From Chloroflexota bacterium (lineage in GTDB: Bacteria; Chloroflexota; Dehalococcoidia; UBA2979): a DNA stretch of 38,917 nt. This document shows positions 1 to 38,917 of the stretch, piece by piece. The notes beneath the pieces were generated by a model. That model worked only from the letters and a program-made list of their open reading frames with translations, was not told the DNA's origin and ran no database searches. The translations under genes were made by a program, and so were the position numbers. How positions within the stretch are numbered: the stretch's first letter is position 1; the number at the start of each line of letters is the position of its first letter. Location of the stretch: assembly GCA_009840965.1 (NCBI GenBank), contig VXMT01000126.1, positions 1 to 38,917 of the forward strand. Direction: 5' to 3'.

Positions 1-2581
1 CCGCCGCGCCGGCGTCGACCACGCCGAAGCCGTATTTGTGGTTGAACGAGTAGACGTCCGTGTCCGAGCCATACTGCAGCGCGCCGTCCTCCCAGTCTCC
101 GTCGGACGCATCGTTCTTGCGTGCCGAGGCGGCCAGGATCAGCTTCACGTCGCGCCACGTGAGCAGGGGGTTGGCGGACTTGATCAGCGCCACGACGCCG
201 GACACGATCGGTGCAGCCGCGGAGGTGCCGCCGAAGTCGCCCCAGTACAGCCCCGGCGTGAAGTCCGAGCCGTCGCCGACGGGGTACAGCAGCGCGGCGG
301 ACTTCGTGGTCGTGATGAAGGCGCCATCCCCGTGGGACGGGGCGCAGACCCAGAGGTTGGCGCCAGGCTCGGAGTAGCGGCTCTTCTCGCCGGTATGGTC
401 GACCGCGCAGACGGCCGTGACGCCGTAGAAGTTCGCGTAGCCGTCGAGGTTGGCGTTGTCCAGGGCGTATCCGTCCGGGTCTCCGCCGTTGCCGGCGGCC
501 CAGACGTAGGAGATGCCCCGGCCGCCGTCCCCCTCCCTCAGCCCCGTTTCGATCGCCGCCATCCAGGCAGCCTCGGCCGGGTGAGGCGCGCCATTGTCCG
601 GGAATCCCCAGCTGTTGGACGACACCTGCGTGCCCACCCTGTGGCGCGTCATCGCATCCACCAGGTCGCGAAGCTCCGCCTCGCCTGCGGACAGCCAGTC
701 GACGAAGTTGTAGCTGTAGATCGTCGCTCCGGGCGCCACGCCCCGGACACCGACCTCGTTATGCTCGGCCGCGATCAGCCCCGCAACGGACGTTCCATGG
801 TTCACCCAGAACAGATTTGAGACGCCCGCCGGCACTCCGGTCCAGTAGTCGTGGTTGCGGCTGGTGTTGACGTTGTCTTTCAGGTCTTCGTGCTCGAGGT
901 ACAGGCCGTCGTCCACGATCGCGATGTTCACGCCCGCCCCGGTGTTCCCGTCCTCCCACACCTCCACGACGTTGATGTCCTCGCCCGTTCCGCCGCCGGA
1001 CTGGCCCGTGTTGTCGAGGTGCCACTGGCAGCCGTAGAAGGCGTCGACGGTGTCGTCCGTGGTCAGGTCCATGCACCTCTGCGCGAACGCCGCGTACCGC
1101 TCCTCGGGCAGGGCAAAGAGGAAGTAGCCGCCGGTCTCGCTCCCCTCCCCGTCCACGCGGATGCCGTACGTCTTCCCCGCCTCGACGGGCACGAGCACGT
1201 AGTCCGCCATGTGGTCCCGCGCGAACGAGAACCAGTCGGAGTGAGGGACCCTGGAGACGTCGAGGGTGGAACCTCCCTCGTCGTAGACCGTGATCCGTGC
1301 CGCCATGGGGTCGTCGATCAGCGTCGCGGCCGCGAGCGAGACGTAGCCGTCCTCCTCGACCGCGAGGCTGAAGTAGTCGGCGTCCGACGAGGAGGAGATG
1401 CGTCCGGGCACGCCCCCGCCGAGCCGGATCGGCGTGGCGGTGCTGAGGGACGTCCCGGGGTTGGGCGCCTCGCCCACCTGCATCCAGTACGGCCCCGTGA
1501 AGAACGACCGATTGCCGATGATCCTGATGTAGTACGTGCCGGCGGCGACCGTGTGCCGCAACATGAAGCCCTGGGCATTGGCGAAACTGCCGAACGGATA
1601 ATGCTGGAACAGCTCACCAGCGAGGAAGAACCGGTAGCTTGTCTGCAGGTCGTCGCCGTTGCTGTTGAGGAGCTGGCCGGTGATGACCGTGTCGCTGAAG
1701 GCCACGACGAAAAAGTCGGTCGCCGTGTCGAAGTCGAGCCGGTAGTAGTCCGCATCGTGGCTGTCGGTATCGCCGGGCCGCCCGATCCTTCCCGCTGTCA
1801 CCATGCCGAGGTGCGCGGAGGCGGCCGAGGGCAGACTGTTCCCCACGTCGTCGGGCGCGAGCATCCCGTGGAGCTCGTACGCGCCCGTGGCGCCGCCGTC
1901 GCCCGTGACCTCGATGTAGTAGGTCCCGGCGTCCAGGCGGGCGCGGACCAGGAAGTTCCACGGACTCTCCGGGAACCGGCCGTCGTCGTTCGACGTCACG
2001 GACGTCCCGTCGCTCTCCTGCAGCTCGCCGTGCGTATCGAGGAGCCCGGTGGTGTAGAGCACCAGTTCCTTCGTCTCGGTCAGCACGAAGCTGAAGAAGT
2101 CCGCGTCGCCGTCCGAGTCGATTCGTCCCGCCACGCTGGCCGTCGAGTCGCTCAGCGCGAAGTTGGCGGCCGTCGAGCGGGTGTCGCCGTAGTCGTCCGT
2201 GGCCTGGGTGGTCGAGGCCGACCAGGCGCCGTCACCCTCGCTGTTGACCGCGCGTAGCTGCACGTCGTAGCTCGTGCTGTCTCGCAAGCTAGCAATGGAG
2301 TAGGAGAGCGTGCCGGTGGTCCATGCGTCCTCGACGAGGGTCCAGTTGGCGTCGGCCGTTTCGTCGTCGTCCGTCTCGATATAGCGGAGGTCGTATGCGG
2401 TGACGGCCGCGCCGCCGTCGTCGTCGGGGGCGGCCCACGTGACGGTGAGGGAGTCCGCTGTCGAGGTGGCCGCGATGCTGGTGGGGACGCCCGGGACGGT
2501 CACGGTCTGCGCGAGGGCTCGCCCCCCGGGGAGCAGGAGCCCGAGCGCGGCGCAGGCCGCGATCAGTGCGCCCCATCTCAT
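1..2581 (-). CDS. S8 family serine peptidase (subtilisin-like), C-terminus truncated by window edge; N-terminal signal peptide, fibronectin-III-like domain and PPC-like repeats
   Basis: Manual minus-strand translation from ATG at 2581: MRWGALIAACAALGLLLPGGRALA..., then ...VNIAIVDDGLYLEHEDL (Asp), ...NHGTSVAGLIAAE (His), ...GGTSAAAPIVSGVVALI (Ser). Open through base 1. Missing from the ORF track because it runs off the edge. Confidence 0.92.
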   Translation of the reverse strand, partial: MRWGALIAACAALGLLLPGGRALAQTVTVPGVPTSIAATSTADSLTVTWAAPDDDGGAAVTAYDLRYIETDDDETADANWTLVEDAWTTGTLSYSIASLRDSTSYDVQLRAVNSEGDGAWSASTTQATDDYGDTRSTAANFALSDSTASVAGRIDSDGDADFFSFVLTETKELVLYTTGLLDTHGELQESDGTSVTSNDDGRFPESPWNFLVRARLDAGTYYIEVTGDGGATGAYELHGMLAPDDVGNSLPSAASAHLGMVTAGRIGRPGDTDSHDADYYRLDFDTATDFFVVAFSDTVITGQLLNSNGDDLQTSYRFFLAGELFQHYPFGSFANAQGFMLRHTVAAGTYYIRIIGNRSFFTGPYWMQVGEAPNPGTSLSTATPIRLGGGVPGRISSSSDADYFSLAVEEDGYVSLAAATLIDDPMAARITVYDEGGSTLDVSRVPHSDWFSFARDHMADYVLVPVEAGKTYGIRVDGEGSETGGYFLFALPEERYAAFAQRCMDLTTDDTVDAFYGCQWHLDNTGQSGGGTGEDINVVEVWEDGNTGAGVNIAIVDDGLYLEHEDLKDNVNTSRNHDYWTGVPAGVSNLFWVNHGTSVAGLIAAEHNEVGVRGVAPGATIYSYNFVDWLSAGEAELRDLVDAMTRHRVGTQVSSNSWGFPDNGAPHPAEAAWMAAIETGLREGDGGRGISYVWAAGNGGDPDGYALDNANLDGYANFYGVTAVCAVDHTGEKSRYSEPGANLWVCAPSHGDGAFITTTKSAALLYPVGDGSDFTPGLYWGDFGGTSAAAPIVSGVVALIKSANPLLTWRDVKLILAASARKNDASDGDWEDGALQYGSDTDVYSFNHKYGFGVVDAGAA

Positions 2582-3426
2582 CTCACGACGACCTGGGAGC
2601 GCCAGTTGGGGCTGGAGATCAGCACCCCCTCCTCGTCGGCCAGCTCGTTCGCGAGCAGGAGCGAGGGCAGGCCGGGATCGGTCGAGATGAAGTAGGCGTT
2701 GGTGGCGAAGTCCTCCTCCTCGACACGGCTGAGCGCGATGCCGTTGGCGGCGAAGAAGCCCTCGACCCGGCGCTGATCCCACTCCGCATCGAGCACCAGC
2801 AGCACTCCGCCGGGCAGCGTCATGCGCCGCCCGGAGTCGTCATAGAAGACGGGAGAGCCGTCGGAGTCCGCTTGCGAGTCAGAGCGCCCGGAGGCGCCCA
2901 CTTCGCCCGATGCACCCGCGTCCTCGGCGGGCCCCAGCCACACGCGCCGCGTGTGTTCGCCGTCCTGCCACGTGTATTCGGTGGCCCCCTCGGGAGGTGC
3001 CTGTCGCGTGTCGCTGCCCCCCGCCGAGCCGGGACCGCGTGCGCCGGCCGGCGCCCTCCCCGCCGGCTGGGCGGCGCTCCCCCCGGTCGGCGTCGGAGTC
3101 GCCCTGCCGGGCGTTGCGCTCGCTGTCGGAGCGCCGGCCGCGGCGGTCGCTGTGGCAGTCGGGGCGCCACCCTGGCGATCCGGTCCCGGCATGCCCGGCG
3201 CCGGTGTTGCCGTCGGCGCCGGCGTCGCTGCCGGCGTAGCGTCACTCCGCCTATCAGGTACCGGGGTGGTCGGCGCTGGTGTGGCCGTCGCCACCGGCGG
3301 CGCCCCTGCCGGCGCGGTTGCCGCCGGTTCGCTGAGCGTGGACTGGCAGGCGACCAGCAACATCGCGGCGCCGAGCCAGGGAGCGACCATCGCGGGGGCA
3401 ACGGAAAAGGGAACGGACGGTCTCAT
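2578..3426 (-). CDS. Secreted lipoprotein with Ala/Thr/Pro-rich linker and C-terminal S8 prodomain-like region
   Basis: ORF 2578..3447; likely start MRPSVPFSV at 3426; lipobox-like LLVAC; C-terminus 'RRMTLPGGVLLVLDAEWDQRRVEGFFAANGI...GLPSLLLANELADEEGVLISSPNW' resembles subtilase N-terminal prodomains. Stop overlaps the start of the S8 gene (ATGA). Confidence 0.7.
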   Translation of the reverse strand: MRPSVPFSVAPAMVAPWLGAAMLLVACQSTLSEPAATAPAGAPPVATATPAPTTPVPDRRSDATPAATPAPTATPAPGMPGPDRQGGAPTATATAAAGAPTASATPGRATPTPTGGSAAQPAGRAPAGARGPGSAGGSDTRQAPPEGATEYTWQDGEHTRRVWLGPAEDAGASGEVGASGRSDSQADSDGSPVFYDDSGRRMTLPGGVLLVLDAEWDQRRVEGFFAANGIALSRVEEEDFATNAYFISTDPGLPSLLLANELADEEGVLISSPNWRSQVVVR

Positions 3427-3810
3427 CGAACGCACTTCTTGGGCCACCTGAGCGGCAGTACGCCGGCCAGTTCACGCACGCTCGCGGCCGGTGTCGCCGC
3501 CATGAGCGAACTGGGCCGAGGCGTTCTGTCGTCGATCGCGGTCCATTAACGCGCGCTGAAGACGATAGCCGACCAGACCCGCAGCGATGTGAGGGAGCTA
3601 TAAGGTCTTGCCCGAATGGCGTAAAATATCTGTTAGTGTTGGGGCGAGGTGCTCAGCAGAGGCCGATCAGCGGGTAATCCTGGTCCAGGAAGACACGCCG
3701 CCAGCGCTCGAAATCCAGGCTCGTTACGGCGCTATCGCGAAGATGAATGAAGGCGGCGGCATGGATCTGCATCTCACCGAACCCCTGGTCTCCCGTTTTG
3801 CCGAGAGGTG

Positions 3811-3885
3811 AGTCAGGACCAAGCGACGAACATGGGCATCACTGTGGTGACGGTAGCTCTCGCGAACCACCGCGCTCCTGAGCAA
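3811..3885 (+). repeat. Dispersed intergenic repeat copy A (internally deleted)
   Basis: 34 nt (GTCAGGACCAAGCGACGAACATGGGCATCACTGT) identical to copy B; 3' part matches copy C (ggtgacggt.gc.ctcgcga...gagcaa). Confidence 0.85.
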
Positions 3886-3981
3886 CCTGGAAACGGTGAC
3901 CCCACCGACGGCCTCCGACTCGCCCGGGGCCTGTCGAGGGCGTTCGGCGTGAGGACTCGTTGGGAGGATCGGAGCGACCGC

Positions 3982-4794
3982 TCAGCGCAGCTTCCACTCG
4001 GGCGGGCGCCCCTCGGCGAAGGCCCTCGGGCCCTCGATCGAGTCTTCCATCGCCTCGACCTTGTCGAACAGGGCGAGCCCGAAGCGCTGCGCCCAGTGAT
4101 CGTCCTGGAAGAGGTAGCGGTAGATGAGCTCCTTGTGCGTCCAGACCGAGACCGGGCCCATCTCGCAGACCTCCTCGGCCCACTGGATGGCTTCGTCGAG
4201 CAGCTGTTCCCTTGGCACGACCTTGTTGACCCAGCCGACCTCGTACATCCGCTGCGCGGTATATTGCCGCGCACCCCACAGGGTCATCTCCATCACCATG
4301 GCGGGCGGAATCATGCGTGCCGCCTGCGCCATGAACGACGCCGGGAGGTTCCAGCGCACTTCCGGAACCCCGAACATCGCGTGCTCCGCGGCGATGCGCA
4401 CATCGCAGATCTGAGACAGGAACCAACCCCCCGCCACGGCGAAGCCGTTGACGGCGCCGATGATCGGCTTCCAGAACTCGTGGTCCACCGGGGCGAGCTT
4501 GGCCCAGCCACCCTGATCGTCGACGTACTGGACGAAGCCGCCCTCGTACTCCTCGTCCAGCTCGGCGCGGTCCTTGAGGTCCTCACCGGCGCAGAAGAAG
4601 CGGTCACCCACCGCGGTCAGGATCACCGCCCAGATTTCGTCGTCGGCCTTGAGCCGCGGCCACTCCTGCGCAAGCCGGCGCGCGAGATCGAAGTTGATCG
4701 AGTTGCCGCGCTCCTCGCGGTTCACGGTCAGCACCGCGTAGTGTTTCTCCGGCACCCGCTCGACGAGCAGCACGTCATCTCCGCGTATCGCCAT
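3982..4794 (-). CDS. Enoyl-CoA hydratase/isomerase family protein
   Basis: 270 aa; crotonase motifs 'FFCAGEDLKD', 'AVNGFAVAGGWFLSQICDVRIAAEHAMFGVPEVRW'. Confidence 0.92.
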   Translation of the reverse strand: MAIRGDDVLLVERVPEKHYAVLTVNREERGNSINFDLARRLAQEWPRLKADDEIWAVILTAVGDRFFCAGEDLKDRAELDEEYEGGFVQYVDDQGGWAKLAPVDHEFWKPIIGAVNGFAVAGGWFLSQICDVRIAAEHAMFGVPEVRWNLPASFMAQAARMIPPAMVMEMTLWGARQYTAQRMYEVGWVNKVVPREQLLDEAIQWAEEVCEMGPVSVWTHKELIYRYLFQDDHWAQRFGLALFDKVEAMEDSIEGPRAFAEGRPPEWKLR

Positions 4795-4818
4795 GTCGTC
4801 CCTCCCCAGGTTCCGCAG

Positions 4819-5268
4819 TCACTCTCGCGAGGGGAGCAGCACGGTGCCTTGCGCCGGCGTCGCAACCCCCTCGCGGTCGTTCGTGATCGAGAGCTCGATC
4901 TCGACGGCGTTGCCGTCGTCGGTCTGTTCCTTGGCGACGACCTTGCCGCTCACGGTGATGACATCGTCTGGCATGTTCATGCGCCGCATCTCGAAGTGCA
5001 GCCTGCGCACCCAGCCCTCCGGTCCGGCGAAGTCGGCGAGGAGGCGGTAGAGCTGCGCGCGAGTCCAGCCCGTGTTGTAGAAGATGGTGCGGTGCCCGCC
5101 GGACTGCGCGAACGGCGGGTCGTGGTGCACGGCGTAGAAGTCCTGCGAGCCGCTCACCTGCTTGACCATCTCGGTCCAGTCGAGCGTGTAGGAGAAGCCG
5201 GGCAGTTCGTCGCCCACGCTCACGTCCTCGAAGTAGATCTGCGGTAGTGGGTCCAGCTTGACGGCCAT
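4819..5268 (-). CDS. MaoC-like hot-dog dehydratase
   Basis: 149 aa 'YFEDVSVGDELPGFSYTLDWTEMVKQVSGSQDFYAVHHDPPFAQSGG...' MaoC-like hydratase pattern. Confidence 0.85.
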   Translation of the reverse strand: MAVKLDPLPQIYFEDVSVGDELPGFSYTLDWTEMVKQVSGSQDFYAVHHDPPFAQSGGHRTIFYNTGWTRAQLYRLLADFAGPEGWVRRLHFEMRRMNMPDDVITVSGKVVAKEQTDDGNAVEIELSITNDREGVATPAQGTVLLPSRE

Positions 5269-5293
5269 CGCCGTGCTCCCTCGTGCTGAGCGC

Positions 5294-5869
5294 CTACGCC
5301 GTCTGCAGCCCGAGCGGGTCGGGGTCGGCCTCGACCTCCTCGGGCGCGCGGTGGCGCAGGCTCGTGTTGCGGCTGATCGCGACGAGCTCGTCGTCCTGGT
5401 TGTAGAAGCGCGTCTCGTCGATGATCCAGATCGCGTTCGGGTCGAGGCGGATCGGCTTGACGTAGACGTCCGCGATCGAGGGCTGCAACCAGAGCCGGTC
5501 GCCGATCCTCATGGGCTTCAGGAACTCCCACGTCGTGCTGAGGTTGATGGCCCGATCGCCGATCACGGGAACGTCGAGGTCCTCGTTCTCGGGCGCCGGG
5601 ATGTCGGGGCCGCCGTTCCAGTTCGGCCACGTCCCGTCGCCTGCGAAGTAGTCGGCCATCACCCCGGGGGCGATGTTGTCGCCGTACCGGCTGTTCCTCC
5701 CGTACTGGGGGTCGATGAAGAGCGGGTTCCTCCCGTAGCACATGTGCTCATGGCGGCGGATCGGATCGTGCTCCACCGGGTAGAGGCCATCCTTCCGCTC
5801 GCCCGTTCGTCCGACGTACTGCTCCCGAATCCTGTCGATGTCGTAGTCGGCCGCTGCTACCTTTGGCAT
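5294..5869 (-). CDS. MaoC/FAS1-like dehydratase (N-terminal MaoC-type) domain protein
   Basis: Internal start MPKVAAADYDIDRIREQYVG at 5869; 'YGRNPLFIDPQYG', 'WEFLKPMRIGDRLWLQPSIADVYVKP', 'ETRFYNQDDELVAISRNTSLRH'. Confidence 0.85.
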   Translation of the reverse strand: MPKVAAADYDIDRIREQYVGRTGERKDGLYPVEHDPIRRHEHMCYGRNPLFIDPQYGRNSRYGDNIAPGVMADYFAGDGTWPNWNGGPDIPAPENEDLDVPVIGDRAINLSTTWEFLKPMRIGDRLWLQPSIADVYVKPIRLDPNAIWIIDETRFYNQDDELVAISRNTSLRHRAPEEVEADPDPLGLQTA

Positions 5870-5954
5870 TGACTCCCCCTCACCGAGGGCCACGACTCCA
5901 GTGGCCGGCTCGCCGGGCCCCTCGGGTACGGGCCCGACGGCCGCCCCGCGCCTG

Positions 5955-6425
5955 TCAGATGTACGACCAGTGCACCAGCGAGTACGGGGGGTCGTGATCG
6001 AGGTGGTGTTCGAACACCGCCTCGACCTCGGCGCCGATGACGACGTCTTCCTCGGGCTCGCCGAGCAGGTTCCCGACCATGCGGATGTTTCCGGCATGCG
6101 GGAGCTCCACGAGGACGACGACGTACGGCACCGCCTCGACGAGCGCCGGGTGCACCGGATGCCACGCGCGCTCCCAGGAGTAGATTCGCCCGCGCGGCTC
6201 CACCTCCCGCCAATCGAGGTCGTACGAGTGACAGGTGTGGCAGAGCCACTCCGGACCCCACTGCCAGACATCGCAGGAGGGGCAGAACTGAACCAGCAGC
6301 TCGTTGCGGGCTGCACCCTCCCAGTAGGGGCGGTCCAGCTCGTTCATCAGCGGCACCGGGAACGCCGGAGCCTCGGCGAAGTATGCGCCGCCGGCCTCGA
6401 TCTCGGACTTCGTCGCGTTGGCCAT
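5955..6425 (-). CDS. DUF35 Zn-ribbon/OB-fold protein (thiolase/aldolase partner)
   Basis: Internal start MANATKSEIEAGG at 6425; 'FCPSCDVWQWGPEWLCHTCHSYDLDW' CxxC...CxxC zinc ribbon followed by OB-fold-like 'GRIYSWERAWHPVHPAL...PYVVVLVEL'. Confidence 0.9.
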   Translation of the reverse strand: MANATKSEIEAGGAYFAEAPAFPVPLMNELDRPYWEGAARNELLVQFCPSCDVWQWGPEWLCHTCHSYDLDWREVEPRGRIYSWERAWHPVHPALVEAVPYVVVLVELPHAGNIRMVGNLLGEPEEDVVIGAEVEAVFEHHLDHDPPYSLVHWSYI

Positions 6426-6435
6426 CGTTCGTTCC

Positions 6436-7608
6436 CTACACTTCCGCGCCCAGGATGAGGTTGCTCGTCGGCTCGACCATCGGCCCCGAGGCGACGAGCG
6501 AGATCTCCGCACCCTCGACCTGAGAAGTCGAGGTGCCGCGGATCTGGCGCGTTGCCTCGGTGATCAGTTCGAAGCCGTGCATATAGCACTCGGCCAGATT
6601 GCCGCCGCTCGTGTTCAGCGGGAGGTCACCCGTGTCGAAGCGGAAGTTCTCGAGGGTGAACTCCTCGTTGACCCGCTCAGCCGGGACCAGCCCGTGCTCG
6701 ACGATGCTCATCATCACGCCGCCGGTGAAGTTCTCGTACATTTGCACGACGTCGACCTCGTCCGGCATGACCTCGGCCATCTCGTAGAGCCGCTTCGCGG
6801 TCACCTTGAAGTTGGACGTCGCGTAGTCCGGCGCGTTGTGCGCCGAGGCCGATTGCCGGTAGCCAGAGCCCTGCGCGGCTCCCAGAATGTACGCCGGCTT
6901 CTGCTTCAGGTCGCGGGCGCGCTCGGCGGTCGTGATGATCGCCGCGGCCGAGCCGTCGTTCTCCTGGCAGCAGTCGTAGAGGTGGAACGGCTCGACGATC
7001 CAGCGCGAGTTGTCGTACGTCTCCTCGTCGAGCGGCCGGCCGTACATGACCGCGCGGGGATTACGCTGGGCGTGGTAGTAGCAGGCGAGCGAGATCGCCC
7101 GCAGCGCCGACTGTTCCACGCCGTGCTCGTACATGTAGCGGTGGGTCTTCATCGCGAACATCTGCGCCGGCGACATCACCCCGTACGGCATCGCGAGGGC
7201 GTCCGGCCCCTCCACGCCGCCCGCGGCGACGGGCCCGCCGAAACGTCCGAACTCGCCCTGCGAGAGCGCGCGGTAGGCGACGGCGTAGTCGCAGAGCCCG
7301 GTGGCCACTGCCGCGGCCGCGTTCATGATCGCGGCCGATCCGCCGCCACCACCGCCGCCCCAGACCATCGAGCTGACCTTCAGATCCTCGATGCCCAGCG
7401 CGGTGGCGAAGCGGATCCCCTCGTTGCGGTCCATCGAGTAGGAGAAGAAGCCGTCGATCTCCCGAATATCGATGCCGGCATCGTCGGCCGCCTTCTGCAT
7501 GGCCATGAGGCCGAGCTTGAACTCGGCGTCCTCCGCCCCGCCCCGCTTGTAGTAGGCGGTCTCCCCGATGCCGACGATCGCGGCCTTCCCTCGAATCGTC
7601 TCCGTCAT
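6436..7608 (-). CDS. Thiolase-fold protein (Ltp/SCPx-like), candidate retro-aldolase
   Basis: MTETIRGKAAIVGIGETAYYKRGG...; region expected to hold the nucleophilic Cys reads 'VSSMVWGGGGGGGSAAIMNAAAAVATG'; 'DVVQMYENFTGG'; next to DUF35. Confidence 0.88.
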   Translation of the reverse strand: MTETIRGKAAIVGIGETAYYKRGGAEDAEFKLGLMAMQKAADDAGIDIREIDGFFSYSMDRNEGIRFATALGIEDLKVSSMVWGGGGGGGSAAIMNAAAAVATGLCDYAVAYRALSQGEFGRFGGPVAAGGVEGPDALAMPYGVMSPAQMFAMKTHRYMYEHGVEQSALRAISLACYYHAQRNPRAVMYGRPLDEETYDNSRWIVEPFHLYDCCQENDGSAAAIITTAERARDLKQKPAYILGAAQGSGYRQSASAHNAPDYATSNFKVTAKRLYEMAEVMPDEVDVVQMYENFTGGVMMSIVEHGLVPAERVNEEFTLENFRFDTGDLPLNTSGGNLAECYMHGFELITEATRQIRGTSTSQVEGAEISLVASGPMVEPTSNLILGAEV

Positions 7609-7651
7609 CTGCCCCTCCAATCGCTGCTCGTGCAGTCTCGTTGTTCTCCGC

Positions 7652-9043
7652 TCACGCTGTGGCGTCGCTCCCGTACGTGTCGCCGAACCGCTCCATCATG
7701 CGCTCCGTGTAGCGGGGATCGAACTCGACGATCCTGAGCTGAGCCGCAGGCGGCAGGTGCAGCCGCTCCTCGAGGTCGGCGGGGGGCGGCTTCATCTCGG
7801 CCGCATCCGGCGTGACGCCCATCGCGCCCGACGCGACGTACTCCTCGTACTCCTCCTCGCTGCATTCCAGCAACCCGGTCGCGATCAGGTGATTGTGCTC
7901 GCCGAGCATCGGGGCGCGCGTGCGCAGCTCGGCGGGAGTGCGGGAGAGCAAGGCCGAGGCGCCGGGCCAGGCCCGGCGGCCGGCCCCCTGCTCCGGCGCA
8001 TGGTCGACGAGCCAGAAGAACCCGCGGGCCTCGAGATGCGGATCGAGCAGCAGGTCGCGCGCGTTGGCCGCGACGGCGGCCGGCACGCCCCGAGCCTGCA
8101 ACTCGGAGACCGCTTCGTCGCCGTCGCGAGGGCGCGCCCACGCCTCCAGCGCCTCGCGGATCCGTTCCTGCTCGGCGGCGGAGAGTGGCTGCGCCCAGGG
8201 ATCGCGATCGACGTCGAGCGCCTCGAACTCGACCAGCTCGCGCAGCCCGTCCCACGAGGCACGATCGCAGACGTCGACCGCGAGCCAGCGCGAGCCGTCG
8301 TCGCACGGAACGCAGCCGGCGATCGGGTGACCGTCGTCGCCGTTCCCGCGCGGACCGGGAACGTTCGCGCCGAAGGCGCGGGCGACGTGCGCGTCGCCGA
8401 TCAGGTTGACGCCCACCTCGTACTGCGAGACGTCGACCCACGCGCCCTTGCCGGTGCGGTCGCGCCGCTCGAGCGCGGCGACCATGAGGAAGGCGATGTG
8501 ATAGGTCGCGGGGTGGTCGGTGAGGGGAATCGTGCCACGCTGGGGTGCCTCGCCTGCGTAGCCGTTGAGCGAGCTGATCCCGCTCATCACCTCGCTCATC
8601 ATGCCGTACGAGCGGATCTCGCTGTACGGACCGCCGTACCCGTAGCCGGAGGTCGAGACGTACACAAGGTCCTCGCGCGCGGCGCGCAGCTCCTCGTAGC
8701 TCAGCCCGAGATCCTCCATGAGCCCCGGCGGGTGGCTGTCGAGGACGATGTCGCAGCTCGCGACCAGGCGCAGGAAGAGCTCGCGGCCCCGGGGATTCCC
8801 GGCGTCCAGCCCGACGCAGTATGCCTTGTTCCGATGCTGTTCCAGGTAGATGCCGCTCTGTTCCCAGTACGGGTCGCCGGCGACGCCGTCGGGGAAGCAG
8901 AAGTTCCGCCCCAGGTCCGGCCGCCGGTAGTGCTCGACACGGATGATCTCGGCGCCGTAGTCGGCGAGCAGGCGCGCCGGGAACGTGCCCGCCTGCACGA
9001 TCCCGTTATCCAGCACGCGTACGCCGTCGAGTGCGCCGGGCAT
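7652..9043 (-). CDS. CaiB/BaiF family CoA-transferase
   Basis: 463 aa; 'GVRVLDNGIVQAGTFPARLLADYGAEIIRVE', 'DRTGKGAWVDVSQYE'. Confidence 0.92.
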   Translation of the reverse strand: MPGALDGVRVLDNGIVQAGTFPARLLADYGAEIIRVEHYRRPDLGRNFCFPDGVAGDPYWEQSGIYLEQHRNKAYCVGLDAGNPRGRELFLRLVASCDIVLDSHPPGLMEDLGLSYEELRAAREDLVYVSTSGYGYGGPYSEIRSYGMMSEVMSGISSLNGYAGEAPQRGTIPLTDHPATYHIAFLMVAALERRDRTGKGAWVDVSQYEVGVNLIGDAHVARAFGANVPGPRGNGDDGHPIAGCVPCDDGSRWLAVDVCDRASWDGLRELVEFEALDVDRDPWAQPLSAAEQERIREALEAWARPRDGDEAVSELQARGVPAAVAANARDLLLDPHLEARGFFWLVDHAPEQGAGRRAWPGASALLSRTPAELRTRAPMLGEHNHLIATGLLECSEEEYEEYVASGAMGVTPDAAEMKPPPADLEERLHLPPAAQLRIVEFDPRYTERMMERFGDTYGSDATA

Positions 9044-10221
9044 CAGATCGCCCCCGCTGCTGCGGCGGCCTGCAGCTCGCCTTCCGAGTGGCCAAGCAGT
9101 TCGCCGAACACAACAGCATTGTGCTCACCGAGCCGTGGGACGACTCGCATGCGCTCCGTGGCGCCCTCGGAGAGCGCGTACGGCGGCCCGGGGGCGCGTC
9201 CCTCTGCGCCGCCCGGCAGCCGGAGCGAGCCGAAGTGCGCGCGCGCCTCCAGGTGTTCGCAGGCCGCAACCTCGTCGAGCGTTTGCACCATGCCCGCCGG
9301 GACGCGGTGCTCCTTCGCCCGGGCGAACCACTCGCGGCGCGTGCGGGTGCGCATCGAGCGGGAGATGACGTCAGCCACGCGTCCGGCGTTCGCGGTCATC
9401 GAGAGTGGCGGTTGCAACTCCGGATCGAGGATCAACTCCTCCGCCTCGAGCGCGATGGCGAAAACATCCCACGGAACGGCGGTGTGCCAGTTCACGATGA
9501 TCGGGCCGTCCGAGGCCGGTTTCAGGTCGAGCCAGCCGCGAGCCTGCAGCGCTCCCTGGTACTGGTAGTCGGCGAAGTGCATGAAGTACGAGGCGACCAG
9601 CGACTCCTGGATGGAGACGTCGACATGCTGGCCCTCGCCGGTCAGCCGGGCGTGCCGCCGGGCGATCAAGGCGGCGTGCGCCGCATTGGACCCGGCCCAG
9701 TACTCGGAGATGTGGCGCGGGTAGCGCAGCGGCTCGCGGTCCTCGTCGCCGTTGCCGTCCATGAGGGCGGCGGCTGCCTGCAGGGTCAGCGAGCTGCCTC
9801 GGAGGTCACGCGACGGCCCGCTGCCGCCGAAGTTCGTGATGCTCACCCACACCACCGAGGGGTTCACACCGAGCACCTCTTCCAGGCCGAAGGCGTGGCG
9901 CTCCAGCGTACCGGGAGCGAAGTTCTCGACGACGATGTCGGCCCAGCGCACAAGCTCGCGCAGCCATTCGGCGCCGGTCGGCGTCGTGAAGTCGAGCGTG
10001 ACCGATCGCTTGTCCGCGTTGAGGAAGGCGTAGACGGCGCTGACCGTCTCGGCCGAGCCGTCGTCGAGCAGCGGCGGGAGCGCGCGGGCGGGGTCGCCGG
10101 CGCCGGGGCGCTCGACGTGAATGACATCGGCGCCCGCATCCACGAAGAGCTTCGCGCAGTACGGCCCGGCCGTGTAGCGGCCGAGATCGAGGATCCTCAG
10201 TCCCTCCAGCAGATCGTTCAT
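9043..10221 (-). CDS. CaiB/BaiF family CoA-transferase
   Basis: 392 aa; 'GLRILDLGRYTAGPYCAKLFVDAGADVIHVERPGAGDPAR', 'NADKRSVTLDF', 'ARLTGEGQHVDVSIQES'. Confidence 0.93.
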   Translation of the reverse strand: MNDLLEGLRILDLGRYTAGPYCAKLFVDAGADVIHVERPGAGDPARALPPLLDDGSAETVSAVYAFLNADKRSVTLDFTTPTGAEWLRELVRWADIVVENFAPGTLERHAFGLEEVLGVNPSVVWVSITNFGGSGPSRDLRGSSLTLQAAAALMDGNGDEDREPLRYPRHISEYWAGSNAAHAALIARRHARLTGEGQHVDVSIQESLVASYFMHFADYQYQGALQARGWLDLKPASDGPIIVNWHTAVPWDVFAIALEAEELILDPELQPPLSMTANAGRVADVISRSMRTRTRREWFARAKEHRVPAGMVQTLDEVAACEHLEARAHFGSLRLPGGAEGRAPGPPYALSEGATERMRVVPRLGEHNAVVFGELLGHSEGELQAAAAAGAI

Positions 10222-11129
10222 GCCACTGACCCCCGGAGCCGCGGGTCGAGGGTGTCTCGCAGACCGTCGCCGAGCACGTTGATCGCGAAGACCGTGACGG
10301 CCAGGGCAACGCCCGGGAAGAACGCCATCCAGGGGGCGCGCGTGACGTATGGCCGGGCCTCCACGCCCATCATCTGCCCCCAGGTCGGGTCCGGCGGCTG
10401 CACGCCGTAGCCGAGGAAGCTGAGCACGGACTCCGCGAGGATCGCCGAGCCGAGATTCAGCGAGGCGATGATGATGACGGGCGCGATCACGTTGGGGAGC
10501 ACGTGCCGCGCCATGACGCGTACGGGCGTGGCGCCGATGGTGGTGGCCGCCTCGACGTAGACCTCCTCGCGCACGCTCATCACGGCGCCGCGCACGATCC
10601 GGGAGCTTGTGACGCCCTGGTAGAGCCCGATGATCAGCGCGATGCTCAGGAAGCTGGCGCCCGCCATGGTGACGATGAGCAGCAGGAAGAGGATGAACGG
10701 GATGCCGATCGCGGCGTCCACGATACGCTGCAGCACCATGTCGGCGATGCCCCCGGCGTAGCCCGAGATCACGCCGACCAGCACGGCGATGAGGAGACCG
10801 AAGGCGACGGCCGCCAACCCCAGCAGGAGCGAGAAGCGCGTCGCGACCAGCACGCGGCTGAGGATGTCACGGCCGAGATTGTCGGTCCCAAGCAGGTACC
10901 CCTCCCCCGGTGAGCGCAGCCCGTTCAGCACGTCCGTATCGTACGGATCCTTCGGGGTGATGGAGGGCCCGATCACGGCGATGACCAGTCCGAACAGCAA
11001 CACGAGCGCCCCGAACGTCGCCAGCGGCTGTCGCCGGGCGAACACCCTGATCGCACGCCACCACCCCAGGGCCACGCTCGCGCGGCCCGCGCCGAGTGCG
11101 CGTTGCCTGCCTACACCGGTCGTAGCCAT
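10218..11129 (-). CDS. ABC transporter permease, DppC-type (peptide/nickel family)
   Basis: 303 aa, hydrophobic; 'GTDNLGRDILSRVLVATRFSLLLGL' and 'EAATTIGATPVRVMARHVLPNVIAPVII' EAA motif. Confidence 0.93.
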   Translation of the reverse strand: MATTGVGRQRALGAGRASVALGWWRAIRVFARRQPLATFGALVLLFGLVIAVIGPSITPKDPYDTDVLNGLRSPGEGYLLGTDNLGRDILSRVLVATRFSLLLGLAAVAFGLLIAVLVGVISGYAGGIADMVLQRIVDAAIGIPFILFLLLIVTMAGASFLSIALIIGLYQGVTSSRIVRGAVMSVREEVYVEAATTIGATPVRVMARHVLPNVIAPVIIIASLNLGSAILAESVLSFLGYGVQPPDPTWGQMMGVEARPYVTRAPWMAFFPGVALAVTVFAINVLGDGLRDTLDPRLRGSVA

Positions 11130-11139
11130 CGCACTCCCA

Positions 11140-12093
11140 TCAGGCGCGGCTGTGCCGGATGCGCGGATCGATGAAACCGTACGAGATGTCGACGACCAGG
11201 TTCGTCATGATGATGATGACCGCCATGAACAACGTGACCGCCTGCACGACCTGGTAGTCGCGCCTCGAGAGTGCGTCGAGCGACAGCTGACCCAGCCCGG
11301 GGAGCGCGTAGATGCTCTCCAGCACGACCGATCCGCTTAGCAGGAAGATGAAACGGATGCCGATCAGGGTGACGACGGGGATGAGCGCGTTGCGCAGCGC
11401 GTGGCGGCGGATCTGCGTTGCCCGCGAGAGCCCTTTCGCGGCGGCCGTGCGCATGTAGTCCAGGCGCAGCACCTCGAGCATCGTCGCGCGCAGCATCCGC
11501 ATGATCGAGCCCGCGAGGAACACCGTGCCGACCAGCGCCGGAGCGAGCATGTGCTGGATGCTCGCGAGCGGGTCCTCCTGCAGCGGCACGTGTCCGATCG
11601 GAGGCGTCCAGCGCCAGTAGTACGCCGGGAGCGAGATCGTGAGGACGGCGATCCAGAAGAACGGGATCGAGATGCCACCGATCGCGATCGTGCGCAACAG
11701 GTAGTCGAACGGCGACCCGCGCATCACGGCGGAGAGCACGCCGAGCGGCAACCCGATCGCGAGGCTGAAGATGAGCGTCATCATCGCCAGCTGGAATGTC
11801 ACCGGCGTGCGGTCTCGGATCACAACGGAGAGCTCCCGGCCCGAGGCCAGCGACTCGCCGAGGTCTCCGCGCGCGAGTTCGCCGAGGTAGCGCCAGAACT
11901 GGACCGCAATCGGATCGCTGAGCCCGAGCTTCTCCCGCAGTTCCTCCGCCTGGCCCGGCCGGGCGCCGGTGTCCTGAAAGAACTGGTCGACGATGTCGCC
12001 CGGCATGAGCCGCACCGCGACGAACACGATCACGACCACGAGCACCAGCGAGATGCTCGAGACCACCAGGCGGCCGAGGAGGTATCGCGCCAC
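11140..12093 (-). CDS. ABC transporter permease, DppB-type
   Basis: 317 aa; 'MARYLLGRLVVSSISLVLVVVIVFVAVRLMPGD'; 'YMRTAAAKGLSRATQIRRHALRNALIPVVTLIG' EAA motif. Confidence 0.93.
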   Translation of the reverse strand: MARYLLGRLVVSSISLVLVVVIVFVAVRLMPGDIVDQFFQDTGARPGQAEELREKLGLSDPIAVQFWRYLGELARGDLGESLASGRELSVVIRDRTPVTFQLAMMTLIFSLAIGLPLGVLSAVMRGSPFDYLLRTIAIGGISIPFFWIAVLTISLPAYYWRWTPPIGHVPLQEDPLASIQHMLAPALVGTVFLAGSIMRMLRATMLEVLRLDYMRTAAAKGLSRATQIRRHALRNALIPVVTLIGIRFIFLLSGSVVLESIYALPGLGQLSLDALSRRDYQVVQAVTLFMAVIIIMTNLVVDISYGFIDPRIRHSRA

Positions 12094-12142
12094 GAGCCAG
12101 TTGCTACTCAGTCGCCCCCGTTGCTCCGGCTGTCAACGCTCC

Positions 12143-13980
12143 TTACTTCTGCACGTAGACCTGATCCACGCGCCCGCTGTCCCAGAGCATCGGGATGCCC
12201 TGGATGCGCGAGAGCGCCGCGTAGGAGAAGGGCCCCGATCCCGTCCAGGCGTTGGCGATCTCCTCGGGCGAATTGACGAAGCGCTGCATGTCCTGCATCA
12301 GCGAGATCCGCTCCTCGATGTCGAAGGTGCTCTCCTCGACGGCGAGCATGCGGTCGAGGTCCGGGTTCGCGTACCCCGAGAAGTTCCGGCCTCCCTCGCT
12401 GTGGTACATCTTCTGCATCGCGTCGTGGGCGTCGACGCCCATCGAGTAGGCCGACGAGATCATCTGGAACTCGTGCAACGCCTCCGCCTGCTTCCAGGCG
12501 CCCCACTCGAGCGCCTGCTCCGACGGTTGCAGGACGTTGCCGGAGACATCCTTGTACATGTCGACCGCGATCTGCAGCTGGTCGATACCGACAAGGGTCT
12601 GGGGCACGGACCACCCCATGATTTGCCACTCCATGGGGTTGTCGGCGTCGAAACCCGCCCGGCAAGCATCTGGAGTCCCTCGGCGATGTCTTGCTCGCGC
12701 CGCCCCAAGCCGAAGCCCGGCATCTCCTCGAACTCCGCGTCCGGGAGATGGAACGCGAGATGCCCCATCCCGAGCGCGATCGACGGCTTCGCTCCGATCG
12801 GCCAGCCGTACGTACGGTTCGGCAGGCGGTCCATGATCAGGTTGATCGCCCAGCGCACGCGGATGTCGGCGAAGGCGGGATCCTGCGTGTTCATGAAGTG
12901 CCCGTGCGCGGAGGCGGCCATCACCTCCGAATACACGTACCCGTCGATGCCCTCCGACTCGAGGAACCCGGCAAACGAGTCGTGGCCGGGGAGCAACTCG
13001 GCAGGCACCAGCACGATGTCGATGTTCCCGGCGCGGAACTGCGACCAGTGGTCCTCGACGTCGAGCTGTTCGAGTTCGTCGAGGTACGGCAGACCCTCGC
13101 GCCAGTAGTCGGGGTTCCGCACGAGCGTGGCGCCGAAGTCGGGCGCGAAGCTCTCGACGATGAACGGCCCCGTGCCGATCGTCGCCTCCGGACTCTTGAT
13201 GTCCCCGAACTGGTCGATCACCTCGGGCGCGACGGGAATCCACTGGTAGCCCGCGAGCATGGTGAGGATGATCGCCGTCGGGTACTTCGTGGTGAGCCGC
13301 ACGGTGGAGTCGTCCGGCGCCTCGATCGTATCGACCACCGCCAGGTCGCCGCTGTGGATGAACGAGGGGTCGTCCGAGCGCGCCCGCTCGAGGCCGAACA
13401 CCACGTCGCTCGCCTTGAAGTCGCGGCCGTTGACCGGCGGCTTGTTCTGCCACTTCACGCCCTCGTGAAGCGTGAAGACCACGTCGGTGCCGGCCTGCTC
13501 CCAGGACTGCGCGAGATCCGGCTCAGGGAGCTGGGCGTCACCGCGATAGCGGACCAGCCGGTTGTAGGTGGCGCCGATGATCTGCTGCGCCCCGGAGATG
13601 CTGTCCTGGTGGATGTCGAGGTGGGCCGTGGTGTTCTGGGCCCATGACATCTTCCCGCCTCGCTTCGCCTCGTCCTCCGCGGTGGTGGCAGCCTGGGTCG
13701 GCGTGGCTGTCGCCCGAGGTGCGACGGTGGCCGTCGCCCGCGGAGCAGGGGTAGCGGTCGCCGGCGCGGCAGTGGCCGTCGCCTGGGCGGGGGCGGCAGC
13801 GGGCGTGGCTGCCGCCGGAGGAGCCTCGTCGTCGTCGTCGTCGCAGCCGATCAGCGCGGCAGTGGCGAGTCCGGCGGCTCCGAGGACGCTCCCTCGCAGG
13901 AGCGCCCGGCGGCCGATGATCGTCCTTCCCAGCCTCCGGTACGTGGCAGCAACCTCACTCTGGTCATCTCGCGCGGCCAT
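12143..13980 (-). pseudogene. ABC transporter family-5 substrate-binding protein (Tat lipoprotein), disrupted by a 1-nt frameshift near 12657-12663
   Basis: N-terminal part in ORF 12460..13980 (RRALLRGSVLGAAGLATAALIGCDDDDDE...NKPPVNGRDFKASDVVFGLERA); C-terminal part in another frame of ORF 12143..13453 (FDADNPMEWQIMGWSVPQTLVGIDQLQIAVDMYKDV...). Join at 'gcccggc'. Confidence 0.85.
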
Positions 13981-14031
13981 GCTGTCTCTCCCCCCACCGC
14001 GGAGCAGCTACACGCTCCGCCGGCCCAGCCT

Positions 14032-14076
14032 CAATCGTGGTATCGCGATTGTTCTTAACCCGTCCCGGCGTGTCAA
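14032..14076 (-). promoter_or_regulatory. Predicted promoter of the SBP-DppBC-CaiB-thiolase-DUF35-MaoC-ECH operon, with palindrome CAATCG-N8-CGATTG
   Basis: Minus strand TTGACA (14076-14071), 17-nt spacer, AACAAT (14053-14048); 6-bp inverted repeat CAATCG(14032-14037)/CGATTG(14046-14051) overlaps the -10. Confidence 0.6.
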
Positions 14077-14230
14077 CCGCAGCAGTCCTCGGGTGGGGCT
14101 GATGCGGACGCGACCGCCTCCCCGGATTCGAGCGCCAACCCCGAGCCGGAACAGCAGCGCTTCTCGCCGCCGCACGGATCCTCGACGAAGTGCGCCTCAC
14201 GGTTGTCGGTCGCTCTGCGGAGGCGCGGGG

Positions 14231-14320
14231 GTCAGGACCAAGCGACGAACATGGGCATCACTGTTCGGAAACGACAAGATCGAGCACGTTCCGGTGGTGG
14301 TGCGGGTGCAGTTGGCGCGG
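14231..14320 (+). repeat. Dispersed intergenic repeat copy B
   Basis: GTCAGGACCAAGCGACGAACATGGGCATCACTGTTCGGAAACGACAAGATCGAGCACGTTCCGGTGGTGGTG...; aligns to copy C along most of its length. Confidence 0.88.
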
Positions 14321-14389
14321 CCGCAGTAGATGCGAACGGACGGACAGGTTCCGGGTGGTGGTACCGAAGCTGGCGGTTCGCTCCCGGCG

Positions 14390-15313
14390 CTACGTGAAGG
14401 CGGGGAACACCTCGCGGGCGACCCGCTCGAAGAGCCCTCGATCGTAGGGAGTGTTCACTACCATCACGAGGTGCGTGAAGCCGGCGTCGGCGTAGGCCTG
14501 CACGGCGTTACGCAGGTCCTCCGGCGAACCGCCGATGGTCATGCGCCGCACGTCGGCCGGCGCCAGACCCTGCCACTCCGCGGTGCGCTCGACGAAGCGC
14601 TCGTAGATCGCGTCCGGGATGAGCGCGGCGCCGGCGGTGAGCTCGATGTCCTCGAAGCGCCGGCCGACAACGTCGCAGTGCCGACGGAGGCGCTCGATGC
14701 GATCCGCCAGCAGCTCCAGCGTGCCATTGCCGTTCCATGCGTCCGCGTACTTCGCCACCAGCCGCAGCGTGCGGTTGGGGCCCGTACCGCCGACCCAGAT
14801 CGGCGGATGGGGCTGCTGCACGGGCGCCGGGACGAACGGCGCGTCCTCCAGCCGGTAGTGGTCGCCGCGGAAGCTCACGCCCTGCTCCCCCGACCAGAGC
14901 AGCCTGATGACCTGCAACGCCTCCTCGAGGCGGTCGAACCGCTCACCGGCCGTGCCAAAGTCGAAGCCGTAGGCGGCGTGCTCGCGCTCGAACCAGCCTG
15001 CGCCGATGCCGAAGTTCAGCCGACCATCCGAAATCACGTCGACGGTGGTGGCGATCTTCGCGAGGTGGGCGGGGTTGCGGAACGTGTTGCAGGTGACCAT
15101 GGTCCCGAGTCGCAGCCGCGGCACGCGCGCGGCGAGGGCCGCGAGGGTGGTCCAGGCCTCGAGGCAGGGTCCGTCGGCGTCGCCCGCGCCAGCCGGCAGG
15201 AGGTGATCGGTGGTCCAGGCCGCGTCGTAGCCCAGGCCCTCGAGCAGCTGCCACGTGTCGAGCAGCTCGTCCCAGCTGATGTTCTCCTGGCCGGTCTGAA
15301 CCGAGAACCGCAC
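14390..15313 (-). CDS. LLM class F420/flavin-dependent oxidoreductase
   Basis: 307 aa; 'LLEGLGYDAAWTTDHLLPAG', 'VISDGRLNFGIGAGWFEREHAAYGF', 'HPPIWVGGTGPNRTLRLVAKYADAWN'. Confidence 0.92.
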   Translation of the reverse strand: MRFSVQTGQENISWDELLDTWQLLEGLGYDAAWTTDHLLPAGAGDADGPCLEAWTTLAALAARVPRLRLGTMVTCNTFRNPAHLAKIATTVDVISDGRLNFGIGAGWFEREHAAYGFDFGTAGERFDRLEEALQVIRLLWSGEQGVSFRGDHYRLEDAPFVPAPVQQPHPPIWVGGTGPNRTLRLVAKYADAWNGNGTLELLADRIERLRRHCDVVGRRFEDIELTAGAALIPDAIYERFVERTAEWQGLAPADVRRMTIGGSPEDLRNAVQAYADAGFTHLVMVVNTPYDRGLFERVAREVFPAFT

Positions 15314-15350
15314 ACGATCCCCTTTCGCGCCGCGCCGGGCGGTTGCCCGA

Positions 15351-15764
15351 TCAGCTCCGCGACATCGGGCGGAACTTCGGCAGGCTGATCTCGTCCGTAG
15401 CGTCTTCGAAGTGCACCTCGACCGGTTGACCGACGTAGATCCTGTCGGGCGAGACGCCGACGACGTTGGTGAGCATCTTCGGGCCTTCTTCGAGCTCGAC
15501 GATCGCCTCGATGTAGGGCACGTCCTCGGAGAACGCCGGCGACTGCGGGCGATAGATCGTGCTCCAGCTCCAGACCGTTCCCCGGCCCGAGACTTGCTCC
15601 CAGTCGTAGTCCTCGGAGTAGCACTCGCGGCAGAGGATCTGCGGGGTGAAGCGATAGGCCCGGCACTCGCGGCAGCGTTGCAGCACCAGCTTGTGCGCTC
15701 GCGCGCCGTCCCAGAACGGGCGCCAGAGATCGGTCGGCGACGGCAAGGGCTTGGAGAACGGCAT
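15351..15764 (-). CDS. DUF35 Zn-ribbon/OB-fold protein
   Basis: 137 aa; 'LQRCRECRAYRFTPQILCRECYSEDYDWEQVSGRGTVWSWSTIYRPQSPAF'. Confidence 0.9.
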   Translation of the reverse strand: MPFSKPLPSPTDLWRPFWDGARAHKLVLQRCRECRAYRFTPQILCRECYSEDYDWEQVSGRGTVWSWSTIYRPQSPAFSEDVPYIEAIVELEEGPKMLTNVVGVSPDRIYVGQPVEVHFEDATDEISLPKFRPMSRS

Positions 15765-15792
15765 GTGAAGTCCCTCCGCTCGCGCTCACCCG

Positions 15793-16992
15793 CTATTTCG
15801 CGAGGATGGCGTACGCGAACCCGCCGGTCGGCGGCGTCCCGATAGCCGCGACTTGTGGATCGCGGAGCTTCCTGCAGACCGCGCGGTCGTACGTGTGCTC
15901 GCCGCTCTCCCAGTCCGGGCAGAGGTCGGGCACGAATCCGCGGAACTGGCGCACGGCCTCGACGATCTTGAAGTTGTGGGGAGCGCCGGGGTGGCTGAAC
16001 GAGAGGTTCCCGCCGTCGGTCACCATCGGGAACTTCTGGTCGAAGTCCATGTGCTCGACGATGAACGGGCCACCCTCGCCGGGCTCGCAGAACCCCATCA
16101 GCTCGGTGTCGATGATCAGCCCGCTCGAGAAGTGGTCGTAGAGCTGCAGCTGATCGACGTCGTCATGGCCGACGCCTGCGCGCCCGAACCCGGCGACGAG
16201 GCGGTCACGCCAGCGGTAGATGTCGAGCGTGGGGACCTCGAAGTAGCTTCGGAAGTGGCGCGCGCTCGCGCCGCCGATCACCCACACCGGGTCGTGCTTC
16301 GACTCGGCCGCACGCTCCGCGCTCGCGACGACCAGCGCGGAGGCGCCGTCGCTCACGATCGAGGACATGAGCAGCGTGAACGGGTCCGCGAACTTCCGCG
16401 ATTCGAGCACATCGTCGGCGGTGTACGGCCCCCGCCCAAACATCACCGCGTCCGGGTGGATGTGGCCGTGGTTGCGCACGGTGGCCGCGCCGTAGGCCAT
16501 CTGCTCCAGCGTCGTGCCGTACTCGTGCATGTGTCGCCGCGCCTGCAGCGCGATCTGTCCGGCGGTGATCGATCCGGTCCACTCGGTGAACTCGTCGGTC
16601 GGGCGTGTCCAGCTCGCGACACGTCCGTCGGCCGGACCGCGCGCCTGCCCGTAGACGATCACCGCGACGTTCACCTCACCCCACGCGATCGCCGGCACAG
16701 CCTCGAGCAGCGCGTCCGCACCCTGCGAGGTGCCCCCGGCGGAGAGCGCAATGTCGAGCTGGTAGCCGACATTCCCGAGCGCGAACCCGGTCCCGCCGCT
16801 CATGCCGAGGTCGTTGCCGAAGGGGAAGGGGCCGTACCAGCCGTCGACGTCCTCGATCGAGAACCCCGCATCGTCGAGCGCTCCGAACACCGCCTCGCGG
16901 ATCAGCGAGCGGGTCGTGCGCTCCGACTGACGCTCCTGTTTCGTCGCGTACACGCCGACGACGGCCGCCTCGTGTCGCCTGGTCACATACAC
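15793..16992 (-). CDS. Thiolase-fold protein (Ltp/SCPx-like), candidate retro-aldolase
   Basis: 399 aa; 'AAVVGVYATKQERQSERTTRSLIREAVFGALDDAGFSIEDVDG'; 'IALSAGGTSQGADALLEAVPAIAWG' lacks the expected Cys; 'DQLQLYDHFSSGLIIDTELMGFCEPGEGG'. Confidence 0.88.
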   Translation of the reverse strand: MYVTRRHEAAVVGVYATKQERQSERTTRSLIREAVFGALDDAGFSIEDVDGWYGPFPFGNDLGMSGGTGFALGNVGYQLDIALSAGGTSQGADALLEAVPAIAWGEVNVAVIVYGQARGPADGRVASWTRPTDEFTEWTGSITAGQIALQARRHMHEYGTTLEQMAYGAATVRNHGHIHPDAVMFGRGPYTADDVLESRKFADPFTLLMSSIVSDGASALVVASAERAAESKHDPVWVIGGASARHFRSYFEVPTLDIYRWRDRLVAGFGRAGVGHDDVDQLQLYDHFSSGLIIDTELMGFCEPGEGGPFIVEHMDFDQKFPMVTDGGNLSFSHPGAPHNFKIVEAVRQFRGFVPDLCPDWESGEHTYDRAVCRKLRDPQVAAIGTPPTGGFAYAILAK

Positions 16993-17011
16993 CTCCGAAC
17001 GGGGCCCGCGC

Positions 17012-17851
17012 TCAGCTGCGCGCTATCAACTCGGCGGCGAGCGCTCGCAGCCAGCGGCGCTGCTCCGCAACGTCCCCCGTCTCGATCTCGAGAGCGACCT
17101 CTTCGACGCCAAGCTCCGCATAGGCCTCGACCGTGTCGTGCGGAACAGCGTCTTCGACCACCAGACGGACCGAGAGCGAGAGGTCGCTGCGCGTCCGCCC
17201 CACCGCCTCCAGCTCCTGGTCGAGGCGTTCGAGGCGCGGCGCCATCCGGTCGGGAAGCAACATCGACGCGTGCCACGCGTCGCCGTAGCGCGCGACGCGG
17301 CGCAGCGAGGGGTCGCTGCTCCCGCCGACGAGCAGCGGCGGGTGCGGCGCCTGCAGTGGCGCGGGGGAGGCAAGCGCGCCGGAGAAGGAGAAGTGCCTGC
17401 CGGCATAGGAGACTGCCTCGCCGGTCCAGAGGGCCTTCATCACCTCGATGGACTCGTCCGTGTAGGTCCCCCGGTTGGCGAGATCGAAGCCGATGGCCTC
17501 GATCTCGGCCCGCATGCCGCCGACGCCGACGCCGACATCGAGGCGCCCGCCCGACATGATGTCGATCGTGGCGAGCTGCTTCGAGAGGGCCATCGGCTCC
17601 AGCAGCGGCAGGACGAGCACGCTCGTGCCCAGCCGGATCCGCTCGGTGCCGGAGGCGACCCAGGTCAACACGGTGAGCGGGTCGTAGTACGGCTTCGTTC
17701 CCAGACGATCGGCGATGTAGTCGAGGTTCAGCAGGTGGTGCGAGACCCACACCGAGTCGAAGCCCAGATCCTCGGCCTCGGAGGCGAGCCCGACGAGGTC
17801 TGCGGGGTCCTCGACACCGTAGTGATTGGGCAGCGTGTATCCGAAACGCAT
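17012..17851 (-). CDS. LLM class F420/flavin-dependent oxidoreductase
   Basis: 279 aa; 'MRFGYTLPNHYGVEDPADLVGLASEAEDLGFDSVWVSHHLL', 'MSGGRLDVGVGVGGMRAEIEAIGFD'. Confidence 0.92.
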   Translation of the reverse strand: MRFGYTLPNHYGVEDPADLVGLASEAEDLGFDSVWVSHHLLNLDYIADRLGTKPYYDPLTVLTWVASGTERIRLGTSVLVLPLLEPMALSKQLATIDIMSGGRLDVGVGVGGMRAEIEAIGFDLANRGTYTDESIEVMKALWTGEAVSYAGRHFSFSGALASPAPLQAPHPPLLVGGSSDPSLRRVARYGDAWHASMLLPDRMAPRLERLDQELEAVGRTRSDLSLSVRLVVEDAVPHDTVEAYAELGVEEVALEIETGDVAEQRRWLRALAAELIARS

Positions 17852-17913
17852 CCGGCACCCTGTCGCTGCGGCGCGCCCGCCACTCGCGCAACGCGAGGAG
17901 CGCGCCGAGGAGC

Positions 17914-17926
17914 CTTACGATGTAAG
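17914..17926. promoter_or_regulatory. TAC-N3-GTA operator site 1 (CTTACGATGTAAG), divergent LLM / SDR intergenic
   Basis: Perfect 13-bp palindrome with 3-nt spacer; same core as eight other sites. Confidence 0.7.
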
Positions 17927-17993
17927 CTCGGCCACGCTACGGGAGGGCCAATGGGCCGTCAAGCGGCGGCCGCCGGTGATTGAGGACTGGACC

Positions 17994-18806
17994 ATGCAAG
18001 AGCTGGCTGGACGGGTGGCCGCAATCACCGGCGCTGCGAGCGGCCTTGGCGAGGGCATCGCCCGCGCCTGTCAGCAGGCGGGGATGCGACTCGTGCTCGG
18101 CGACATCGACGGCGAGAGGCTCGAGCACGTCGCGTCCGCGCTCCGGGCGGCGGGCGCCGAGGTGGTCGCAGCCCCGACCGACGTGTCCGATGCGGCGTCG
18201 TTCGAGGAGCTGGCCGCTCGCGCGTACGAGGCGTTTGGCGAGGTGAACGTGCTTTTCAACAATGCCGGGGTGATGCGTGTCGGCACCATCGAGGAGTCAA
18301 CGGACAGCGATTGGCGCTGGCTCCTCGACGTGAACCTGCTGGGGCCGGTGCACGGGATCCAGGCCTTCCTCCCGCGGATGCGCGAGCAGGAGGGCGACGC
18401 CCACATCGTGAACACGGCCTCGATGGCCGGCGTCGTGGCCCTGCCCACGAGCCCGAGCAACGTGTCCTACTGCGCCTCGAAGTTCGCCGTCGTTGGACTG
18501 TCGGAGGTGCTGCGCGAGGAGGTCGCGCCGCACGGGATCGGCGTCTCGGTCATCTGCCCGGGCCCGGTCCAGACGAGGATCTTCCAGTCCGAGCGCAACC
18601 GGCCGGAGCGGTACGGTGGCCCGGAGCAGTCGGGCGTGGCGGCGCTGCACGACGACGAGCGGATGGACCCGCGGGAGTGCGGGCAACGCATCCTGCGCGG
18701 CCTGCAATCGGGACACTTCTACATCTTCACGCACCAGCAGCGGCATCGTGAGCGGATCGAGCAGCGGTCCCGGGAGATGCTCGCGGACTTCGAGGGCCTG
18801 GGCTGA
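17994..18806 (+). CDS. Short-chain dehydrogenase/reductase (SDR)
   Basis: Start MQELAGRVAAITGAASGLGEGIA (TGxxxGxG), 'NVLFNNAG', 'SYCASKFAVVGLSEVLREE' (YxxxK). Confidence 0.93.
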   Translation: MQELAGRVAAITGAASGLGEGIARACQQAGMRLVLGDIDGERLEHVASALRAAGAEVVAAPTDVSDAASFEELAARAYEAFGEVNVLFNNAGVMRVGTIEESTDSDWRWLLDVNLLGPVHGIQAFLPRMREQEGDAHIVNTASMAGVVALPTSPSNVSYCASKFAVVGLSEVLREEVAPHGIGVSVICPGPVQTRIFQSERNRPERYGGPEQSGVAALHDDERMDPRECGQRILRGLQSGHFYIFTHQQRHRERIEQRSREMLADFEGLG

Positions 18807-18825
18807 GCGAGCCCGGCGCTCAGCC
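18801..18825. terminator. Bidirectional hairpin overlapping both convergent stop codons
   Basis: GGCTGAGCG-AGCCCGG-CGCTCAGCC; 9-bp perfect stem containing the TGA of the SDR and the TGA of the minus-strand 3-HIBDH-like gene. Confidence 0.6.
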
Positions 18826-19743
18826 GGAACTCGATGCTCCGCTCTGGCCGGGCCTGAGCTCGACGCCCGCGCGTTCCTCCTGAAGCTTGAAGAAGATGTT
18901 CGAGTCGAGATCGCCCCAGCCGCGCACGACCGCCTCCGTCATGTCCTGCGCTGCGAGCGCCGCATGCGCCATCGGCACGTCGTACTCGTGCGCCAGCTCG
19001 GTGGCGAGCGTGTGGTCCTTCCGGGACAGGACGAGCGCGAAGCTCGGCGGGTCGTAGCTGTCCTGGAAGACGGTCTCCGTGATCCCGCGCCTGAGGAAGT
19101 TCCCCTGCCCGAGCGAGCCTTCCACCAGCGCCGTGTGCAGCGCCGTCACATCCACGCCGGCCTTCACGCCGAGCGTGAGCCCCTCCGCCATCGACATGCG
19201 CATGCAGAGCAGGATCATGTTGTGGACGAGCTTCGCCACGCTCCCGGCTCCGATGTCACCCACGCGCGAGACCTTGTCGCCAAGCTGCGCGAGCACGGGC
19301 CGCACCCGCTCGAACACCTGGATGTCGCCCCCGACCATCACCGCGAGCGTGCCCGCCTCGGCGCCGGCCACGCCGCCGCTCACCGGCGCGTCGAGCACGT
19401 GGACGTCGTGCTCGGCGTAGACGGCGTGCACCTCGCGGATCAGCGTCGGTGAGCTGGTCGACAGGTCGACGTACACGTCGCCCTGCGAGATGCCCTCGAG
19501 GACGCCGCCGCTGCCCAGCGCCACCTCGCGCACCTCGGGCGGGCCGGGGAGCGAGGTGAGGACCACCTCGCTGGCCTCGGCAACGGCGCGCGGGCCGTCG
19601 CCCCACGAGGCGCCGAGCTCCAGGTGGCGCGCCGCGGCGTCCTCGCGCGCGTCGTACACGGTGACCTCGTGGCCGCCCGCGATGACGTTGGCCGCCATCC
19701 CGCCGCCCATGTTGCCAAGACCGATAAACCCCACACGCATCAT
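18820..19743 (-). CDS. NAD-binding 6-phosphogluconate / 3-hydroxyisobutyrate dehydrogenase-like protein
   Basis: 'MMRVGFIGLGNMGGGMAANVIAGGHEVTVYD', 'DAPVSGGVAGAEAGTLAVMVGG', 'GAGSVAKLVHNMI'. Confidence 0.93.
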   Translation of the reverse strand: MMRVGFIGLGNMGGGMAANVIAGGHEVTVYDAREDAAARHLELGASWGDGPRAVAEASEVVLTSLPGPPEVREVALGSGGVLEGISQGDVYVDLSTSSPTLIREVHAVYAEHDVHVLDAPVSGGVAGAEAGTLAVMVGGDIQVFERVRPVLAQLGDKVSRVGDIGAGSVAKLVHNMILLCMRMSMAEGLTLGVKAGVDVTALHTALVEGSLGQGNFLRRGITETVFQDSYDPPSFALVLSRKDHTLATELAHEYDVPMAHAALAAQDMTEAVVRGWGDLDSNIFFKLQEERAGVELRPGQSGASSSG

Positions 19744-19885
19744 GTGCCTCCGTCGCCTGCTTCGCGCCGAGGATGCTAAGGGCTAGCGACCACCAACGGC
19801 GTTGACCGGGAGTCACCGGCTTCGACGGCGCCGGCCCGCGGGCCCTGGCGCCCCTGCCGCGGGAGGATGGCGTCACACCGTCCGA

Positions 19886-21085
19886 TCACACCTGGTGGGC
19901 AACCACGCCTTCCGAGACCATCGTCGAGAACTCGGGCGCGACCTCCTCGGCGAAGCGCTGCAGTTGCTCCAGGATGACGGCCCTGGGCAACCCGATCGGA
20001 TGCCCGATCCCGATTCGGTCGATTCCGGGATAGCGTTCCTCGAAGGCCTTCAGCCCCTCGGTCACCTGCTCGGCAGTGCCACAGAGCGTGCTCCCGCTCT
20101 CGATCGACGCCTCGACGGTCGGCAGGCCCGCTGCAGGGGCGAGCGCCGGGTCCGCCATCTGCTCGAGCTGCTCGTCGGAGAGCGTGCGGATCAATCGCAG
20201 TGGGCCGAACATCTTCACGTTCTCCTCGAAATACGGTCGGAGCTCGTCAATCGCCTGCTCGGCGGTGTCGGCGATGTGGACGTGGAAGTTGACGGCGAGG
20301 TTCTCGCCGAGCTCGGTCTCGATGCCGGCGCGCTCGTGGGCGGCCTGCCAGGCGCGCACGACGGGCTCCATCGTTCCGCTCGCCGCAACGCCTCCCCCCG
20401 TCATCGCCTTGATGCCGTGCTTCACCATGAAGTCAAGACCCCGCTCCGTGACACCCTGCACGGGCTGCCAGCACTCGACGGGCAGCGCGCGCGGCCGTGG
20501 CACAAGCGTGAGCGTTTCGAGCTGGTAGCCGCGGTACGGCACCCGGGGCGGGAGGTCGTAGTACTTGCCATGGTGCGAGAACGAGCGCTCGTTGAAAGCC
20601 TTGAGCAGGACTTCCACTTGCTCTTCGAAGAGGTCGCGGTTCGAGGCCTGATCGAGCAGCGGCGAGCCGAACGTCTCGACCTCGCGCGTGTGGTAGCCGC
20701 GGCCGACTCCCATCACGACGCGCCCACCAGTGAGGTGATCGACCATTGCGTAGTCCTCGGCGAGACGGAGCGGGTGCCACATCGGCGTGATGTTGAACGC
20801 GCAGCCGAGGCGAATCCGCTCCGTCACATGCGCGAGGTGAAGGTTCATGATGAGGAGGTTGGGGACGCACTCGTAGCCTTCGGGCTGGAAGTGGTGCTCG
20901 GCGCCCCAGAACGTGTCGAAACCGAGACGATCGAGGAGTCTGGCGATGTCCTCCGCCTTCTCGAGGGCCGCCGCCAGATCCTCGTCGCTGTACGACCGTT
21001 CGTTCACCGGGGTACCGGCGTAGCCGACCGTCTCGCGGTCCATATCGACGTGGCCGGTGAACAAACTGTCGAAGAAGCGAATCAT
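19886..21085 (-). CDS. LLM class flavin-dependent oxidoreductase (luciferase-like monooxygenase)
   Basis: Internal start MIRFFDSLFTGHVDMDRETVGYAG at 21085; 'FWGAEHHFQPEGYECVPNLLIMNLHLAHVTERIRLGCAFNITPMWHPLRLAEDYAMVDHLTGGRVVMGVGRGY'. Confidence 0.9.
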   Translation of the reverse strand: MIRFFDSLFTGHVDMDRETVGYAGTPVNERSYSDEDLAAALEKAEDIARLLDRLGFDTFWGAEHHFQPEGYECVPNLLIMNLHLAHVTERIRLGCAFNITPMWHPLRLAEDYAMVDHLTGGRVVMGVGRGYHTREVETFGSPLLDQASNRDLFEEQVEVLLKAFNERSFSHHGKYYDLPPRVPYRGYQLETLTLVPRPRALPVECWQPVQGVTERGLDFMVKHGIKAMTGGGVAASGTMEPVVRAWQAAHERAGIETELGENLAVNFHVHIADTAEQAIDELRPYFEENVKMFGPLRLIRTLSDEQLEQMADPALAPAAGLPTVEASIESGSTLCGTAEQVTEGLKAFEERYPGIDRIGIGHPIGLPRAVILEQLQRFAEEVAPEFSTMVSEGVVAHQV

Positions 21086-21160
21086 GGCGAAGGAACCTCC
21101 CGGCTTCCTGCCCACCCGCGCCGTGCGCGTCGAGGGACAGGTCGATGTGCGCTCCTGTCT

Positions 21161-21211
21161 GCTTACAGTGTAAGCTCGCCACTTGTAAGCTCCCGGCTGC
21201 ACGCTTGTCAA
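21161..21211 (-). promoter_or_regulatory. Promoter plus operator site 2 (GCTTACAGTGTAAGC, 21161-21175)
   Basis: Perfect 15-bp palindrome; minus-strand TTGACA (21211-21206), 18-nt spacer, TACAAG, operator just downstream. Confidence 0.75.
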
Positions 21212-21260
21212 GGGCGGCTGCGCTTGCGGCGGGCTCGCGGGCGGGATCGTGCCGCCCAGG

Positions 21261-21290
21261 TTGCAAGGCACTGTGCTTACGCCGTAAGCT
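21261..21290 (+). promoter_or_regulatory. Promoter plus operator site 3 (GCTTACGCCGTAAGC, 21275-21289)
   Basis: Perfect 15-bp palindrome; TTGCAA (21261-21266), 18-nt spacer, TAAGCT (21285-21290) overlapping the right half-site. Confidence 0.72.
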
Positions 21291-21335
21291 CGCGGCGCGG
21301 TGCAACGCGCTCCGACGGCATGTGAGGTGTGAACC

Positions 21336-22463
21336 ATGAGAGCCGGCGTCGTGCTCTACACGCAGAACCCCGGCGACTTTGAGCGCTTCGCGGAGCGCGG
21401 CCCCGGACCGCCCCCTGTCGCCGACTCGCAGGCGTACGACGAGGAGCTGGCGCTCGGCGAGCTCGTGGAGCCGCTGGGGTTCGACTCGCTGTGGTGCGTC
21501 GAGCACCACTTCACGCCGATCAATCTCACGCCGAACGCGCTCCAGTTCCTGACGTTCTTCGCGGGGCGCACGCGCCGCATCGACTTCGGGACGATGGTGG
21601 TCGTGCTGCCCTGGCACAACCCGATTCGCGTCGCGGAGGAGGTCTCGATACTCGACAACCTCCTCGAGGGCCGGAAGCTGACGATCGGTGTCGGCCGGGG
21701 TGCGGCCCGCCGGGAGTTCGACGGTCTCCAGATCGCGATGGGGGAGTCGCGGGACCGATTCAAGGAGGGTCTGGCGTTCCTCCGCGGTGCGCTGACCAAC
21801 GCGCAGTTCACGCCTGAGGGGCAGTTCTACAGCGGGCCGCAGGTCGAGGTGCGCCCGCGGCCGCGCTCAAGCGACCTCACGGACCGGATGTACCTCGCCG
21901 GCGTCAGCCCGGAGACGCTGCAGATCGCGGCGGACGAGGATCTGGGGCTGCTGCTGCTCGGTCAGAAGCCGTGGCGCGACTACCCCGAGGACATCGCGCG
22001 CTACCAGGCGATTCGCGCCGAGCACGGCTGGGGCCCGCGCTGGCCGACGATCGTGCTGCCGGTCGTCTGCTCCGAGTCGGAGACCGACGCGGAGGAGCGC
22101 GCGCAACGGCACTTCGGCGAACAGCAGGACAGCACCACGGTCCACTACGAGTTCGGAGACGCCGAGCACTTCCGCGCCGCCGGCAACTACCAGCACTACG
22201 TGCGCATCGCCGAGGCGTTCGAACGCAAGGGCGAGGACGACGTCAGGCGGGACGCGTTCAAGTCGCAGATCTGGGGTACTCCCGAGCAGTGCATCGAGAA
22301 GATCGAGAACGTCCGGAAGATGACCGCCGCCGGCGAACTGGTGATGGCCTTCAAGTTCGGCAAGATGACCGGCGAGGAGGCGCTCGCGAACATGCGGCTG
22401 TTCGCCAGCGAGGTGCTGCCGTACGTCAAGGCGATGCCGGACGAGCCCACCTGGGAGGGCTAG
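21336..22463 (+). CDS. LLM class flavin-dependent oxidoreductase (luciferase-like monooxygenase)
   Basis: 375 aa; 'LGFDSLWCVEHHFTPINLTPNALQFLTFFAGRTRRIDFGTMVVVLPWHNPIRVAEEVSILDNLLEGRKLTIGVGRGAARREFDGL'. Confidence 0.92.
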   Translation: MRAGVVLYTQNPGDFERFAERGPGPPPVADSQAYDEELALGELVEPLGFDSLWCVEHHFTPINLTPNALQFLTFFAGRTRRIDFGTMVVVLPWHNPIRVAEEVSILDNLLEGRKLTIGVGRGAARREFDGLQIAMGESRDRFKEGLAFLRGALTNAQFTPEGQFYSGPQVEVRPRPRSSDLTDRMYLAGVSPETLQIAADEDLGLLLLGQKPWRDYPEDIARYQAIRAEHGWGPRWPTIVLPVVCSESETDAEERAQRHFGEQQDSTTVHYEFGDAEHFRAAGNYQHYVRIAEAFERKGEDDVRRDAFKSQIWGTPEQCIEKIENVRKMTAAGELVMAFKFGKMTGEEALANMRLFASEVLPYVKAMPDEPTWEG

Positions 22464-22590
22464 GCCAGGCCCACCGATCGACGGGCCGCGAGGTCGAGCC
22501 CGTTTACGCGCTATCGGCCGACGTATGCTCGGCTGAGCCGGACCTGCGGCGCGCTCGCGGCGAGTGCGCCGGCACGGAGGTGGTAGCGCC

Positions 22591-23589
22591 ATGCTGACCG
22601 GAGAGAAGGTGCTGATCACGGGGGCGTCCGGACAGATCGCCCTGCCGATGGCCAGGAAGCTCGCGCGGGACAACGAGGTCTGGGGCGTCGCCCGGTTCAG
22701 GGCGCCGCAGCCGAGCGTCACGCGAGGCCCCGCGCGCATCGCCGACCTGCGGTCCGAGCTGGAGTCGGCCGGCGTGACGACCCTCGCGCTCGACCTCGCC
22801 GGGGGCGACCTTTCAACGTTGCCCGACGACTTCAGCACGGTGATCCACATGGCCGTCTCGATCGAGCCGACGCCCGACTACGACCATGCCCTGCGCATGA
22901 ACGCCGAGGTGACGGGGGAGCTGATGGCGCACTGCCGGAGTGCGCGCGCGTTCCTCCACATGTCGTCGTGCTCGGTCTACCGGCCGGCCGCCGATCCCGC
23001 GTACCCGTTTCGCGAGACCGACCCGCTGGGTGAAGCCGGCACGCCCTTCGCACCGACCTACTCGGTCTCGAAGATCGGGGGCGAGGCGGTCGCCCGCTTC
23101 TGTGCCCGCCAGTTCGGCCTGCCCACGACCATCGCGAGGATGAACGTCTCGTACGGCGCGAACGGCGGGATGCCTGCCTACATGGTCGAATCGATGCTCG
23201 CCGGCAGGCCCGTGCGCCTGCGCCCGCCCGGCCCCAACTACTACACGCCGATCCACGAGGACGACATCATCGACCAGGTCGGCAAGCTGCTGGACGTCGC
23301 CGCGGTCCCTGCCGAGATCGTGAACTGGGGCGGCGACGACATCGTCTCGGCCGAGGAGTGGATCGCCTACCTCGCCGAGCTCACCGGCCTGGAGGCGCGC
23401 ATCGACTACCGGGACGACTGGATCACGAGCGGGCCAACCGAGAACTCGAAGCGGATCGGTCTCATCGGCGCCTGCCGGGTGGGCTGGCGGGAGGGGATGC
23501 GCAGGATGGTCGAGGAGCGCCACCCCGAGCTGCAGCTCCGCGACGGCCCGGCCGACGCTGCCCAATCGGCCCGCACGGCCGGGAATTGA
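22591..23589 (+). CDS. NAD-dependent epimerase/dehydratase family protein
   Basis: Start MLTGEKVLITGASGQIALPMARKLA (Rossmann GxxGxxx), 'FLHMSSCSVYRP...TYSVSKIGGEAVARF', 'TIARMNVSYG'. Confidence 0.9.
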   Translation: MLTGEKVLITGASGQIALPMARKLARDNEVWGVARFRAPQPSVTRGPARIADLRSELESAGVTTLALDLAGGDLSTLPDDFSTVIHMAVSIEPTPDYDHALRMNAEVTGELMAHCRSARAFLHMSSCSVYRPAADPAYPFRETDPLGEAGTPFAPTYSVSKIGGEAVARFCARQFGLPTTIARMNVSYGANGGMPAYMVESMLAGRPVRLRPPGPNYYTPIHEDDIIDQVGKLLDVAAVPAEIVNWGGDDIVSAEEWIAYLAELTGLEARIDYRDDWITSGPTENSKRIGLIGACRVGWREGMRRMVEERHPELQLRDGPADAAQSARTAGN

Positions 23590-23630
23590 CAGGCCGTGAC
23601 GGACGCCCCTACCATGCTTACGCCGTAAAC
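23586..23630 (+). promoter_or_regulatory. Promoter plus operator site 5 (GCTTACGCCGTAAAC, 23616-23630)
   Basis: TTGACA (23586-23591), 18-nt spacer, TACCAT (23610-23615), palindrome immediately downstream. Confidence 0.75.
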
Positions 23631-23661
23631 AAGCTTGATAGCGAGGTCCTGGGGGAGTGCC

Positions 23662-24852
23662 GTGAAGTTCGGGCTCTTCTACGAGATCTCCGTGCCGCGG
23701 CCCTGGGACCGCGAGAGCGAACGCACCGCGTACGAGAACAACATCGAGCAGATCAAGCTGGCGGACGAGCTCGGGTTCCAGACGGTCTGGGTCGTCGAGC
23801 ATCACTTCTTCGAGGAGTTCAGCCACAGCTCCGCGCCCGACCTGTTCCTCACGGCCGTCGCTCGGGAGACGAGCCAGATCAGGCTGGGACACGGGATCGC
23901 CGTCTGCGTCCCGGAGGTCAACAGCGCGGTGCGGCTGGCCGAGCGAGCCGCGACGCTCGACCTCCTCTCCGGGGGGCGGCTCGAGTTCGGTACCGGACGC
24001 GCGACTTCCTGGCTGGAGCTGGCCGGGTTTGGCGCCAACCCGGACGAGACGAAGCGTTCCTGGGACGAGTTCGTCCGAACCATCCCGAAGATGTGGACGA
24101 ACGAGCGGTTCGGCTACGACGGGCAGTACGTGAAGCTGCCGCGGCGGGCGGTGCTGCCGAAGCCCTATCAGCGGCCTCACCCGCCTCTCTGGGTCGCGGC
24201 CGGCAGCGCCGGCACCGAGATCGACGCCGCCGAGCGCGGGCTCGGCGCGCTCTTCCTCTCGTTCATGGGCTACGAACGGCTGGCCGGGCGGATCGCTGCC
24301 TACCGCGAGCGCATCGCGGCCTGCGATACGCCTGCCGGCGCGTTCATCAACAACAAGACGACGATGGTGAACTTCCTCTACTGCCACGAGGACGCGGACC
24401 ACGGCGTGCGGTTGGGGAAGCAAGTCGCCGCACGCTACGGCGAAGGGTCCGGCCAGGCGTTCGGGGTCAGCGAGATCTACCCGACACCCGCCTATTCATC
24501 GGCCGGCGATATTCGGGCCGGCCTCGTGAACGCGGCCGGCAATGATCGGGCCGCGCCCTCGAGGGACGACCACTGGACGCTCCGGCGCGCGCTTGAGTCC
24601 GAGGACGCGCAGCCGCCTCCCGGCCTCTGCGCGGGCGACCCGGAGCAGATCATCGAGGCGCTCAGGGGCTGGGAGGAAACCGGCGTCGACGAGGTCAGCT
24701 TCCTCCTGAACGCGAGCGAGATGATTCCTCACGAGGACGTCATGGAGAGCCTCCGCCTGTTCGGGCGCGAAGTGATGCCCTGCTTCGAGACACCGGAGAC
24801 ACCGCGCGGCTCGGCAGCGGCGGTTGAGGCGCCGGTCGCCGGTGCGCGATGA
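23662..24852 (+). CDS. LLM class flavin-dependent oxidoreductase (luciferase-like monooxygenase)
   Basis: Likely GTG start 23662 (MKFGLFYEISVPRPWDRESERTAYENNIEQIKLADELGFQTVWVVEHHFFEEF...) behind GGGGGAG; 'LDLLSGGRLEFGTGRATSWLELAGF'. Confidence 0.9.
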   Translation: MKFGLFYEISVPRPWDRESERTAYENNIEQIKLADELGFQTVWVVEHHFFEEFSHSSAPDLFLTAVARETSQIRLGHGIAVCVPEVNSAVRLAERAATLDLLSGGRLEFGTGRATSWLELAGFGANPDETKRSWDEFVRTIPKMWTNERFGYDGQYVKLPRRAVLPKPYQRPHPPLWVAAGSAGTEIDAAERGLGALFLSFMGYERLAGRIAAYRERIAACDTPAGAFINNKTTMVNFLYCHEDADHGVRLGKQVAARYGEGSGQAFGVSEIYPTPAYSSAGDIRAGLVNAAGNDRAAPSRDDHWTLRRALESEDAQPPPGLCAGDPEQIIEALRGWEETGVDEVSFLLNASEMIPHEDVMESLRLFGREVMPCFETPETPRGSAAAVEAPVAGAR

Positions 24853-25628
24853 GCGACCCTCGCGGCCGCCATCGCGGCGCCACGGGGGCCGGGCCGCCGG
24901 TCGTTGACCCGAGTGCGCACGCCGAGGCGATCACGTCCTCGCACGTGGAGGTGCTGAACGTCGCGATCGAGGTCGACGATCGGCTGGTCGCCCCGCTGCT
25001 CCCCGCGCCCCTGCGCCTGACCCTGCCGCCGATGGTCACGTTCGTGATCTGGCGCTTCCACGAGAGCAGCCTGGGCGCGTTCACGCTCGCGCAAACCAGG
25101 GTCACGACCAGGCTCAAGGTGCGCTCGCGAGGTTTGGTTCTCGGCTCCTACTTCCACGGCGCGCCCGCAGCCGCCGAGGAACTCCGCACGCACTGGGGTT
25201 TCGCATGCCTCCCGGGCGACATCCGGCTGGTGCGCCATCACGATGAGATTCGCGGGGCCGTCGAGGCCGGGGGGAAGGTGGCGCTGGAGGTCGTGGGGCG
25301 CGCACCCCACGCGATCGGCCCCGACGACCTCAGGGAGATGTCGTCCCTGAATCCGGTCCGCGCCGTCACATCCGAGGGGGAGCAGGCACGACTCCTCCAA
25401 GTGGATACGGAGTTCCGCGTGGAGGCCGCAAGCCGCAGCATCCAGCTCGAAGTCCAGGCGTTCAACGGAAGCGCGTGGAACGCACCCGACATCCGGCAGG
25501 AGTACGGCGTCCGCGCCCTCCACTACCACTGCGAGATGCGGCTCCCGCCACCGCGGTACCTGTTCGATCCGATGCTGACCTCGGAGCAGGAGAGCGAGCA
25601 GATCGAGCGGCGACTCCCCGTCGCCTAG
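24849..25628 (+). CDS. Acetoacetate decarboxylase-superfamily fold protein
   Basis: 259 aa; 'VLNVAIEVDDRLVAPLLPAPLRLTLPPMVTFVIWRFHESSLGAFTLAQTRVTTRLKVRSRGLVLGSYF'. ATGA overlap with the upstream LLM gene. Confidence 0.65.
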   Translation: MSDPRGRHRGATGAGPPVVDPSAHAEAITSSHVEVLNVAIEVDDRLVAPLLPAPLRLTLPPMVTFVIWRFHESSLGAFTLAQTRVTTRLKVRSRGLVLGSYFHGAPAAAEELRTHWGFACLPGDIRLVRHHDEIRGAVEAGGKVALEVVGRAPHAIGPDDLREMSSLNPVRAVTSEGEQARLLQVDTEFRVEAASRSIQLEVQAFNGSAWNAPDIRQEYGVRALHYHCEMRLPPPRYLFDPMLTSEQESEQIERRLPVA

Positions 25629-25668
25629 CGTCGCCACGGGCGCGCTCGCTCGCGCCGGCGGCCCGAAC

Positions 25669-25697
25669 TTGACAGGCATACGCTGTAAACATACAAG
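25669..25697 (+). promoter_or_regulatory. Promoter plus operator site 6 (GCATACGCTGTAAAC, 25676-25690)
   Basis: TTGACA (25669-25674), 17-nt spacer, TACAAG; the operator lies inside the -35/-10 spacer. Confidence 0.72.
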
Positions 25698-25743
25698 TGA
25701 CCGGCGCGAGAACCCGCGCGAGCACAACGTACAGGGAGGCCCC

Positions 25744-26511
25744 ATGTCTGAGATCCGTATTGAGGTCAGCGACTTCATCGCCGTGGTGACCCTCGACAAT
25801 CCGCCGGTGAACGCCATGGACCCCGACTGGGACCTGATGGGCATCATGGACTCCCTGTCCGAACGTGACGACGTCCGGGTCGCCGTCCTGACGGGCGCCG
25901 GGGACCGCGCATTCTGCGCGGGGGTCGACGTGAAGAAGGCTGCCGAGGCGGCCTCGGACGAGCCGGGCGCCCAGACGGCGGGCAACCGCCGCGGCCGGGA
26001 GACGTTCTACTCCGTCATGGAGTGCGCGGTCCCGGTGATCGGTGCGATCAACGGGCATGCCCTCGGTGCGGGACTCGCCATCGCCTCCTCGTGCGACTAC
26101 ATCATCGCCTCCGAGCGCGCCACGTTCGGGCTGCCCGAGATCGACGTCGGACTGCTCGGCGGTGCGCGCCACTTCCAGCGCATGTTCCCGCAGGGAGTCA
26201 CTCGCTGGGCGAACTTCACCGCGCAGCGCATTGACGCCGCCGAGGCGCATCGCCTGGGCTCCGTGCAGCGCGTGGTCCCCCACGAGCAACTGATGGATGA
26301 GGCGATGTCCGACGCACAGATCATCGCCGCCAAGATGCCGATCGGCCTGAAGATGGCGAAGGCGAATCTCAACCTCATCGAGGACATGGACCTCCGCAAC
26401 GGGTACCGCTACGAGCAGACCCAGACCAGCATCCTCGTCAAGACCGAGGACGCACTGGAAGCGAAGGTGGCGTTCGCCGAGAAGCGCGAGCCGGTCTTCA
26501 GGGGACGCTGA
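25744..26511 (+). CDS. Enoyl-CoA hydratase/isomerase family protein
   Basis: Start MSEIRIEVSDFIAVVTLDNPPVNAM; 'AFCAGVDVKKAAEA', 'AINGHALGAGLAIASSCDYIIASERATFGLPEIDVGLLGG'. Confidence 0.94.
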   Translation: MSEIRIEVSDFIAVVTLDNPPVNAMDPDWDLMGIMDSLSERDDVRVAVLTGAGDRAFCAGVDVKKAAEAASDEPGAQTAGNRRGRETFYSVMECAVPVIGAINGHALGAGLAIASSCDYIIASERATFGLPEIDVGLLGGARHFQRMFPQGVTRWANFTAQRIDAAEAHRLGSVQRVVPHEQLMDEAMSDAQIIAAKMPIGLKMAKANLNLIEDMDLRNGYRYEQTQTSILVKTEDALEAKVAFAEKREPVFRGR

Positions 26512-26515
26512 GCGG

Positions 26516-26540
26516 CGGGCCCGAGCACCCCTCGGGCCCG
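26516..26540. terminator. Hairpin between convergent ECH and acyl-CoA dehydrogenase genes
   Basis: CGGGCCCGAG-CACCC-CTCGGGCCCG, 10-bp perfect stem, 5-nt loop; no clear U-tract. Confidence 0.7.
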
Positions 26541-26550
26541 TTGACGGTGC

Positions 26551-27666
26551 CTAGAGGACGGCGTCCGCGATGCGCCGGTTGCTCGCGTTGCCGTCGCCGA
26601 GGAGCAGCTCGTTCGTTTTGACCCGCTTCATGAAGAAGTGCAGGTCGTGCTCCCACGTGTAGCCGATCGCGCCATGCACGTGGATCGCCTGCGTCGCGAC
26701 GAACGTGCCGGGGACGGCGGTCGCGCCCTTCGCCATTCGCACGGCGACGCTTCGCGCCTCGGCGTCGCCGTCGACCGTGAGCGCGGCGTAGTAGACGGCG
26801 GCGGTCATGCGCTCGAACGCGCTCGCCATCTGCGCCACCCGCACCTTCACCGCCTGATAGGAGCCGATCGGCCTCCCAAACTGCTCCCGGTCCTTCGCGT
26901 AGTCCGCCGTCATCTGCACCATCCGGCCGCAGGCGCCGACGCTCTCGGCTGCCAGCGCGAACCGCAGCTCGTCGGTGGCCTGCTCGACCGCCGCGTCCGC
27001 GGCGCCGTCGCCGTAGAGGGCTGCGCTAGCGGGCAGCTCGGCCCCGTCGAGGTTGGCGCGATAGCGCCGTACCGTCTGGTCCATCGAACCGAGGTCTTCC
27101 CACGTCAGGCCCGCCGCGTCCGTGGGGACGACGAACAGCCCGCGCCCTCCGGCGGGCAGTCGCGCCTCCATCAGGCACAAGTCCGCTCGCGGCCCGAACG
27201 CGACGAAGTCGTGGCGGCCGTTCAGCACCCAGCCGTCGGCGAATCGCGTCGCGACGGTCGCGGGCTGCTCGCGGTTCCACTCGTCCGGCGATCCCGAGAG
27301 CGCGAGCGTGGCGGTCCGGGCGCCCGACGCGAGCGAGGCCAGGAGCTCCTCGCGAGCGGGGGCGGGGCTCGCGGCAACCGCGCGCGCGGCCAGCAACGTG
27401 GTCACCAGCGGCAAGAACAGCGGGCAGGCGCCCGCCTCCATCGCCACCACCATCAGCTCCTCGGGGCCGAGGCCCGCGCCGCCGTGCTCCTCCGGGACGG
27501 TCAGGCCCGGCCAGCCGGCGGCGGCCAGCTCCTCCCAGAGCCCGGGGTCCGACGCGTCGCCGTCGTACGCGGTCGCTCGGACATGGTCGAGGTCGCACGA
27601 GCCGCGCAGCAGCGCGCGCAAGCCGTCGCGGAGCATGACCTGGTCCTCGCTGAGTTCGAAGTCCAT
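26551..27666 (-). CDS. Acyl-CoA dehydrogenase (subunit of a candidate heteromeric pair)
   Basis: MDFELSEDQVMLRDGLRALLRG...; 'ATQAIHVHGAIGYTWEHDLHFFMKRVKTNELLLGD'. Confidence 0.92.
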   Translation of the reverse strand: MDFELSEDQVMLRDGLRALLRGSCDLDHVRATAYDGDASDPGLWEELAAAGWPGLTVPEEHGGAGLGPEELMVVAMEAGACPLFLPLVTTLLAARAVAASPAPAREELLASLASGARTATLALSGSPDEWNREQPATVATRFADGWVLNGRHDFVAFGPRADLCLMEARLPAGGRGLFVVPTDAAGLTWEDLGSMDQTVRRYRANLDGAELPASAALYGDGAADAAVEQATDELRFALAAESVGACGRMVQMTADYAKDREQFGRPIGSYQAVKVRVAQMASAFERMTAAVYYAALTVDGDAEARSVAVRMAKGATAVPGTFVATQAIHVHGAIGYTWEHDLHFFMKRVKTNELLLGDGNASNRRIADAVL

Positions 27667-27674
27667 GGCTCGCC

Positions 27675-28868
27675 TCACGTGCCCCGGGGCAGGCCGAATG
27701 CGCGTTCAGCGATGATGTTGCGCTGGATGTCGACAGTGCCGCCCGGCACGGTGATGACTCGCGACGCCAGCCAGTCCGACGTCCACTCCCCGTCGTCGAG
27801 CCACGCGGGGGACTCCGTCATCGCCGCGAGCTCCGGGCCGGCGATGTCGGCGGCGAGGTCCGCGATGTTCTGGGCGGTTTCGGACCAGTAGAACTTCATG
27901 TACGAGGTCTCCTCGGCGGGGAGGTTGCCTCGCAGGTACCACGTCAGGTAGCGGAGGTTGGCCAGGCGCATGAGCTGGACGTCGGCGTAGGTGCTGGCCA
28001 GGCGTTCCCGGATGTGCGGCACGTCGATCAGGAGCTTCCCCGCGCGGCGCGTGACCTGCGCGTAGCCGCGGATCTGCCGCCACTGCCGTTCCAGCCGCAC
28101 GACGACCGAAAGCGTGAACAGCCCCCGCTCCCAGGCGAGGGTCCGCATCGCGACCTGCCAGCCCTCGTTGACGTTCCCGAGCACGTTGTCGCGAGGCACG
28201 CGCACATCGTCGAAAAAGACCTCGTTGAACTCGGCCTCCCCGTTGATCTGCTTGATCTCGCGCACGGTGATGCCGGGGGAGCGCATGTCGACGATTAGGT
28301 AGGAGATCCCGCGATGCTTCGGCGCCTCCTGATCGGTGCGTACAAGCACGGCGCCCCAGTCCGCGTACTGGGCGCTGTTGCCCCAGATTTTCTGGCCGTT
28401 CAGCACCCACTCGTCGCCGTCAAGCGTTGCCCGCGTTTGCAGTCCGGCGAGGTCGGAGCCGGCGTTCGGCTCGGAGAAGCCCTGGTACCACACCTCCTCA
28501 CCCTGAATGATCGGGGCGAGGTAGCGCGACTGTTGCTCCGCGGTGCCGACCTCAAGGATCGTCGGGCCGATGTACTGCTGCCCGGCGCTGTTCGGCAGGG
28601 AGGGCGCGTCCGCTTTCGCGAGCACCTCGTAGTAGATCGCCAGCTCCATCAGCGTCGCGCCGCGGCCGCCGTACTCGACGGGCCAGGAGACGCCGAGCCA
28701 GCCACCCGATCCCAGCAGCCGTTCCCACTCGCGCCGGGCGGCCCAGCTCTCGTCCGCCGGGAGCAGCCGGGTGCGGCGGGCCGTCCACTCGTCCCGCAGG
28801 TTCGCTCGCACCCATTCGGAGAACTCGCGCTCGAAGCGCGCCTCGGAGTCGGACAGGCTCAGATCCAC
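27675..28868 (-). CDS. Acyl-CoA dehydrogenase (subunit of a candidate heteromeric pair)
   Basis: Likely GTG start 28868 (MDLSLSDSEARFEREFSEWVRANL) behind AAGGTGG; 'GFSEPNAGSDLAGLQTRA', 'VITVPGGTVDIQRNIIAERAFGLPRGT'. Confidence 0.92.
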   Translation of the reverse strand: MDLSLSDSEARFEREFSEWVRANLRDEWTARRTRLLPADESWAARREWERLLGSGGWLGVSWPVEYGGRGATLMELAIYYEVLAKADAPSLPNSAGQQYIGPTILEVGTAEQQSRYLAPIIQGEEVWYQGFSEPNAGSDLAGLQTRATLDGDEWVLNGQKIWGNSAQYADWGAVLVRTDQEAPKHRGISYLIVDMRSPGITVREIKQINGEAEFNEVFFDDVRVPRDNVLGNVNEGWQVAMRTLAWERGLFTLSVVVRLERQWRQIRGYAQVTRRAGKLLIDVPHIRERLASTYADVQLMRLANLRYLTWYLRGNLPAEETSYMKFYWSETAQNIADLAADIAGPELAAMTESPAWLDDGEWTSDWLASRVITVPGGTVDIQRNIIAERAFGLPRGT

Positions 28869-28930
28869 GGACGACCACCTTGCTGCGGAGCAGCTCCCGC
28901 GCCTGGCGCGGCGACCGCCCCACGGCACGT

Positions 28931-28945
28931 ACTTACAGTGTACGC
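28931..28945 (-). promoter_or_regulatory. Operator site 7 (ACTTACAGTGTACGC) upstream of the acyl-CoA dehydrogenase pair
   Basis: Minus-strand TTGAGG, 17-nt spacer, TACAAG just upstream; TAC-AGT-GTA core. Confidence 0.65.
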
Positions 28946-28998
28946 GCCGCACCTTGTACCAGAGCGCGGCGAGCGCCTCAAGTCGGGAACGGCGGAGT

Positions 28999-30315
28999 CT
29001 AGGTGGCGACCTCGACTGCTCCGCTTCCGATCAGCGACTCGATCTCCTCCGCCGAGTAGCCGGCCTCGCGCAGCACCTCGGACGTGTGCCTCCCGAGGAC
29101 GGGCGAGGGGGCGCGAACCGCGGCCGGGGCGTCGGAGAGCTTCACGAGCGGGGCCACGATGCGCTGCGGCCCCGTGAGCTCGTGCGTCACCTCGCACATC
29201 ATCCCGTCGTCGAGGACCTGGGGATCGTCCGCGACTTCCTCGGGCAGGTTCACCGGCGCCACGGGCACGCCGACGCTCTGCAGCGCATCGATCCAGTACG
29301 CGACCGTCCCCCCGAGGAACTTCTCGCGAATGATGCGCTTCCACTCCGCGGCGCTCGCGATGTTCTCCGGATCCAGCGAGTCGTAGTCCGGGTCGTCGGA
29401 GTTCTCGTCCTCGATCCCGAGCACGCTGCGGATGGCGTCCCGGTTCGGCTTCGTCAGGGCGCCGAGGATGATCGCTCCGTCCTCGACGCGGTACCCGCTG
29501 TAGTAGAGGGCGAACGTGGTGCCGAGGGCGTGCCGCTCTTCGCGCGCCGCGATGATCTCCTCGTAGGTTGCGCCGACGGCGCGCAGCTCGCTGATCCGCT
29601 CCATCGTTGGGTCGCGCATCGTGCGGTCGGTGATCGGCTCGCGCATGACGGTCGGGCCCTGCATGAAGAGCGCGGACCGCAACAGCGACCCGGAGACCTT
29701 CTGACCGCGGCCGGTGCGCTCGCGATGGTAGAGCGCGGCGCAGACGCCCATCGAGGTGCCCACCGCCGTGATGTAGTCGGCGAGCGCGACCCCGCCGATC
29801 TCCCGAGGCGCTCCGGCGTCGTCCACCTTGCCGTTGCCGGCCATCAGGCCGGAGTAGCCCTGGACCGCGACGTCCGACGCTCCCTGGAATGCCTGCGGGC
29901 CCTGGTCCCCCCACCCCGTGCTCTCCACGTAGATCAGGTCGTGCTTGAGTGAGCTCAGCGTCTCGTAGTCGATCCCGAGTCGCTCCACGACGCCAAGGCG
30001 GTAGTTGACGACGACTACGTCGATGCTCGGCATCAGGCGGTGCACGACGGCCCGCCCCTCGGCCGTCTGAAGGTCGACGACCAGACTGCGCTTACCTCGG
30101 TTGAGCGTCTGGAAGAGTTTGCTCTCGCCCGGAACGACGCTGCCGTTCCTCCGCTGCGACTCGCCGCCGGGGGGTTCGACCTTGATGACGTCGGCGTCCA
30201 GGTCGGCGAGGTTGGCGCCGCACACCGGGCCGGCGATGACCTGCGAGAAGTCCAGCACACGGACGCCGTACAACGGCCCCCTGCTCGTCGGTGGCTCGAT
30301 CCGTGCATCCGCCAT
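28999..30315 (-). CDS. CaiB/BaiF family CoA-transferase
   Basis: Internal start MADARIEPPTSRGPLYGVRVLDFSQVIAGPVCGANLADLDADVIKVEPPGG at 30315; 'LADYITAVGTSMGVCAALYHRERTGRGQKV'. Confidence 0.93.
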   Translation of the reverse strand: MADARIEPPTSRGPLYGVRVLDFSQVIAGPVCGANLADLDADVIKVEPPGGESQRRNGSVVPGESKLFQTLNRGKRSLVVDLQTAEGRAVVHRLMPSIDVVVVNYRLGVVERLGIDYETLSSLKHDLIYVESTGWGDQGPQAFQGASDVAVQGYSGLMAGNGKVDDAGAPREIGGVALADYITAVGTSMGVCAALYHRERTGRGQKVSGSLLRSALFMQGPTVMREPITDRTMRDPTMERISELRAVGATYEEIIAAREERHALGTTFALYYSGYRVEDGAIILGALTKPNRDAIRSVLGIEDENSDDPDYDSLDPENIASAAEWKRIIREKFLGGTVAYWIDALQSVGVPVAPVNLPEEVADDPQVLDDGMMCEVTHELTGPQRIVAPLVKLSDAPAAVRAPSPVLGRHTSEVLREAGYSAEEIESLIGSGAVEVAT

Positions 30316-30356
30316 GGCCGTGGACCTCCCCCGTGCTCGGAGCGCGCGCAGGCGCA

Positions 30357-30371
30357 GCGTACACCGTATGC
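30357..30371. promoter_or_regulatory. Operator site 8 (GCGTACACCGTATGC) upstream of the CaiB/BaiF gene
   Basis: TAC-N3-GTA core with near-palindromic arms, 42 nt upstream of the start at 30315. Confidence 0.6.
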
Positions 30372-30491
30372 TCGCCAATGCTGCGGGGTGAGGCCGCTAC
30401 CCGGTCGCGTTCAGCAGGTGCTGTGCTTCGCCTGGACGGCGCCCCTGCGTACGGCCGTCCCCGACCGCGCTCGGCCCCCTCGAGGCCGGCG

Positions 30492-31184
30492 TCAGGGCTG
30501 CGCGGCCACGCCGGCTTCGCGGGCCGCGAGTGGTTCGGACGCGCCGTGAAGGTAGTCCTCCAGCCCGCGCAGGATCACCCGCATCCCGAACTCGAACTCG
30601 AGGTCGCGATCGACGCGCCGGAAGTACTGGCGGTGCTCGGAAGCGACCGGCATCTCGGTCTCGCTCATCTCCGCGAAGCCCCGGGCAATGTCCCGGCCGT
30701 GCTTGCCGATGAAGTAGTCGCCGAGGATGCACCCGGTCTCGAAGTTCCCGATCAGGTGGAACGCGTGCTCGACCATCTCCCCGCGGAATCCGGCCTGCGT
30801 GAGCACGGACATCTGCCACTCGATATTCGCCATGCCGGCTTCGGTCAGCATTCCGTGTGAGACGCTGATCGGGATTACCTCGCGGTGCCGGAGCATCGCG
30901 TCGCGACGCCTGATCGCGGACTCAAGGATCGCATCGGCCCAGTGCTCGACCGGCGGTTGCTCCGCCTCGCCCTGGACGAGGTTGACGACGCCCCGGAGCA
31001 CGTCGTCCTTGTTCTCCACGTGGCGGTAGAGCGACATCGCCTCGACGTTCAGCGTGGCGGCGAGCTTACGCATGCTGAGCGCGGCGGCGCCGTGCTCGTC
31101 GACGAATTCGAGGGCCGCGCGGAGTATCCGTTCGCGCGAGAGCGGGCGTTGGCGTGGAGCGATGCTCGGACCCCCGTTCGGCAT
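30492..31184 (-). CDS. TetR/AcrR family transcriptional regulator
   Basis: Likely start MPNGGPSIAPRQRPLSRERILRAALEFVDEHGAAALSMRKLAATLNVEAMSLYRHVENKDDVLRGVV at 31184; canonical TetR HTH and a TetR_C-like ligand domain. Confidence 0.93.
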   Translation of the reverse strand: MPNGGPSIAPRQRPLSRERILRAALEFVDEHGAAALSMRKLAATLNVEAMSLYRHVENKDDVLRGVVNLVQGEAEQPPVEHWADAILESAIRRRDAMLRHREVIPISVSHGMLTEAGMANIEWQMSVLTQAGFRGEMVEHAFHLIGNFETGCILGDYFIGKHGRDIARGFAEMSETEMPVASEHRQYFRRVDRDLEFEFGMRVILRGLEDYLHGASEPLAAREAGVAAQP

Positions 31185-31330
31185 GTCCCCGGCGCCGGCC
31201 AGCGGACGGTCATGCTCAAGTGCAGACGGTGTCTCTCGAATCGTGCCACCCCCATGGCCACGGGACAAGCCAGCGACCCCGACGGTTGCACGATGCCAGG
31301 TTCGTCCTCCCTCGGTTCAATCCTCCCGGG

Positions 31331-32611
31331 CTACGCGACCACGCGGTCCGAGCGCAGCTGACCGATCTCCTCGTCGGAGAGCCCGGCTTCGCGAAGCACC
31401 GTGTCCGTGTCCGCGCCGAGGGCCGGGGATGCTCGCCGCACCCCGGTAGGCGTCTTCGAGAGCGTGACCAGCGGGCCGACGACCCGCTGCAGGCCCGTGA
31501 CGGCGTGCTCCACCTCGGCCATCAGCCCCATCGCCTCGATCTGAGGATGGTCGGAGAGCTCTTCCGGCAGGTTGACGGGCCCGACGGGAACGCCGGCCTC
31601 GGTGAAGCGCTCGATGATCTCGGCGGAGGTTTGCGAGGCGAACGCCTCGCGGATGTGCGCGACGCGCGTCTCCGCGTACGCGATGCTGTCGGGGTCGAGG
31701 GCGTCGAAGTCCGGGTCGTCGCTCGGATCATCGGTGATGCCCAGCAACTCCCGGACCCCCGCGCGCGTCCGCGGGGTGACCGCGCCGAGCTGCACGACGC
31801 CGTCCTTCGTCGCGTAGGCCATGTGGAAGCCGCGCCAGGCCGCGGAGTCCGAGCCAACCGCCGAGCGCGCCGCAATCACCTCCTCGTAGCCTCCCCCACG
31901 CTCGCGCACCCGCCGAACGTCCTCGAGCATCGGGTCGCGAACGACGGCGTCGCTCACCGGCTCGCGCATCACCTCGTAGGGCTGGAGCGCGATCGAGGAT
32001 CGCAGCAGCGACGTCTCGACCTTCTGGCCCTCGCCGGTCATCGCGCGGTGGTAGAGGGCGGAGAGCACGCCGGCGGCCCCGGCCAGGGCGCACGACAGGT
32101 CGCCCAGCGGTGCGCAATCCACGGTCGCCGGCTGCCCCCACGCGTCGAGCTTCCCCTCACCGGCGATCAGCCCCGCGAACGCGGTCGCCACGGGGTCGAC
32201 CGACCCGTTGCTCGCGAGGGGCCCGTCGGGGCCCCAACCGGTGAGCTCGCAGTAGATGATGTCGGGACGCAGCTCCCGGAGCTGCTCGTAGTCGACGCCA
32301 AGCCGCCGCGCCAGCCCATAGCGATAGTTCATGGTGACGATGTCGAAGGCGGGTACCAGGCGATGCACGAGGGCGCGCCCGGCCTCCTGCTGGAGATCGA
32401 CCACGATGCCTCGCTTGTTGCGGTTGAGCGACTGAAACCGCTTGGCCTCGCCGGGCACCACGGAACCCCAGAGGCGATGCGGATCTCCCTCCGGACGTTC
32501 CACCTTCACGACGTCGGCGCCAAGGTCGGCGAGGATGCAGCCGAGGAACGGCGCCGCGACGATCTGCGAGAACTCCAGGACCCGTACGCCGTGCAGCGGG
32601 CCGTTCGCCAT
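31331..32611 (-). CDS. CaiB/BaiF family CoA-transferase
   Basis: Internal start MANGPLHGVRVLEFSQIVAAPFLGCILADLGADVVKVERPEGDPHR at 32611; 'LGDLSCALAGAAGVLSALYHRAMTGEGQKVETSLLRS'. Confidence 0.93.
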   Translation of the reverse strand: MANGPLHGVRVLEFSQIVAAPFLGCILADLGADVVKVERPEGDPHRLWGSVVPGEAKRFQSLNRNKRGIVVDLQQEAGRALVHRLVPAFDIVTMNYRYGLARRLGVDYEQLRELRPDIIYCELTGWGPDGPLASNGSVDPVATAFAGLIAGEGKLDAWGQPATVDCAPLGDLSCALAGAAGVLSALYHRAMTGEGQKVETSLLRSSIALQPYEVMREPVSDAVVRDPMLEDVRRVRERGGGYEEVIAARSAVGSDSAAWRGFHMAYATKDGVVQLGAVTPRTRAGVRELLGITDDPSDDPDFDALDPDSIAYAETRVAHIREAFASQTSAEIIERFTEAGVPVGPVNLPEELSDHPQIEAMGLMAEVEHAVTGLQRVVGPLVTLSKTPTGVRRASPALGADTDTVLREAGLSDEEIGQLRSDRVVA

Positions 32612-32758
32612 GGCAATCCTCCTCGAGTTGCCGGACACCTCAGGCGGTGGAGCGACGTTACGCCGTCCCCGGGCCCCCGTCACGGGCACGGGCCGACATC
32701 GGGGAGCCGTCCGGGGTGCGCATGCGCCCATGATCCGCCAGACCTTGGCGATGGGTAC

Positions 32759-32807
32759 TTGACAACCCGGCGGCCAAGCTTACATTGTACGCCTTACACT
32801 GTACATC
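32759..32807 (+). promoter_or_regulatory. Promoter plus tandem operator sites 9a (GCTTACATTGTACGC, 32778-32792) and 9b (CCTTACACTGTACAT, 32792-32806)
   Basis: TTGACA (32759-32764), 16-nt spacer, TACATT; two TAC-N3-GTA sites at 14-bp spacing between divergent CaiB and SBP genes. Confidence 0.75.
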
Positions 32808-32853
32808 TATATACGTGGTGCGGGCGCAGTCGCTCGCGGAAGGAGTGCATCAA

Positions 32854-34725
32854 GTGGTGGATTTCCCCGGTCGAACCGACAACCTGCTCAGCCGGCGGGC
32901 ACTGCTGAGGGGAGGAGCGCTCGGTGTCGCAGGCCTCTCGGTCGCCGCGCTCGTTGGCTGCGGCGACGACGATGACGACGACGCCGTAGCAACCGCCACG
33001 CAAGGCCCGGCAGCCGCGACCGCCACGCCGGCCGCGACCGCGGCCGCGACGGAGGCTCCGGCAGCCACACCGGCGGCGACGGCCACTCCGGCGGCGGCAG
33101 CCACCGAGGCCCCCAGGGAGGAGTTCCTGAACGCGGAGCTCCTGAAGCTCAACGACCCGGACGCGCCGCTTCCCTACGTGGCTCCCGAGCCGAACCTGAC
33201 TCCCAAGGCGGGCGGCGTCATTCGCATCACCTTCCCGAACCCGATCGGCGCCAACGACCCGACGAAGGCCAGCAACGGCGGGACCATCGGCGTGCTCGGT
33301 GCCGTCATGGACCGGCTGCTCGAGTTCGAGGGCAACGCCCAGCTGCACCCGTTCAAGGTCCCGGACCGGCTTCCCGGTCTGGCCCAGACCTGGGAGATCT
33401 CGCCCGACGGTCTGACGCTGACCTTCAACGTGGCCGAGAACGCGAAGTTCCACAACGTGCCGCCGGTGAACGGGCGGGACTTCACGGCCGAGGATGTCCG
33501 CTGGGCCTACAACCGCTACGCGACCGAAGGCCTCCACAGGTCGAAGTTCGACAACACGGCATCGATGGACACGCCCGACACCCACACGTTCCGGATGCAG
33601 CTGAACGCCCCCCAGCCCGACCTCTCGGTCAACATGGGTGCGCGCGAGATGCCGATCTATCCCCGGGAGCTCGTGGACGGGGCGCAGAACCTGCTCGAGG
33701 AACACGTCCTGATCGGGACCGGCCCGATGATCTCGGACTCCTTCACGGAGGACCTCACGCTCTTCACGTACGTGAAGAACGCCGAGTACTGGAAGCAGGA
33801 CGTGCTGCTCGACGGCATGGAGCTTCACGTCGTCCGGGACGGGGCCGCGCGCCTCGCCGGCTATCGCGCCGGGCAGTACGACGCCGGCGGGTTCGCCACC
33901 ATCCTGCCCCAGGCGCAGGCCCTGCTCGCGTCCAACCCGGACACTCAGCTCCACTACACGCCCCCGGCGAACAGCCTCTGGGCGATGGCGCCGAACATCT
34001 CGAACCCCAAGTGGGACGACGCCCGGCTCCGCCAGGCGATGATGCTCGCGATCGATCACCAGAAGATCGTCGACACCGTGCACCATGGCCTCTCGTCGGT
34101 TCTGCCCGTCATGCCGTGGATTCACGTCTTCGACGATCCGCCGGGCGAAGCCGAGCTGGGTCCCTGGTTCAAGTACGACCCCGAGCAGGCGAGCCAGCTG
34201 CTCAGCGCGGCCGGGTTCGCGGACGGGTTCGAGTTCGCGCTGAGTCACGCGTACGACTTCATCGACCCGACGCTGGCGATCGTGTACGACGGCTTCCGCG
34301 ACGTCGGGATCACCGTGAACATCGAGAAGCACGACTACGCGGCCTTCCAGGCGGTCTACATCGGGCGGGAGTTCGAGGAGTCCGCAGCCGGCTACTGGGT
34401 CGGCGGCTACGACGCCGACAACTTCTTCAAGGTCCACCTCGCCACCGGATCGTCGGGGAACCTCGGCCGGGTCTCGGATCCGCAGCTCGACGAGTGGGCT
34501 GTGCAGCAGTCGCACGAGCTCGACCCGGACGCGAGGCGCGAGATCCTGCGCAGGATCTGGGACCGCTACCTGGACCAGGCGTACAGGATCCCGCTGACGT
34601 CGGAGGGCACGATCAGCACCTACGCGCCGCACGTCCGGAACTACAGGGTTGGTGCGCCGCTCGTCTCGATCACGGTCAGCGGAAACGAGGGCACTCACAT
34701 CGCTCCCGTGTGGCTCGACACGTAG
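32854..34725 (+). CDS. ABC transporter family-5 substrate-binding protein (Tat lipoprotein)
   Basis: Likely GTG start ~32854 behind GGAAGGAG; 'SRRALLRGGALGVAGLSVAALVGCGDDDDDD', 'NVPPVNGRDFTAEDVRWAYNRY', 'WDDARLRQAMMLAIDHQKIVDTV'. Confidence 0.93.
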   Translation: MVDFPGRTDNLLSRRALLRGGALGVAGLSVAALVGCGDDDDDDAVATATQGPAAATATPAATAAATEAPAATPAATATPAAAATEAPREEFLNAELLKLNDPDAPLPYVAPEPNLTPKAGGVIRITFPNPIGANDPTKASNGGTIGVLGAVMDRLLEFEGNAQLHPFKVPDRLPGLAQTWEISPDGLTLTFNVAENAKFHNVPPVNGRDFTAEDVRWAYNRYATEGLHRSKFDNTASMDTPDTHTFRMQLNAPQPDLSVNMGAREMPIYPRELVDGAQNLLEEHVLIGTGPMISDSFTEDLTLFTYVKNAEYWKQDVLLDGMELHVVRDGAARLAGYRAGQYDAGGFATILPQAQALLASNPDTQLHYTPPANSLWAMAPNISNPKWDDARLRQAMMLAIDHQKIVDTVHHGLSSVLPVMPWIHVFDDPPGEAELGPWFKYDPEQASQLLSAAGFADGFEFALSHAYDFIDPTLAIVYDGFRDVGITVNIEKHDYAAFQAVYIGREFEESAAGYWVGGYDADNFFKVHLATGSSGNLGRVSDPQLDEWAVQQSHELDPDARREILRRIWDRYLDQAYRIPLTSEGTISTYAPHVRNYRVGAPLVSITVSGNEGTHIAPVWLDT

Positions 34726-34746
34726 CCCGAGCACGGCCGCCACAAG

Positions 34747-34791
34747 GCGAGCCGCGCTTCCCAAACATGCCCCGAGGGAAGCGCGGCTCGC
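34747..34791 (+). terminator. Strong intercistronic hairpin between SBP and permease genes (attenuator / mRNA-stabiliser candidate)
   Basis: gCGAGCCGCGCTTCCC - 13-nt loop - GGGAAGCGCGGCTCGc; 15-16 bp perfect stem, no U-tract. Confidence 0.75.
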
Positions 34792-34851
34792 TGCAATACG
34801 AAGCGTCGCCGCGCCATCGCGTAGCATGAAGTCGCGAACTGTCGGTGCACG

Positions 34852-35805
34852 ATGACCACGGCGTACGTCGCGAGGCGCCTGCTCTCCGCCCTACCGTCCG
34901 TTGTCATCGTCTCGATGATCATCTTCTCGCTCGTGCGCCTGCTCCCGGGCGACGTGGTCATGGCCCGCGTGGCCGACGGGGGCTTCTACACCCAGGAAGA
35001 CCTCGATCTGATCCGGGCCGATCTCGGGCTCGACCGGAACTTCTTCGCGCAGTACGTGACCTGGGCCGGTGGTCTGCTGCGGGGCGACATGGGCACCTCG
35101 CTCTGGTCGACCAACGAAGTCACTTCGATGATCAGGCACAGCATGCTGCTCTCGATCAAGCTCACGCTGCTGTCGATGCTGGTGGCGCTCGCCATCGCGA
35201 TTCCCCTGGGCGTGCTGTCCGCGGTCAAGCAGGACTCATTCGTTGACTACCTGGCGCGCCTCTTCTCCATCCTCGGGCTTTCCATTCCCGATTTCTGGCT
35301 GGCGACGATGGTGCTGCTGGGCTTCTCCAAGTACGTGGGCTGGCTCCCGCAGTTCGGCTGGTTCGCCCCGTGGGACGACCCGTGGAGGAACGTGCAGGCC
35401 CTGATCTTCCCGGCGCTGATCATCGGCTACCGCTTCTCCGCGGTGACCGCGCGGATGACGAGGTCGGCGCTGCTCGAGGTGCTCCGGGAGGACTACGTGC
35501 GGACGGCGCGCGCCAAGGGATTGCGTGAGGGCGCGGTCATCTGGCGGCACGCGCTGCGGAACGCCCTGATCCCGGTGATCACGATCGTCGGGACCCAGGT
35601 CGGCTTCCTGTTCGGCGGCCTCGTCGTCATCGAGTTCGTGTTCGGGCTTCCGGGGATGGGGCAGCTCACGTACGACGCGGTCGTCCGCCGCGACTATCCG
35701 GTGGTCCAGGGCACGGTGATGGTCATGGCGCTCGTCTTCATCCTGGCGAACCTCGCCGTCGACCTCTCGTACTCGCTGCTGGACCCGCGGATCCGCTATG
35801 CCTAG
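34852..35805 (+). CDS. ABC transporter permease, DppB-type
   Basis: 317 aa; 'MTTAYVARRLLSALPSVVIVSMIIFSLVRLLPGD'; EAA motif 'YVRTARAKGLREGAVIWRHALRNALIPVITIVG'. Confidence 0.94.
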   Translation: MTTAYVARRLLSALPSVVIVSMIIFSLVRLLPGDVVMARVADGGFYTQEDLDLIRADLGLDRNFFAQYVTWAGGLLRGDMGTSLWSTNEVTSMIRHSMLLSIKLTLLSMLVALAIAIPLGVLSAVKQDSFVDYLARLFSILGLSIPDFWLATMVLLGFSKYVGWLPQFGWFAPWDDPWRNVQALIFPALIIGYRFSAVTARMTRSALLEVLREDYVRTARAKGLREGAVIWRHALRNALIPVITIVGTQVGFLFGGLVVIEFVFGLPGMGQLTYDAVVRRDYPVVQGTVMVMALVFILANLAVDLSYSLLDPRIRYA

Positions 35806-36751
35806 CTCCGGCCCGGGCGACGATCGGCGGCAGGCCGGGGCGGCAGCGGCCGAGCAAGCCTTCGCGGGCGGTGGGGCGCTGGCGCTCGAGCTCGGGGCGC
35901 GGAGATCGCTGCATCCCGCCGTCGCCGCCTCCATCCGGGTGGCGAAGGTGCCCGTGGCCTTCGTCTCGCTCGTCGTGATTCTCGGGCTGATCGTGATCGC
36001 GGTCGGCGCTCCGTGGTTTGCTCCCTACGACCAGTTCGAGACGACCCGCAACACGTTCCAGGCGCCCAGCCTCGACCACCTCGCCGGGACGGACGAGGTC
36101 GGCCGCGATCAGCTCGCGCGACTGATCTACGGCGCGCGGGTATCGCTGTACGTGGGGATCATCGCGGTGGCGGTCGGCGTTGGGGCGGGGTCCATCGTGG
36201 GGCTCGTCAGCGGCTTCGTCGGCGGCGTCTTCGACCTCGTGGTGCAGCGGGTCGTCGACGCCCTGCTCGCCTTCCCCGGCATCGTGCTTGCCATGGCCCT
36301 TGTCTCGGTGTTCGGCACAAACACCACGAACGCCCTGCTGGCGATCGCGATCGTGATCGCACCCGCCACCTCGCGCGTGATCCGCAGCTCGACCCTCTCC
36401 GAGAAGGAGCGCGTCTACGTCGAGGCGGCCGCGGCCGTCGGAGCCAGTCCGCTGCGCGTGATGCTGCGGCACGTGGTTCCAAATATCTTCGCGCCGGTCC
36501 TGATCCTCGCGACCACCTTCCTGGGAGCGGCCATCCTGATCGAGGCGGGGCTGAGCTTCCTCGGGCTGGCGACGCAGCCGCCGAGTCCGTCGTGGGGCCT
36601 CATGCTCGCGACGTCCGGACGCCAGTACATGGAGTTCGCGCCGTGGCTGGCCGTCGTCCCCGGCGCGGCGATCAGCGTCACCGTGCTCTGCTTCAACCTG
36701 CTGGGCGACGTCGTACGGGACGTGCTCGATCCGAGGTTGCGCTCCTCGTGA
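35798..36751 (+). CDS. ABC transporter permease, DppC-type
   Basis: 317 aa; 'LAGTDEVGRDQLARLIYGARVSLYVGIIAVAVGVGAGSIVGLVSGF'; 'EAAAAVGASPLRVMLRHVVPNIFAPVLIL'. Confidence 0.94.
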   Translation: MPSSGPGDDRRQAGAAAAEQAFAGGGALALELGARRSLHPAVAASIRVAKVPVAFVSLVVILGLIVIAVGAPWFAPYDQFETTRNTFQAPSLDHLAGTDEVGRDQLARLIYGARVSLYVGIIAVAVGVGAGSIVGLVSGFVGGVFDLVVQRVVDALLAFPGIVLAMALVSVFGTNTTNALLAIAIVIAPATSRVIRSSTLSEKERVYVEAAAAVGASPLRVMLRHVVPNIFAPVLILATTFLGAAILIEAGLSFLGLATQPPSPSWGLMLATSGRQYMEFAPWLAVVPGAAISVTVLCFNLLGDVVRDVLDPRLRSS

Positions 36752-36800
36752 GCGAGCGGCCCGGACGGCGCGGCGCAGGTCGAACGACGCGCGCGAGTGG

Positions 36801-36834
36801 TGCGCTGCCCCCGGCCGGGGCCGCGGGCAGCGCA
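36801..36834 (+). terminator. Intercistronic hairpin between DppC and CaiB genes
   Basis: TGCGCTGCCC - 14-nt GC-rich loop - GGGCAGCGCA, 10-bp perfect stem just before the CaiB RBS region. Confidence 0.55.
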
Positions 36835-36848
36835 GAAAGGGAACCCCG

Positions 36849-38030
36849 ATGACGATCGATTCGCCGCTCCGCGGTATCCGCGTGATCGAACTCAGCAGCA
36901 TGATCGCCGGTCCAATCGTGGGGCGCCTGTTCGGCGAGCTCGGAGCCGACGTCGTCCACGTCGAGCCGCCGTACGGCGACGATGGCCGCAATTCAACTAC
37001 CGAGTTCCTCGGCAGCGAAGGCGTGTTCCACTCGATGCACAACCGCAGCAAGCGCGGGCTCGTCGTCGACATCAAGCAGCCGGACGGCCGCGACGTGATC
37101 CGCCGTCTGGCCCGCGAGGCCGACGTCCTGATCGAGAACATGACGGTGGGGACCCTCGATGACCTCGGACTTGGCTACGAGGCGCTTCGCGCCGAGAACC
37201 CGCGGCTCGTCTACGTCTCGATCAGCGCCTGGGGCAGGGAGGGCCCGCTTGCACTGCTCCCCGGGTACGACATCCTGATCCAGGGCTTCACCGGAGCCGT
37301 GCAGTCGCCGGCTCCGGACCTGCCGCCGGTGCTCAGCCCGTCGCTCGTCGGCGACCCCGTCGCCCCCCTGATCGCGGCGTTCGCCACCCTCGTGGCCCTC
37401 CGCGACCGGGATGCGACGGGGGAGGGGACGCACGTCACCACCTCGCTGCTGCAGGCCGCCCTCCACATGCGGGCCACGGACGGCATGATCGCCGAAGGGG
37501 ATCCCGGGGTGGGCGACTGGGGGAGCAGCGGAGTCGGGGGTCTCGCCGTGCTCGAGACCGCGGACGGCCTGTTCGTGGTCCTCTGCGCGTGGACGGACGA
37601 GCACTACCGGCGACTCTGCGAGCTCGCGGACTTCGAGCACGGCCTTGCGGAGCAGTTCGAAACGCGCCTCGGCCGGATGGAGCACGCCGAGGCGTTGAAC
37701 GAGGTCTTCGCCCACTGGGTCGGCACCATGGATCGAGGCGACCTTGTGGCCCTGCTGCGACGAGAGGGCATCCCGATCGCCCCGGTCAACACGGACCCCC
37801 GAGAGCTGCTGCGGGACGCCGGCCTCCGCGACGCCGGAATGGTGGTACCGATCGATCATCCGACCAGGGGCCGGTTCTGGCAGTTCGGGGTGCCGTTCGA
37901 GCTGGACGGTCGGCGCGGCGACGTCTGGCCCGCGCCGCTCCTCGGCGAGCACAGCGACGACGTGCTCCGGGAATACGGCTTCGGCGACCAGGAGATCGCG
38001 GACCTGCGACAGTCCGGGTCGGTCGCATAG
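36849..38030 (+). CDS. CaiB/BaiF family CoA-transferase
   Basis: 393 aa; 'GIRVIELSSMIAGPIVGRLFGELGADVVHVEPPYGDDGR', 'LVGDPVAPLIAAFATLVALRDRDATGEGTHVTTSLLQ'. Confidence 0.93.
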   Translation: MTIDSPLRGIRVIELSSMIAGPIVGRLFGELGADVVHVEPPYGDDGRNSTTEFLGSEGVFHSMHNRSKRGLVVDIKQPDGRDVIRRLAREADVLIENMTVGTLDDLGLGYEALRAENPRLVYVSISAWGREGPLALLPGYDILIQGFTGAVQSPAPDLPPVLSPSLVGDPVAPLIAAFATLVALRDRDATGEGTHVTTSLLQAALHMRATDGMIAEGDPGVGDWGSSGVGGLAVLETADGLFVVLCAWTDEHYRRLCELADFEHGLAEQFETRLGRMEHAEALNEVFAHWVGTMDRGDLVALLRREGIPIAPVNTDPRELLRDAGLRDAGMVVPIDHPTRGRFWQFGVPFELDGRRGDVWPAPLLGEHSDDVLREYGFGDQEIADLRQSGSVA

Positions 38031-38136
38031 GAGTCGCCACCCGGAGCGCTACCCGCGCAACCGTCCCGCGACCTGCGAAACGCCACCTCGGTCCGCCGGA
38101 GGACGTTCCCCGAGACGACAACGCCGGGAGGTGGAA

Positions 38137-38248
38137 GTCAGGACCAGGCCACGAACATCGGCGTCACTGTTCGGGAACGACAACATCGAGCGCGTGCCGG
38201 TGGTGGTGACGGTGGCGCTCGCGAGGCGCAGCAAGCGCGACTGAGCAA
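38137..38248 (+). repeat. Dispersed intergenic repeat copy C (longest)
   Basis: GTCAGGACCAGGCCACGAACATCGGCGTCACTGTTCGGGAACGACAACATCGAGCGCGTGCCGGTGGTGGTGACGGTGGCGCTCGCGAGGCGCAGCAAGCGCGACTGAGCAA; matches B over its 5' part and A at both ends. Confidence 0.88.
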
Positions 38249-38303
38249 GTGGCCGGAGATTCGATGCCGCATGGTGGGCCTGGACGTACTGTACTGCGGC
38301 CGC

Positions 38304-38917
38304 TTACGCCTCCTCGCCGCCCGGTGCGTCGTCCGGCGGCGCCTGCAGGTGCCAGTCCGTCACCTGCTGCCAGGCGCGGCCCATGCGCACGAGCAGCGCT
38401 TCGGCGAGTGGCGCACCGACGATCTGCGCGGACAGCGGCAGTCCGAGCTCGGAGGAGAACCCCGATGGCAGTGCGAGCGCGGGATACCCGAGCAGGTTGA
38501 ACGGCCCCGCGTAGCTCGGCATCGTCAGCCGCCGGTTCAGGTCGGGCGGCTTGTGTGCGGGCGCCGGCTCGTGGGTCATCGGCACGACGAGCACGTCGAC
38601 GTCCGCCATGGCGCGCGCGGCCTGCTTCGCGTACCAGCTGCGAAAGCGCTGGGCCTGGATGTAGTCGGCGGCCGAGTAGAGCGCGGCGCGGCCGATCATG
38701 TTCCGAGCGCCCTTGCCGTACTCGGTCCAGCGGTCGCTCCCCATGTCCATGCGGTGGTAGGCGAAGGCCTCGCTGACCATCGTGAGGGTGTTCGCCTCCT
38801 TCGCGATGTCCGAGTGCGGCAGCTTCACCTCGACGACCTCCGCGCCGAGGCCGGCGAGCGTCTCGATCACCGCCTCGGTCGCCGACCGCACCTCCGCGTC
38901 AAGCTCCTCGTGGTCGA
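38304..38917 (-). CDS. Amidase family protein, C-terminal part (N-terminus beyond window)
   Basis: Reading frame open to the window end; 'MTHEPAPAHKPPDLNRRLTMPSYAGPFNLLGYPALALPSGFSSELGLPLSAQIVGAPLAEALLVRMGRAWQ' is typical of amidase-signature C-termini. Confidence 0.85.
   Translation of the reverse strand, partial: DHEELDAEVRSATEAVIETLAGLGAEVVEVKLPHSDIAKEANTLTMVSEAFAYHRMDMGSDRWTEYGKGARNMIGRAALYSAADYIQAQRFRSWYAKQAARAMADVDVLVVPMTHEPAPAHKPPDLNRRLTMPSYAGPFNLLGYPALALPSGFSSELGLPLSAQIVGAPLAEALLVRMGRAWQQVTDWHLQAPPDDAPGGEEA

Follow-up and report, generated by a model that had tools for sequence, protein, structure and literature searches.

How CoA esters are cleaved by retro-aldol chemistry with the help of DUF35 partners is known from studies of steroid side chains (PMC12329534, PMC11321319, PMC12502768). 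In the Ltp2-ChsH2(DUF35) system (Thermomonospora curvata, PDB 6ok1; igr of M. tuberculosis), a thiolase-fold protein devoid of nucleophilic Cys uses one Tyr as base and another as acid. Its DUF35 partner carries a Cys4 ribbon and forms the C-terminal part of ChsH2, fused to a MaoC domain without catalytic dyad, and genes for MaoC-fold hydratases lie nearby. The ChsH1-ChsH2 hydratase itself (PDB 4w78, 4wnb) is made of two hot-dog subunits, only one of which bears the Asp/His dyad. The Sal-Shy bile-acid aldolase of Comamonas (solved relative 9myr) also has a Gly at the nucleophile site, a Tyr base and a DUF35 partner, here fused to a MaoC domain and with a Cys3His1 ribbon; its acid is the Cys of a YDCY motif, and a Gln occupies the second Tyr site (PMC12329534).

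DUF35 may also be encoded separately. In Mycolicibacterium neoaurum, a retro-aldolase gene and a stand-alone DUF35 gene lie in one operon, and their products, Atf1 and ChsH4, both implicated genetically, act on the C5 steroid side chain (PMC10398937). The benzoylsuccinyl-CoA thiolase BbsA/BbsB (7pxp) and PhlB/PhlC likewise combine a thiolase-fold protein with a separate DUF35 subunit; BbsB has an HDAF motif and a nucleophilic Cys, and performs true thiolysis.

Results

The window analyzed here, a stretch of 38,917 nucleotides from a contig of a Dehalococcoidia (Chloroflexota) bacterium, contains a ten-gene colinear operon, entirely on the minus strand, encoding in order an ABC transporter, two CaiB CoA-transferases, a thiolase-fold protein, a DUF35 protein, two MaoC-fold proteins and a crotonase (Table 1). 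A first-pass annotation had described four of these genes as an igr-like module, in the order thiolase-fold, DUF35, MaoC-N-type and MaoC. This order was borne out, and all four ORFs are real genes, as judged by codon-position bias or strong homology. Two starts were corrected to internal ATG codons: the ORF listed for DUF35, up to 6512, was over-extended, as was that of the MaoC-N-like gene, up to 6316, which would overlap DUF35. The thiolase-fold gene also starts with ATG, and its stop lies 10 bp ahead of the DUF35 start. Further upstream, the two CaiB genes overlap by 1 bp, and 366 bp separate the solute-binding protein gene from the next operon gene; a solute-binding protein gene also precedes the operon in a sister genome (locus L059). 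A counterpart of the OppC/DppC-type permease gene, 74% identical, opens the corresponding cluster in a related locus, L121, and a gene 44% identical to the crotonase adjoins the second aldolase-DUF35 pair of another, L074.

Table 1. Coordinates of the operon genes and of the dehydrogenase pair in the window.
Feature	Position	Strand	Evidence and remarks
ABC transporter solute-binding protein, SBP_bac_5; probable first gene	12460..13980	-	Pfam SBP_bac_5 1.5e-39
OppB/DppB-type ABC permease	11140..12093	-	Pfam BPD_transp_1 1.8e-38
OppC/DppC-type ABC permease	10218..11129	-	Pfam BPD_transp_1 5.3e-29; 4 bp overlap with next gene
CaiB/BaiF family III CoA-transferase (b)	9043..10221	-	Pfam CoA_transf_3 2.1e-78; 56% identical in L121
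CaiB/BaiF family III CoA-transferase (a)	7652..9043	-	Pfam CoA_transf_3 2.4e-81; 53% identical in L121
Thiolase-fold putative retro-aldolase (YENF clade), 390 aa	6436..7608	-	PDB match, residues, tree
Stand-alone DUF35, 156 aa	5955..6425	-	Pfam zf-ChsH2, OB_ChsH2_C; best PDB match TcChsH2(DUF35) 3.9e-15
MaoC-fold partner without catalytic dyad, 191 aa	5294..5869	-	Pfam FAS1_DH_region 1.5e-10
Candidate catalytic MaoC-fold hydratase subunit, ChsH1-like, 149 aa	4819..5268	-	PDB ChsH1 1.4e-6 (single-sequence search)
Crotonase-fold enoyl-CoA hydratase/isomerase; last operon gene	3982..4794	-	Pfam ECH_1 2.7e-42
Heteromeric acyl-CoA dehydrogenase pair: PimD-like (26551-27678) and PimC-like (27675-28952)	26551..28952	-	Family matches

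The best PDB match of the thiolase-fold protein (hereafter 6436, the proteins being named by their first coordinate) is the aldolase TcLtp2 (9e-73), ahead of true thiolases. When compared to TcLtp2, whose catalytic residue roles are taken from PMC12329534, 6436 has the nucleophilic Cys replaced by Gly, in a W83-GGGGGGG loop, and its tyrosines Y291 and Y342 correspond to Ltp2 Tyr294 and Tyr344. The motif reads YENF where Ltp2 rows have YDHF. In the clade alignment, YENF and the second Tyr were present in 109 rows out of 109, and the glycine-rich loop in nearly all of them, some members having a Cys or Val, at the last position of the loop only. Ltp2 His296, which belongs to the oxyanion hole, is replaced by Asn in every one of these 109 rows, so that catalysis may differ from that of Ltp2. 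The L074 aldolase copy at 12921-14069, which has one internal stop, was excluded from alignments. A distant row, L077_8235 (L077_27 in the tree), seems to have received the aldolase label both when residues were counted and in the statistics of the tree; it groups with Sal, on a long branch, and is no member of the YENF clade.

In the tree, 6436 falls into a clade of its own (55 rows, 100/100 support), beside a separate Ltp2 clade and apart from BbsB and ACAT. Neither the tree nor the residues thus place 6436 among true thiolases, which have a nucleophilic Cys and a catalytic His (SCP-2, BbsB, ACAT), and this speaks in favour of the first-pass annotation. That 6436 functions as a thiolase or as a Claisen-type acyltransferase, together with a DUF35 subunit as in BbsAB or PhlBC, might be suspected from its Thiolase_C_1 Pfam match, and from the fold and separate DUF35 arrangement shared with BbsA/BbsB, likewise beside paired CaiB genes, which the bbs operon also carries. 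Given the aligned loop devoid of nucleophilic Cys, the Tyr replacing the His of HDAF, the Tyr in the C-terminal motif and the tree position, we find this very unlikely.

The DUF35 protein gave matches above cut-off to both Pfam domains of ChsH2, and has an intact Cys4 zinc ribbon (C48-x2-C51-x10-C62-x2-C65), invariant in 15 rows, followed by an OB fold. Its presence as a separate ORF, underlined by the first-pass annotation, was confirmed: the fusion of a dyad-less MaoC domain to a C-terminal DUF35 that defines ChsH2 is replaced here by two genes. However, this is no peculiarity of the locus. A stand-alone DUF35 gene was found directly downstream of the YENF aldolase gene, at 183 bp or less, at all 80 genome loci examined, which come from several phyla. 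The split DUF35 is therefore the rule of the clade, universal in our sample, rather than a unique trait, and it has precedents in BbsAB and in Atf1/ChsH4 (the latter pair being compared by description). The association of the thiolase-fold and DUF35 genes is not due to chance.

Of the two MaoC-fold proteins, 4819 carries the dyad, D43-FYAV-H48, both residues being invariant across 16 rows, and its predicted model retrieved chain 4wnb_B with Foldseek (1.5e-8, TM-score 0.78). At the corresponding sites 5294 has N48 and D53 (13-row alignment). Among solved proteins, 5294 comes closest by profile to HadA (4.6e-8), then to ChsH2 (1.1e-3), and Foldseek with its modest model pointed to HadAB (3.9e-6) and ChsH2 (1.2e-4); the AlphaFold model being poor in residues 30-93 (pLDDT under 50), the hot-dog half alone was used. 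The MaoC alignment used for folding was made of window and genome loci, two plasmid rows being left out. We conclude that the pair consists of an Asp/His-bearing subunit nearest ChsH1 and a dyad-less, HadA/ChsH2-like partner that differs from ChsH2 by the absence of DUF35. Adjacent genes and a dyad in one subunit only are the features of ChsH1-ChsH2 and HadAB, and a hydratase heteromer is predicted. The two genes were adjacent in every relative found, which also speaks against a chance arrangement.

We then compared gene neighbourhoods. The MaoC pair was present in 11 of the 15 relatives with a close aldolase, compared to 0 of the 44 without (Fisher p 5e-9, kinship ignored). Locus L121 keeps the whole cluster, internally reshuffled (identities of 52% for MaoC-N, 57% for MaoC, 65% for the aldolase and 59% for DUF35); in L074 a dehydrogenase pair, aldolase, DUF35, MaoC-N and MaoC are contiguous; and contig C104 of the window's own genome shows the order CaiB-CaiB-MaoC-N-MaoC-DUF35-dehydrogenase pair. 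Hydratase and aldolase-DUF35 pairs might nevertheless serve different pathways, and be neighbours by chance here, as they lie on different contigs in two genomes of the same genus and in seven others. Their linkage in the window, L074, L121 and, through DUF35, C104, together with the presence of the aldolase in every relative carrying the MaoC pair, makes this quite improbable.

On a larger scale, the YENF clade is part of a set of at least 581 encoding loci, and is spread over Chloroflexota, Proteobacteria, Actinomycetota, Binatota, Myxococcota and Rokubacteria. Neighbour genes around clade loci, identified by targeted tblastn, vary widely between phyla: an MFE-2-type hydratase is near the aldolase in 19 of 80 loci, Amidohydro_2 in 19 of 80, and most members outside Chloroflexota have no MaoC pair of this kind nearby. 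This diversity could suggest another CoA-ester chemistry, for instance decarboxylation of a malonyl-type or β-keto acyl-CoA, in which Asn293 and the tyrosines would stabilize an enolate. The invariant Asn stands in place of the Sal Cys and the Ltp2 His, and the thiolase-like TbSLP decarboxylates malonyl-CoA weakly (PMC12329534). We consider this unlikely, as the Ltp2 Tyr-Tyr pair is kept without exception and the aldolase gene has a linked hydratase in both the window and its closest relatives, the MFE-2-type enzyme being near in other loci.

The first-pass annotation had also enlisted an acyl-CoA dehydrogenase pair at 26551-28868 as the dehydrogenation step of igr-type side-chain shortening. 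The pair is present, but it is of PimC/PimD type, and was rejected as a ChsE orthologue: its best matches are pimD_small and pimC_large, both below cut-off, and it does not group with the dehydrogenase pairs that adjoin the aldolase in L057 and L110, the large subunit of which falls near igr-like plasmid rows. The operon itself has no dehydrogenase gene, and the aldolase-adjoining type is found elsewhere in the window's genome, beside a second DUF35-MaoC set. The proposed steroid or hopanoid substrate fared no better. In this genome, 88% complete, our domain search found no BphC_D1 (the BphC/HsaC-type dioxygenase domain) and no squalene-hopene cyclase domain. The single KshA_C match is no evidence for ring degradation, since it lies next to genes for a sterol methyltransferase and a P450, not next to ring-degradation genes. 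Steroid degradation was therefore rejected, and there is no positive support for steroid or hopanoid substrates.

Could the operon still be a true igr/Ltp2-ChsH system that strips the C3 side chain from the CoA ester of a steroid or hopanoid, 26551-28952 serving as ChsE1-ChsE2? Enzyme types are shared and their order is similar, 4819 has ChsH1 among its nearest solved relatives, and the best NCBIfam match of 6436 is the lipid-transfer protein PRK07855. However, this match (359 bits) is below the cut-off of 469, and 6436 scores 249 bits against TcLtp2, compared to 582 for a Novosphingobium protein from an igr-like locus. With its separate clade and YENF motif, 6436 cannot be counted in the igr/Ltp2 set. 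A CaiB pair, in place of a steroid-CoA ligase, and an ABC transporter also set the operon apart. Adding the PimCD-like dehydrogenases and the missing HsaC-type domain, a true igr system is hardly probable.

Discussion

Our results suggest that the window probably contains a CoA-dependent hydratase/retro-aldolase operon for some carboxylic acid. As 6436 belongs to a separate sister family, whose DUF35 was a protein of its own at all 80 loci examined, the operon is no igr operon for steroids. The initially proposed succession of a hydration and a retro-aldol cleavage involving DUF35 is supported by the Cys to Gly replacement, both Ltp2 tyrosines, the intact Cys4 ribbon and the one-subunit dyad; from these residues we infer retro-aldol chemistry, with good support.

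The pathway could run as follows. The ABC transporter would import the carboxylic acid, which the paired CaiB enzymes would turn into a thioester with CoA taken from another acyl-CoA. An acyl-CoA dehydrogenase, which need not be the pair in the window, would introduce an α,β double bond, to which the heteromeric MaoC hydratase, with 4819 as active subunit and 5294 inert but holding the substrate, would add water to give a β-hydroxyacyl-CoA. Finally, 6436 with its separate DUF35 subunit would cleave the Cα-Cβ bond by retro-aldol, Tyr291 acting as base on the β-hydroxyl and Tyr342 as the acid that protonates the enolate, yielding acetyl- or propionyl-CoA and a ketone or aldehyde. Such a reaction can cut at a β-carbon without hydrogen (tertiary alcohol), where ordinary β-oxidation stalls.

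More tentatively, the YENF clade may form a third class of thiolase-fold retro-aldolases, beside Sal (Tyr and Cys) and Ltp2 (Tyr, Tyr and His), with Asn replacing their Cys or His, and a DUF35 that is always separate. Depending on the lineage, it would be combined with varied hydratases (heteromeric MaoC, MFE-2-type double hot-dog, possibly others) and varied acid-activating and oxidizing enzymes, and would act, across many phyla, on branched or alicyclic carboxylates that are not steroids.

The YENF clade is a widespread and apparently unstudied sister family of Ltp2, which keeps aldolase residues but whose operons show no evident steroid genes. Among Dehalococcoidia, SAR202 members have been proposed, from their genomes, to oxidize carboxyl-rich alicyclic matter (PMC5395668). 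In two SAR202 genome papers, a word search for thiolases gave no match, nor did one for DUF35 in one of the two. If the YENF protein is a true aldolase, these bacteria could cleave branched acids at a carbon that halts β-oxidation, which would bear on how Dehalococcoidia could process carboxyl-rich alicyclic compounds.

A thiolase-fold family beside Ltp2

Among solved structures, the thiolase-fold protein 6436 (genes are named by their lower coordinate) is closest to Ltp2, a retro-aldolase from Thermomonospora curvata (6ok1, 9e-73), followed by the 'thiolase' 4u4e (1.6e-42) and the Sal-like 9myr (3e-34). In TcLtp2, Tyr294 of the Y-D-H-F motif acts as base and Tyr344 as acid, with His296 contributing to the oxyanion hole; in Sal, whose motif is Y-D-C-Y, the Cys is the acid; and each of the two enzymes has Gly at the position of the thiolases' nucleophilic Cys (PMC12329534). 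Protein 6436 has Y291-E-N-F, Y342 and a glycine run at the nucleophile site. YENF and the second Tyr were found in 109/109 clade rows, the one deviating row in the YENF count being apparently a distant paralogue mislabelled by name. These residues suggest that 6436 works like Ltp2. Its assignment to the Ltp2/igr group in the first-pass annotation is not upheld: a maximum-likelihood tree places 6436 within a 55-row clade (support 100/100) that excludes Ltp2 (three rows, 100/98), Sal, BbsB and ACAT, and it scores 249 bits against 6ok1, versus 582 for the Novosphingobium protein of an igr-like locus. Ltp2 is the likely sister of this YENF clade, through a weak join (95/44).

A second thiolase-fold and stand-alone DUF35 pair (15351-16992, minus strand) lies between two luciferase-like monooxygenases, of which there are five in about 10 kb (14390-24852). 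Its thiolase-fold protein, nearest to 4u4e among solved structures, has YDHF, and lacks both the second Tyr and the nucleophilic Cys. Elsewhere in the genome (contig C116, 8235-12058), three tandem distant thiolase-fold paralogues, each 24-26% identical to 6436, stand behind a DUF35 gene.

A stand-alone DUF35 protein

Protein 5955 combines a ChsH2-type zinc ribbon with an OB fold. Its C48-x2-C51-x10-C62-x2-C65, invariant in 15 aligned rows, has the canonical spacing given for TcChsH2 (PMC12329534). Scanning a genome collection with the clade alignment gave at least 581 encoding loci, of which 80 were kept for neighbour analysis. In 80/80, DUF35 lies directly downstream of the aldolase gene on the same strand, the two matches being separated by -12 to 183 bp. 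Counted from the match start, its reading frame closes after 135-163 codons, so that it is stand-alone in every case. The split, presented earlier as a peculiarity of the window, is thus the rule of the YENF clade. A separate DUF35 is already known in principle from BbsA/BbsB, PhlB/PhlC and Atf1/ChsH4. The last is the Mycolicibacterium neoaurum case, Atf1 with a 138-aa ChsH4 (PMC10398937). ChsH2 of Comamonas testosteroni TA441 still functions when its MaoC and DUF35 halves are produced as separate proteins (PMC12502768).

Operon and proposed hydratase pair

All four ORFs annotated at first pass exist on the minus strand; the 5' ends of two had been over-extended. From 11129 down to 3982, adjacent genes overlap or are at most 85 bp apart. 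Beyond the operon end, three ORFs at 38-820 (+), 851-2257 (+) and 2578-3447 (-) have no Pfam match.

Operon genes, with identity to the genes of locus L121 (Chloroflexota KLAP209)
Feature	Coordinates	Strand	Identity
Oligopeptide-type ABC transporter, start of operon	12460-13980, 11140-12093, 10218-11129	-	74% (permease)
Family III CoA-transferase (CaiB_b)	9043-10221	-	56%
Family III CoA-transferase (CaiB_a)	7652-9043	-	53%
Thiolase-fold	6436-7608	-	65%
DUF35	5955-6425	-	59%
MaoC-N-like	5294-5869	-	52%
MaoC	4819-5268	-	57%
Crotonase, end of operon	3982-4794	-	

Protein 4819 has the MaoC dyad as D43-FYAV-H48, which does not vary across the 16 rows aligned, two of them ChsH1-like plasmid proteins. 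By single-sequence search, the nearest solved relative of 4819 is ChsH1 (1.4e-6), which also matches the predicted structure of 4819 (4wnb_B, E 1.5e-8, TM-score 0.78), as do other MaoC-fold proteins. In alignments, the dyad positions of 5294 are N48 and D53; its family profile matches HadA (4.6e-8) and ChsH2 (1.1e-3), and HadAB and ChsH2 chains also match its predicted structure, a model of modest quality. In ChsH1-ChsH2, the dyad belongs to ChsH1 alone, and the steroid rings are held by its partner (PMC11321319). Orthologues of 5294 and 4819 are immediate neighbours in every further locus in which close orthologues of both were found. Among 59 relatives sampled, the pair occurs in 11/15 with a close aldolase and 0/44 without (Fisher p 5e-9, not corrected for shared ancestry).

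Linkage and dehydrogenation

L121 holds the window's gene set in a different order. L074 (genome G055) has an unbroken run of dehydrogenase pair, aldolase, DUF35, MaoC-N and MaoC; in this otherwise complete igr-like cluster the aldolase copy (12921-14069, minus strand) has one in-frame internal stop, from pseudogenization or assembly error. The source genome (metagenome-assembled, 2.69 Mb, 88% complete) has a CaiB-CaiB-MaoC-N-MaoC-DUF35-dehydrogenase pair run on contig C104 and, on C87, an aldolase paralogue without adjacent DUF35. Two same-genus genomes have aldolase-DUF35-dehydrogenase with the MaoC pair on a different contig; the dehydrogenase pair is complete in G001, and the G003 contig stops at this point.

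The window's own dehydrogenase pair (26551-28952), counted at first pass as the dehydrogenation step of igr-type side-chain shortening, is by descent no counterpart of ChsE1-ChsE2: it is nearest PimD and PimC (pimeloyl-CoA dehydrogenase subunits), under their cut-offs, and branches apart from the aldolase-linked pairs in L057 and L110. The large subunit of those linked pairs clusters with its counterparts from igr-like plasmid loci (support 0.917). The window pair may nevertheless feed the pathway.

Proposed reaction and substrates

Most likely, an acid would be activated by CoA transfer, its CoA ester dehydrogenated, then hydrated by a heteromeric MaoC enzyme to a beta-hydroxyacyl-CoA, probably branched or ring-borne, whose retro-aldol cleavage would release acetyl- or propionyl-CoA. 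This scheme, with its complexes and substrate, is inferred from gene content, residues, clade and linkage. Five CaiB CoA-transferases are spread across the window (7652-10221, 28999-32731, 36849-38030).

No feature points to the steroid-like or hopanoid-like substrate considered earlier: activation would be by CoA transfer, and no BphC/HsaC-type or squalene-hopene cyclase domain was found in the genome, a lack that is weak evidence at 88% completeness. The genome's only KshA_C-type Rieske oxygenase (L116, contig C274, 34000-46441) adjoins a sterol-methyltransferase-like gene (Sterol_MT_C domain) and a P450, with an MMPL/RND-type transporter adjacent, a group possibly devoted to sterol modification.

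Neighbourhoods vary across the clade. In betaproteobacteria, a CaiB gene precedes aldolase-DUF35, and these loci also contain LigXa-type Rieske oxygenase, VanB-type reductase and TctC solute-binding proteins; in gammaproteobacteria, the pair is often beside an MFE-2-type hydratase. Amidohydro_2 (PF04909) lies within 5 kb of the pair in 19/80 loci, mostly as immediate neighbour (L126, L148, L150, L157, L165, L166, L178, L184, L186, L188, L189, L191 and others). Because some members of this superfamily are hydratases or decarboxylases, these neighbours may supply or process the aldolase substrate. The YENF clade probably serves several acids.
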